Positions 1 to 64,000 of a stretch of 64,000 nucleotides of DNA are shown one piece after another (the stretch's first letter is position 1; each line of letters begins with the position of its first letter). A program made the translations under genes and the position numbers. The DNA comes from Macrocystis pyrifera. Lineage: Eukaryota; Sar; Phaeophyceae; Laminariales; Laminariaceae. The notes below the pieces were generated by a model that saw only the letters and a list, made by a program, of their open reading frames with translations, was not told where the DNA came from and ran no database searches. The stretch lies in contig JASSKH010000015.1 in NCBI GenBank assembly GCA_031763025.1, positions 13,074,774-13,138,773 on the forward strand. Reading direction: 5' to 3'.

Positions 1-45
1 GCTTCTCTCCTCCAGCTGTTGCTCCTGCCGCTACTGTTGCTGCCG

Positions 46-88
<43 letters not shown>

Positions 89-297
89 GATGAGTGAGAC
101 GCATCGGCACCACCTAGTTGGGTCGACTTTCCACCGACACCGCCGCCACTGCCACCGCCGGACTGTCCGCCCGGATCGGAAACCCTGACAGAGGCGGTGT
201 TGGCACCAGGGGATGGTTTGTTGCCGTCCCCTTTCACGTTTTTCTCTTGCTCGTCGGCAAAGACCTCGACGACTTCCAGGACGCAGTGGACCAGCGC
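1..297 (-). CDS. Partial exon, Gln-rich protein of unknown function
   Basis: Minus-strand open exon that continues past the left edge of the window. It begins directly after a good acceptor (pyrimidine-rich, ending ccttag at 298-303 on the minus strand) and is in phase 0. The first residues read ALVHCVLEVVEVFADEQEK, a normal-looking amphipathic segment; then comes a Gly/Ser-rich linker and a run of more than ten glutamines encoded by CAG. No family is recognised. It may be a downstream exon of the same minus-strand gene as the acidic and G-rich exons at 3.5-6.8 kb, which share low complexity and phase-0 junctions, but the link is inference. Confidence 0.5.
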
Positions 298-870
298 CTA
301 AGGAGACAAGAATAAAAGAAAAAAATGTAAAACAAAATTTAAAAAAGTCAACCAAAAGGCGAAACAAAGAACACGTTACGAGTGTACCTGGCAGTCTACT
401 ACAACGAATATCACAGGCCTGTAGTGTGGTGCGAGAGAGCTGCGTCGGTATGCGGTAGTGCTGATACTGATCTAAAAAAAAAACGCCTCCGGAAGAGGAG
501 AGGGGGGGGGGGGGGGGGCCATCGCGGTGTGTCATCGCAAAAAAAAATCAGAAACATGAAAAAAACATACGCACAACAACTACTGACACCTTTTTCTGAA
601 GAAGCACCACATGTAACAGAGCATCAGCCAGGTACAAAGCCAATGCACAAAAACAAGAAAACAGAAAAAAAACTAGCACATACAACACACTAAACACGAA
701 AACAAACAGAAAAACCAAGAACCATATCACGAGACACCAAGAAAACTAATAATAGAAACACATACAATTTCAGAGCAGTATATACACAAGAAAAAAACAC
801 AAAAAAAAAAAACATGAAAAGTACCATATTGCTAAACAGCAGAGTATGTATCTATGTATCTAGAGTATCT
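298..870. other. A-rich non-coding stretch
   Basis: Would be intron of the minus-strand gene if the flanking exons belong together. It holds an A-rich/T-poor plus strand and a G run near 500-518. No gene or element is recognised. Confidence 0.3.
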
Positions 871-879
871 ATTGTATGT

Positions 880-880
880 G

Positions 881-934
<54 letters not shown>
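880..934. repeat. (TATC)n microsatellite
   Basis: About 13 uninterrupted tetranucleotide units, the first of several TATC arrays in the left 2 kb. Confidence 0.95.
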
Positions 935-1448
935 GATTCATCTATGACTATGATGTTTTCATATCATACAGCTCACATCCCTGAAATCCTGCTGTGGTCA
1001 CGAAACAGGCTGTAACAAAAATGCATCCATCTCAAATGGGAGAAAACAAAACAAGTACGAAACAGTGCGCACGGCAGCAGCAGCAGCAGCAGCAGCAGCA
1101 GTATCATACCAGTGCAAGTGATACGATCCCGTATGATACTAACGAGCTGCGGTATACGATCCCGTATGACTTGCACTTGCAACCAGATAACACCAGGAAC
1201 ATATCCATGGTATTAGATCATAAGTACACCCGAAAAAGAAAAAAGAAGAGAAAAAAAGAACACGAAGAGGGGTAAAGAAACAAAACAGAAATAAGGGAAG
1301 AAAAAAAAGAAAAGAAAAAGGAAGCAAACATGCGCTTAGGGCGCAGGCCGAGTCCCGAGGATAACTAAGGTTGCTGTTTGCTGCTGCAGTACGATCAGTC
1401 GAATGATATGTCTGTCCAGCTAATGGACCATCGTAAGGACGTCACAAA

Positions 1449-1449
<1 letters not shown>

Positions 1450-1486
<37 letters not shown>

Positions 1487-1589
1487 TACGGGGGTCTATA
1501 GTAAATAGGACCTACGGTACACCCAAAACTCTATCTACTTACCTATTTTTACTAACAATATTTGGTCATATTTACTATGGCCCCCCGTA

Positions 1590-1623
<34 letters not shown>

Positions 1624-2016
1624 GCCTATCTATATATGTCTATTTATCTATATATCTATCTATCTATCTATCTATCTGTCTATCTATCTGTCTGTCTATC
1701 TATCTGTCTGTCTATCTATCTGTCTGTCTATCTATCTGTCTGTCTATCTATCTGTCTGTCTATCTATCTGTCTGTCTATCTATCTGTCTGTCTATCTATC
1801 TATCTGTCTATCTATATATGTCTATCTATCTATCTGTCTATCTATCTATCTGTCAATCTATCTATCTGTCTATCTATCTATCTGTCTATCAATCTATCTG
1901 TCTATCTATCTGTCTGTCTATCTATCTGTCTATCTATCTATATGTCTATCTATGTATCTGTCTATCTATCTGTCTATCTATCTATCTGTCTATCTATCTA
2001 TCTATCTTCCCGTATG
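1450..2016. repeat. Compound (TATC)n/(TCTG)n microsatellite, interrupted by a MITE
   Basis: A long array of TCTA and TCTG tetramers, about 430 bp on the right side and 40 bp on the left, split by a 107-bp MITE. The open frames across it (repeating YLSI/YLSV) are products of the tetramer and not genes. Confidence 0.95.
1485..1591 (+). mobile_element. MITE family A (TA target), copy 1
   Basis: Palindromic element of about 107 bp. The inverted ends read TTACGGGGGACCATAGTAAA-like and the centre is AT-rich (TATATTTACC...TTTTTACTAACA). TA lies on both sides outside TTACGG...CCGTAA. Inserted inside the TATC array. Confidence 0.9.
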
Positions 2017-2066
2017 TATCACACTAGGGTCATAAGATAACACACAAAAAATGAACACACCAACTT

Positions 2067-2180
2067 TCAAAGCCGATTTTCTTCAGAACGGGGGGAGTGC
2101 AAAAACGCCGAGCGAAACATTTACCAGGTACGGAAAAACAGCTCAACGATATATTTCCAAAATCACATCACAGCAGATTC
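2067..2180. repeat. Dispersed repeat (AAGCCGATTTTC family), copy 1
   Basis: Shares AAGCCGATTTTCT, then GGGTGTAAACGCCGCCGAGC-like sequence and an AGATCTCAACG-like tail with 7480-7610 and 43540-43660, at moderate identity. An old element of unknown class. Confidence 0.45.
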
Positions 2181-2212
2181 GTTGGTCGGGCTCCCAAAAT
2201 ACATACCCCGGG

Positions 2213-2215
2213 GGA

Positions 2216-2253
<38 letters not shown>

Positions 2254-2267
2254 GGGGGGGGGGGGGT
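2213..2267. repeat. G homopolymer tract
   Basis: More than 40 G interrupted only by a single A and a T. Followed by TATCATGCGCGTTAC, which resembles the reverse complement of the C-tract repeat end (GTACTCAT...CATGC). Confidence 0.9.
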
Positions 2268-2940
2268 ATCATGCGCGTTACCGCCCGGGACGGAATTGTA
2301 AGGACCGGTTGGTCTTCATATTGGTGTTTAAAAAACGCTGCTTATATTTTGGGGCAGAGTGTTTCACGGTAAGGAGGCGTTCTTCTTGCCTCGTCTGTGG
2401 GAGATCTCTCCGTTCTTGACGCCCGAAATCCCACAGGAGCCAGGCGCCCAAGGGTGTAGAAACCCGGTTCGGGCTTGATCTGCCGTGTACATCGGGGGAC
2501 AAGGGAACGTAAACAAGTTTTTTAAAAAAAAGAAGAGAAAGAGTCATATGACATTTATCAGGCGACATGGGAACGGAAATAAGTGACAAGAGACGAGTGA
2601 TGTGCCGTGTGACAATGCGTGGTTACCGACAAGCTCACGTGTGTTCTTATCGATAGTCGTCCGTACGTGTGTTCTGAGCCAGCCCTTGGGAATGGTATCG
2701 GTTCGTTCTTACGCGCATTCTTGGTCAAGATTGCGTGTGTTTCTCAGCCGTGTTCACGTGCAGCTTCAGCCGATGCTCGCGTGCGTTCTTAGTTCGTGCT
2801 TACGTGTATTTTTACCTTGTGCTGCTATTAGTAGTGCGAGTTCTTGGCCATGCCGGGGTTTCTTACCTTAGACTATACCAGGTGCCTGGTAGGCACACAC
2901 AAATCATAAACCCTCGAACCGAATCGCAAATATAAAAAAA

Positions 2941-3172
2941 TTACATCCCTCCCTCACCCCCCTCCTTCTCCTCGCCTCCCCTCGTCACCCGCCATCCCCT
3001 CCCTCCCTCCCTCCCTCCCCCTGAAACAAAAACTTGGAGGTGAAAAAACGTACAGCACTAGTGGCCGCCCAAATGTTTGAGGTGTCTCTAGGAGTAGGAG
3101 CGGCCCTTGCTCCGTCTCGAAAGAGATGCGTGGTCAAACGGTCGAAAGACCAAGGGAAGCAATAAATGAGTG
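2941..3172. repeat. CT-rich stretch and dispersed repeat R, partial copy
   Basis: 2941-3020 is C/T-rich. About 3050-3172 matches the R family at 12310-12505 and 26231-26425 (CCCAAATGTT..GAGGTGTCT..GGAGTAGGA, then TCTCGAAAGAGATGCGTGGTCAA). Confidence 0.5.
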
Positions 3173-3240
3173 CGCACCCTCCACGCCCATCCCTCCCCTC
3201 CCCGTCCATCCGGTTTCCCCCTGCCACAAAACAAGGACGT

Positions 3241-4977
3241 TCATCCCAACATCAACTTCACACCGGCTCCCACCTTTCCCAGAGAGTGCACCTGCACCAC
3301 ACCGACATTTATCGGAAATTTCTTAGAGGCCGTAAACCTGCGCAGCTCCACCCGCGCCCGCCGGTGGGCCTTGACCCTGGCCACCCTATCCCCGCGGCGG
3401 TCCCACGCATCTCCCGTCTCCTCCCCCCCCCCGGTCCCGCCTCCGCCCCCCCCCCCGGGGGACATCAAACACGCTTCCCCCCCCCCCCACTATCCCATCA
3501 TCATCGTCCATATCGCTCGCGCCCACACCAATACTCGAAGCAGCGTCTCCGAATTGTTGCCCCATCGAAAGTGGGGAGGGGTTGGCGACAAATCCCCCCC
3601 CGGGGAGTAAATCCCACGCCCCCCCCCCCCCCCCCCGCCACCGCGGTTGAGGGGGGGCGTGGAATTTAACCCCCCCCCCCCCGCCCCTCCCGTGCTCCTG
3701 CTGCCGGGAAGGCTGGACGGGGACGATCGCCCCCCAGTCCCGCCGCCTCCCCCTCCTCCGCCGAGGTCAAAGATCCGACCGTTAAGCATGGATCCTGTTA
3801 CGGATCTTGACCCCACGGATCCTGACACGACACTATCATTGTCACCGCCGCCCCCCACCCCCCCCCCCGCCGCCGCCGCCACCGCCATCCCCCCCTCCCA
3901 TCCCGTCGTCGCTACCGCTGCTGCTGCTCCCACGGCCACCGTCCAGGCTCTCCCCGGAAGCAAGCGAAGGCATCATGTCGAACGCGGAAAACGCTCGAGA
4001 TGACGTCATGGGGCTCTCGGTGCGCCGCCCCGACTGGCCGAGAGAAGTCGTCGCCCTGGCTGTGCTCGAGAGAAGGCAGATGGCACCGCACCCCCCCCGC
4101 GCGCAGCCGCCGCCGCCGCCGCCGCCGCTGCCGCTGCTGCTGCTGCTGCAGCTACCGCCGACGATGATAGTCGTGCCCCTCCCCACCCCGACGCGGGCTC
4201 TCCGACCCCAGGGGACGGTGACCCCGACGACCCCGCCGTAGGATGCAATCGGCGATCCGTAAAACTCCCGCCGCCGCCACCGCCACCGCCACCGATGTTG
4301 CCGATGTTATTACCGGAATCGTTACCGTTACCGATACGAATAGCCTTACTGTTACCGGCTGCGTAACCGTTATCGTTCCCGGTAACGTTCCCGGCACCGT
4401 TCCCGGTACCGTTCCCGTTACCGTCAAGGCCGCGGGTATCGAGGCCGGACCCAGCTCCCGGTGAAGACTTCTCACTACCCTTGCCATCATCGTCATCATC
4501 ATCGTAACCATCGTAACCACCATCGCTACCTGCTGCTATGGACGCAGAGCCGGTGGCACCAGCGGTGGCGGCGGCGGTGGTGGCGACGGGGGAGAGGGGG
4601 GAAGAAGAAGCAGCAGCAGCAAGCCCACGTCGGTCCAAAAACGGCTGCTGCTGCCGCTGCCGCTGCTGCTGCTGCCGCCGCTGCTGCTCCAGGCCTTGCT
4701 GCACTCTCGGCGAGGTCGGGGAGGACGACAAAGACGGAGGGAGGGGAGGAGAAGGGCGGCGGGGAAACATCTCACCGCGGTAACTACTGCCGTTGCCGCG
4801 GTAATTGCTACCGCTGCCGCTGCCACTGCTAACTCCTCCGCTGCCTCCACTGCGTTCTCCCCCTTCCTCCTCCTCCTCCTCCTCCTCCTCCTCCTGCTCT
4901 TGTTGCTGAGCGTGGCCCTTATCGCCGTGGTCCACCCCTCCTTCCTCCACTACATCCTCCGACGGGAGTCGCAAAAT
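3241..4977 (-). CDS. Candidate long low-complexity exon(s), minus strand
   Basis: Minus-strand coding-like region. A probable acceptor (C-rich tract ending ctccag) precedes 4977 and opens in phase 0 with ILRLPSEDVVEEGG. There follow poly-Glu, Gly/Ser, Gln/Arg, Ala, Asp and Gly/Asn repeats to about 4200. The frame then appears to shift twice at G runs (about 4100-4200 and 3858-3880) and continues with plausible segments such as AFSAFDMMPSLASGESL and DNDSVVSGSVGSRSVTGSML, to a TAG at 3490. A further open stretch (3468-3241) is in the same frame after the TAG. The shifts could be homopolymer sequencing errors, small introns, or signs that this is not one exon. Predicted to be intrinsically disordered; function unknown. 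Confidence 0.4.
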
Positions 4978-5185
4978 CTGGAGCAGGCGGGAGCGGGGAG
5001 GGGGCGGGGGGAGGAGGGGGGGGGGCAGAGGGAGGTCTTACACCGTTTGGGTATAAAAATGTTCCATCCTACGAGGGGAGTCGCAAAAATCTTCGAGAGC
5101 GAGAAGAGAGATACGGGGCAGGCGGGAGCGGGGGGGGGGGGTGCAGGGATAGAAGGTGGCCAGACACCGTTTGGCTATAAAAATG
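4955..5185. repeat. Tandem duplication of an exon border
   Basis: Two direct copies, about 4960-5060 and 5075-5185. Both hold GGAGTCGCAAAA, then a GCAGGCGGGAGCGGG-like G-rich tract, then ACACCGTTTGG and TATAAAAATG. The first copy spans the proposed acceptor at 4977, so the second looks like a duplicated acceptor region in the upstream intron. Confidence 0.7.
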
Positions 5186-5309
5186 AAAACAAAAACGGTC
5201 GTCATGTAAGGACGGATAGGTGCCCATTAATAGTTCACATATCATACTCTTATTCCAAGTGGATCATCTCCAAAAAGGGAGTTGCAGTTTTAGAAGGGTT
5301 CACACGTGG

Positions 5310-5690
5310 GACGGATAAGATAGATCAATTAAAAATAGACCAGATAGATCAGATAGATCATTTAGATCCTAACCTGCCGTTATGATATGTGCAGGATCTG
5401 ATCAGGTCAGATCTAACCCAGGAAACATGACCTAGAAATCACACAGATTGAACAGCTCCCATCCAAAAACATGAGCGAGATCATACAGTTTAGTAATACA
5501 TCTGCCCTGAGAGGCCTAGATCACGAATGATCTGTAGATGATCTGTTCAATGTGTGGAAGAATAAACATGAGCTAAATCACACAGATCATACAGATCACA
5601 CAGATCATACAGATCATATAGATGAGGAATACATCTGCCCTGAAACATCTAGATCATGAAGCGGGAGTCGATGGTCTATCTGTCCGTGCG
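5310..5690 (+). repeat. GATC-rich palindromic repeat family, copy 1
   Basis: Begins with AGATCAGATAGATC-type repeats, then CCTAACCTGCCGTT, GCAGGATCTG, CCAGGAAACATG, GAGGAATACATCTGCCCTGAAA and ends with GTCCGTGCGGAAGG. The same order recurs at seven other places in the window. Confidence 0.75.
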
Positions 5691-6157
5691 GAAGGGTTAA
5701 GTCATGCCCTACAAGGCGCCCACATGTAGCGACAAAATTACTTGGTTGTAGTGCGGTGTTTGTTATCAACGGTCATATCAACCGTCCTATAGGGTGTCCG
5801 CGCGCTGTACAACTGGCAACACGGGGGTGCATACCAATCAGAACCCACCCTGGAACCAAAAAGCAGGTATCCTCCCATGTTCAAACACCCTATTTGGCTA
5901 TGATTGACCATGGCCGCCCGTAACATCACCGCGTTGAAGCCCGGGTACCTCCGTCTATGATACGCTATACCTCGGGTATCCACGGGCTGCTTCGTAGTGG
6001 GACGGCCGATGCTATACTATTTTGAAGTCACTATTTTTCCGTGGGACTGGCCGACGCTTTTATCGTCGTTGTTTTTTCGACATTTCCCCCCTCCGTACTC
6101 CTGAGTGTAATGGAGTTAATCAAGTCCCAGAAGGGGACAGAGGGAGCATAAAAATAC

Positions 6158-6533
6158 CTGCGCAGGGGGTAGATCCCCGTCTGAGCTCTCGTCACTGTCG
6201 TCATCTTCTTCTTCCTCCTCCTCCTCCTCCTCCTCCTCCTCCTCCTCTTCTTCTCCACCCTCATCCCCCGCATAACTTCCAGCTTCTTCTCCCTCCTCCT
6301 CTTCCTCTTCCTCCTCCTCTTCCTCCACCTCCGCCTCTTCCGGCTCCTCCCCTTCTTCCTCCTCCTCCTCCTCCCCTTCCGCTTCCTCCCCTTCTCCCTC
6401 TCCCTCCTCCTCTTCCACCCCTGCCTCCTCGTCCATCCCCTCCCTGTCCCCTCCCGGGGACATACCGTCAGCATCTCCTCCGACCTCCGAGTAACCGCCG
6501 CCTCCATATTGATAATGCTCCTCCCCTTCCTCT

Positions 6534-6565
<32 letters not shown>

Positions 6566-6778
6566 TTCTTCTTCCTCCTCCTCCACCTCCTCCTCCTCCT
6601 CCTCCTCCTCTTCCTCCACCTCTTCTTCTTCCTCATCCATAGCATCCCCGACTTCAACACCCGGGGACAGTTCACTACCATCCCCTACAGGGGACACTTC
6701 CTCTCCATCCCCGCTGCTGCTGCTGCTCCACGCCCCCTCCTCCATACTCCCCTCCTCATCGTCCACGTGCTCCGCCAT
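6158..6778 (-). CDS. First exon of an acidic low-complexity protein
   Basis: Begins with ATG at 6778 (MAEHVDDEEGSMEEGAW) and runs 207 codons, mostly Glu encoded by GAG/GAA, ending SDESSDGDLPPAQ. A consensus-like donor (CAG then GTATTT) follows at 6157, in phase 0. The next in-phase acceptor upstream of coding-like sequence is at 4977, so 6158-6778 and the region at 3.2-5.0 kb probably form one gene on the minus strand. Glu-rich tracts of this kind occur in nucleolar, chromatin and chaperone proteins, but no domain is present to choose among them. The frame could be a by-product of a CCT repeat; the clean ATG, the non-repeat N-terminus and the phase-0 donor argue for coding. Confidence 0.45.
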
Positions 6779-6940
6779 TCTATCCCTTTTCTGTTTTGTC
6801 TCTGTTTTTTCTCCTTAGCCTGTACCTGGTATTGTTTAGGTTTTAAAGGTTTTCGTTGGTTCGTGCAAAGCAGTTTTGGGTGTTTTTGGTCAGTTTCGGC
6901 GAATTTCATTTCTTTATATTATACCAGGTATGTTTATTCT

Positions 6941-7048
6941 ATTGCGGGGTACCATAGTAAATAGGACCTACGGTACACACAAAAAAAACTATACATTTCC
7001 CTATTTCTACTGACAAAATTTGGTCCTATTTACCATGGCCCCCGTAAT
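6941..7048 (+). mobile_element. MITE family A, copy 2
   Basis: Full-length copy with ends ATTGCGGGG...CCCCCGTAAT and the AT-rich centre. Lies just upstream of the acidic exon. Confidence 0.85.
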
Positions 7049-7236
7049 CGTTGTTCCGTCGATTTCGCTTCAGTTCGTTTTTTATTTCCAGCACAACAAC
7101 TGAAATGAAGCCGAGAGACAATAACGCCTCGTGTTTGTTCATCCACATTCGACGGTTATATTTGGCGGAAAGCAATAATGTTTTTTTATGTCAGGGTCAG
7201 TGTACATTGAACAAGTACGTCGAAGCCCATTTTATA

Positions 7237-7345
7237 CATCCACACCTCCGACACATTGATCATCTATATATCATCTAGATCCTAATCTTCCGTTCTGAGG
7301 TGCGCTGTGTAGGATCTGTACAGTACAGATCATCCAGCCCAGAAA
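7237..7345 (+). repeat. GATC-rich palindromic repeat, partial copy 2
   Basis: Retains CATCTAGATCCTAA, TGTAGGATCTGTACAGTACAGATC and CCCAGAAA. The palindrome around GTACTGTAC is typical of the family. Confidence 0.6.
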
Positions 7346-7479
7346 AAACGTATCCTACGTAGTTCATGTAGATGATACGCCCTCTTCCCTAAAAATAAGC
7401 CATACACTTCTATAGGAAACCCCGTACGTAGTGACCCCTCTCCCCTAGAAAAACACACATTTCTATTGGAAACCCTGCA

Positions 7480-7610
7480 ATAATACTTGCGATAAAGGTG
7501 AGGCCGGTTTTGTTTCGACAACGGGAAGGGTGTTACCGCCGACCGACGCGTCTGTGGAAAGACCTCGCCGAGATATTTCGACATTTACAACGCCACCATT
7601 TCCGTTTTGG
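7480..7610. repeat. Dispersed repeat (AAGCCGATTTTC family), copy 2
   Basis: Contains GGAAGGGTGTTACCGCCGACCGACGCGT and GGAAAGACCTCGCCGAGATATTT in two pieces, which align with 43590-43650 and 2090-2170. Confidence 0.4.
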
Positions 7611-7740
7611 GGTGTGTATTCATACCCCCCTTAGGCCGTTTCCTATGCGGTTCGATTTCGAGCTTCAGATTTGTATTTTTCGATCTCAAAAATGAATGAC
7701 CCTGCTTACGCAGTCCAAATATGCAAAAACCGACCGGAAT

Positions 7741-7829
7741 TTTTTCGATTTGAGAATCCGACGACCCAAGCCGTCGGATTTTGGCCCAAAATCCGACGGC
7801 TTGGGTCATCGGATTCTCAAATCGAAAAA
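7741..7829. repeat. Near-perfect hairpin, 44-bp arms
   Basis: 7741-7784 and 7786-7829 are reverse complements with one mismatch (C/T in the centre of CCGACGACCC versus CCGATGACCC) and a single-base loop. The arms begin TTTTTCGATTTGAGAATCCG. No other copy is seen in the window. Either a small foldback element or a hairpin RNA source. Confidence 0.95.
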
Positions 7830-8109
7830 TGGCATGCTATTTGAATTCCAGATGATATGCACGGCAGCAAACAGCAGCAGAACGATCGACGAGTTGGATG
7901 GTGATACAGCTGCTGTATGGCGACGTTGCTTCGCGCCCGACGCGCGGACGGCACGTCCCTCCGTGGCCAGACTAGAGTCGGCTGGCGCGGGCTCGGGCCT
8001 AGAGACCAAGAGAAGCGCACTCGGCACGCGCTAATCGCACGAGTACTCGTAGTTTATGAATAATATGTACAGCAGTATATACGCAACTAAAACGGATAAT
8101 ACGAGTAGA

Positions 8110-9115
8110 TCACGATGTATGATATATTAAAACAATACCAGGTACTTTAAAGGTCATCAGAGTACCAGGACCTCCGAGTACCAGTAACTTCAGCCTACAG
8201 CAGTACTCTAAGACGAATCGAGGACTCAGCCCTTTCAGCTTGTGGTACCTGGGTACTCGCGTGGACTCAGCCATTTCGACTTTCAGTACCACCCTAGGGA
8301 CTCGCGAGGACTCAGTCATTTCAGCTTCTGGTACCCTGAGGACTCAAAGTACTTCAAACTGACTCGGACTCGCGAGTCAACGGCTGAATTCTGGTGACTG
8401 GTACTGGTACTCTGACGACCTTTTGCATTTTTTTGTGTCAACGGGCGAAAACATAATACGCAAAAAAACGTGTGTTCTTCTAGTTTGACCGTGTGGCTAG
8501 GTACTCGCGAGGACTCAGCCATTTCAGCTTCGGGTACCCTGGGTACTCACGAGGACTCAGTCATTTCGGCTTTCAGCACCCCTGGGACTCGCGAGGACTT
8601 CGTCATTTCAGCTTCTGGTAACCTGAGGACTCGCGAGGACTCAGTCATTTCGGCTTTCAGTACCCCGGGGACCTGCGAGGACTCGAGTCATTTCAGCTTC
8701 TGGTACCCTGAGGACTCAGTATTTCAAAATGACTCGGACTCGCGAGTCAACGGCTGAGTTCCAGTGACTGGTAGTGGCACTCTGACGACCTTTTGCAGTG
8801 TTTTTTTGGTCTGTTGACCTTTTGGCTCGGTAGTCGCGAGGACCGCAGTCATTTCAGCTTTTGGTACCCTAGAGACTCGCGACGACCGCAGTCAGTCATT
8901 TCAGCTTCTGGTAACCTGGGGACTCGCGAGGACCTAGTCATTTCAGCTTCCGGTACGCTCGGGACTCGCGAGGACTCGGTTATTTCAGCTGCTGGTACCC
9001 TGAGGACTCAGGCCTTCAAAATGACTCGGGACTCCCGTGTCAATGACTGGGTCCTGGTGACTGGTACTGGTACTCTGACAACTTTTGCAGTATGCACAGC
9101 AGTAAAAACGTACGA
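8110..9115. repeat. 42-bp minisatellite with higher-order repeat
   Basis: Units of about 42 bp with GACTCGCGAGGACTCAGTCA and TTTCAGCTTCTGGTACCCTG. Units are grouped in three blocks (to about 8430, 8780 and 9100). Each block ends with the same tail: AAAATGACTCGGACTCGCGA, then GTCAACGGCTGA, then GACTGGTACTGGTACTCTGA. Open frames here are repeat-derived. Confidence 0.9.
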
Positions 9116-9119
9116 GTAG

Positions 9120-11124
9120 TCTACAGTAGTAAGTCTAGACCAGTTCCCAGGTATGGGCCATGAGTACAACAATGGCGCGCTTTTACGGATAATTTTACGG
9201 ATGACATCCGCGTATCATGGTATGGTCTGACCCTCCTCGTCGAACTTACTGCTGTACGTATTCCATTCATCTTCCACATCGAAAATCACTTCGAACTGCT
9301 GTAAATCATCTTCGTCCTTCTTTCCCCTTCTCCCTCCCCATGCACGAGTAAAGTAGTCGTGACTGATAGATGAGGGGTGACACAGCAACTCCCCCCTCTC
9401 GGGCGGTACGTGCCTTCATTTTTATCGCTACTGCTGCTGTAGAAGGGTATCCAGCACTTTCTTTCCACGTCGACTCGCGTCGAATTCGTATACTCCGTGT
9501 ATGATACCAGGTACCAGGTATTATGCCGTGATCATTATCATTCATTATCCTCATCCTGCCCTAGCTGCCAGGGCTAGCTGCTAGGGCTTACATGTCCTTC
9601 CATGCCGCCACTGCGTACTGCGGCAGCAGTAGGTTATGTAGCCCGACCATGCCGGCTTGAAGGGTTTGACGTCTTCCCCGCTGCACCACCTAGCTAGCCA
9701 ATGCGCATTGCACGCTCGCGAACTCGATGGAGCATTCCCAGTCTCTCGGCGTAAAAAAAAGACAGCTGCTCGTACCTGTTACTCTTGGGACGAGTGCCGC
9801 TGCTGCCGCTGCTGTCTGCTAAAAGCTGCCATCTGATGAGTTTCTCCACGGCTACCTACAGCGTACAATAGTATTATTTTCAAGTCGCAAAATAAGTATC
9901 TCTGGACTCTCGACTCTACCTCTATCTTTGGGCCACACCTTTATATAGCACCCTTTTTTTTTTTCCCCTTCGGCCACGGCTTCGCTCGAGCGTCGCTCCC
10001 CGTGATCAGAAGGATAAACGTCAGTTCGCCATGTGAGCAGACAACAACACGTTAAGGCGCAGCGCCCTCTCTCTGCCTTTAACCCAGTAGAGCTCTTTCT
10101 GTCTCGCCCACGATATTTCGATATTTGGTGAGGTTGGGTTTCAATCAAAATAGATGGGATTTTAGCTTCGGGACTAGGGGTCACCGCATCGCACACATTA
10201 GGTGACACAGACCACAGCTTGTGCGCTGTACCCTCGTTACCCGAACCGCTTGAAGGGATAATGCTGTGCGTAAGGATGTCGAGGCCTTCGGTGTTAGGTT
10301 TGGTCGTCGCCAGTCTCCTGGTGCCTTTGGAAGGCCTTGTTGGCGGAGGTATGAATCTTTATCTTGCACGATGATTTTATGCGGGTAATTTTGCAGCTCT
10401 TACCTCTCTGCTCTGGCTGCTCTTTGGCTGGCCTGGCTCTGCTGCTGCTGACGTTGAGGTATATATGTAGTGCGTGCGTGCTGTGTCACACTGCATACCT
10501 ACCTTGGGGAAGTAGCGCTGGTCGTAGCATCTTGCCTAGGTAAAGGTTGCGCGTCCTGGTATATACCAACATGTAGCTCTGAACGCCTCTGGTTGTGGTT
10601 TGCTGCTGCTGCTGCTGCTACCTGCCTGCTGCTGCTGTATACTCATGCCCTTGGGGCACTAGACAGCGGTGCATCACGATGAGTACCATTGCTGCGGTAC
10701 AAAGATAAGCGCTAGCTGTGTAGTATCATGGTAATCAGTTGGCCGCTTGTGTGGTGTAGTTCGATGGTTCGATTCAGGAATGTGAGCCCTTTACGACTCG
10801 TGAGTATGAGTACATCGTTACATGTTAACCCTGTATATACGTAACTGGACGTCAGGTTTGGTCCCGTGCATGGCAAGACCAGAGGTAATGGCTGTTGTAA
10901 TTTTTGGTCGTGGTGGTGATGATCTAGTGGTGGTGGTGGTGGTGTTGTTTAGGTGCTGTTGTTGGTGTTGGTGCTGTTGTTGTTGTTGCTGCTGCTGCTG
11001 CTGCTGTTGGTGGGGTGGTGGTGTTGGTATTCAAAGTTGCATTCGTCGTCGTCCTTTCTTTCTGCAGTACCCAACATCCAGCTCGCCCGGCCGGAGACCG
11101 TGCTCTGCTGATCGTTCTAACACT
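9120..11124. other. No recognisable gene
   Basis: Mixed single-copy-looking DNA with short CTG/CAG clusters (9790-9820, 10600-10640) and a GTT/GCT tract at 10920-11020. Open frames are short and lack family signatures. A CCAGGTACCAGGTATT motif lies at 9508. Confidence 0.4.
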
Positions 11125-11230
11125 ATTACGGGGGGCCATAGTAAATAGGACCAAATATTTTTAGTAAAAAAAGGTAAATATATAGTTTTTGTGTGTAACG
11201 TAGGTCCTATTTACTACGGTCCCCCGTAAT
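11125..11230 (-). mobile_element. MITE family A, copy 3
   Basis: Reverse orientation (GACCAAATATT side first), flanked by TA on both sides. Confidence 0.9.
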
Positions 11231-11279
11231 AATGCCGTGTTCCCTTTTATAGGGGTTTCCAAGGGGAAAAGTGCACAAC

Positions 11280-11590
11280 TCGGACTGATCAAGACAGATC
11301 ATCGATCCCCACAGTTCATGATCTACATATTTTAGGGCTGATAGATTCCTGATCTGTGATCTACAGACAGTAGCTCGTGTCACCGGGTGTGTATACTCTT
11401 GTGTGATCTACAGTACAGCAGTAGGACATGTTTCCAAGATGTGATCTGTACTATGCAGATCCTGCACAACCTCTCGCAACGGCAAGCTAGGATGTGCATG
11501 ATCTAGATCATGATCTGTCTTATCTGTTCGAGGAACTAGACTATCTACTGTAGATCATGATTGTTCTACAGTAGGCGTGAAATAGTTGTT
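11280..11590 (-). repeat. GATC-rich palindromic repeat, copy 3
   Basis: Contains GATCCCCACAGTTCATGATCT, ATTCCTGATCTG, GATCCTGCACAACCTCTCGC and CTACTGTAGATCATGA in scrambled or reversed order relative to copy 1. Confidence 0.7.
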
Positions 11591-12309
11591 ACCAGGTAGC
11601 ATATTATCCATCAGTGGTCTATACGGCTTATCATAGTTTCTATGAAATTATTGATAATCCGCACCTTCGCCTCCATCAGGTGAAAACCATCCATCTCGTA
11701 CGGCTTACCACCGTCGGCCGATTTTCGAAATGGTGACCCCCCCCTCCCTGCCCCCCATTTTTCCAAGCCTATGTACGACTAAGGCTTGCTTCTGTGTTTT
11801 ACAGAACAACCCCCCCCTCCCCTTCTCTTCTATCAACCAAGTCTGTACGAATACTTGTTTCTGTGCTTTTTGGAGCACACACGCACACACCCGACATTGT
11901 AGGGATGCGAGGGTCTATGGCAATACGACGGCCATGCATGACATGAGTACACCTCCCCCCCCCTGGCCTCCGCCTCCGCGAGGTACCAGGTCATCCGTGC
12001 CGTTCGTCGTGAATTGGCACCCCCCCCCCCCCTCTTCCGCCAACTCCGTAGGAAGGCTTGTTTCTGTGCTTTACAGAGCAGCTCTCTCTTCTACCGAGTC
12101 TGTACGAAGGCTAGTTTATGTGCTTTGCAGAGCACCCCCCTGCCCCTCCCCCCGCCTCCGCCTCCGTATCGCCGTCCGCGTCATTCGTATTTCCACGGTC
12201 GGTCCATTTGAAATGGCGACCCCAATCCCCCCCCCCCCTCCTTTTCCGAATCTAAACAAAGAGTTGTTTCCGTGCGTTACAGAGCAACTCCTCCACCCTG
12301 TTTTATCCT

Positions 12310-12505
12310 AGGAGATAGATGGTGGCCACAGACGGGAAAACGGGAAGGGGATAAAAAGAAGAAAAAAACAACTGTGTAATAAATGGAAAAATGAGCTCCC
12401 AAATGTTCGAGGTGTCTCGATTAGGAGTAGGATGGGTGCTCCGTGTCGAGAGGGATGAGTGGTCAATGGTCAAATGACTTGAGGCGAGCAACGAATTGGT
12501 ACGTC
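12310..12505 (+). repeat. Dispersed repeat R, copy
   Basis: Starts TAGGAGATAGATGGTGGCCAC and continues to ATGAGTGGTCAATGGTCAAA. Closely matches 26231-26425; partial copies lie at 3050-3172 and 27215-27290. Class unknown. Confidence 0.7.
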
Positions 12506-12592
12506 CCACCCCCCCCTCTGTGGTACGGAGGCTTGTTTCTGTGCCTTACAGAGCAGCCCCGCCTCCATACAAGGCCAACCGCATCGTTCTTA

Positions 12593-12868
12593 GCCTTTTT
12601 TTTATTATTAATCATCACTTTACTTTCCAGCCTAACTCGTAGGAGGTTTTACCCTCAGCGATCTTCTGGACAAGCCGTAGTCACAGGTGTCGCCCCTTCT
12701 CCCCCCGGGTACGTGCCTTTATTTTTTGTCGCGCATAGGGCTCAGCATTCCCACTGCTCGTCGATTTTCATCGAATGTAGCTAACTCACGCTCTCGCGCT
12801 TTCCACTAATCATTTTTTTTATGCAAGAAAAAGTCCCTACAAGCATGCACTCGGTGAGACTTGAACCC
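12593..12868 (-). mobile_element. tRNA-headed SINE, copy 1
   Basis: On the minus strand this has a pol III B-box (GGTTCAAGTCTCACCGAG), then ACTTTTTCTTGCATAAA, a unique body (GGAAAGCGCGAGAGCGTGAG) and an A-rich 3' tail. It matches 61150-61495. The A-box end is truncated or diverged. Confidence 0.75.
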
Positions 12869-13744
12869 ACTTACGGTCGGTCGATTTGAAATGGAAACCC
12901 CCTCTTTTTTATCAAGTATGTACGAAGGCATGTTTCTGTGCTTTTCTAGAGCACCCCCCCCCCCCCCCGCGCCTCCTCCATCGGGTATCGTATCACCCAT
13001 CTCCTTTGGCTTATCCCTGTCGACCTCTTTTTCTAGGACAACCCCCCTCTTACACCAAGTCTGTACATATATAAATAAATATGCGAGGTTCCCTTTCGGG
13101 ATGTCGCTAACTTGAAATCCCGGGGGTGTTGCGAGTTGAAAAGGGAGAGCAGCACATCATCACCATGCGTCCCTACTCCATCCGAGTACTGCTGTATCAT
13201 GTTCGACGACGTGTGCTTGATTTTAAAATTGTACGTGGGAATGTGGACATAATTGCATGGATGTACTGTGTGTACCTCCTGGTGAACACTACACGCCCAT
13301 ACATATATTACGAACACCGCTAGCGTGCCGCTGTTGCTGTTCTAGTGCGTACCGTGGCAACGCGGTTACTTTTGAAACGCCGAGGAAGTGTGGGTTCGTG
13401 TCGTCGCGCTGCCCCCTGCGCAGCGCATCCAGTTAGTTGCATCTTTCTTGAGATTGTGTTCGTTCCTTCTTCCTAGGCCGACAGGAATCGCGGCCCACAT
13501 ACGCGCACATACGAAGTACACAAATAACTCCGTCCGTGACCATCACAAAAAGGAAGAGCTTGATGCGCAACTGCTGCTGTTCCCTCCTTGTAGAGAGCTC
13601 GAAGGACGGTGTGATCAGGCATGATACAGCAGCAGCCAGCAACCAGGAGCAGAGAAAAATCGAAAAATATATTTTCAATTGTGGGGTTTCCATCGTCCTG
13701 CTTGGCTCTAGCAGGTCGGAATGGCTCCCCGTAGTGACTTCCCA

Positions 13745-13920
13745 GAATTCGCGACTTTGAGTGCCCAGCGCACGCGTCACGGACCTCGGCTGGGACGCAC
13801 ACTTCCGCTATAGTGTACACGCGAGCTGCTCGCGTGCCCCCCAGCCGAGAGCCTGAGAAAAGGTCCGTGACCGGAGAAGAAAAGTGAAAGTTTTCCGGAA
13901 AAAAGTCAATTTGGTACGTA
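13745..13920. repeat. Dispersed GC-rich repeat, copy 1
   Basis: GTGTACACGCGAGC and GTTTTCCGGAAAAA with flanking sequence are shared with 49640-49810. An element of unknown class. Confidence 0.55.
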
Positions 13921-14034
13921 CCAGGTAGTAGCATACATAAATACGTACGAATACTTGTTTTCGTCCTTTGTAGGGTAACCCCCCCCCCCCTCACAGCGCC
14001 CCCATTATATATGGGTTGAGTTGGCGTCGATTGG

Positions 14035-14545
14035 CAACGACACTGTAAAACATGCCGCTCACTACGTGAGCTAGACAACCAGGGTACCGTTTTTTTTTTT
14101 TGTTTTTTTTTTTTTGCGGTCGCCCACAGCTGGTCGTCTAGTTAGATCATCTGTGCGAAGTAAAGAACCTTTACTCTGCACAAGGGAATTGATCGTATCA
14201 CGTAGTGTTCAAGGTAAGGCACCCAAGAGGCAGTTACATAGTACTCCCATTGCTGTCTCTGGAAGTGGCCACACCGGAAATTAAACTAACTCATTGAAGC
14301 TGTCATCCATATGCAAGTCCGCCTCACAAGCGGTTCTTAGTAGGATGCAGCTCACCCTTCATGCGACTCGCCGGACACCTCACGGCGCTTCGCGCTTGGT
14401 GCAAGCAATGTCTGCCTGGTCGGTGAAAACCCGACATGCTCCGTCCCGGCATTGTAGGGATGCAAGGGTCTATGGTCATACGACTACGGCCATGCATGAG
14501 ATCGAGTACATCTCTCCTATCGAGTACACCCCCCCTCACAGCGTA
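14035..14545 (+). repeat. C-tract dispersed repeat, long copy 1
   Basis: About 500 bp, beginning GACACTGTAAAACATGCCGC and ending with TGAGATCGAGTACATCTCTC, then C runs. Nearly identical to 30040-30530 over its whole length; the inner core CCGTCCCGGCATTGTAGGGA recurs at nine places in the window. Confidence 0.85.
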
Positions 14546-15445
14546 CACCCCACCCCCCCGCCCCCTCCTGCCCGCCTCCTCCCCGTCTCCCCCATCCTCA
14601 GGTAACAGACCACCCACCTCCTTCGGCTTACCACGGTCCACCGCACCGGCGCAGCAGCAGCCGCCGCAGCGGCAACAACAACAGCGACGAGGACATCAGC
14701 GAAAGGGGGCTCGGAATCAGAGTGCGCGACTTGCTCAGAGGGGCCTTGATGCCTCACCCCCCACTCCTGATCACCACCGCGGCTCACAAACGCGGAGATT
14801 TTTCTCCGCGTCTCCCCAACAGGCAAGTGTTGTTTTGTTTTTTTGTGTGTTTCGTTCATTTTTTGTTTATCAGTCTTATTTATTTATTTTTTGCCCACAC
14901 CACTCGACTCGCTGCTCATCCCGGTCGTCTCGCGCCGCACCGTGTCCTCGAGTCGAAGTTAAAGCTCAGTCGTTGCGATGCAAGATGTTGACGCTTCCAC
15001 GCTCGCTGCCTGTACCTCGTGCGTCGCGCTCCACCTCCGACATTGCTTTTGCTCTCGCCAAAGCCCCGCTTCGCCGCCTAGCGATGAACTCTTGATATCG
15101 CGATAAACTGCGAAAAACCTGGCCCAGCGACCGCTGGTCAGCTAAAAGCAGTGGCCCTTGTCTGTTTGCCTATTCTACCAGCCTGCCAGCACCGCTTCGA
15201 GCGGTGTCCACTTGGCATTCCTACAACCGCGAGCAACCAAACAGTGCCAGCTGCCATCAATAATCGGTAGACGCCGTTAGCCAGCTGACTGACTTTAGGT
15301 CGGCTAGTCGGCTGACGAATCCAACTGATGCCAGCCGACTTGCCGATTTCCGACTAAAAACTGCTGTAGTTGGTGACTTAAGCCTTTGCCGACTCACAGC
15401 TTTATCAATCAAGGTTAGGCCGCAACACGTTTCGAAAATGTATTC

Positions 15446-16105
15446 ATGGCTGCACCACTACTCGATAAAAATCGATTTGGTGTGGCTGAAGGTAGCATTG
15501 CATTGCACCATCCATCGTCACGAAATTTCCTGGAAAAATCTGGAAGCTCCCAACCGATTACGTTTTGGTCAAAGCTGCAAGCTGACACTGTCGTCGCCGT
15601 CGAACCCACCCACCCACCCACCCACCGCGGTTCCCCGAAGCAGGCGGACACCCCGGCGAACGGCAAAAACGCCAACGGTGGAATACCGACAGTCCCGCCT
15701 ATACCGACAGTTCCGACCGAGGGAACACTTCCCGGCGGAGGTTTAGCTCGGAGCGAAACGCAAAGCAGGAACACAAACGATCATGACGCAGAGTCAAGCG
15801 GGGTTTCCAGAACTAAAAGCGTGCGTGTTGTGCGGGGCGGGGACGAGAAACGGGGCCCCCCTTCACCACCAAGAAACAACAAAACAAGCGGTTACGCTGG
15901 GGATTCAAGCGGGGTTTCCCATCGTAGTAGGGCGCGTGTTGGGGGGAGCGGGGGTGAGGTCGGGGCGTCGTCTACGCCTGCAGGGCAGGTGAGGCAGAGG
16001 CGTCACAGGGCGGGAGTCGGGGGGAAAGAGGGGGGCAGTGGTGAAGGTTTTGACGACCTGGACATGAGCCCCGCGGAGGAGCAGAGGGAGGCCAAAGCTG
16101 TCGAG
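15446..16105 (+). CDS. Candidate coding exon, unknown protein
   Basis: Open frame from the first ATG (MAAPLLDKNRFGVAEGSIAL) after a TAG, or from an acceptor-like ggttag just before it. It continues to a consensus donor, GAG then GTGAGG at 16106, in phase 0 after 220 codons. The N-terminal 55 residues look like an ordinary folded or amphipathic segment; the rest is Pro/Thr/Gly/Ser-rich and basic, probably disordered, ending FDDLDMSPAEEQREAKAVE. The phase-0 donor matches the style of the other genes here. No next exon could be identified, because the DNA after it is GATC-family repeat. An opposing minus-strand frame (15774-15415) is also open, so the strand is not certain. Confidence 0.45.
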
Positions 16106-16124
16106 GTGAGGGAGGGTTAGGGTT

Positions 16125-16725
16125 CACGCATCGGACAGATCAGATACATCAGATACGTCAGATAAATCAGATAGACCAGATACAGCAGACAGAACAGACA
16201 GATCAGATATATCAGATCCCCACTTCGTGATGTAGATCTTTCAGGGCGGATACATTCCTGATCTGTAGGATCGTGAGGTCACGTTGCCGGGATGGAAGCC
16301 CTATACTCCGCATGGTCTGGCAAAAGGTTTTCTGGTTTGGATCTGCGCTGTACAGATCTTGCGCAAGGATGTGAAGGATCTAGATCGTCATCTGTCCGAC
16401 GTGTGGAATATTTGGCTCAAGAATGCAACCAACCGCTAAGGGTCCACACCTCGGACACATCAGACAGATCACGATCTATCTGATTATCTGTCTACTGTAG
16501 ATGATCTAGTTCATCACGTGCCGTTGTGAGAGGTTGTGCAGGATCTGTATAGTACAGATCCAACCCAGGAAACATGTGCTATATCATGCAGATTGTACGG
16601 GTCCCGCCCGGCAACATGAGCTAGATCATGCAAGATCGGGAATAGATCTGCCCTGAAAGATCTAGATCATGAACTGGGAATCGATGGTCTGTAGATGATC
16701 TGTCCGAGGTGTGCTAATGTTGAAC
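16125..16725 (+). repeat. GATC-rich palindromic repeat, copy 4
   Basis: Two halves in opposite order around 16440. Includes AGATAAATCAGATAGACC-type leader repeats, GGATCTGTATAGTACAGATC, CCCAGGAAACATG, CGGCAACATGAGCTAGATCA and GATGATCTGTCCGAGGTGTG. Confidence 0.8.
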
Positions 16726-17164
16726 TTGGGTCCAAAACGGCCTTAACTTGTCAAAAACTAGAATAGACCCTCAACCGGTGTATTTTCTCATATTTAGTAC
16801 TATTACGTAATAAGATATATGTATATGTATAAGATGCACTTTTTTTTTACATGCTGCTCTCCGGCGGCCGAGGGTTTTTCCTCGCACTTTTGGCTGCAGA
16901 GCAAGCAATGGGGCCGTGGGTACATTACGACGCATGTCTGGATCCCGGCCGAGCACCGTGGCGGTGCTCGGGGCATTGAACGTCGCTGAGCTGGCTCTAA
17001 AAAACAAGGGGTTGCTCTCCGCCTCGCCGAGCCGCGTCGGTGACATGGAAAACCCCACTTTTTTTCCTTTTCTTTTTTTCATAAGTAAATAGCCCGCCAC
17101 CCTCGAATACTTATTTAAGCCCCCTCTGCAGTACATATGTTTTCAACCTCAACAGAAGAAGAAG

Positions 17165-18335
17165 GACTAGCAGAGGAAGAAACAACAACATACAGCAGCA
17201 GCAATACACATCTGTCGGCCGTTGTATCTGTTGCACCAAGCCCTTTGACACACCACACCGAGCACGTTCGTGACCACAAAACTGCCTCCCTCGGTCCTTC
17301 TACTTGGGAGAAGTTTTTGGTACCAGGTACTGTCATACCATACCTAACGACTGCTCTAGTTGTCCAGTCGCACGCTCTCAGCAGCAGGTAATCGCAACGG
17401 GCAAGAGCAACAGAGCCAGGCCCATGCTGCCTCCGTACTTTTGTGCCTCCGTGTGGCACCTAGCACAGCCCACACTGCCCGACTGCCTGACTGATATCCT
17501 GTACGTACGACTAAAATGTCAGGACACGTGTGATACGACGATCTGTGTGCACTTTCAACAACGAAGAATTTTGAAGCCGCCCGCTTGTATTACCCGTCTA
17601 TTTTTTTGTTTTTGATCAATCTCAGCAGCAGATACAGCAACAGATACAGCAGCAGATACAGCAGCAGTACACGTCTGTCGAGCGTCCATTATGTTTCACC
17701 TAGCCCTTTGACGTACACCACGCACCTCACTCCGAGCACGTACATGACCACAAAACTGGCTCCCTCGGTCCGTCTACATGGGGGAAATATGTACGTACCA
17801 GGTATCTACTGTATATGTATAGGTATGTTGGTTGTACTCAGGAACACAACACGTAAGATCCATCGTAGATTGAGGAGTTCCATGCTGGAAAGGGATTCTG
17901 ATAGTAGGGTATTGGGATATCGGGGTAATGTGTGAGCCCACCAATGCCACTCGTATAGATGTAGCTCTGTATGAGGCGAGTCGACTGGACAGCTCGGATA
18001 TAGTATAAGAGGAGTTCCGTTTTAATATGAAGTCAACCACGCGTTCCCGTGCCAGCTGCGTCTATGCCTTTGGAGATCAATCAACACACTAGTGAAAGCC
18101 GGTGATCTTCTATAGGTAAGCGTAGCCCAGGCCAACCTAGAGAGGTGGGAACATGCTCCCAGCGTGTCTGATTTTGATTACGTGCTTATTGATAGTCAGA
18201 GAACCAGCGTGGGAACATCAACAAGGTATCATACATATTAATAGCGAGCTGTCCAGTCGCACTCTCTCAGCAGCAGCAGGTAATCGCACCGGGCAAGAGC
18301 CACAGAGCCAGGCTCGTTCTGCCGCCCGTCTCTCT
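17165..18335. repeat. Local duplications
   Basis: 17165-17345 and 17630-17810 are direct copies (CCCTTTGAC, CATGACCACAAAACTG-like, CTCCCTCGGTCC, ACCAGGTA). 17355-17440 and 18245-18330 are a second pair (GTCCAGTCGCAC, CTCTCAGCAGCAGGTAATCG, GGGCAAGAGC). No gene is recognised. Confidence 0.7.
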
Positions 18336-18369
18336 CTATTCCCCCTGACTCAGTGTGCATCCGGCATAG

Positions 18370-18385
18370 TCTAGTAGTTGTAGTA

Positions 18386-18419
<34 letters not shown>

Positions 18420-18445
18420 GGTAGTAACAATAGTGGTAGTAACAA

Positions 18446-18487
<42 letters not shown>

Positions 18488-18862
18488 CAGTAGTAGTAGT
18501 ATTAATGGTAGTAGTGGTAGTAGTAGTAGCAGTAGAGGTAGAAGTAGAAGTAGAAGTAGTTGTAGTAGTAGTATTGATAGTAGTAGCAGCAGCAGTAGTA
18601 ATAGTGGTAGTAGTAGTAGCAGTAGAGGTAGAAGTAGAAGTAGAAGTAGTTGTAGTAGTAGTATTAATAGTAGTAGCAGCAGCAGTAGTAGTAGTAATAG
18701 TGGTAGTAGTAGTAGCAGTAGCAGTAGTAGAAGTTGTAGTGGCAGTAGCAGTAGTAGAAGTTGTAGTGGTAGCAGTAGTAGTAGTAGAAGTTGTAGTAGT
18801 AGCAGCAGCAGTAGTAGAAGTTGTAGTGGTAGCAGTGGTAGTAGTACGATAGTACTAGTACC
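18370..18862. repeat. (AGT)n-type trinucleotide array
   Basis: About 490 bp of AGT/AGC/GGT triplets. Long poly-Leu and poly-Val open frames on both strands are artefacts of the triplets. Confidence 0.95.
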
Positions 18863-20024
18863 ACCAGTAGGTAGTAGTGGTGCTGTTGCCACGAGTCTGC
18901 TTCTGCAACCATGAGTATATACGGTTTTTGACAGCCATTAATTTAAACGTAGAGAGAAACTTTTCATGATAAGTGCAGATATTTTTTTCAATGATGCCCT
19001 CAATCGCATGTAGACCTGTACAGTAATGATTACGGCCGAGTTGCTGCCTATTGATATTAATAGTGATGTTAGAGTTCTACTGATCTTGTCACGAGCTAGC
19101 TGCTGTTGCCGTGAGTACTTATTTGACAATTATTCGAAACTTTTCGTGGCAAATGCAAATACTTCATCGTGCCCCAACCGTACGTATACCTGTACATGAA
19201 TAAATACATAGAAGCTGCTTCCTACGAATAGTGATGTTTTAGGTTATTTGGCCTTTCTGTACTGTTGACGCTGTTTTTGACACGCAAGAATAGCCGTAGG
19301 TAGTCTAGTATACCAGGTAGAATAGTTGTGGTATTAATAGTAGACCATTGGTACCGAGTGCATGCTGCTTCTTTTAATGCCTGTCCAATAGCAGTAGTAG
19401 TACCTGTACTATAAGTAGCAGCAGTAGTCGTAGTCGTTGTGGTGTCCGCTATTATTGCTGTTGTTTGCCGTCTGCATGCTGCTTCTACCTGTACTACATT
19501 TGCGTAGTAATGGTGGTGGTGTATAGTAACAGTACAGTAGTCAACCCATGGTACCGCGTGCATGTAGTAGTATAGTCACCTCAGAAAGAACAGTATTCAG
19601 TTCCTGCTGACTACTATCACTCTTTCCTTCGACCAATACGCTAAACCATGGCTCACGTTTCCGCCAAGAACAGCTATACGTGTGTTTACCTGTGACTCAC
19701 TTTTCGCCTTTCGACGCCCCCGAGATTTCACGTTGCCGACATCCCGAGGGCGATCCTTGTACTGGTATATATTATCATTTATACAAGGAGGGCTGACGCC
19801 CACCTGCGGCTCCGCGCACGCCCGTATTGGCTAAGGTCATACCGGTATGCAACTCGAGGCTGTTAGTGCGACAGTACTGCTAAGGAGTGCATTAAAAAAA
19901 CAATTTTGAGTGAAGAGAAAGAAAACGGTGCAAACACGAGAAAAACAAACATTGCCATCCGCCATCCGGCACAACAACGTATTGCTCGTTCGTATACAGC
20001 AGCAAGCAGCACTACACAGTACTA

Positions 20025-22160
20025 CGTACGAGACGCTCCGCGTCCGTACTGTAACAGGAAGATACGAAACAATTAGTTGAGCAACAGTCGATCGAGTTAA
20101 TCGACAGTACGAAGCGCCGGCGATTACGTTGATGCAGCGAGCTAGCTCAGCAGCAACAAGCAGCAGCATAACGTACAGGTACATATCATACGAAAACTAA
20201 GCTGCACGAGACCTCCGCCGAGACGCCATATAAATGCCAATTGCGAGACGGTACTCGCACAGCTTCCGAACCAGATGGATCCGTCTTTCAGCTTTAAGAT
20301 GCAGAGATACATCACGGAGAGGAGTTGACTTGCACAATAACCATGCTCACACGGGGGTCAGCAGCAAAAAACATATCGCAGACAAAGCAGCAGCACTAGC
20401 AGCAGGACATACATAGCAGTAGCATCAGAGCAGCGGATGAACAGCGGCGGCAGCAGCAGTAGCACATCATGCACGCCCGGGGCTGCCCCTGGCACAACAG
20501 TCGGGGCAGGGGAGCCCGGTGGCACACGAGGAGGAAAGGCATAATAATATATCTCAGGTCGACCTACTCCGTGAGGGAGGCTGCGTGAGCAGCAGCAGCA
20601 ACAGCAGAACAACACTGCAGCTGCCCCTAGCAGCAGCAGCAGTAGCACATCACGCACGCCCGAGGCCGCCTACGGCACAGCACTCGAGGCAGGGGAGCAC
20701 GGTGGGGCACGACGAGGAAAGGACAAATGGCGTCCCCGATGGAGTTACTTCGTAGTAGGTGAATCCCGTCCCCACTAAAGTCAAGTTTTGGGTTCGAGTC
20801 TCACCGAGCGCGTGCTCGTGCTCGTAGGAACTTTTTCTTGCGCAAAAACTTGACGAGCGGCAAGCGTGAGAGCGTGACGTCCCCTGGCTGCCGGCTGACC
20901 GGGTGCTGTTGCTTGGTTTCTACTGAAACATTTCAAATAGGTCAGCGATGCGTAAGACCAGTTGAGTGGTCGATAATTGATTTATCACAGTCTCGTGGCC
21001 AAAGATTTTGGTTGACGGCCTAACTTTGCCCCGTCAGGCTGAACTTTTGGCCCGTCAAACCCTCTTCTGATATATATCTTAGGCCGAGCTACTCCGCGAA
21101 GAGGACTGCGTGAGTAGCAACAGCAGAAAATACAGTAGCTGCACGTAGCAGCAGCAGCAGAGCAGCAGCAGAGCAGCGGCAGTAGCACCAGCAGCAGCAC
21201 ACCACGCACGCCCGAGGCCTGCTGCTGCTGCTACTGCCGCTGGACGTTTTTTTGTTTTTTCTTGTGTACACGCTTGAGCAGTGCCCAGACGGGGCGCGAA
21301 AAACATTTTAAAGGGTTTGCACGGGACGGGGCACGGATTTCACGGGATTTGCCCAAATTTCACGGGACTAGTTTGCACGGGATCGGGATTTGAAAAAAAA
21401 AACACTGGACGGGATCGGGATCGCGAGCATTTCCACGGGATCGGTTTGGACGGGAACGGGATTTTCAAAATTCCACGGGATCACGGGGGTATCCCGTAGC
21501 CCGCGGAATCCCGCGGTATGTTCACAACGGGAAAAATCCCGAGGAAAGTCCTTCAAATTTCAAGTCCAAATTCGCAGTGGTTCACGAGATACGACCTTCG
21601 GATGGTTTATCCATTCTTCGGCTGGCCCAGCTCGTATGAGACAAGACGCTCGCCGTCCGTACTGTATATTCCGTATCAGATAGTTACAAAACAATTAGTT
21701 GGGCAGCAGTCGATTGAGTTTAATCGACAGTACGAAGCGCCGGCGACTACGTTGGTGCAGCAAGCTCACAGCAGCAAGTAGCATAGCGTACAGGTACGTA
21801 TCATAAGAGAACTACGCTGACACGAGACCTCCGCCGAGACACCAATACATGTCAATTGCGAGACGGTACTCGTACAGCTTCCGAAGCAGATGGGTCCGTC
21901 TTTCAGCTTTAATGCGGAGACACATCACCGAGAGGGGTTGACTTGCATATTTACCATGCGCACGGAGGTCATCAGCAAGAACATATCCCAGGCACAGCAG
22001 CAGCAGCAGAACAGGACAGTAGCAGCACATACATAGTAGCGGATGAGCAGCGGCAGCAGCAGCAACAGTAGCACATCATGCTGGCCCGAGGCTGCCCCTG
22101 GCACAGCAGTCGGGGCAATGGAGCCCGGTGACGCACGAGGAGGAAGAAGCACGACATCGT
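20025..22160. repeat. Direct duplication of about 520 bp plus CAG-rich units
   Basis: 20025-20540 and 21640-22160 align along their length (GACAGTACGAAGCGCCGGCG, GAGACCTCCGCCGAGAC, TCCGTCTTTCAGCTTTAA). Shorter CAG-rich pieces sharing ACGCACGCCCGAGGC lie at 20560-20710 and 21075-21220. 21290-21560 adds many CACGGGAT/CGGGATCGGGAT repeats. No gene. Confidence 0.7.
20755..20885 (+). mobile_element. tRNA-headed SINE, partial copy
   Basis: Retains the B-box region GGGTTCGAGTCTCACCGAGC, then ACTTTTTCTTGCGCAAAA and GCGTGAGAGCGTGA. The 3' body is missing. Confidence 0.6.
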
Positions 22161-22529
22161 CGTCGTACCTCGTCGTAACCGGTACATTTTCATGACTTTA
22201 TTTTTGCTGGGCGGTTACACGATAAAAAAGCAAAACGCCTTCGCCATAGAACCGAAACTCCACGCCTCATGTGATACTGGTGCCCAATGGCAATGACGAG
22301 TACTCGTCGTTGTCATTGCTGGTGTCTACTGGGAATGACTATAGTCGTTCTCATTCCATTGATGGCAATCATTGACATTCTGCTGCCAGCTGCGTGTAAA
22401 CGAAAAACAAAATCGTAGACACCGTTTGTACCTCCACCACTGTACCGCTCCTCCCGCGGCGTAGACTCATCGAGAACAGAATATTTTTACCGTCGCGAGC
22501 GAGCATAGATGTCGGTTTGACGGCACATT

Positions 22530-22935
22530 TGCCCCTTGACGGGCAGCCGTCAAGGACATCCCAGTGCTCAAAACTACTATATTTCAGGAAAGGGTTTGAC
22601 GGGCGGAAGGTAGGTCTGACGGGGCAAAGGTAGGCCGTCAACCAAATCTTTGGCCACGAGACTGTGATAAATCAAGTATCGACCACCCAACTGGTCCAAC
22701 TCACAGCTGATATTTTTATAAAAAGCTTCTGCAAGAAATGAGTACAGCACACCCGGCCACAGCTGTCAACGACATCCTAATGGAAAAACTATATTTTTTT
22801 AGAAGGTTTGACGGGCCAAAAGTAGGCCTGACTGGGCAAAGGTAGGCCGGCAACCAGATCCTTTGGCCACGAGACTGTGATAAATCAACTGTGGACCACT
22901 CAACTGGTCCAACTCACAGCTGGCGTATTCACACC
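22530..22935. repeat. Tandem 240-bp repeat
   Basis: Two direct units (about 22560-22790 and 22795-22925). Both contain GTTTGACGGGC, GGCAAAGGTAGGCCG, CTTTGGCCACGAGACTGTGA and AACTCACAGCTG. An inverted third copy lies at about 20965-21060. Confidence 0.65.
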
Positions 22936-23304
22936 CGGCCAGCCGACAGCCAGGGCACGGCGCAAGCACGCCCGAGGCCGCCCCCGACACCGTCGGGATC
23001 GGAGATCATGATAAGGCAGTTTCGTCCCGTGAGGTGAACCTCATCTCGCGCTAGCAGGAATACCGCAAAAAAAATACGTCTAAGAAACGCTGAGGAGCGC
23101 TGAAAGCACAGGGCCAACAATATCGTACTTATATTTGTTGTTAACTACCGGGTTTGCCGTCATGCGGTTTTGCTGCGTTTTGTCAATCGCAAGACGAACG
23201 ACTGTTAATGCGTAAGAAACAGAAAATGAAGACCAGTCCTACCAAAGCGTAAAAGCTGTCTGTTTCCAACTACAAGGACCGCTTGTACGTTATTATATTA
23301 GGTG

Positions 23305-23515
23305 CAGTAGTGCCGGTCCCTCTATGGTGTCGACATGCGCCAGCCAACGAGTACCGGCACTATTTATAGGGACAACCGGCACTAAATACTCCGCACACTG
23401 CCACACCATTAATAGTTAATCCCAATCTTTATGGTGCCAAGCGAGGACACCGGCACTATTGCGGGCAGCTGGCACTACTCAGACGGCACTATAGAGGGAT
23501 TACTGCTGTATTTGA
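23305..23515. mobile_element. pogo/Tigger-like MITE, copy 1
   Basis: Ends CAGTAGTGCCGGTCCCTCTA and CTATAGAGGGATTACTG, with internal ACCGGCACTA repeats. The CAGTNNN..CCTCTATA end style resembles pogo-type Tc1/mariner elements. Confidence 0.55.
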
Positions 23516-23644
23516 TCTAAACTCTCGTTGTATTTAGGGACAGAGTGGTGTGAACCAAACGTGACGAAGTTAGCAGGTTGTCATCGTGCGCAAAGGTGAT
23601 GTGGTTGACGGTACGCTTGTCCCTTTTGAGGAACAGCCGTCAAG

Positions 23645-23935
23645 TAACCCCCCCCCCCCCCCCCCCCCCCCGTAATACCGCCTCTTCGTGTTTACTCTTT
23701 ACCCCTTGACGGACGGCCGTCACGGACCCCCCCACCCCTCCCCCGACGTGCTCCGTCCCGGCATTGTAGGGATGCGAGGTCTATGGTCATACGACTACGG
23801 CCATGCATGATATGAGTACCCCCCCCCCCCCCCCCCCCGTTTAAACACCGCCTCTTCGTGTCCACTGCCTGTGTTCTTGCCCCTTTTGACGGACAGCCGT
23901 CAAGGAATCCCCCCCTCCCCGTAGGAGATGTGTGT
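23645..23935. repeat. C-tract repeats
   Basis: C runs at 23649-23671 and 23819-23838. The second follows the partial C-tract family core (23750-23818: CCGTCCCGGCATTGTAGGGA, CATGCATGATATGAGTA). Both C runs are followed by ACCGCCTCTTCGTGTTTACT-like sequence. Confidence 0.75.
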
Positions 23936-26230
23936 GTGTGTGTTCTTCACATTAAACCGTTCTTCTACTCGTCGACATCCAGCAAGCCCAGTGTCCGTGC
24001 TGATTCTTCACCCTAGAAAGATACGAGCTCTGTGGTCACAGACTACGACACAGAGATAACACACCGTAATGCATTAATAGCCTACGTAATACCATGCCTT
24101 CGCACTAGGTGCGGCCGACACAACATACATACATACGCCAGCAACCAAAATACACCGTAAAGAAAGAGAAGCAACGAAAAAACCAAACCGAAAAAGAAAA
24201 AGAAAAGGAGAAGAATCCCAAATAAATAAATAAAATGGGAAGCCAAAGCTCAGACACATACATACTTACCCCAAGCATGAGCCAAAAGGGACGTGCAAGG
24301 GGAAAGATACGAGAAGGAAAAAGGGGACTATGCATCCCGGTGAACACTTAACTAAGTAAAAAGAGCAATAGTGAGTGGGCCAAAATACGCTCGTCACCCA
24401 CCCACTATGTAGTACTTCTTTCATAAGGATAAGAAGGGAAAAAATCAAAATGCATACCGAACGGCCGCAGCAGTTGGCGGTACGAGTAGCAAAGAAACGT
24501 CCAACCTATTAGTCGGCCTGGTACCTTGCTACCCTATCTGCGGTCTCTCTGCTACTCTCTTCTACCGCGGTTTCCCTTCTACTCCTCCTGTTCCTCCCCC
24601 TGCCCCTATACACTTGTACGGTGTTCCCTCTACCCCTCCTGCTGTTACCCCTCCCCCCATTCCCTCTAACACTACCTGCAGCGGATGCACGGCGCTGTCT
24701 ACTCAGCTTTGCCTCAGCCTCGTGCCACCTGCCCATGAACTGTTCAGCTGCTTCGAGGATTCCCCGGTACCACTTTCCCGTCTGTTTTGCTGCAGTGGGC
24801 CACAGTGCGGTCCCAACTCCAAAGACTAAGGGGGAGTCTTCCGTTGATCCCTCTGAGGCTTTGAACACTCTAAGGTCCTCAGCAATTGCCCTAGGCCAAG
24901 TCTTAGGCTGCCCGCCTGGTTTCGGGCTCCCCCCACCAGCGATCGTCCCGAACATCAACCGACTGGGCAATCGCCCTTCGTGTTGCCGCACCACAGCCCC
25001 CGCAAAGAAGAGTCGCCGTTTACGGATGGTCGTTTCGATACTTTCGCATCGTGTTATCCTGAGCGCCTTCGCATACGAGAGGGTGGTGTGGTCGGTGCGT
25101 AATCGGCGCTGGAAACCAATGACTCGCAGAAGGACTTCGTGGTGGGCTGATCGAAGCTTGGCGAAGTGGTCCGCATTGAGGGTCCACGTCACGCAACCGT
25201 ACAGCAAGGTCTCAATCACCTCGGCCTTCAGCATCCGGACTTTCAGACTAAGCGGTGCGTTCGTCCTATCGTACAGTTCCGGACCATACCGTTTGAGGCA
25301 TGCCCGCATCAGACGGATTCGTCGCTCGATTTCGAAGGAGAGGTCAGCGTTCTCGTGGATAATGCCTCCTAGGTACAAAAACTGGGTCGTCTGTTTATAC
25401 TTTTGGCCTGCAGCTTCGATCGCGAGCGGTGAGGTGGTAAACGTCTGATCCGGTGTTCGTAGGAGCATCGTCTCTGTCTTCTTCTCGGATACCGTGAGAC
25501 CTACTGCTTCGAAGACAGTCACGATGACTGTCATCATTCTCGCAAGGCCTTCCGCCGACTTCGAGACTATTCCTGCATCGTCTGCATACAACATGCCCCA
25601 CACAGCCCTTTGCACGCATGCCAACGGTTCCTCTTTTCCGACAACCCTGTCCTCTTCGAGATGAACCAAATCCCTTACGATGCATTCGTCTTTGCTGAAG
25701 CGTACCAGCACGATGTGTATCGCAGCGGCGAAGAACACGTTGAACAGTAACGGCGATAGTACGCAGCCTTGCCGCAGTCCCTGGGTTACATTGAACCAGT
25801 CCGAGTGTTCACCGTCATCCGCACGCACGCGAGCCCGCATGCCTTCGTGAAAATTGCGAATGATTGTGAGCATCTTGGTTGGTACACCAAGGCGTGTGAG
25901 TACCTCCCACAACAGTTCTCGGTCGACAGAGTCGTACGCTTTCTGCAAGTCGATAAAGCACATGTACAGGGGGATTTTCTTCTGCCGCCCGAGCTGCTGC
26001 AACCGGCGCACGACAAACAGCATATCGACTGTTGACCGTGCGGGGCGGAAGCCACACTGTTCTTCAGGGAGTATATGCTCGGTCTCGCAGTAGCTGCTTA
26101 GACGGGACGCAACGATTTTCAGCAACACCTTGCCTGCGTGAGCAACAAGCGAAATACCTCTGTAGTTGTTGCAATCAGTTCTATCCTTCTTTTTATGAAG
26201 GGTTTTTATGATCGCATCTTTCCATTGCTG
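23930..26230 (-). mobile_element. LINE (non-LTR retrotransposon) copy 1, 5'-truncated
   Basis: About 2.3 kb on the minus strand: reverse transcriptase region, C-terminal domain and a 3' UTR ending TTTAATGTGAAGAAC followed by an AC dinucleotide tail. The 5' end lies at the start of the RT region, so no endonuclease is present. It abuts repeat R at 26231. Nearly identical to the inverted copy at 36137-38430. Confidence 0.9.
24509..26230 (-). CDS. LINE reverse transcriptase ORF, 5'-truncated
   Basis: Open to its stop at 24509. The coding part begins in the fingers of the RT ([18 protein letters not shown]), followed by the NYRGISL block, a [10 protein letters not shown] motif, the catalytic A block [15 protein letters not shown], a [19 protein letters not shown] block and the catalytic YADD at 25577-25588. 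Downstream is a thumb-like region, a basic Arg/Gly-rich stretch and the end [12 protein letters not shown]. No endonuclease and no zinc knuckle is seen. The frame is intact, so insertion was recent, but the copy is dead on arrival through 5' loss. A large open frame on the opposite strand (24621-25448) is its shadow. Confidence 0.9.
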
Positions 26231-26425
26231 GGTTAGGAGATAGACGCTGGCCACGAAAGACAAACAAGAAGGGGATCGCAACATAATAAAAAAAATCCAT
26301 GTAATACATGAGAAGAACGTGACGAGCACCCAAATGTTGGATGTGTCTATTGGGAGTGGGAACGGGGCTCAGTCTCGAAAGAGTTGCGTGGTCAATGGTC
26401 ATATGACTAAGACAAGCAACTATTA
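26231..26425 (+). repeat. Dispersed repeat R, copy
   Basis: Starts TTAGGAGATAGACGCTGGCCAC and matches 12310-12505 through GTGGTCAATGGTCATATGAC. Confidence 0.7.
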
Positions 26426-26431
26426 CGCACG

Positions 26432-27089
26432 CCCCCCCCCCCCCCCCCCCGGTCACAACTGGTTGTCGAGTTAGATCATTTGGGCGAGCTGAGCAACCTT
26501 TACTCCGCACAAGTGGGAATGATCGTATCACGTAGTGATTATAGTAAGCCACGCAAGAGGCAGTTGCATAGTGCTCCCGTTGCTGTCTCTGGAAGTGGCT
26601 ACACCAGAAATTAAATTAACTCACTGGAGCTTTCATCCATATGCTAGTCCGCCTCTAAAGCGGTTCTTAGTAGGATGCAGCTCACCTTTCATGCGACTCA
26701 CCGGACGCCTCACGGCGCTTCGCGCTTGGTGCAAGCGATGTCTGCCTGGTCGGTGAAAACGCGACTGCTCCGTCCCGGCATTGTAGGGATGCGAGAGTCT
26801 ATGGTCATACGACTACGGCCATGCATGAGATCGAATAAATCTCTCCTATCGAGTACCCCCCCCCCCGTTCACACGCCGTCTCTTGGTGCCCACTGCCAAG
26901 CGGTTTTTAGTAGGATGCATCTCACCCTTTATGCGACTCGCCCATCACTTCATGTTTCGCTTCGCGGTTGGTGCAAGCAAGCGATGTCTGCCTCGTCGGT
27001 GAAAACCCGCCGTGCGCCGTCCCGGCATTGTAGGGATGCGAGGGTCTATGGTTATACAACTACATCCATGCATGATAGTGAGTGAGTAC

Positions 27090-27121
<32 letters not shown>
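26432..27121 (+). repeat. C-tract dispersed repeat, two head-to-tail copies
   Basis: 26451-26868 matches the long copy at 14035-14545 from its CAGCTGGT-like block onwards. 26897-27121 is a second, shorter copy with the same core and a run of about 30 C at its end. Confidence 0.85.
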
Positions 27122-27374
27122 CCTACCGCACTGTAGAGGCATGATTATCGCCCCTGCCGTGTTATTGTTCTCTCCCCTACCGCACTGTAGTGGCATGACA
27201 TGAGTTCACTCCCCCATGAGTAGGACAGGTGCTCTGTCTCGAAGGGGATGCGTGGTCAATGATCAAATAACTAAGGCAACCAACAAATGATTACGCCCCT
27301 CCCCCCCCCGCACCCCCCCCGCTTACACACCGCTTCTTCGTGGCCACGGCCTGTCCGGGCAGGTTGCGGGGGCT

Positions 27375-27488
27375 ATGGCAGCAGCGAAGAGGGGGACCGG
27401 GGAGAGGGGACGGTTAGTGGAAAGCGAAGCTCCTGTAGAGGAGTTCACCGTGAGAGGGAGGCGTGTTTTGGTCAAGAGGGACGACAAG
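27375..27488 (+). CDS. PLP-enzyme exon 1
   Basis: Codons 1-38, [20 protein letters not shown] then [18 protein letters not shown]. The ATG is the first in a frame that could also be entered from an acceptor-like gggcag at 27362. The donor is AAG then GTACGA; a 29-bp minisatellite begins 28 bp later. Confidence 0.8.
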
Positions 27489-30400
27489 GTACGAGCCAGG
27501 AAATACTGTCGCTCTGATGGGCATGTAATACCCGTTGGGACTATGATGGGCATGTAGTACACGTTTGGGCTATGATGGGAACGGACTCTGATGTGAATAT
27601 AATACCCGTTTGGACTCTGATGTGAATACAATACCCGTTTGGGCTCTGATGGGAATATAATATACCCGTGTGGACTCTGATGGTAATACAATACCCGTTT
27701 TGACTCTGATGCTAATACAGTACCCGTTTGGACTCTGATGTGAATATAATACCCGTTTGAACTCTGATGGGCATGTAATACCCGTTTGGACGAGGATGGC
27801 AATATAGTACCGGTCTCGACTCTGATGGAAATGCAATACCCGTCTGGACTCTGATGGGATATACCCGCTTGGTCTCTGATGGGAATATAATACCCGTTTG
27901 GACTCTGATGGGAATATAATACCCGTTTGGACTCTGATGCTAATACAGTACCCGTTTGGACTCTGATGGGAATATATTACCTGATCTGTATGATATGTAT
28001 GATCTGTACGATCTAGCTCACGTTGCCGAGTAGGAGCCGTATGATCTGCATGATCTAGGAGATATTTTGTTGTGGGTTGTATCTGTACTATACAGATCCT
28101 GCACAGCATCTCATAGCGGCAGGTTAGCATCTAATGGATGATCTAAATCATGGTCTATCTGTTCGTCGTGATCTATCTGTTCGTCGTGTGAAAACAGGTC
28201 GAAAACAAATGACGACTACGCAAAACACCCCGAGCTGCCGGAGTAGGGTACGGTGTGCGTCCGATTTCCCAAGGACCTGTACCACACGCATGCGCCAGGG
28301 TGATACTTGCACATTTTACATACAGATCATGATCTATCTATCTGATCTATCTGTCTATCTATGCACTGTAGATTATCTAGTTCCTCGCGTGCCGTTGTGA
28401 GAGGTTATGCATCACCTGTACACTGCAGATCTTACCCAGGAAAGATGCGCTAGATCATGCGGATTATACAAGTTCCACCCGGCAACATGAGCTAGGTCAT
28501 ACAGATCAGGAATCTACTGTATCTATCTACCTGCCTTGAAATTTCTACCTGGTAGATCATTAAGTGGGAATGGTATGTGGATGATCTGTAGATGATCTAT
28601 CTGTACATGATCTATCTGTAGATGATCTGTCCGAGGTTTGGATGCTTGTACTGCTGCGCATTCTTCGTAGTCGTGTGATACGATCGCTCTCCTTGAAACA
28701 CAAGAGCCTTCTCATCGTGCTCCGTAGTCGTTTCATATGACCGCACTCGCGTGGCATAGTATTACGGGGGACCATACTGTAGTTAATAGGACCAAATGTT
28801 GTTGGTAAAAATAGATAAATATGTAGGTTTTTATGTATACCATAGGTCCTATTAACTGTGGACCCCCGTAATACCGTACTTACGTGGCAAGCTGCCGCAC
28901 TGTGAAGGCATGATACTGCACTCTATAATACAGTAGTGGCACGCTACCGCACTATTACGGGGGACCATAGTTAATAGGACCTACGGTACACACAAAAACC
29001 TATATATTTACCTATTATTACTAACAATATTTGGTCCTATTTACTATGGACTCCCGTAATATATTTTCATGCTACCGCACTCTAGTGGCAAGCGTCATTA
29101 GCCCCGAAACGGATAAAAGGTTTACAATTCACCGAGTCGAGCCGCTTCACAATATGAAGGCCCCTTCCCCCTTCCACAATAATCGCGTTTCACCAACAAA
29201 GTTTCTCGTGCCGACGCAGACTCCCACACGCATGTGCTACCCTCCGAAAATCTCGCGTATGTCTTCTCCAACGGAGCCCCACGGCAGCCATATCCCCTCC
29301 CACAAAAACGCCTCTTTTCACTCCCACAACGACCCTTGACACCCCTACCCCCTCCCACAAAATCGCCTGTTGTCCATCCCACAACACAAACACCCCCTCT
29401 CATAAAAACACATGTTTCTCCTCCCACAGCACCCCATCACGCCCTTGCCCCCTTCCATAAAACGCCTGTCTTCCTTCCCACAACACCCCAGAAAAGCCCT
29501 ACCCCCTCCCACAAATACGCCTGTTTTCCTTTCCACACAACCCCATGACACCCCTGCCCCCTCCCACGAAATCGCCTGCTTTCCCTCCCGCAACGCCCCA
29601 TGACACCCCTACCCCCTCCCACTAAAACGCCTGTTTTCCTTCCCACAACGCCCCTACCACCTCGATGACGCCCATTTTTCCCTACGATGGAGACATTTTG
29701 GTTGAGATAATAAACCCTAACACTATCCCCAACCCAACCAACCCTTATTTATAACAGGAGATAGATCACGCTGTTGAGAACAGTCTACAAACGCCATTTT
29801 TCCGCCATTTTTCTCTACAAAAAGAGTTAGTATTATATCGTCCTCATTTGATCTCTCAGTATGGTTGAGAGAACAGAGAGCCCTACCCTAACCCCAACTC
29901 CATCAATCCTTATTTTTGTGTTCATCACCCCATTTAGTCTATTCGCCCTACTTTCCTCTCTCTCCTTATCCTGTCAATGGTCGTAACTCAGATCCGGGGT
30001 CACATGGGTAGCAGGCTCTTTCTCCCCCCCCCCATGTGACACTGTAAAAAATGCCGCTCACTACGTGAGCTAGACATCCAGGGTACCGTTTTTTTTTGTT
30101 TTGTTTTTTGGCGATCGCCCACAGCTGGTTGTCGAGTGAGATCATTTGTGCGAAGTAAAGAACCTTTACTCTGCACAAGGGAATTGATCGTATCACGTAG
30201 TGTTCAAGGTAAGGCACCCAAGAGGCAGTTACATAGTACTCCCATTGCTGTCTCTGGAAGTGGCTACACCGGAAATTAAATTAACTCATTGAGGCTGTCA
30301 TCCGTATGCAAGTCCGCCTCACAAGCGGTTCTTAGTAAGATGCAGCTCACCCTTCATGCGACTCGCCGGACACCTCACGGCGCTTCGCGCTTGGTGCAAG

Positions 30401-33400
30401 CAATGTCTGTCTGGTCGGTGAAAACCCGACATGCTCCGTCCCGGCATTGTAGGGATGCGAGGGTCTATGGTCATACGACTACGGCCATGCATGAGATCGA
30501 GTACATCTCTCCTATCGAGTACACCCCCTCCCCCCTCCTCACTCTGGTTCGTGTTCAGCCCTGTGTTCCCCTGGCGAATCGCGTTGAATTTGCGGTGCTT
30601 ACGGCTACAGAGTATATTACTTGATTACAGTGTAGGCCCGCCAAAGGATAGACGTAATCTGAGCTATTAATAGTCTTTTAGGACTGCAGACCCGTTTGGG
30701 GACAAACCAGTCTAATAACAGGTAGTCTTTCCCCCAAACGGGACTGCGGTTCTAAAAGTGCAGCCCGACGAACGATCCTTAATTATTAGGTGCACGAATA
30801 CTAATATCGCGAAAAAAAGAAAAGAAAAGCGTTCCGACGATTTTGGGTTAAGGAGCCCCGTCATTCGTAGCACGCGTCGACCCGTCTGCACTATTTTTTA
30901 TTAATGAGTAGACCTATCCTTTTTCTCACTGTGCATAAGAGAGAAGGCTACGGTAGCCTATACTGGTGTACGACTTTTTTTTCGGCGTGCGTCACACCTA
31001 CTTGTCTTAAGTCGAGGTGCCCATGACAGCAGTGGTCATTTTCGTCTGGTTCACTACAGCGCGTATGTGCGTCAACGAGGGCTCCGCCCGGACCGGTCTT
31101 TTTTCGACACTTCACGCACAAAAAGGTCAGAATGGAAATAAAAATAAAACAACGGAGCGCTGTGATCACAGGACGATTTAAGGTCATTTCTCTTTTGTTT
31201 TTTCTTTCCCCCCCCCCCCCCCCCCCCCCAGCTTCGGGGGATGCAGCGCTCCGTCTTTATTTTTCTTTCTTTCTGGCCGTTCTTTTATGTGAGGTGTCGA
31301 ATAAAAGGCCCACAGAACTCCGGTTTGTGGTTCATTCTGACCTTGTTTTTTATGTGATACGTCGAAAAAAGACTGGTCCGGACGCACCTGGCGTCAACCA
31401 TAGGAGTGTCGCGTAAGTGCTGAACTCTCGAACTGCTCCCATGAAAAATGCCTTCCAATGATACTTTGATGCAGATGCGGCTGGCGGGGAGCGGTCTGTC
31501 GGGCAACAAGGCGCGGAAGCTTTACGCCCTCAACAAGATCCCGACCGAGTCCTTTCCCAAGCTTGTCGCCAGCCACGGAGGAGCACAGGTGGGTGTGGAT
31601 TTTGTTTTTTTTTCATTATATTTTCCATCCCATGTATTGTGTTCGCCATACTTGCTCTGGATCACTCCTATATTACGGGGGGACCATAGTAAATAGAACC
31701 TATGGCGCACACACAAACCTGTATATTTACCTATTTTTACTGACAATATTTGATCCTATTTACTATGCCCCCCCCTCCCCACCACGGTAAGTGCCTTGTA
31801 TGTCTATCGCGGGAAGGGTTCATCCAGTACTTTCTTCTCTCACTGACTCGCGTCGAATTAAAACATATTTTTGTAAATTTTTGTTTCGTAAGGAGCGCTT
31901 TTGAGTATTTGCTTCAAAGTACTAATATACAAAATTTCCCAAAAAGAAAAGAAAAAAATCTGTGCGCGAGATCGAGGATTTCATCGAAAACTCATGTTTG
32001 CAAGCTGTGTGTGATGCCAATAGCATTCTACTCGTACTGATACTTGCGATCGCGCGTATTACGGGTTTTGTATGGCCTCATGAAGGATGTATGTTCCTCA
32101 TCGAGGAGAGCGAAATCTGACAGCTGTGTGTATGATACCTGAGCTGTGAGTTCGACCGATTAAGTGATACAATCATCCCCTGGAGGCTGGAGGTAACGCG
32201 GTGATTTTTCCATCAGATGATGAAAAAAAAACACGATCAGGCGAAAAAGTCCCCGGGGTCTTTGTCTCTTTTTTTTTCTGTTCGGAGCACTCTGCGCGGA
32301 CAACGCAAGAACCGCTCGGTCTTTATATAAACTGTTCTTATGTTTCCGCCCGCAGCGGTACTTTTGCCGCGCACCTCTCTCGTTAGAACCTTCGACGACG
32401 AGCCTAAGCCTACACAACATTCCAAGGAGGCAGAAGAATGTTGTTCGCCGTCCGGAGATGAAATCCAACAACAACAACGACAGCAACGACAGCAACAGCA
32501 ACAACAGCAACGTTGCCGGAAAGAACACCTTGGAGCCGTTTATGTCAACGACAGAACAACAACAATGTTGCCGGAAAGAATGCCTTGGATTCATTTATGT
32601 CAACGCCCCGTGAGGCAGTCAAAAAAAAAAATACCTCAAAAAATATTACCCCGGGTCGAGCTCAGAGTTAGGGGGGTTAAAAAAGAGAACAAGAACAAGA
32701 AAATTACCCCGGGCGTTCTCAAAGTTGTTGTGCATCCCCGGGGGTGTTTTTTTTTGGGAGGGAGAGGCGTTTTCATGGACCGGGGCGTTCTCAAAGGATG
32801 TTACGGTGCTTAAGTCGTCTGGAGAGGGCCGAAAATATCAAAATATGGCGCATCGAATTCGATTCTAGGCGATGATGGTCAAATCTTTCCACACAGGCCA
32901 CCTTAAAGCACGAAAAGTTGATAGCAGTCATGCACATGGACGCTGGCCACACTCGTACTTTCCGCTGCTGGCATGATGTCGTAGGGCATGAGATCGCCTT
33001 CTCGGCTCAACGATCAAATGTGTGATCTGGTTGCAATAAGTAGTGCCATTTTGAGCTGAAATTCAGGAAGCATTCTACCGGAGTTCTGTAGTATGCAGGC
33101 ATCCCATCGGTCCAGGCCTCGGCTGTGTGATGTATTTTTTTAATATATATATTTCCGAAGCATGATTTGGTCGTGAAATGAATAATCGCGGATGGGGCAA
33201 AAGTGGAGACCCCCTTCCCTTTAAGACGTGAATATGTCCTTTTTTTTGTCAACATTTCTGTGAAGTATACAACCAGAAAAAAAATCAGGGCTGTTCGCGG
33301 GTCAGGTCGGGTCGGGTCAGGTGACCCGACCCGCGAGATTTGGCAAGCCTCCTGACCCGACTCGACCCTTGATATTTAAAAACCTCCTCACCCGACCCGA

Positions 33401-36400
33401 CCCGACCCGCGAGCTTTGAAAACCTCTTGACCCGACCCGACCTGACCCGTGAGATTTTGAACAACTCCTGACCCGACCCGACCCGGCAGATTCCGATTGA
33501 TCCTTGAGATACGGGTCATGTTGCGGGTCGGGTCACCTCAACCCGCTAAACCATTTCTCTCGACCCGCGGGTTCAACTCGCGGATCCGGCGTGTGGGTGG
33601 ACACTTAAAAAACAGCTTAATCTTCGTGTTTGCACCCCGCAGTGATACGCGGCGTGACTGTAGTGGGTCTGGATGAATGCGGATATGCGCAGATATATTT
33701 GCGAGTGTTTTAAATTTTGATTATAAAACCAAACCCGTATTATGCAGTGTTGGTACGAGAGAAGCGTTCGGATACGAAACGGGAGATTTTTCCAAGTGTC
33801 GGATGCGAAGGCCGGCTGCGCGGGATTAAGGGTCAGCAAAAAAACGTTGCGGATAATGCTGGCCCGACCCGCGAATCACCCGTTTCTCGCGGGTCATGAC
33901 CTGACCCGCCCCGTGAGATCTTTACCATCTCTTGACACGAATCGACCTGACCCGTTATTTTTTTAAAAGCTCTGACCCGACCCGACCCGTTAGATTCGAA
34001 AAACTCTTGACCCGACCCGCGAGGTTTGAAAGCCTCTTGACCCGACAAGACCCGACCCATTAGAGTTTGAACACTTCCTGACCCGTCGGGTCGGGTCATG
34101 ACCCGCGAACAGTCCTGAAAATGTGTCGTATCGCCCAAAATTACTCCTGTCCCTCTCTGTCCCCAACTAAAGTATCCTTGCATTTACTTCTTGCCTCCCA
34201 CATTCGCTTCATAAATCCTGCGCGTCCTTCACTCTGCCCCTACCGCCGTGGCGGCGGGGGCGCTGATTCCCTAGTTTTTTTTGTCTGTTGACCGTTGTGT
34301 CGACTTCAACCTTCTTGTTGTCAACCATTTGTGTTGAACAAAAACATTTGCTTTTTTCGTCCAACCGTTGTTGCGTCAACCATGTTTTCATCTATTTATT
34401 AAACCATTTTGTCACCCTTTATTTTATACTTGTATTGTAACCATTGTGTCAACTTCAGCCATTTTGTTTTTCACCATCATGTCCACCTCGACCGTTTGTT
34501 GTCAAGCATTATGCCATGTGTAACCATTGTGTCAACATTAACCGTTTGTTGATAACAATTGCGTCAGCCTCAACCAACTGTTGCTAACCATTGCGCCAAC
34601 CTCAACCATTTGTTCCTAACCATTGTAGACGCCAAGCCTTATTTTCAGCCATCTTCTTTTTTTTGTCGCCGTGGCTGATGTCACCCAGAGCAACGCGATG
34701 GTCGCGATAGCGGCGGTGGTGGCGAGCAAGACGGGGTCATCGTTCGTGTACTACACCAAGCCGGTGCCTCGATGGCTTCGGAGAAACCCTGTGGGCAACT
34801 TCGCCAGGGCGTTGGCTTTAGGAGCGGAGGTGGGGGGTCTATTGCACGTAAGAAAAACGTCTTTCAGGGGTGGTGCATTGTTTTCTGAGCTCACACAGGG
34901 AGCTCAATATCTCCCATAAACCACGACTTCGAAGAAGTTTGCTGGCACAGCCTGGCCATTTTTTTCTACGAGCTAGCCCTGAAAATCATGATGGTGTATA
35001 TATACGACGTACCAGGGTACGGCACAAGTCAAAGTGTCGTCCTGACCGGTAGTTGCTCAGTTGAGGAGGTCAAACCGGGTCAGAAAAATTTGCCTCAGAA
35101 GGCAAAAAGTGCAACCTCTAACATGTTAAAGGTAAAGAGGTGCACCAATATTTTCTGAGGTTTCTCGCCTGAGAAGCTCTATACTATCACCAAGTGTTTT
35201 TTTTTTATTGAAAAGTGCAGCCCGGCTTGACAATCCCACGGCCTATTAATTGGCAGGTGTACAAATAATACTATTTATAATTTCGCCACAAACAAAAAAA
35301 AACCCGTCTCGCGCGAGTTTGGCTCAACCCTTTCAGAACTGCGGTCCCGCTTTGGGGGACAAATTACTTTAATTGTAACTATTAATAGTTTGTCCCCCAA
35401 ACGGAACTGCAGTTTTGCCTTGAAAGGGTTAAGGAGCGCCGTCATCCAGAAAAAAAAAAAAACGCCAAAAAAATGCAACCCCTGTCGTGGCGCGTCAAAT
35501 ATGAACCCTTCAGCAAACTGCAGTCCCGTTTTGGAGACAAACCAGTCAAATTCCAAGTCGTTTGTCCCCTAAACGGGGCTGCAGTCCTAGAAGGGTTTTA
35601 GTAGTTTAGTGCGTAGTTAATAGGACCTATGGTATACATAAAAACTCATATATTTACCTATTTGTACTAACAATATTTGGTCTTATTTACTATGGTCCCC
35701 GGTAATAGTGTGTACCTGGTATATGGTAAGGCACCCAAGAGGCAGTTTTCTTAGTAAACCCATCTTGCTGTCTCGAGAAGTGTCCACGCCAGAAAATAAA
35801 TCCATATCCAAGAAATTCCGCCTCAAAAGCGGTTCTTGATGGGATGCAGCTCACCCTTCATGCGACTCGCCCAACACCTCACGGCGCTTCGCGCTTGGCG
35901 CAAGCAACGTCTGCCTGGTCGGTTGAAAACCCGACGTGCTCCGTCCCGGCATTGTAGGGATGCGAGGGTCTGGCCGTACGACTACGGCCATGCACGATAA
36001 TGAGTACCCCCCCCCCCCCCCCCCCCCCCCCCGCCCCCTCACGGTACGCGCTTTGCGTCTTTTTCTTACCGCGAGAAGACTTCTGCCATTTCTTCCCTCG
36101 TCGACTCGCTTCTACACGTGTGATCATACCAAGCCATTATAAAACCCTTCATAAAAAGAAGGATAGAACTGATTGCAACAACTACAGAGGTATTTCGCTT
36201 GTTGCTCACGCAGGCAAGGTGTTGCTGAAAATCGTTGCGTCCCGTCTAAGCAGCTACTGCGAGACCGAGCATATACTCCCTGAAGAACAGTGTGGCTTCC
36301 GCCCCGCACGGTCAACAGTCGATATGCTGTTTGTCGTGCGCCGGTTGCAGCAGCTCGGGCGGCAGAAGAAAGTCCCCCTGTACATGTGCTTTATCGACTT

Positions 36401-39400
36401 GCAGAAAGCGTACGACTCTGTCGACCGAGAACTGTTGTGGGAGGTACTCACACGCCTTGGTGTACCAACCAAGATGCTCACAATCATTCGCAATTTTCAC
36501 GAAGGCATGCGGGCTCGCGTGCGTGCGGATGACGGTGAACACTCGGACTGGTTCAATGTAACCCAGGGACTGCGGCAAGGCTGCGTACTATCGCCGTTAC
36601 TGTTCAACGTGTTCTTCGCCGCTGCGATACACATCGTGCTGGTACGCCTCAGCAAAGACGAATGCATCGTAAGGGATTTGGTTCATCTCGAAGAGGACAG
36701 GGTTGTCGGAAAAGAGGAACCGTTGGCATGCGTGCAAAGGGCTGTGTGGGGCATGTTGTATGCAGACGACGCAGGAATAGTCTCGAAGTCGGCGGAAGGC
36801 CTTGCGAGAATGATGACAGTCATCGTGACTGTCTTCGAAGCAGTAGGTCTCACGGTATCCGAGAAGAAGACAGAGACGATGCTCCTACGAACACCGGATC
36901 AGACGTTTACCACCTCACCGCTCGCGATCGAAGCTGCAGGCCAAAAGTATAAACAGACGACCCAGTTTTTGTACCTAGGAGGCATTATCCACGAGAACGC
37001 TGACCTCTCCTTCGAAATCGAGCGACGAATCCGTCTGATGCGGGCATGCCTCAAACGGTATGGTCCGGAACTGTACGATAGGACGAACGCACCGCTTAGT
37101 CTGAAAGTCCGGATGCTGAAGGCCGAGGTGATTGAGACCTTGCTGTACGGTTGCGTGACGTGGGCCCTCAATGCGGACCACTTCGCCAAGCTTCGATCAG
37201 CCCACCACGAAGTCCTTCTGCGAGTCATTGGTTTCCAGCGCCGACTACGCACCGACCACACCACCCTCTCGTATGCGAAGGCGCTCAGGATAACACGATG
37301 CGAAAGTATCGAAACGACCATCCGTAAACGGCGACTCTTCTTTGCGGGGGCTGTGGTGCGGCAACACGAGGGGCGATTGCCCAGTCGGTTGATGTTCGGG
37401 ACGATCGCTGGTGGGGGGAGCCCGAAACCAGGCGGGCAGCCTAAGACTTGGCCTAGGGCAATTGCTGAGGACCTTAGAGTGTTCAAAGCCTCAGAGGGAT
37501 CAACGGAAGACTCCCCCTTAGTCTTTGGAGTTGGGACCGCACTGTGGCCCACTGCAGCAAAACAGACGGGAAAGTGGTACCGGGGAATCCTCGAAGCAGC
37601 TGAACAGTTCATGGGCAGGTGGCACGAGGCTGAGGCAAAGCTGAGTAGACAGCGCCGTGCATCCGCTGCAGGTAGTGTTAGAGGGAATGGGGGGAGGGGT
37701 AACAGCAGGAGGGGTAGAGGGAACACCGTACAAGTGTATAGGGGCAGGGGGGGGAACAGCAGGAGTAGAAGGGAAACCGCGGTAGAAGAGAGTAGCAGAG
37801 AGACCGCAGATAGGGTAGCAAGGTACCAGGCCGACTAATAGGTTGGACGTTTCTTTGCTACTCGTACCGCCAACTGCTGCGGCCGTTCGGTATGCATTTT
37901 GATTTTTTTCCCTTCTTATCCTTATGAAAGAAGTACTACATAGTGGGTGGGTGACGAGCGTATTTTGGCCCACTCACTATTGCTCTTTTTACTTAGTTAA
38001 GTGTTCACCGGGATGCATAGTCCCCTTTTTCCTTCTCGTATCTTTCCCCTTGCACGTCCCTTTTGGCTCATGCTTGGGGTAAGTATGTATGTGTCTGAGC
38101 TTTGGCTTCCCATTTTTATTTATTTATTTGGGATTCTTCTCCTTTTCTTTTTCTTTTTCTTGTTCTTTTTCGGTTTGTTTTTTTTCGTTGCTTCTCTTTC
38201 TTTATGGTGTATATTGGTTGCTGGCGTATGTATGTATGTTGTGTCGGCCGCACCTAGTGCGAAGGCATGGTATTACGTAGGCTATTAATGCATTACGGTG
38301 TGTTATCTCTGTGTCGTAGTCTGTGACCACAGAGCTCGTATCTTTCTAGGGTGAAGAATCAGCACGGACACTGGGCTTGCTGGATGTCGACGAGTAGAAG
38401 AACGGTTTAATGTGAAGAACACGCACACATTATTTACGGGGGTCATGTATGATATAGTAACCAGAACCCACGATGGGCCCGAAAGCCATGTATCCCCCTA
38501 CTGTATGTTTACACACCACTTAGGGTTATTATTACAACAGTGGTCCCTCTATAGTGCCGGTTGAATAGTGCCTATAGTGCCGGTTGCTCGCTATAGTGCC
38601 TGTGGAATCGCCTGGCAGATATGGGGTTCACCATGTGGCAGTGTGCGGAGTGAATAGTGCCTGCTGCCGCTGTAGTATCCCCGAATGTTTACACACCACA
38701 TATGGTTCTTATTGTAGTGCCTATAGTGCCGGTTGAATAGTGCCGGTTGACCGCTATAATAGTGCCTGTGAAATCGCTTGGCATAGATGGGATTAACTAT
38801 TAATAGTGTGGTAGTGTGCGGCGTCATTAGTGCCGGTTGAATAGTGCCGGTTGCCCGCTATAATAGTGCCGCTGGAATCGCTTGGCAGAGATGGGATTAA
38901 CTATTAATATTACGGGGGACCGGACCATAGTAAATAGGACCAAATATTGTTAGTAAAAATGTTTAAATATATAGATTTTTTTCTGTACCGTAGGTCCTAT
39001 TTACTATGGTCATCCGTAAATAGTGTAGCAGTGTGCGGAGTGAATAGTGCCGGTTGCCGCTATAAATAGTGCCGGTGCGGTATCGTTGGCTGGTACATAT
39101 CGACACTAGCTATAGAGGGACCGGCGCTACTGTACTATGTTACCCAGGAATACTCGTATCGGGAGAGAGAGAGCGCAGCAGCGCAAGTTCTCGTTGTGGC
39201 TCACGTGTGCTGGTTGCTTCTAGTGGTAGAGGAACCGCTGGCTAGCTCGCACAAGCGGCGGCTCCGTGTGTTCGACCAGTCAGCCGGGACCATCCCGTGC
39301 TGTAACCGCTTGGTATGTATTCCCACTCACGCGGTCGACCAAACAATGACAGGTTGCTGCTATCGAAAGTGAAACTCTCACGCCAAAAAAATATGAAACA

Positions 39401-39685
39401 AACGCCCAATTTTCTCTGCAACGACATGCAACAGATTTAGTCTCGGAAGATTCCTGATATCTAGCGATCTTCTCCTGTCTTCCACAATCCGGTGACGGAG
39501 GAGGCTAAAACAGGTTGGGACGCGACCAATATCCCCGCCTTTTTTTCCCTGTTTTCCCGTCCGTGATACTCGTACGCCTCCCAAGTAATACAAATACGTC
39601 GCCAATTCCTAAATTCTACGTAATTGTTCACCACGCCAGTTCACCGGTCGGGCCAACCTCGCGGGTCAGGTCGGCTCGGGTCGGG

Positions 39686-39717
<32 letters not shown>

Positions 39718-42700
39718 GCTGCTGCTGCTGCTGTTGTTGCTGTTCTTCACATTCCGTGGTCGCAGGGCAGGCTCCAATAACGAGGTCCTATTACAATCTG
39801 TGAGCCCGGATCTTTAGGTTGGTAGGCAGTTGAGGTATTTTTTCTTCCTGTTGGGATCAAGGTACGGGCGAAAACCCTAACCCTAACCCTAACCCTAGCC
39901 CCAAACTGCAGCCAAAACGGGCCAAAACGGGCCAAAACGGACCATAAACGCGGCTGCGCCGCGTTTGCATCGAACCAGGAAAATTCTCAGTCGCGGACGA
40001 CGCCTTCGAAGTGCAGACCGCGCTACGCAATTTTTGAATAAAAAACGCGCCTAAAGATCCGGGCTCACAGATTGTAAAACCTGCTGCCAATAACTCTGGA
40101 GTGGAAGAATATTATACCTCGGGGAAAAAAATAAAAAAAGCAAGAAAAAATAATACACATGATAACTGAAGCACATCTATACACCTCAGACAAAATAAAA
40201 AGTGAGGTCCGCGCACGTACGTATCAGGTACATGCGGTACGCTGTACAAGTCGCCGCAGAAACCGAGAGGACTGCATAGTATCCACAAGAAATAGACGGA
40301 GTGAAAAAACAACTCGACGTCGAGAAATCGAAATCAAAATCGAAATCGAAATCGAAAAAAAAAAAAAAATCAAAAAGGGAACAGAGAGAAAAAAATATTT
40401 CAAGCAAGACAGCAAGAAAGCAAGAAAGGAAACACAAGACAATGTGCAGATTTTCGCAGATTGCAGGCTCGCAAGCTACGGGAGGGGTGTAGAACAGAAG
40501 TAAGAACCAAAAACAAACATACTTACTCCGCTACCAAAACCACCAGGGAAGCAAAAAAGAACCCAATAGACAGAAAACAAAAAGGAAGACGACGAAGCAA
40601 AGCGATAAGGAAAAGCAGATAGCCAAAAGCAAAAAGGAAGATACAGAGACACAAGCAGGGGCAAACGGGAAAAAAGGACAAAGGGAGGAAAAGAAGACGA
40701 AAAAAAGAGACAAAAAGGGACAAAAAAGGAACAAACAGGGGCGGGGGGGACAGATAAGACGAAAGGCAGGCACTGATGCATGCAGACACGCAAAGTTGCC
40801 CGGGTGGCCCCACGCTAGTTACCTGGGTCCCAAAGAAGGGAGCGCATCATGACGATGATGGCCACACCCAGGCGTCAGTCTGTTGGGCAAGAGTAGCTTG
40901 ACCCGATCCGCGAGAGTTTGAAAACCTCCCGACCCAACCCAACCCGACCCGACCCGACTCGATTCGTGATATTTTGAAGATCTCTTGACCAAACCCGCGG
41001 GTCGGGTCATGACCCATGAAGAGTGCTGAAAAGGAAGGGCAAAGATAATGAGTAGGATGGAAAAAAAAAATAAGGAAAAAGTACCACAGCTTTTCTGGCC
41101 AGAAGGCGGCTGAGGAAAAAAAAAAACTGCTACCACTCTGTGCCCAACCATATCAACCAATTTTATTCAATTTTGGTTTGATACAAAAACCGTTCTTGAG
41201 TTCAAGGAGAGATTGGTACGAGCTCGAACGTAAAAGCGATGAACAAGAAGAATGAGAGCGTTCGTACAGCAGTGGGATTGCTGCATTTTTTTTTCCACCC
41301 GCGCGATAGAAAGGAAGGCGGTAAGTACCGAGGGGGAGGGAGGGGGGGGGGTGGGTGTACTCATTATCATGCATGGCCGTATAGCCGTATTAGCATGGAG
41401 AGGGGAAGGGTGAGGGGGGCGACGACACCTGTGACCTGTGACCACGGCTTGTCCGGAAGGTCGTCGAGGCCACTGAAACCTCTCACGAGTTGAGCTGAAA
41501 AGCAAAAAGGGGACGAGAGCCGAGTAGAAATAACGGTTTGAGAGTGAAAAAAAAACGCGCACTCAACTGTATGAATACATTATTGGCTACTCCATTTAAT
41601 TGGTTGATAATTGCCTTCTTCATGCTTGATGTGCGCGCAGATCATGGAAGTACACCCGGAGGACTACAAGAGGTACTTCGGAGGCGTTGACGGGCCGGGG
41701 CCGACGTATTCCGAGGTGGTTCCTCGGGAAGCACTTTTCCTTCCGCAGGGGGGAGCTGACGCTGGGGCCGAAGAGGTGCGACGCGAATGCCTTCAGCGAG
41801 CAATGCCTTGTAGGGGTGGTGGCTAATCGTATTGTGAGCTCTTCACACGAAGCTCAGTATGTCACCCGTGAAACATGACTTTTTCGAAGAAGACGTCTGC
41901 TCCCGCAACCCGCGCTATTGTAGTGCTCTAAAACAACTATTACGGGGGACCATAGTAAACAAGACAAAAAAAAAGATATTTTTAGTAAAAGTAGGTAAAT
42001 ATATAGGTTTTTGTGTGTACCGTAGGTCCTATTTACTATGGACCCTCGTAATACAAGATATACTTGAAGTAGTAAAAGTATTCATACTTACCGGTAGTTG
42101 ATCACGTGTCCCGAAATATTAGGTTCATTTGCATAGCAACATTCATTCTAAACGGTGTTATATTCGGGGACAGGGTGGTATGGTCAAGGTTCGGGGGTGC
42201 TCATGATTTTTCGTTGTTTCTGCTGGGTTTTTTGTCGTGTCTTGTGGCGTGCGTACATAGGGGGTGTCCATTCTGGCGGAAGAGATCATCAGCTACTGGG
42301 ACGCCAATGGACCGCCGGGCAAGGTGTGTGTGGACCTACTGAGGTTCGCACCAAGGTAGTGTTGCTGCTGTTGCTGTTGCTGTTGCTACTGCTGCCGATA
42401 TTGCGACTGTTACTGATGCTGTTGCTCTGTTTCTACTGATAATGCTGCTGCTGCTGCTGCTGCTGCTGCTTTCTCTCGCCGCCGAAAGCGCGCAGGCAGC
42501 CCTTGGTCCTCACACCTGTAACGAAGAACTTTCGTCATCCGCGTTTCATGCGCGCGTTGATGGTTATCTCTCGATCGATCTCCATTGGACTACAGTAGCT
42601 ATGCCCATTCGAACTTGGTCCAGCATACATAGGGGTTGGAAGGTAGTAAGTCAACGCCCGCCTACTTTTGAAGCTGACTATTTCTCGACCGGTCAGCCCG

Positions 42701-45700
42701 CTGGGGAACCTAACCCTCGAAACCTTTAAAAGCGAGGATATTTGGTCCACAGATTGCTGCTGCTGCTATTGCCGCTGCTAGTAATGTTATCGCCGGTGCT
42801 GCTGGAATTGATCTACTCTACTGCCACTGCTGCTGCTACTACTACCTCTACTATTGCTGCTAATATCACTACTACTACTACTACCACTATTACGGGGGAC
42901 CATAGTAAATAGGACCTACGGTACACGCGAAAACCTATATATTTCCCTATTTTTACTACCAATATTTGGTCCTATATACTATGGTCCCCCGTAATGCTAT
43001 TACTACTAATATCACTACTACTGCCATAATTATTTGGTTCTCGGTTTTACAGTGCCACAAATCCTACCGGAGGTACCCCTCGATCGGAAGGGAAAACGCG
43101 ATTAAAAAATATTCACCTGTTGACCAACCGCGATGAATATAAGCGTTGATGAACGAACGAATACATAACTGTTTTCGCAACCGGATGTCAGGAGCTGAAG
43201 GTAATCCTTCCTTCAGGGACGGGCACGACCGCACTGTTCCTGGCGCGACATCTGTCTCCTGCGGGCATAGGCGCGTGTGCGATACCGTGCGCGGGGGATG
43301 GGGGTTACCTTCTCAGGCAAATGGCCAAGGTATTGCTCGTACATAGTGGGTCGGGGTTTCGTAAGAGATTGCGGCCGCGGTTTCCAAATAGTAGCAAAAA
43401 TTAGCCCCGAGCTTGGTGCAAGACCCGAGAAATTGATGGGTTTGCTGTATAGCTTGGTGCAAGGTCCGACAATTTTCCAGTTTTTTGTTCTGAATTCCGT
43501 CTAGCACTATCACACCCAGGGTGATAACATAGCACACCCCCTCGGACGAACTTCCAAGCCGATTTTCTAGACACGATCAGTAGAGAGGGTGTAAACGCCG
43601 CCGAGCGACGCGTATCGTCTACGGAAAGATCTCAACGCGACATCCCCCCCCGAAGCCACACCGGTTTCGTTGTGCTGTGCGACTTGTGGCCCTTCTTGAG
43701 GAAAATCATCCCAGGGGGATGTCTTGTCTTTTCACAGGGGTGATAGTGTTATACGGTATGATATCATGTACCTGCTGAGGCAAATGACCAAGGTGTTGGT
43801 CGAGGTTGGGCAGAGTTTCCGCAATATTTGATGTCATGGTCGAGATTTTCGAAAGGTAGCCAAGCTTTAGCACAAGACCCGAAAAGAGAGTTTGGGGGTC
43901 GGGAAACGGGGTGAAGGCCAAGTGGTCAAGGTGTTGACGAACTCTGCGCACGGAAACGAAATGACTCGGGTCTGCTACGCGGACTCTATTGTAAAGCCCT
44001 CATGGAGGGGGGCATCATCCGATAGCTCGTTGCCATGCGGCTGAGTATCGCACATGTTACCACGCCTTGAACTGACCACCGATTCCCACAGTTGATGATC
44101 TAGATCTTTCAGGGCAGGTAGATAGATAGATAGATAGATACATTCCTGATCTGCATGATCTGTATGATCTGTATGGTCTGTATGGTCTGCATGATCTGTA
44201 CATGTATGGTCTCAATGATCTGTATGATCTGTGGGATCTGTATGATCTGTATGATCTAGCTCATGTTGCCGGGTGGGACCCGTATATCTGCATGATCTAG
44301 GCCATGTTTCCTGGGTTGGACCTGTACTGTACAGATAGATAGATCCTGCACAACCTCTCGCGACGGCAGGTGAGGCAATAGATGATTTAGATCAAGGTTT
44401 GTCCGAGGTGAGGAACTAGATGATCTACTGTAGATCATGATCTGTCCGAGAATCGCCTCCACACCACAAGCGCCTGTGCCTAACCTACCCAACTGCTAAC
44501 TCTTTTTTTTTTTGTTGTTTGTTTCTACAGTAGCACGTCACTGTCTTGCGTGTTTTGTTTATTGTTTTTGGTACGTAACCGTTTATAACATTTTTGTCCC
44601 ATGCCTCATCCATGTCTTCGGTAGACAGGTGTCGTGAAGTTCTTCGGGGCCCTCGTTTTATTTTTCGTTTTTGTGCAAGACGCGTAGCATGTGTAACATC
44701 TTGCATTGTATTGATCACGCTTGTTGCGCGGTGCACTGCTGCCGCTATTTCACGTGTGTGTAAAAAGGTCGATCGTGCCTCCGGGGGTGCCAGAATTTTC
44801 CCGGAAATTTTGGAGGGGAGACAGAAGGCGGCTTTCGGAGTTCCGAAAAGAGAGATACTCGAGGTGACCAGGGAGAGAAAAAAAACTGGAAGAGTGCATA
44901 GCGTCCCCCCAAGAAAGTAAAGTAGGAACGGTAGGTGCAGTAGGTGCGGTGGAGGCGTTTACGTCTGGGCGCAGCTTCGACAAGATGGTTGGTACGTAGC
45001 CCACTCGAATAATACGTAATACTAGGTAGGCACTTGTTTTGACATGTGTCTGGAGGCGTTCTACGATAGAGGTTTACCCTAAATTTTCTGAGGTTCGTCA
45101 CTTGACCTTAAGGAGCTCAATACCTCACCCGAAAACTGACTTCAGCAAAAATCAAATTGCATCCTGGTGAATAATCCCATGGCCCAAGTGTACTAAAACG
45201 TTATTTTTCGAAACCAGATTGGCATTCCGGTGATTTGGGGTTAAGGAACCCCGTCATTCAGAAAAAAAAATAGCGAAAATCTGCCACCTCTACCGTAGTA
45301 CGCATGTCTGTGTTTCTACTGTACTTCACACCTCGGGTAGATCATAGATGTTTAACCATTTGGACTGCAGTCCCGTTTTGGGGACAACCACTCTGATTTT
45401 AACTATTACGGGGAACCATAGTAAACAGGACCAAATATTGTTGTAAAAATACCTAAATATATAGGTTTTTATGTAGGCCATAGGTCCTGTTAACTATAGA
45501 CCCCCGTAATAGTTTGTCCCAAAACGGGACTGCAGTTCTGAAAGGATTAAGGGCAGATAGATCATAATATTCCTGATCTGTACGATCTACAGATCATGCT
45601 CCCGGGTTGGAGCCGAAGTTCCTGCATTACCTATAGGACATGTGTCCTGGGTTGGATCTGTACTATACCGATCCTGCACAGCATCTCGTAACAGCTGGTC

Positions 45701-48700
45701 AGGATCTATAGATGATCTATCTGAAGATGATCTATCTGAAGATGATCTATCTGAAGATCTATCTGAAGATGATCCATCTGAAGATCACAGCAGATAGATC
45801 ATAATATACCTGATCTGTACGATCTGCAGATCATGCTGCCGGGTTGGAGCCGTATTTCCTGCATGATCTGTCGGACATGTTTCCTGGGTTGGATCTGTAC
45901 TAAACCGATCCTGCACAGCATCTCGTAACGGCAGGTTAGGATGTGAAGATGATCTATCTGAAGATGATATATGTTTAAGAGCAGATAGATCATAATATAC
46001 CTGATCTGTACGATCTGCAGATCATGCTGCCGGGTTGGAGCCGTATTTCCTGCATGATCTATAGGACATGTTTCCTCGGTTGGATTTGTACTATACAGAT
46101 CCTGCACAGCATCTCGTAGCGGCAGGTTAGGAGCTAGATTATATATCTGTGGATGATCTATCTGAAGATGATCTGTCCGATGTGTGCAGTTGTGTTTACG
46201 ACTTGGCCCGGCTCCGACATAATGGTTTGTAGTTCGCACTATTTCACGTGTCGAACACATCAGATAGATCAACTACAGATTGATCAGATAGATCATCCAG
46301 GTCCTATCCTGCCGTTTTGAGCTTAAGGCAGCATGAGCTAGATCAAATAGATCATACAGATCAGGAATCTACATGCCGTGAAATATCTAGACCATGACGT
46401 GTTCGAAGTGTGCTGCACCAATAACCAATCACCAACCAACAACCACCCTCTCGTTGTTGGCGGGGGGCAGACAGGCTCGGCCTCTTCCCTCAGTCAATCA
46501 ACCAAGCAACCAAGCAAACATCATATGTATCCAGACCATTCAATCTATTATGAGGTCAATTTTCTCCCCTGACGAGCTCAAACCCGCAGCGCAATCATCA
46601 CTCACCAACCACCAATTACCATTGGCCAATCTACCTCTCCTTTTTCAGGTTTGGCGGGAGCTGGACGGGCTCGGTCTCTTCGTAGATCTCCTGTATGCAG
46701 CCCCAGCTTGGGAGGTAAGTAGAACCAAATACTTCCCTTTGGTCTTCGCGTCCGTAGGGCATGCCAGTACTGTACTGCTGTAGCAGTACTACGGGGGACC
46801 ATTGTAAATAGGACCTACGGTACACACTAAAACCTATATATTTACCTATTTTTGCTAACAATATTTGGTCCTATTTTACGATGGTACCCCGTAATAGTGT
46901 TTCTTTGTTTTAGTGTCCCCCGTATCCCATCTATTGTGGCGGAGGTGATACTGACCTCCTCTACGCCTGCCCGGCTTGGGAGGTGTGCAGAACCGATTCA
47001 CCTGTGGTATTCGCATCCTTGGGGTCAAAGACGACGAGGACATCCGTCTTTTTACGTTTTTAGACCTGTCAAGACCTCTTGTGGCCTTCAAATACTAGGT
47101 GTCGGTGTAGGGGGGGGCGGGCAGTCAAGGGGTCAAACCGTTGTCTCCTAGCATCTGAAGATACTAGTTTTAGTGTAGGGGACGGTCAGTCAAGCGGTCA
47201 AACTGTGGCCTCCCAGCGTGTTTGCCTGGCGGCGGTGCTTCTTGGATATTGTATCCCCCTGCCCCCTCTTTTTTTTAGAGGCGTTAACGATCTCCTGTGC
47301 GTTGCTCAGCTTGGGAGGTAAGCCTAACCGATTTTCCCCTTTGATTATCGCATCCCGAGAGTCTATTACGGGGGACCATAGTAAAGAGGACCAAATATTG
47401 TTATTAAAAATAGGTAAATATATAGGTTTTTGTGTATACCGTAGGTAGGTCCTATTTACTATGATCCCCCATAATAGGAGACCGATCTTTCTTGGCGCGC
47501 CAAGGCCTAATTTTGCCCAACATACTACAGGTGATTTTAGCGTTGGGGGTGGTCAGTCATGGAGTCAAACCGTGGTCTCCTAGCGTCTTAACATACTAGT
47601 TTTAATGTAGGGGCGGTCAGTCGAGGGGTCTGCGGCCTCCCGGTATCTGACTATACCAGTTTTAGTGTACGGGGCGGTCAGTCAAGGGGTCAAACCGGCC
47701 TTGTCTGAACGAAAATTTACCAACCACGGTAACATAAACAACAGCACGGCCCGCGCGTTGACTGTTTTCCTGGTGTATCACCGGTGCTTGCCTCCTATCA
47801 ATAGGTGATCATGGACAAGTGGGGCACGGCGGAATGTCCGCTGGCACAATCTCCAGGGATATCCGACGACGCCGAGGTACAGTACATAACTTTTATTTTT
47901 TTACGAGGGGCAATAGTATTACATCGCAATACATAGTAATACATAGCAATACATATTAATAGTAGTACATAACAATACAGAGTATTACGTAGTAATACAG
48001 CGTATTACATACCGTGGTACGTATTGCGGGGGGACCATAGTAAATAGGACCTACGGTACACACAAAAACCTATATATTTACCTATTTTTACTAACAATAT
48101 TTGGTCCTATTTACTATGGTCCCCCGTAATAGTTCAAACCCACGATGGCCCCAAAAACCAGTATCCCCCTATGCTCGCACACTTTATTTGGTTATCATTA
48201 GTGTTGGATATTGTACCATAGATAACTTCGATACGATATCGATATCGATAACGATAAATTTCGGTTTCGGCGAAAAAAATTATCGGCGAGCCGCAAAGCG
48301 AGCCCGCGAGCACAGCGAAGCTAGCGCGCGAAGGCGCTGTCAGCTCGCTGTGCGAGCCCCAACGCCCCCCCCCCCCCGGCTGGCGAGGGGGCCCCGCTGG
48401 AGGCGCCGCCGGAGGCAAAAAAAAATGGAGCATTTTTGCTTCATTTCCCATCAAAATGTACCATAAAATGGGCCACTACACCCCCGACCGTGTTTAGTTT
48501 TTTACTGGCGTGTGCTGTGTGCGCGTGCTGCCGAGGGGGGCTTTGTGTCTGGGGGTCCGTGCGGACCATGTACATACCTTTGGGGGCTCCGTGGGTGGTT
48601 TTGTCGATTTATCGTATCGTATCGAAAAGCCTAAATCCTTACGATACTCGATGCGATACGATATTTCGATACGATATATCGGAGCTTTCGATACGATATC

Positions 48701-51106
48701 CAACATTTATTGTCGTTACTTGTTCCCCGGTAAAAGTACGGAGGCATGTTTTCTCCTCCAACATCGATACGACTCGCATCTGAGGACAGGCAGAGGTGCT
48801 GGGTGTTGGGGGGGCAGGGAGGGGGGGGGGGGGTATACTCATGGCATGCGTGGCCATAGTCGTATGGGCGGGCGGGGGGGCAGGTGGAAGTAGCAAGGTA
48901 GCTTGTTTCGTGTATTGTGCCACGTTCGTTCGTGTCGTTTTGAAAGAAATCGTAGCCGTTCGCGGACTTTTAAGGTGGCTCCTGCTGCGAAACGCCTCCA
49001 TTTATGGTGGAACCCCCAAGAAAGAGGATGATGGTGATCGATCCCCTACAACTACCTTGTACCATGTAACAAGTTAACGCCTTCCCATGCTTCTTTGGGT
49101 TGCCGTTTGCGAGTGCCGTTCGCATATTTACCCATGAGTAGCCCATGGGTACACCATGGGTACCCCTCGTGGGTAGTCGTCCATGGATAGCCCATGCGTA
49201 GTCCATGGGTAGCACATGGGTGGCCATAGGCCGCCCATGAGGTTGCCCTGGTAGTTCATGGGTAGCCAGTGGGTAGGTAGCCCGTGGGTAACCCGTGGGT
49301 AGCCCGTGGTTTACGGCGAACGGTCGATGTCCGCACCTTCTGTTCTTTTGCCGTGATACCCATCATAACCTGTTAGTTGGTGGGTGGTTCAGGGAGAAGC
49401 AAGTTGCTAATTCACACGACCGCCTATATAAAAGGCATTAAGGTGTGCCTTGCGTTTCAGCTGGGTGAAGCCGAAGATCCAGTACTACACTATAGGGCAT
49501 GCCTTGCTTTTCAGCTATTACGGGGGTACATAGTTAATAGGACCTATGGTATTCGTAAAAACCTGTATATTTACCTATTTTTACTAACAATATTTGATCC
49601 TAATTACTATGGTCCCCCGTAATAGGTAAAGCCAGAGATCCGACTTTAAACGCCCAGAGCACGCGCCACGGAGCGCGGCCGAGACCCACACTTGCGCCGT
49701 GGTGTACACGCGAGCCCCCTGCGTGCCCCGCAGCCTAAATCGCGAGACAATACCCGCGACCGGAGGAGAAATGCAAAAGTTTTCCGGAAAAACAACAATT
49801 TTTGGTACATGATAATATAAAACAGGGCATGCCTTACTTTTCAGCTGGATGAAGCCAGATATCCTTCACGATAGTATAAGGCATACCTTAGTTTTCAGCT
49901 GGATGATGCCGGAGATTCACGCCATCTGTCGGAAGCTCTCTGGGTGATTTTGTTTCCATGCATTTGCTCCGGCGCACAGTCGCAGGTTCTTGGCGACAGT
50001 TACAAACTTGCACACGTCCGGACGAAACCACGATCTATCTACGACGTAGTCTACTGTAGATGCGCACTTACCTGCTGTTATGTTTTTTTTTTATGTTGTG
50101 CGGATCTGTGCAGTCAATGCAGATCTAATCCAATGAACATGCTCTAGAGGTCACGCAATTTGTAGCGGCCCACATCCTGCAACATGATCTAGATCATACA
50201 GATCATCCAGATCAGGAATTGATCTGTCCCGAAATATCTGGATCATGAAGCGGGAATCGACGATCTGCAGATAATCTGTCCGAGGTGTGCAAGCTTGCAA
50301 AGCTGAATATCAATTACTCGATAAGTCGAACGAACTCACAACACAAGAAAAGTGCGGTATAGTTTCCGTTGCTCTTCACGGGTCAGGACCCGTCCCGTAG
50401 CTCGGGTCTGGTCAGCAAGTTTTTTTAAATATCATGGGTCGGGTCGGGTCGGGTCAGGAGGCCTTCTAGCTCTTCACGGGTCGGATCGGGTCACCCTTAC
50501 CCGACCGGACTCGACCTGACCGGCGAGGTTTTTACCCGACCCGTGAACAGCCCTAGAATTCCCAGTACGAGTGCCATCATGCAAGCGCGTGTGTCGCACA
50601 TATCCCTCCCTAAAAATTGACCTCAATCTCAATTTAATTAATTCGTACTGGAAATAGAGTTAATTATTCATTTTCCGTCTTCGGGCACACGAAATTGCAC
50701 TTCGGACAACATCCCCCCTACCCCAGCGGCCAGTAACGTGGGCTTTTTCTTCAACCATCGCGTGGCCGATGCTGTACGACAATCTAGTCATATTTTTCAA
50801 AACTTTTTCCTCCCAAAGGTCCCAATGGGCTTGATTTCGCTACTGCACTGCCTGTACGGGGACACCTCTTGGTCTCTAATTCCAACTAGTCTGTCCCCAA
50901 AACAGGAGTGCGGCCCTAGACGTTTTTTTAAAGGAAACCCGCAACAACTCGTCATGACAACCGTTCCTAATCTACAGCAGTTCGTTTTTTGCTCCCGTTC
51001 GCAGCCACAGCTGATGTACGTGCACTGCGGAGGACTGGAAGGCGTTTCTTCGCAGCTCACTCGCTACAAGCACCAAGGGCTGGTGGAGAACCGGCAGCTG
51101 CAGTAG
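27375..51106 (+). CDS. PLP enzyme of the ACC deaminase / D-cysteine desulfhydrase family (10 exons)
   Basis: Ten exons join in frame (27375-27488, 31475-31588, 34689-34829, 41641-41775, 42261-42323, 43192-43329, 44768-44863, 46649-46714, 47805-47876, 51005-51106) to 346 residues, about the family's usual size. Members of this fold-type II family use pyridoxal phosphate to deaminate ACC or to split D-cysteine; the sequence alone does not tell which. Seen: VLVKRDD before the lysine motif SGNKARKL (candidate Schiff-base Lys50), SHGGAQSNAM (71-80), the glycine-rich phosphate loop PSGTGTT (196-202) and a C-terminal YVHCGGLEG (318-326). No clear targeting peptide is present. All introns are phase 0; coding is about 4% of the span. 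The start could lie upstream if 27363 is an acceptor. Confidence 0.88.
27517..27982. repeat. 29-bp minisatellite at the start of intron 1
   Basis: About 16 units of 29 bp, consensus in two parts GATGGGAATATAATACCCG and TTTGGACTCT. A few units are shortened (16-25 bp). There are no spacers, so it is not a CRISPR. Confidence 0.95.
27985..28640. repeat. GATC-rich palindromic repeat, copy 5
   Basis: Contains both orientations: ATGATCTGTACGATCTAGCTCA, ACAGATCCTGCACAGCATCTC, GCAGATCTTACCCAGGAAAG and GATCATTAAGTGGGAATGG-type blocks. Lies in intron 1. Confidence 0.75.
28761..28872 (-). mobile_element. MITE family A, copy 4
   Basis: Slightly longer (an inserted CTG near the left end), reverse orientation, intron 1. 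Confidence 0.85.
28954..29060 (+). mobile_element. MITE family A, copy 5
   Basis: Forward orientation, flanking TA on both sides, 80 bp after copy 4. Confidence 0.9.
29160..29660. repeat. C-rich minisatellite, about 56-bp unit
   Basis: Some eight units with CCCCTACCCCCTCCCACAAA, then ATCGCCTGTTTTCC and TTCCCACAACACCCC. Open frames on both strands follow from the 56-bp period and are not called. Confidence 0.85.
29660..30035. other. Intron 1 sequence with no recognised element
   Basis: Contains ACCCTAACCCCAAC-like phrases near 29714-29740 and 29885-29900, without a true telomere array. Confidence 0.3.
30040..30530 (+). repeat. C-tract dispersed repeat, long copy 2
   Basis: Near-identical direct copy of 14035-14545, from GACACTGTAAAAAATGCCGC to the TCTCTCCTATCGAGTACACC end. 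Lies in intron 1. Confidence 0.9.
30674..30758. mobile_element. TTAA-type palindromic MITE (family B), copy 1
   Basis: TAGGACTGCAGACCCGTTTG and its inverted partner around AAACGGGACTGCGG, with GGGGACAAACCAG inside. Confidence 0.65.
31090..31380. mobile_element. Foldback element with long inverted arms
   Basis: Two nested inverted matches: 31090-31135 (CCGGACCGGTCTTTTTTCGA...AAGGTCAGAATG) with 31331-31380, and 31138-31170 (AAAATAAAAC...GGAGCGCTG) with 31240-31266. A run of about 20 C sits in the loop. It ends about 95 bp before exon 2. Confidence 0.8.
31475..31588 (+). CDS. PLP-enzyme exon 2 (cofactor lysine)
   Basis: Codons 39-76. Acceptor gatgcag; reads [16 protein letters not shown], so Lys50 is the expected Schiff-base lysine, and ends ASHGGAQ. 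Donor CAG then GTGGGT. Flanks exon 1 so as to read [17 protein letters not shown], the family order. Confidence 0.92.
31672..31772 (+). mobile_element. MITE family A, copy 6 (3' end damaged)
   Basis: Left end and centre intact. The right end stops at TTTACTATG and runs into a C-rich SINE-tail-like sequence (CACGGTAAGTGCCTTG). Confidence 0.8.
33286..34117. mobile_element. hAT-like MITE with GACCCG arrays
   Basis: Ends CAGGGCTGTTCGCGGGTCAG and TGACCCGCGAACAGTCCTG are inverted. Both arms are GACCC(GACCCG)n arrays with TTGAAAACCTCTTGACCCG units; about 260 bp of non-repeat sequence lies between. The CAGGGCTGTTCGCGGGT end is typical of hAT-type MITEs. Lies in intron 2. Confidence 0.7.
34280..34640. 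repeat. TCAACC/AACCATT minisatellite
   Basis: Irregular units of roughly 35 bp with GTCAACCATTGTGTCAAC and CTCAACCATTTGTTG, ending 50 bp before exon 3. Confidence 0.75.
34689..34829 (+). CDS. PLP-enzyme exon 3
   Basis: Codons 77-123: [20 protein letters not shown], then [20 protein letters not shown] and ALALGAE. Acceptor cacccag, donor GAG then GTGGGG. Completes the GGAQ-SNAM motif across the junction. Confidence 0.92.
34860..34970 (+). repeat. Intron element I, copy after exon 3
   Basis: GTTTTCTGAGCTCACACAGG, GAGCTCAATATCTCCC and GACTTCGAAGAAGTTTGC. Related copies follow exon 4 (41805-41905) and exon 7 (45075-45145). Confidence 0.6.
35324..35432. mobile_element. TTAA-type MITE (family B), copy 2
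   Basis: TCAACCCTTTCAGAACTGCG...TTGAAAGGGTTAA, inverted ends with TTAA-like targets, centre CTATTAATAG-like. Confidence 0.75.
35502..35600. mobile_element. TTAA-type MITE (family B), copy 3
   Basis: GAACCCTTCAGCAAACTGCA...CTGCAGTCCTAGAAGGGTT, with GGAGACAAACCAGTC and its inverted partner. Confidence 0.7.
35610..35706 (+). mobile_element. MITE family A, copy 7 (5' end missing)
   Basis: Starts within the element at GTAGTTAATAGGACC and keeps the right end. Confidence 0.8.
35722..36033 (+). repeat. C-tract dispersed repeat, copy
   Basis: AAGGCACCCAAGAGGCAGTT through CATGCACGATAATGAGTA, then a run of about 26 C. Directly precedes a SINE-tail-like piece (36038-36120) and the LINE. Confidence 0.85.
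36137..37838 (+). CDS. LINE reverse transcriptase ORF, 5'-truncated
   Basis: Same blocks as copy 1, from [12 protein letters not shown] onward: [44 protein letters not shown] at 36759-36770, and the end [12 protein letters not shown] with TAA at 37836-37838. Only a handful of substitutions separate it from copy 1 (for example Ile to Val after RQKK, Phe to Leu after VLVR, Thr to Ala in the TWTLNAD motif). Upstream codons in this frame (from 36000) come from the poly-C repeat and are not part of the protein. No endonuclease domain. Confidence 0.9.
36137..38430 (+). mobile_element. LINE copy 2, 5'-truncated, in intron 3 (sense)
   Basis: Near-identical to the minus-strand copy at 23930-26230, truncated within a few bases of the same point, with 3' end TTTAATGTGAAGAACACGCACACAT. 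It accounts for a third of the 6.8-kb intron 3. Confidence 0.9.
38538..39132. mobile_element. pogo/Tigger-like MITE, copy 2, with nested MITE A
   Basis: Ends CAGTGGTCCCTCTATAGTGC and CTATAGAGGGACCGGCGCTACTG. The interior is repeats of ATAGTGCCGGTTG and a CTTGGCAGAGATGGGATTAA block in several copies. A family A MITE is inserted at 38909-39019. Confidence 0.7.
38909..39019 (-). mobile_element. MITE family A, copy 8
   Basis: Reverse orientation, inside the pogo-like element, next to a CTATTAATATT site. Confidence 0.85.
39686..39742. repeat. (GTT)n-(GCT)n microsatellite
   Basis: About 11 GTT units, then GCT units; preceded by a GGTCGGCTCGGGTCGGG piece of the hAT-like family. Confidence 0.9.
39791..40077. 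mobile_element. MITE with 28-bp perfect TIRs and internal CCCTAA repeats
   Basis: 39791-39818 and 40050-40077 are perfect inverted repeats beginning TTACAATCTGTGAGCCCGGA. Inside are four telomere-type AACCCT units (39873-39898), three AAAACGGGCC units and a small GC hairpin (ACGCGGCTGCGCCGCGT). Confidence 0.85.
40080..40890. other. A-rich intron 3 sequence
   Basis: Contains an (AAATCG)n array near 40325-40355 and a purine-rich plus strand. No gene. Confidence 0.4.
40893..41032. mobile_element. hAT-like GACCCG element, right-end fragment
   Basis: GTTTGAAAACCTCCCGACCC arrays ending GGGTCATGACCCATGAAGAG, comparable to the right end of 33286-34117. Confidence 0.6.
41337..41515. repeat. C-tract repeat end (reverse) and SINE 3' fragment
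   Basis: 41337-41385: GGGGGG, then TGTACTCATTATCATGCATG, the reverse of the C-tract family end. 41413-41515: GACACCTGTGACCACGGC-like body of the SINE (compare 61385-61460). Confidence 0.6.
41641..41775 (+). CDS. PLP-enzyme exon 4
   Basis: Codons 124-168: [20 protein letters not shown] ... [17 protein letters not shown]. Acceptor gcgcgcag, donor GAG then GTGCGA. Confidence 0.92.
41805..41905 (+). repeat. Intron element I, copy after exon 4
   Basis: GAGCTCTTCACACGAAGCTC, AGTATGTCACCCGTGAAACA and TTCGAAGAAG; aligns with 34860-34970. Confidence 0.6.
41939..42052 (-). mobile_element. MITE family A, copy 9
   Basis: Reverse orientation with some substitutions (AACAAGACAAAAAAAAAG at the inner left arm). 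Confidence 0.85.
42261..42323 (+). CDS. PLP-enzyme exon 5
   Basis: Codons 169-189, [21 protein letters not shown]. Acceptor gtacatag, donor AAG then GTGTGT. At 63 bp it is the smallest exon. Confidence 0.9.
42360..42475. repeat. (TGC)n-rich trinucleotide tract
   Basis: GCTGTT/GCTGCT triplets directly after exon 5. A second, looser triplet field (CTACTA) runs from 42760 to 43030. Confidence 0.85.
42889..42995 (+). mobile_element. MITE family A, copy 10
   Basis: Forward orientation, inserted in the CTACTA triplet field of intron 5. Confidence 0.9.
43192..43329 (+). CDS. PLP-enzyme exon 6 (phosphate loop)
   Basis: Codons 190-235: [20 protein letters not shown] ... [12 protein letters not shown]. 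The Gly/Thr loop binds the cofactor phosphate in the family. Acceptor atgtcag, donor AAG then GTATTG. Confidence 0.92.
43540..43660. repeat. Dispersed repeat (AAGCCGATTTTC family), copy 3
   Basis: AAGCCGATTTTCTAGACACG, GTGTAAACGCCGCCGAGCGA and GAAAGATCTCAACGCGACAT; the best-kept copy. Confidence 0.45.
43738..43895 (+). pseudogene. Extra copy of the 3' end of exon 6 with its donor and intron start
   Basis: TACCTGCTGAGGCAAATGAC then CAAG and GTGTTGG aligns with the end of exon 6, reading YLLRQMTK against YLLRQMAK. The match goes on into the intron (CAAGACCCGA, AAGCTT/GAGCTT). Upstream of TACCTG the similarity fades and a ttcacag acceptor at 43737 would enter in a different phase, so splicing it in would shift the frame. 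Probably a decayed duplicate. Confidence 0.75.
44085..44455 (-). repeat. GATC-rich palindromic repeat, copy 6
   Basis: AGATAGATAGATACATTCCTGATCTG, then TGATCTGTATGATC repeats, CTCATGTTGCCGGGTGGGAC, GATCCTGCACAACCTCTCGC and GTAGATCATGATCTGTCCGA blocks. Intron 6. Confidence 0.8.
44768..44863 (+). CDS. PLP-enzyme exon 7
   Basis: Codons 236-267: [20 protein letters not shown] then [12 protein letters not shown]. The chosen acceptor gtaaaaag keeps phase 0 but is weak; a stronger-looking gccag at 44793 would break the frame. Donor GAG then GTGACC. Confidence 0.82.
45075..45145 (+). repeat. Intron element I, copy after exon 7
   Basis: AATTTTCTGAGGTTCGTCAC, AGGAGCTCAATACCTCACCC and GACTTCAGCAA. Confidence 0.55.
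45352..45550. mobile_element. TTAA-type MITE (family B), copy 4, split by MITE A
   Basis: TTAACCATTTGGACTGCAGT...GACTGCAGTTCTGAAAGGATTAA with exact TTAA at both ends. A family A MITE lies at 45405-45510 inside it. Confidence 0.85.
45405..45510 (-). mobile_element. MITE family A, copy 11 (nested)
   Basis: Full-length, reverse orientation, flanked by TA inside the AACTATTAATAGT-like centre of family B. Confidence 0.9.
45548..46395 (-). repeat. GATC-rich palindromic repeat, tandem copies 7
   Basis: Three successive units (about 45550-45785, 45786-45970, 45971-46190), each with CATAATATNCCTGATCTGTACGATC, GATCATGCTGCCGGGTTGGAGCC-type and CCTGCACAGCATCTCGTA blocks, plus a reversed end (46255-46395). 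Intron 7. Confidence 0.85.
46649..46714 (+). CDS. PLP-enzyme exon 8
   Basis: Codons 268-289: [22 protein letters not shown]. Acceptor cctttttcag, donor GAG then GTAAGT, the best splice sites of the gene. Confidence 0.92.
46788..46895 (+). mobile_element. MITE family A, copy 12
   Basis: Forward orientation, intron 8, between exon 8 and its first extra copy. Confidence 0.9.
46914..46982 (+). pseudogene. Extra exon-8-like copy 2 (open, splice sites kept)
   Basis: Preceded by ttgttttag and followed by GAG then GTGTGCAG. It reads [23 protein letters not shown], 23 codons in phase 0, against exon 8's [12 protein letters not shown]. The similarity continues into the intron (AGAACCGATTC against AGAACCAAATAC; GGTATTCGCATCCTTGGGG against GGTCTTCGCGTCCGTAGGG). 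The first half of the exon, including VWREL, is lost. It could be a decayed duplicate or, since it is open and symmetrical, an alternative exon. Confidence 0.75.
47070..47215. repeat. About 65-bp tandem repeat, left block
   Basis: GGGCGGGCAGTCAAGGGGTC, AAACCGTTGTCTCCTAGC and ATCTGAAGATACTAGTTTTA; the same unit returns at 47515-47700 on the other side of exon copy 3. Confidence 0.75.
47279..47317 (+). pseudogene. Extra exon-8-like copy 3 (frameshifted)
   Basis: GTTAACGATCTCCTGTGCGT then TGCTCAGCTTGGGAG aligns with the end of exon 8 but lacks one base, which breaks the frame. It keeps a T-rich acceptor (tttttttag) and the donor GAG then GTAAGC, and the intron similarity continues (CTAACCGATTTTCCC, TTATCGCATCCC). 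Confidence 0.75.
47365..47475 (-). mobile_element. MITE family A, copy 13
   Basis: Reverse orientation with an extra GTAG; TA on both sides. Confidence 0.85.
47515..47700. repeat. About 65-bp tandem repeat, right block
   Basis: Three units of GGGGCGGTCAGTC, GGGTCAAACCG, CTCCTAGCGTCT and ACTAGTTTTAGTGTA. Confidence 0.8.
47805..47876 (+). CDS. PLP-enzyme exon 9
   Basis: Codons 290-313: [24 protein letters not shown]. Acceptor atcaatag, donor GAG then GTACAG. Confidence 0.88.
48023..48130 (+). mobile_element. MITE family A, copy 14
   Basis: Forward orientation, intact. The preceding 47920-48020 is an AATACATAGT-type repeat. Confidence 0.9.
48199..48712. mobile_element. Terminal-inverted element rich in CGATACGATATCGATA
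   Basis: Left end AGTGTTGGATATTGTACC and right end CGATACGATATCCAACATT are inverted. Both arms carry CGATACGATAT repeats; the centre has GC-rich hairpins (GCCCGCGAGCACAGCGAAGC). hAT-like by its end, class not certain. Confidence 0.6.
48822..48870 (-). repeat. C-tract repeat end (reverse)
   Basis: G runs, then TATACTCATGGCATGCGTGG and CATAGTCGTATGGG. Confidence 0.6.
49125..49310. repeat. 10-11-bp minisatellite (CCCATGGGTAG)
   Basis: About 17 variant units of TAGCCCATGGG type in intron 9. Confidence 0.9.
49440..49920 (+). repeat. Repeated CCTTACTTTTCAG-CTGGATGAAGCC units
   Basis: Four units at about 49445, 49498, 49828 and 49880: GGCATGCCTTACTTTTCAGC, then TGGATGAAGCCGGAGATCC. Each looks like a 3' splice site with a few exon-like codons. 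One is split by MITE A, and a GC-rich repeat (49640-49810, copy 2 of 13745-13920) lies between units. Confidence 0.75.
49517..49623 (+). mobile_element. MITE family A, copy 15
   Basis: Forward orientation, inserted in one of the TTTTCAGCT units; TA on both sides. Confidence 0.9.
50040..50295 (+). repeat. GATC-rich palindromic repeat, copy 8
   Basis: GCGGATCTGTGCAGTCAATGCAGATC, CATGATCTAGATCATACAGA and GATAATCTGTCCGAGGTGTG. Intron 9. Confidence 0.75.
50370..50555. mobile_element. hAT-like GACCCG MITE, short copy
   Basis: CTCTTCACGGGTCAGGACCC to GACCCGTGAACAGCCC, with GGTCGGGTCGGGTC arrays. Confidence 0.65.
51005..51106 (+). CDS. PLP-enzyme exon 10 (3' end)
   Basis: Codons 314-346 and TAG at 51104: [20 protein letters not shown] ... 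LVENRQLQ. Acceptor cgttcgcag; a second in-phase AG at 51010 would drop two residues. The YVHCGGLEG block is typical of the end of this family. Confidence 0.92.
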   Translation, partial: PQLMYVHCGGLEGVSSQLTRYKHQGLVENRQLQ

Positions 51107-51469
51107 AGTAGCAGCGGTGCTATCTATAGTACTCAAGGGTCGCCCTTCTACGTTAGAAAGACGTACTGGTAGGTCCATCCGGTGAACCCCTTTCGGTGTT
51201 CAAGATAGCAACCGAAACATTTTTTGTTCTGCTGTTTCGTGTGTTATCAGGTGACTTGTGTAGGAGCAGCGTGAGGGCCCAGAAGTAGGGTATAGGATCA
51301 TGTTGCGCCCCGTTCCGTACGACTCCTTGCTTTCAACCATTGTAACTCGGACACCAACTTGAATTATCCCCTCATCAGGCAGTTGCTCTGAAATCGTCGA
51401 TTTTCCCCATCGTCGATTTCACCATCTATCTGAAGTCCCAAGAGCGTTACGTTCTCATCCACGATTTGA

Positions 51470-52030
51470 TCCGTGTTGGTTGGTTGGTTGGTTTGTGGGT
51501 CGTTCGGTCAATCCGTCGGTTTTTGATTGGTTGAGTAGTTGGTTGAATTCATGGTTGAGCTCATTTTTACCTTAGAGCCCATCTTAACGGGGAACCCTAA
51601 ATTTCGTTCATTCAGATGCAAATTAAATTAGAAAAAAAAATCAAGTCAAATTGACAGAACCGAAAGCGCTCGATAAGATGGGCCCTTAGATTAAATTACC
51701 AAAAAAAAAAATCAAGGCAAATTGAAACAACCGAAAGTCCTCGATAAGATGGGCCCTTGGGTAATATATCGTATACACATGTTCCAGTCCGACTTGAATC
51801 GATCGTCCTCGAATACCGCAGTGTAGTAGCCTCCGATTGATTGGACGGATGGTTGATGGGTTGGTTGATTATGTCGAGTGATAGTTGGTTGATTGGTTGA
51901 TTCAATGGTTGGTTGATTGGCTGGCCGATTCGGTGGTTGATGGGTTTTGTGTTTTGCGATGCTTAGTTGGTCGGAGGGTTGGCTACTTAGTTGGTTGATT
52001 GGTTGGCTGGTTGATTGGTGGGCTGGATGG
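51470..52030. repeat. TTGGTTGATTGG low-complexity blocks and a TA-type MITE (family C)
   Basis: GGTT/GATT-rich blocks at 51478-51560 and 51840-52020. Between them 51575-51685 has inverted ends GAGCCCATCTTAACGGGG and GATAAGATGGGCCC flanked by TTA, with a duplicated right half to 51757. Confidence 0.75.
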
Positions 52031-52089
52031 GAGACGGTTTGGAGAGGATTGCAGCCTTCCCCGCATTGTAATACTTCTGCCTACCTGAT

Positions 52090-53268
52090 ATGAATTTCGT
52101 CACCAGTCGGCTGTCTGGAGGAGACCCACCGCTTGGGGTACAAGACGAACTAGATGGTGGGGATTTCCATCGTTTGCTCGGCCTTAGGTGTAAATATGAA
52201 GGTTGGGCATCCATACCGGGGGACGGGCGAATAAACTCCTTTTCTGTAGAGTTAAATTACATATACGGAGTTGGTCCGAGTGGTTGGTCTGTGCTGTAGT
52301 CAGCTTTATGTGCTAAGTCATACGTCGGCCGCGCGTGCCGTTCAGCATTACATGCAAGTCACGTTTTTGCTCCGCGCCGAAAAGTAGGGACCCCGTTCGA
52401 GCTGGCTCCGTCCGAGCTGGCTGAAGCCGGATCTACAACCGCCGACCGAAATCTCCCGAAAAAAGGAGCAGGGCCGGTGGTAAGACTTTTCGATGACATC
52501 ATTGACGTGTTCTGTAAATAGAAAATAGTCCCTCCACCAACGCATGCAAACACGTTGACGACAGACAGTTGAGTACAAGTACAAATATCCTGCCGCGCGA
52601 GTTCCGAGCGACAGCTCTATACTTTTCTTGCCTCATATATTTTCTTCGTTATTTTGCGAATGGATGAATGTAAAGCTTGCGCTCTCCACGCTTTCACATG
52701 TAAGACATGTGCCGTGTGTCAAAATCAACAAATTCTCTATTAATAGTGCTGCGCTGCTGCTGCTGTATACGCACATATGCACGACTCTAATCCCAATTCC
52801 AAGTAACTTGTTACCAAAGCGGGAGTGCAGTCCGAAAGATATATATATGTTATTGTACCACAAGTTAAAGTAGAACACAAATCCTTCCGACGACGCCACG
52901 TGTGAAGCTACGAAAGTTTAGCTACACGCACAACGTATCCACAGGTGTATGCACTACTACTGTTTGTAGCAAATGGATACCATTTTCGATATGATTTATA
53001 TAGGCCCGACGAATGCGCAGGTGGACCCGCAGCGACGGCGACGCAACGGATCTCGCGGGGCACTCGCCCTCCATGAGTGGCCAGACGCCGAAAAGCGAAG
53101 GCCTCCTTTGCAAAATATCCCTACCGCATGTACCACGCACTACTACTACTACTACTCCTGTGTATGCCCTTAGGACGCTACTCTCGTAGTATGTGTTGGT
53201 GTAGTCTCGGCCGTTGCGTTTAGGTGGGTCACCATAGCAACATTTTTTGTTGTACTTCTATTTATTGT
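52090..53268. other. No recognisable gene
   Basis: Short open frames only. 52785-52840 is a fragment of family B (TAACTTGTTACCAAAGCGGG, AGTGCAGTCC). Confidence 0.35.
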
Positions 53269-53375
53269 ATTTCGGGGGTACATAGTTAATAGGACCTATG
53301 GTATACATAAAAACCTATATATTTACTTATTTTTACTAACAAAATTTGGTCCCGTTAACTATGGACCCCCGTAAT
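53269..53375 (+). mobile_element. MITE family A, copy 16
   Basis: Full-length variant with GTTAATAGG and CCCGTTAACTATGG arms. Confidence 0.9.
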
Positions 53376-53379
53376 AGAT

Positions 53380-54890
53380 AGTCATACTACCACCAACGAG
53401 CAACAGCGGCAGTACCCGCATGCATTCCGTGTCCCAACTCTATGTACTACAGCACAACAGTCCTATACTACTGGCACTACTACGGTAGACCTATCTACAT
53501 GGAATACATTCATGAGAGCTCTACCCCCCTTTCCTGTACCTGGGTCAACAGACAGAGCTCGTACGCCAGGTACACAGACAGGTACACGGGTTTAATTCTC
53601 ACTTTGTAAGGGGGAAGTGAAAAGGACCGTTTGGATCTTAATTTAGAAAATGAAACACATACATGTCATCGACGGGCCCCTTTTTTACATCATTAGGTTG
53701 TACATTATGTGTTGTACATTATGTGTATATGCGCGGTACATCACTTCCGAAAAGAAAGGTAATAACCCAAGAAGTTTCAGGTCACAAATAAATAACAGAG
53801 AGATGATCCAGCCTATTCTATACAGGCCTGTTGCTCGGGCTGCCATCGCTGCCCAAGTCTCGAGGTACAGTAGTAGTGTTATCTAGTTACATTGTTATCT
53901 AGAGCACGCGCTTCAATGGTGGTGCAGAAAGAAGATAATATTATCGTACGTATACAGCAGTACCTAATTAGATGCTGAGTAATTTTAACTACTGTATGCA
54001 CCACACATTCGTCGGAAGTGTAAGAGCTGCTGTTCGGTTATCATCAAATACTACAGCAGCAGTTAACCGAGATTAATAACACCGTCGGTACAATTTTTTA
54101 CTTGTACTACAGCAGATAGATACAGATCCAAAACATATGGCCTTTTTTGCACCAGTACGTCAGCTGTTGAGTTTGACCGATTTTTAAATTATTGCGGCAC
54201 GTCTTCGTCTTCTTCCAACTTTGCAAGCTGTGCGCAATGCACCGTCCATCTCGCGCATCGTGCACCCAATTTTTCGCGACGGATGTGGGCTCGTGACTCT
54301 GCTCGACGTTGCAAGAGGGCTGCAGAGCGAGGCAGAACATTGTCGAGGTACGAGAGAATAATGCACGTAGTATAGACACGTGCGTCTACAACAGCAGCAG
54401 CAAAACGATATCACTCTGGACGGAAAAATAATTAGCGTTTTACATGAATAACATAATTCAAACGGATACTATATTTTCGTCTACGAAATGTTGTAAACGG
54501 ATAAACGAGTAAAATAGTAAAAACTCTCCGCATTTTTTGTCATGTGCCGTTTCGGCTACCTTCGGTTTTCGGGTATAATTCCATGATTTTGGTTCCTTCC
54601 CTTTTTGAACGGACACAAACCACAACTGTTCTGCTGCTGCTGCCGCCGCACGCGCACGCGCGCAGAGCCCCAAAGGAGAGTGCCCTCTGGACCTCGAGGA
54701 AAGACGACAAAGGAGAGAGACGAGCGTGGTGTGGACGAAATACGAGCTAGGCTAAGCTGGCCTTTAGGCCAGCCCGCAAAGAGATACCACGTAGCTCACA
54801 GCCGGAGAACCAAAATCAGCTCTCTCTCGTGTCTGTTGTAATTCTTCGTTTGCCGAGAGGATACCCGGGCCACTTCGACTTCGCAGCTAC
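53380..54890. other. No recognisable gene
   Basis: Scattered CAG triplets and short open frames. No coding signature was convincing. Confidence 0.3.
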
Positions 54891-54898
54891 CATCAGCT

Positions 54899-55112
54899 AT
54901 GTGCAAAGCGTTGCTCGAGCCGCCGGCCTCCTCTCCGTCCAGCCCTCCTCCGTCCGCTGATCATGGCGTGCGTCCTGGTGTGGTAGCAGCAGCCCGCGCG
55001 GGCGCTGCTGCTCCTGCTGCTGCTCCTGTCTCTCAAGGCGATTTAGACAGTGCACCACGTTACCGAAGACCTCGATCATCGTGTGCGTGCCAGACCTCTA
55101 CAGCAAATATAG

Positions 55113-55151
<39 letters not shown>

Positions 55152-55518
55152 GCAGCGCGATGATGACAGGAGTCGTTGGCAACGGTATCGGGGACAGCGG
55201 TTGTACCACGACCGAGAGGCTGCCGGCCGTGGGAGAGCGCGGGGTGCCGTTGGACCCTTCTCCTTTTTCAGGAAGCGGACGGTCGGTTCAGATGCTCCCC
55301 TGCACGAGCTGCGACCTGGCTCCTGCTCGAGCCGGTGTAGGGAATGCGGGCCAACAGCAGCAGCAGCAGCAGCAACCGTCAGCAAGATCACCGTCCGGGG
55401 CCGCGGAGATGTGGGGATTGGAGAGGGCGGTCGCTGCCGGAAAAGCTGCTTGGGGGGGGGGAGGGGACTGGCTAGGGCTGCTTCGCAAACGTCGGAAGTC
55501 GGTCGGGAGCTTTCCATG
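54899..55518 (+). CDS. Doubtful coding region, Gln/Ala-rich
   Basis: Two overlapping plus frames are open. One starts at ATG 54899 (MCKALLEPPASSPSSPPPSA) and ends in a TGA at 55520. The other, from 55081, contains GPFSFFRKRTVGSDAPLHEL and reaches a donor-like ATG then GTGAGA at 55519 in phase 0. CAG tracts near 55110 and 55355 give Gln or Ala runs. The minus strand is open too. The region is GC-richer than its surroundings, which supports coding, but strand and frame are unsettled and no family is recognised. Confidence 0.3.
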
Positions 55519-55779
55519 GTGAGAGACAGGAGAGGAATACCGTTATTTATACCGGTCTACGTATGCATGCAAGTTTTGGAGTTGGTATACTTTATTCTCC
55601 TCTTTTCTATTTTTTTCGGCGGACTCTGTACTAAAAGTAAGATGTTTTTTTGCAATGCACGCGCAGCGGAATTATTTTCGAAATTTCCTGAAATTTCGTA
55701 TCACAGCCTTTTTCTGCCCATGGTTTCTACAATTCACTGCAATTTTCCGCAGCTACGATAGACGAGGCGTATTACGCAG

Positions 55780-56340
55780 CTTGCAAAGTTGAGTATCAAC
55801 TATTTAATCAGTCGAACTCACAGCTGACGTATTTCAAAATTTATAAAAAAATACCAGGTCAGCCTTTTTCTGCCTGGTTTCTATGTACAATGTTCCGCAG
55901 CTACGATGCAATATACCAGGTATAGAGTTCCTATTATTAATAATAGACCTACAGCAGTACCAGGTACTGCTGTATACTGTTCGAAACAGGAAAGCTAGTC
56001 CAGGCTGTATTTCCTATTAAAAGAGTAACTTCAGTTTACAGACCCTTTGAATTTCTTTTTTTCACGTAAATCTCAGCCTGCCTTTCTTACAAAGGGCTCG
56101 CTTTTTTACGTTTGTGTGTGCACGACCTGTTTTCCATGTTTGCACACCAATACCAGGTACATACTGGAAATCGAAGTTGGCGTTTTGTTCTCTTCCCATC
56201 TATGAAACTGTTCGATGGTCGTCGTCCCTTACTCGTATACGTACAACAATACGTGTTACGTGTTACGTCTGCGACGCTGTTTGTTCATTGTTCTGCTGTT
56301 GTTCTGCTTGCTCCGTCAGTGTCCCCAAAATCGTACGGGG
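55780..56340. other. Repeat fragments, no gene
   Basis: 55785-55855 (GCAGCTTGCAAAGTTGAGTA, CGAACTCACAGCTGACGTAT) matches 59725-59820. Three ACCAGGTA motifs lie within 55850-55965. Confidence 0.5.
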
Positions 56341-56349
56341 CTGCGGTCC

Positions 56350-56444
56350 CACCCTTTTAGGACCGCAGTCCCGTTTTGGGGACAAATCACTTGGAATTAG
56401 ACTGGTTTGTCCCCAAATCGGGACTGCAGTACTAAAGGGGTTAA
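56350..56444. mobile_element. TTAA-type MITE (family B), copy 5
   Basis: TTAGGACCGCAGTCCCGTTT...GGGACTGCAGTACTAAAGGGGTTAA; a half copy precedes it at 56320-56350. Confidence 0.8.
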
Positions 56445-56702
56445 TCAGTACTTAAACCGCAGTACCTCAGAGTGCATTACAGCAGCAGTATACGTAGGCC
56501 CGCCAATAGGAAAGTGCCCAATAAGAACATTATGCTCACTTTTTGGAAAACGCTAAGAAAATTGGGTTAAGAGAAACGGCCCAGTGGTGAACCCTGCACT
56601 AGATTTATATATAATAGCCTATGCTCGAGGTTGTTCGAAGATGGCGCCCCAAGAAGAATCTCAGGCTTGCCCAGATTAGGTGTTTCTTGTTGACGGGCCC
56701 AT

Positions 56703-57340
56703 GTTGTTGTTGTTGTTGTTGTTTTCTTCACATTAAACCGTTCTTTCTACCCGTCGACATCAAGCACAACCAGTGTCCGTGCCAATTCTTCAATCCTAGA
56801 GAGATACAAGTTATGTGGTCACAAAGCTACGCCACATATATAGAGATACTACGTAGCCACGTATGGTATGCCATGCAATGCCATGTCACCATACTGCGTA
56901 CGGCAGGCACGACATACACATTACATGACCTAGAGAAACTAAAACGAAACAAAGAGGGAAAGAAACAAAACAAAGACAATTCGAAAGAAAAAAAGAAACA
57001 AGAAAAAAGAAACAAATATATACCTGGTATATGTATATACAGCAACAAACCATCGTACCCCCCCCGCAGTGGATCTGGCAGACACTTGAAAAGAAGGAGC
57101 TACAAAAAAAAAAAGGAAAAAGAAGAAAACACCACTAGTCGTCAACAGAGTAAGACTAAGAACCAAGGGAAAAATAACTGGCAAACCAAACAAAGCACAA
57201 GGCATGCTCCAGGTAGCGGCAGCACTTTGTGGTACGAGTAGCACAGCCAGGGTCTCCCTGCTGGCCCGCCTGGTACCTTGCTACCCTGTCTGCCGCCTCC
57301 GTCCTGCGCTCGTCAACTATGCCCGGCCCCTCGGCGTCAG
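56703..57340 (-). mobile_element. LINE 3' fragment with (AAC)n tail
   Basis: Minus strand: the 3' UTR ends TTTAATGTGAAGAAAACAAC with six AAC units (read at 56705-56735). The C-terminal codons [10 protein letters not shown] remain near 57265-57290. The rest is absent. Confidence 0.75.
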
Positions 57341-57539
57341 ACAATACGAAACAAGCAGAGCAGGCTCGTCATCCACCCACGCCACACGACTCCTTCAATA
57401 AGGCTTATCAATCGGAGAAAGGAAGAGAAAGAAAATATAATGAAAATCACATAGGGTCAGCGCAAAGAAGAAAATAAAATGAAACAAAAATAAACCAAAA
57501 CAACAGGAAGACAAAGGAAGACTTCGTTCGAACCAGCTG

Positions 57540-59130
57540 CACCAGTTCGTGGTACGAGTAGTATAGGCATGTTCTACTTCTTAGTCTGCCCGGTACCTTG
57601 CTACCCTATCCGCCATCTCCTTCCTACTTTCGTCCACTGCAGTTTCCCTTCTACTCCTCTTCCCCCCCCTCTCCGCATTCCCTTGGTCGGGTTTTCTGCT
57701 ACTCCTCTTGTTGCCCCTCCTCCCCCCATTCCCTTGGACACCACCCACGGCGGATGCGCGCCGCTGCGTGCTCAGCTCAGCCTCAGCCTCGTGCCACCTC
57801 ACCATGAACCGTGCGGCTGCTTCAAGGATCCCCCGGTACCACTCCCCCGCCTTTTTTGCAGCAGTGGGCCACAGTGCGATCTCAACTCCAAACACCAAGG
57901 GAGCAAGTTCCGTTGACCCTTCGGTGGCTCGGAACTCCCTAAGGTCTTCGACTATGCATCTATGCCAAGTCTTAACCTGTCCGCCAGGTCTCGGGTTCTC
58001 CCCACCAGCAATCGTCCCGAACATCACCCGACTGGGTAATCGATCCTTGCTTTGCCGTGCCACCCCCCCCCCCCCGCGAAGAAGAGACGCCGTTTGCGGA
58101 TGGTCGTTTCGATGCTCTCGCAACGTGTCATCTTGAGGGCCTTCGCGTACGAGAGGGTGGCATGGTCAGTACGAAGTAGGCGCTGGAAGCCAATGACTCG
58201 CAAGAGGACTTGGTGGTGAGCCGTTCGAAGCTTGGCAAAGTGTTCCGCTCTGAGGGTCCACGTCACACACCCGTACAGCAGGGTCTCAATCACCTCGGCC
58301 TTCAGCATTCGGACTTTCAGGCTAAGGGGGGCGGTCGTCCTATCATACAGCTCCGGGCCGAACCGTTTGAGGCATGCTCGCATGAGACGGATAAGTCGGT
58401 CGATTTCGAGCGAGAGGTCAGCGTTTTCGTGGATAATGCCGCCTAGGTACAAGAACTGGGCCGTCTGCTTATACCTCTGTCCTGCTGCTTCGATAACGAG
58501 CGGTGGTGCGAGGGTTTTCTGGTCTGGCGTGTGTAGAAGCATAGTCTCTGTCTTCTTTTCCGACACCGTAAGGCCTGCTGCTTCGAAGACAGTCACGATG
58601 ACTGTCATCATTTTCGCGAGCCCTTCAGCCGACTTCGAGACAATCCCTGCGTCATCGGCGTACAACATGCCCCATACAGCCCTTCGCACGCACGCCAACG
58701 GCTCCTGCTCCTCCGTTCCGACTACTCCGGCATCACTGAGTTGGACCAAATCCCGTTACGATGGCTTCGTCATGGCTAGAGCGTACTAGTACGACGTGCA
58801 ACGCAGCAGCGAAAAATACGTTGAACAGTAACGGTGACAGCACATAGCCTTGCCGCAGCCCCTGCGTGACATCAGACCATTCCGAGTGCTCGCCGTCATC
58901 CGTACGCACGCGAGCCCGCATGCCATCGTGGAAATTACGGATAATTCTCAGCATCTTGGTTGGTACGCCAAAACGTGTGAGTACTTCCCATAACAGCTCT
59001 CGGTCGACAGAGTCGTACGCTTTCTGCAGATCGATGAAGCACAAGTACAGGGGGATTTTCCTCTGTCTTCCAAGCTCTTGCAACCGGCGCACGACGAACA
59101 ACATATCAATCGTTGATCGTGCGGGTACTG
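57540..59130 (-). pseudogene. LINE copy 3, RT pseudogene
   Basis: Minus-strand RT related to the two LINE copies but more diverged. It is truncated just before [18 protein letters not shown] and breaks frame near 58745 and at a C run near 58065. Blocks [30 protein letters not shown] and YADD are visible; the end reads MADRVARYRAD at the TAG/TAA near 57581. An older insertion of the same family. Confidence 0.85.
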
Positions 59131-59264
59131 TACGGCAGTGTCAAAATCTAAATCTATGAGTATTATCTTGGTCCTTCTATCTCTCTTCCAATCGTAGCTC
59201 GAAATACAGGGCCATATATTATGTTAGTATTATTATCAATAATGGTAATATAATAATGGTAGAC

Positions 59265-59477
59265 TTTTCTTCTCCTGCTCCCCCTTGCGCACTGTATGTC
59301 GTGCCTGTCGTACGCAGTATGATGACATGGCATTGCATTACATACGTGGCAACGTAGTATCTCGGTGGCGTAGCTTTGTGACCACAGAACTTGTATCTCT
59401 CTAGGTTTGAAGAATCGGCACGGACACTGGTTGTGTTGGATGTCAACGGGTACAAAAAGAACGGTTTAATGTGAAGA

Positions 59478-59507
<30 letters not shown>
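59265..59507 (+). mobile_element. LINE 3' UTR fragment with (AAC)n tail
   Basis: Plus strand: GAAGAATCGGCACGGACACT...GGTTTAATGTGAAGAAAACA, followed by about nine AAC units. Confidence 0.85.
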
Positions 59508-59508
<1 letters not shown>

Positions 59509-59828
59509 TACGGCGGTTGTTTGTTGTTCTCACATTAACTGCGTTAACTCATCGCCACTGCACAATACGGCCGTACGTGCCCTTGGGGCAAAGGGCTCAG
59601 CACTTTCTTCCCTCGTCAACTTCTATACACTGCTGCTGCTGTCACCTACTGCTGTACAGTAGTACGTACGTCGTACTCGTATGTATTACGTTTATTCTTT
59701 CGGTAAAAATGGAGTATAGACGAGACGTATTGCGCAGCTTGCAAAGTTTAGTACCTGGTATCAACTATTAATAGTTAATCAGCCGAACTCACAGCGGACG
59801 TATTTCATAAATTTATAAAATACTCGTA

Positions 59829-60815
59829 TTACGACGGGGGACCATAGTAGGAGCCCATCTTAACGGGGAACGCTAAATTTCGTTATCGGGAAATAAAATT
59901 TCAATTCCAATGAATTTTATTAATAATTTGATTTCGAAAAAAAAAAAACGTGTTTGTATCCTACAGGGAAACGGCGCATTTATTTTCAAACAAAAGGAAT
60001 TCGCAACAACCTGGAATAACGCACTGCGTCACACAACGCCCAGCCGACAAACAGCGACGAGCATCGACGAGAGCAAAGGTTTGCGTTGCCGCGTGCGCGC
60101 CGCCGCCAGCAGTTTTTTCTTTTTGGTGGCGCAGGATAGGAAGCTATCACTCTCAGGGTGTCTTGGGTGGGCGGAGGGAGCCCTCATGCGCCACGTACGG
60201 AACAGCGACGGTGATGCAGCTATCGAGGTCTCGAGCGTATCCTCTGTTTTTTTGCTCGTTTGCTCGGTTTTCGTGGTGGTTGGCCGATCGAGCAGGCCGA
60301 AAAATTGGGCTTGCGGCCGCCATGATTTCTTTTGAAGCGCCACCGCCGGGGTACGATGTGCTATAAGGTCTGTGGCTGTGGGCGCGGCCATTGCTCCGGT
60401 CGCCTGTCGTTGAGGTTCGCGTTTTATCGCCTCGGCCGTGGTCACCGCAGCGGCCAAGAATCACCCCAGACTCCAGCGGGGGTGTTGACCCACCATGAAC
60501 ATGCTACATCAAGGCTGATCAACTCCCAAATTCGAAATTGAAATAAAAAAAAACGCACGAAAAAGGTCCCAAAAGACGTTTCACTCAAATTGTTTTTTTA
60601 TAATTTTCCCCTTCGAACCCTCTGCCTGGTCATTCACTCTTCGGCCAACCAGATGCAAATTAAATTAGAAAAAAAGTAGTCAAATCAAATTGAAAGAACC
60701 AAAAAGTCCTCGATAAGATGGGCCCTAAATAGGTCCTACGGATATAGACAAAAACCTATATATTTCCCTATTTTTGCTATCAACATTTGGTCCTGTTTAC
60801 TATGGTCCCCCGTAA
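59829..60815 (+). mobile_element. MITE family A, copy 17, split by a family C element
   Basis: Left part 59829-59849 (TTACGACGGGGGACCATAGT A) and right part 60726-60815 (AAATAGGTCC...CCCCGTAA) reform one family A element when the 876 bp between them are removed. Confidence 0.85.
59850..60725. mobile_element. Family C MITE with 0.7-kb internal cargo
   Basis: Inverted ends GGAGCCCATCTTAACGGGGA and CTCGATAAGATGGGCCC, TA at each side. Unlike the 111-bp copy at 51575, it carries GC-rich sequence with open frames on both strands (plus 59910-60335; minus 60457-60029, starting MAAAVTTAEAIKREPQRQAT). The cargo could be captured host DNA; no family is recognised. Confidence 0.75.
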
Positions 60816-61149
60816 TATGAGGTTTGTGATATTATACGGCTGGCTTTACAAACTATAACCATGCAACAATCGCCTCAGCCTCAGCCCGACGGACGACGGC
60901 ACCACGTGCCGATTTTACTTTTGCCTATGTTAACATCTTTATGGTTTACCATCATGTGGTGTGGTGTAATAACCGTCGCCTCAGCCCGACGCAACAACAC
61001 GCCGATTACTTTTCATATATTCGCACGTATATACCATCACTACCTATTTATGGTGCAATACTGGTGTTACACGTCGAATATGTTCGAAAATGTGAAAGGA
61101 CCGTTTGACTACTGCTGTTATTAATAATACTGTTTTGCCCGCACGGCTC

Positions 61150-61495
61150 TTACGTTTCCAGTCCCCGGTGGCTTGGTAGGTGGTCCGCGAGCCTATCAAG
61201 ATCAATTTCGTGAGTTCGAGTCTCACCGAGTGCATGCTCGTAGGGACTTTTTCTTGCGTAAAATTGATTAGCGGAAAGCGCGAGAGCGTGAGTTGGCTGT
61301 ACATTCGATGAAAGTCGACGAGCAGTGGGAATACTGAACCCTATGCGCGATAAAAACTAAAGGCACGTACCGGAGGGGAGAAGGGACGACACCTGTGACC
61401 ACGGCTCGTCCAGAAGATCGTCGAGGGTAGAACCTCCTACGAGTGGGCTGGAAAGTAGAAGTGATGATGAAAAAAGAAAAAAGAAAAAAAAGACA
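61150..61495 (+). mobile_element. tRNA-headed SINE, copy 2 (full length)
   Basis: A-box-like GGTGGCTTGGTAGGTGG at about 61165, B-box GTGAGTTCGAGTCTCACCGA at about 61212, then ACTTTTTCTTGCG, a unique body shared with 12593-12868, and an A-rich tail. Not a functional tRNA gene: the acceptor stem and anticodon arm do not fold. Confidence 0.8.
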
Positions 61496-61523
61496 GGATG
61501 GTGCTCTGTCTGTGCCTTGGAGC

Positions 61524-61910
61524 TTAACCCTTTCAGAATCGCAGTCCCGTTCTATTAATAGGGACAAACCACCCAAATTGTAAGCCGTTTGTCCCCGAAA
61601 CAGGACTGCAGTCCCGTTTTGGGGACAAAAATACTCAAACAAATTCTGCAGTCCCGTTTTGGGGACAATCAGTCCCGTTTTGGGGACAAAAATACTCGAA
61701 CAAATTCTGCAGTCCCGTTTCGGGCACAATCAGTCCTGTTTAGGGGGAAAAAATACTCAAAACAAATTCTGCAGTCCCGTTTTGGGGACAATCAGTCCCG
61801 TTTTGGGGACAATAATACTCAAAACAAATTATTCAGTCCCGTTTTGGGGTGCAAACTGAGTACAACCTGCCTGAGTAGGTTGTACCCCAAAACGGGACTC
61901 CAGTCCTGCA
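61524..61910. mobile_element. Tandem cluster of TTAA-type MITEs (family B)
   Basis: Starts TTAACCCTTTCAGAATCGCA. At least six CAGTCCCGTTTTGGGGACAA half-elements are spaced by AATACTCAAACAAATTCTG, ending with an inverted ACCCCAAAACGGGACTCCAG. Confidence 0.85.
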
Positions 61911-61919
61911 AGACGCATG

Positions 61920-62875
61920 TACTTTATCAACGCAGTATACCTGGTACCAATAGTATGAATAGTAGAAAATCGTTTGAAATCTGAGATTCGTTTGGGTCTA
62001 TTAATAGTTTCGTTGGTACTCTTTTTCTTAAAAAATTCCAGGTATTATCGTGTTTTTTCGATGTGTACCACTCTGTCCCGAAATATAACGAACGTTTTCA
62101 TTTTATTTATGTATTTACAAAGTCTTCTTATATGGAGGGACATAGCGGTAAGGTGTCTGGCACGGTATAGACAGCAGTCGCGTTCAGTCTGCTCTTTTTC
62201 AGTAGAACTTTCCACTTGTTCGAGATAATGGTTGAGGTGGAAGTTGTATTCGACAGACATGGACTATCGTAAGGCTATCCAATGGGTGAGAGGCGCCAGC
62301 AAAGATGTCAGGAGACAGCATTTTCACCCCTTGGCAGACAGCCAGCTTTGCCGTGACATGCCTTGACTGACACCACACTATGAGGTTTTGGTGTGGAAGA
62401 CTTGGCCCTACACCCTTGACAGCGCACGTTTTGGCGTGCTTGACATGTCACCTTTCCTGACATCACTGGGCGCCAGTACACAGCAGCAGTACACAGCAGT
62501 GCAACCATTTAATCGCAGTGGCGAGCTCGGCTACTCTCCTCTTTTCTCCAAGACATCACGTTATTATACGGAGATCGACATCCAGCATCTTTCCATTTTA
62601 TAAACCCATCTATCTACTCTTACAGCAACATCTATCTACAGAAGATGTCCAGCGCTTTGTATAGGCAGTCGCGTTCAGTCTCATGTTTACCGAAATTGAG
62701 AAACACCGTCAGCTGGGAGGTGGAGGATTTATGCGGTGTTCTGACGGAGCGGAGATGAAGGTTTGTCGAGACGAGAAAAGCGAGCTGGGGGCAGGAGGTA
62801 GGATGCAAGGCGTGGCTACATGGGGGGTTGCGGCGGCGCACCTATGGTGAGTATTTCCACCTCGCAGCAGCAGCA
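61920..62875. other. No recognisable gene
   Basis: 62160-62250 and 62660-62720 share CAGTCGCGTTCAGTCT and flanks, suggesting a small duplicated element. No coding signature. Confidence 0.4.
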
Positions 62876-62879
62876 GCAG

Positions 62880-63120
62880 AATGCCAGTATATGTATATGG
62901 TGGCGATCTTGGTGGTTTTACGAGCAATAGGTTCCCATACATCTGGATTGCTGGCGTGTGTATGTTGTGCCTCTCGCATCCAGTACAATGGCGTGACATT
63001 GCATCGCCTGCTCTTTTTTCTGCGTGACAATGCTTTGTCTCTAGGTTTGAAGAATCGGCACGGACACTGGGTGTGCTGCCTGTCGGCGGGTAGAAGTAAC
63101 GGTTTACTGTGAAGAACATG
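62880..63120 (+). mobile_element. LINE 3' UTR fragment
   Basis: GAAGAATCGGCACGGACACT...GGTTTACTGTGAAGAACA at the end; upstream GCTGGCGTGTGTATGTTGTG matches the LINE 3' UTR. No long tail. Confidence 0.7.
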
Positions 63121-63184
63121 TACAGTCAGTAGATATGTGGTATGTGGTCTAGGGTGGTGTTGGTGCCTGGTTGTTACTATTAAT

Positions 63185-63290
63185 TGTGTTGGTCGGAGAA
63201 GGAGTAGGAGGAGGAGCGTTGGTAGCGGTGGTGGTGGTGGTAGTAGTAGCAGTCGTAGCAGCAGCAGCAGCAGCAGCGGAAGTACAAGAT
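63185..63290. repeat. Purine-rich triplet tract
   Basis: GGAGGAGG, GGTGGTGG and AGCAGC triplets. Confidence 0.8.
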
Positions 63291-63369
63291 GCACCCACGG
63301 AGTGAGCCTGTATGGCCATCGCTTCGCGACAACAGCAACACCAACTACAACAGAGTCAGTATTATTAGT

Positions 63370-63478
63370 ATTACGGGGGTCCATAGTTAATAGGACCTAT
63401 GGTATACATTAAAAAAACTATATATTTACCTATTTTTACTAACAAAATTTGGTCCCGTTAACTATGGACCCCCGTAAT
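63370..63478 (+). mobile_element. MITE family A, copy 18
   Basis: Forward orientation, GTTAATAGG variant as at 53269; TA on both sides. Confidence 0.9.
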
Positions 63479-63599
63479 AGTATTGTGGATTTTGTTTTCG
63501 ATCTTGGAGCAGCGTGATGTGTACCTGTTGTTTTGTTTTGCACGTGACACCCACCGCACGGACGGTGTGTGTGTGTGATGGCGAAAAAACATCCAATCA

Positions 63600-63800
63600 A
63601 TAAATAGATGCAATCACAGATCAATCAAACACATGCATCAATCGATCGATCAGTCAATAAATAGATCAATCAATCAACCAGTCAATTCAATTGATCACTC
63701 AATCACCCAATCAACCAATCCATCCGTCAGTCAACCCATCTACCCACCAGTCCATCTACCTACCCATCAGTCTATCCATGCATCCATCCACCTATCCGTT
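63600..63800. repeat. (ATCA/ATCC)n tetranucleotide field
   Basis: Degenerate ATCAATCA, then CATCCATC units. Confidence 0.85.
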
Positions 63801-63816
63801 GATGCATCCTACTCCT

Positions 63817-63912
63817 TGACCCATTTAGAAGTGCAGTCCCGTTTCGGGGATGAAATACTTGGAATTTGACTCGTTTGTCCCTACAGCGGGACTGCAGTCC
63901 TAAAAGAGTTAA
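63817..63912. mobile_element. TTAA-type MITE (family B), last copy
   Basis: CATTTAGAAGTGCAGTCCCG...GGGACTGCAGTCCTAAAAGAGTTAA. Confidence 0.8.
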
Positions 63913-64000
63913 TCCGAGTTGGAAAGCTCTCGTATTGATGCTGAACAATCCGCCCATCCACCTATCTGATGTAACATTATCTAAAAATAGGGTGTTTGCC

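Follow-up and report, generated by a model that had tools for sequence, protein, structure and literature searches.

Partial copies of exon 8 flank the true exon in the introns of a putative kelp PLP-enzyme gene. They are probably decaying products of local duplication, and only the whole copy (copy 1) is likely used in mRNA; we put the probability of this reading at about 80%. In the window, which is the whole 64-kb stretch of DNA analyzed, we found one whole exon 8, one copy of its 5' half upstream, and two copies of its 3' half downstream. Local duplications with breakpoints inside exon 8 would have scattered these pieces into the flanking introns. The downstream products would be the 3' half with the intron head (copies 2 and 3), and the upstream product would be the intron tail with the 5' half (copy 0). 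The whole copy at 46649-46714 alone would be spliced into mRNA, while the pieces would rarely act as exons and would decay like intron. We infer that they persist because each is without one exon half and one original splice site. MITEs and a dispersed 65-nt repeat would have inserted into the same introns, and two inverted MITEs could enclose copies 2 and 3 in a loop.

The decay reading is favored by the partial copies on each side of the exon, the similar divergence of exon and intron parts, the stop in copy 3, and a parallel case at exon 6. Several features count against it: copy 2 is the sole pseudo-exon passing our filter, its private changes are silent, its putative donor is good, and strong acceptor-like sites precede three of the exon copies.

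The modelled PLP-enzyme gene

The gene body was modelled on the forward strand at 31475-51106 as eight exons with open frames and AG/GT borders. In the order found, the exons lie at 31475-31588, 34689-34829, 41641-41775, 43192-43329, 44768-44863, 46649-46714, 47805-47876, and 51005-51106. The borders were our choice from the open frames, not transcript-based. The exon numbers are those of the initial annotation and assume two upstream exons, which our modelling did not find. A further exon between the third and fourth modelled exons may be absent from the model. With these borders, which are model choices, 7 of 7 modelled introns are in phase 0, and thus skipping or adding any modelled exon leaves the frame intact.

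The joined model protein of 287 aa matched PDB 9jqf, a 1-aminocyclopropane-1-carboxylate deaminase/D-cysteine desulfhydrase, with an E-value of 2.1e-19. The match covers residues 8-278 of 287, GNKARK included, so the similarity to a solved enzyme of this kind extends over most of the length. The DLLY of exon 8 aligned with the DLLY of 9jqf. We take the tyrosine of DLLY to be located at the active site, and the lysine of GNKARK presumably binds PLP. From its sequence, the host gene looks like an ACC-deaminase/D-cysteine-desulfhydrase-like gene. A Pfam search with the model protein returned no family at E 1. The matches to NCBIfam TIGR01275 (19 bits vs cut-off 289.4, E 0.00069) and TIGR01274 (16.9 bits vs cut-off 392, E 0.0028) were below the cut-offs, the model protein being incomplete. 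Pattern searches of genome contigs for relatives gave 52 and 418 matches with no confirmed relative among them, and a plasmid search for relatives gave no match.

LINE-like reverse-transcriptase reading frames were recognized by eye at 24509-26329 (minus strand), 36000-37838 (plus strand), and 57581-58749 (minus strand). The first two are near-identical along most of their length, and the third is broken up.

Partial copies of exon 8 on both sides of the exon

Copy 1 (46649-46714, plus strand) is the only whole copy, with 66 nt encoding 22 residues, as defined by its open frame and its alignment to 9jqf. The initial annotation had exon 8 present three times in a row. Its 3' end does recur twice, but its 5' half is at chance level before copies 2 and 3. 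Copy 2 (46953-47024, plus strand) comprises the 3'-terminal 30 nt of the exon (46953-46982) and ~42 nt of intron head. In copy 3 (about 47286-47361, plus strand), the exon end (47289-47317) is one base short and is again followed by the intron head. The start of the following intron thus recurs together with the exon end at both places, as had been claimed.

As the query we took 46685-46760, which spans the final 30 nt of the exon and ~45 nt of intron head; it scored 75.9 at copy 2 and 71.8 at copy 3. The initial annotation had made the duplication depend on an alignment above chance, and these scores were never reached in 2000 dinucleotide shuffles per target (maxima 38.2 and 47.8). When the query was lengthened to 46649-46760, none of 1000 tile-strand comparisons in the rest of the window scored above 48.9. 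Taken by itself, the whole exon 8 gave only a marginal match when compared with the full intron 8 (9 of 500 shuffles did as well); the signal sits in the 3' half of the exon and the intron head. The first 36 nt of exon 8 scored at chance level upstream of both copies: 452 of 2000 shuffles did as well at copy 2 and 1850 of 2000 at copy 3. The 5' part of the exon first drawn for copy 2 (46914-46952, plus strand) has no similarity to exon 8.

Copy 0 (46416-46482, plus strand), which is absent from the initial annotation, joins the tail of intron 7 to the 5' half of exon 8. It was identified by alignment and shuffles, and its alignment is gapped at the position of the acceptor AG of copy 1. The exon 5' half scored 41.0 there (0 of 2000 shuffles, maximum 33.3) and the intron-7 tail 38.0 (0 of 2000, maximum 35.8). 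The exon 3' half is absent after copy 0, with 282 of 2000 shuffles as good. Copies 0, 2, and 3 therefore each carry exon 8 homology beyond chance in their own part, and in none of them are both exon borders duplicated, as in a whole-exon tandem duplication. Just upstream of copy 0, at 45789-46132, intron 7 holds a tandem repeat with a unit of 191 bp (1.8 copies, 95% matches).

The stretches upstream of copies 2 and 3 are weakly similar to each other (score 34.2, 11 of 2000 shuffles). The non-repeat evidence for a unit shared by copies 2 and 3 covers ~118 nt, 46901-47018 versus 47239-47355. A single segmental duplication of ~330 nt (237 of 300 positions identical, MITE omitted) was considered for these two copies and rejected, as its tail is the dispersed 65-nt repeat. 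Whole-genome searches with copies 1, 2, and 3 returned self-matches only; they also missed the sister copies within the window and so exclude only near-identical copies elsewhere.

Divergence, reading frames, and splice signals of the copies

The copies differ from one another by 17-28%. Over the three copy pairs, identities were 23/30, 24/29, and 23/29 in the exon parts and 32/41, 31/43, and 27/36 in the intron heads. Pooled by hand, this gives 70/88 (79.5%) in exon parts versus 90/120 (75%) in intron parts. The two parts appear to have diverged alike, with no clear sign of coding constraint in the sequences. Between the decaying duplication and the alternative exons that the initial annotation had offered, the former is better supported by this similar divergence, by the lack of the 5' half in copies 2 and 3, and by the complementary partial copy upstream, with the amendment that the copies are partial, not whole.

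The initial description of copy 2 as open and in phase 0, with usable splice sites at both ends, is mechanically correct. Drawn as an exon (46914-46982), it has 69 nt versus the 66 nt of exon 8 and is the only copy that is open and phase-preserving with splice signals. The acceptor tracts of copies 2 and 3 contain 11 and 13 pyrimidines in 13 positions, respectively, and both beat 7 of the 8 modelled exons. Their donors score 6/9 and 7/9, where the real donors score 8, 6, 6, 6, 6, 8, and 5; the copy 2 donor equals or beats 5 of these 7. Under a strict filter, 18,768 nt of introns contained one open phase-0 pseudo-exon, which is copy 2, although the filter was set after copy 2 had been seen and its pyrimidine rule is passed by only 2 of 8 real acceptors. 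The same introns contain 13 acceptor-like sites with at least 10 pyrimidines in 13 positions. Three of these 13, at 46913, 47278, and 43737, lie 39, 10, and 31 nt before exon copies, versus ~0.125 expected within 60 nt (hand arithmetic). The acceptors of copy 2 and copy 3 fail to align, and thus they are not one inherited acceptor. An origin of the copy 2 acceptor from a MITE (70% inverted match) was rejected; the stretch aligns with the region before copy 3, though weakly when taken alone. These splice signals are the strongest evidence against regarding the copies as dead.

Copy 2 could instead be a genuine alternative exon that takes the place of exon 8 or follows it in the mRNA, so that a segment of the enzyme is changed. 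We consider this unlikely. The frame would be kept in both cases owing to the phase-0 introns, and the strong acceptor-like tract, the usable donor, and the unique standing of copy 2 under the filter would fit such a role. The coding changes also point in this direction. In the 10 codons shared, 3 of 3 changes private to copy 2 are silent (P 0.011-0.021, or 0.0024-0.006 if a fourth, ambiguous site is counted), and so are 5 of the 7 differences that separate copies 1 and 2 (P 0.012-0.024), in a test of tiny numbers that was devised after the data had been seen. However, should 20-50% of the changes have occurred in copy 1, which is under constraint, the silent excess between these two copies would be no surprise (P 0.11-0.49), and the exon parts of the copies have diverged as far as the intron parts. 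Moreover, 13 of the 23 residues of copy 2 are not homologous to exon 8. The suggestion that copy 2 just varies the DLLYAxPAWE segment does not hold, since the 39 nt at its 5' end do not match exon 8 and its use would swap 12 residues for 13 unrelated ones. The variant protein with copy 2 scored 69.0 versus 73.2 bits against the PDB relative and was worse aligned there, a small difference.

A MITE-like foldback family of ~105-115 bp with the ends CTATTACGGGGGACC matched 18 copies in the 64-kb window, for example at 46787-46898, 47363-47477, 48030-48136, 45401-45504, and 42895-42995. The member at 46787-46898 (plus strand) lies between copies 1 and 2, and the one at 47363-47477 (minus strand) lies after copy 3; they are inverted to each other and predicted to pair. 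These two are 4.9% and 3.9% away from the consensus of 15 copies, versus 17-28% between the exon copies, and so the MITEs look younger. Their predicted duplex has 97 pairs and -140.0 kcal/mol, versus -38.3 and -44.3 kcal/mol for the elements alone. In the full MFE structure, this pairing loops out copies 2 and 3. The same structure pairs the MITE at 45401 with that at 48030 (100 pairs), enclosing exons 8 and 9 too, and other inverted pairs are as stable as the 46787/47363 pair or more so.

Such folding would allow a switch in which copy 2, half of exon 8 plus intron, is a functional alternative exon controlled by competing inverted MITEs. We regard such a switch as very improbable; in it, the MITEs at 45401 (minus), 46787 (plus), 47363 (minus), and 48030 (plus) would place copies 2 and 3, or else the adjoining exons, in loops. 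We give the folding little weight because it is a prediction made without a shuffle control and the window holds 18 such MITEs. A half-exon with intron that forms an open pseudo-exon between inverted MITEs is a ready test case for the possible birth of new alternative exons.

Copy 3 has lost one base, as initially annotated (29 vs 30 nt of exon part). The exon drawn for it (47279-47317) reads RR*, an in-frame stop, and the 2 of 2 substitutions private to copy 3 are non-silent. A poison exon, whose inclusion brings a stop and lowers expression, would agree with this stop, the acceptor tract of pyrimidines only, and the donor GAG|GTAAGC. We consider one very unlikely here, since a stop is expected in any decayed copy and the pyrimidine-AG motif is no commoner on the plus strand of the gene body (17) than on the minus strand (22).

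Dispersed repeats, exon 6, and known exon duplications

Downstream of copy 2, a dispersed repeat with a period of ~65 nt occupies 47057-47225 (plus strand), with sister stretches at ~47535-47714. It often forms short tandem arrays, and a genome search that scored 40 of 425 candidates counted 135 matches, its own place among them. The exon tail was found at 0 of 8 other loci of this repeat that were fetched, the best score being 41.7 versus 75.9 between copies 1 and 2. It is scarcely credible that the exon similarity arose by chance or from a dispersed repeat resembling the exon by accident: the unit that follows copies 2 and 3 does in part belong to such a repeat, but the 8 other repeat loci fetched are without the exon tail, no shuffle reached the copy scores, and the genome searches, within their limit to near-identical copies, gave only self-matches.

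The decay reading has a parallel at exon 6. The end of this exon (43306-43329), followed by a similar intron head, recurs as a partial copy at 43769-43792 (plus strand), ~460 nt downstream of its source. The 3' end with the intron head scored 59.6 (0 of 1000 shuffles), and the 5' part was at chance level at this copy (610 of 1000 shuffles as good). The strong acceptor-like site at 43737 precedes the copy, and reading from there gives GGG TGA, a stop. We scanned both ends of the eight modelled exons against 1.5 kb on each side. The outliers were both ends of exon 8 (63.5 and 75.9) and the 3' end of exon 6 (59.6). Of 400 pieces drawn at random from the gene body after masking of MITEs and tandem repeats, 9.25% scored at least 59 within 1.5 kb and 2.25% at least 75. 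Of the 37 pieces scoring at least 59, 25 fall outside the exon 8 region (counted from the list). Without masking, a score of ~87 or more was reached by 10% of 300 pieces of the window. Local duplicates are common in this gene, and it is thus unsurprising that exon edges were caught up in them.

The case is ordinary but instructive, with partial exon copies that flank the exon and are likely tolerated since none is complete. It cautions against taking exon-like sequence in the introns of this genome as evidence of alternative splicing. Tandem exon duplications with unannotated intronic copies have been described (PMC9013439). The kelp gene is similar in that exon-like sequence is repeated in the adjoining intron and may be spliced; it differs in that only half-exons are copied, that they lie to either side of the genuine exon, and that they have strongly diverged. 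Exons 3 and Ab of U2AF1 are mutually exclusive tandem exons (PMC5224494). Copy 2 resembles them in lying beside the original exon, with much the same length and an identical phase, but its homology is limited to 30 of its 69 nt. In brown-algal ROCO genes, shuffled LRR exons, which are whole 72-bp phase-2 units, are repeated and expressed in repeat proteins (PMC11378527). The likeness is in the repeated exons of brown-algal genes and their symmetric phases, and the difference is that the kelp copies are partial and lie in an enzyme gene.
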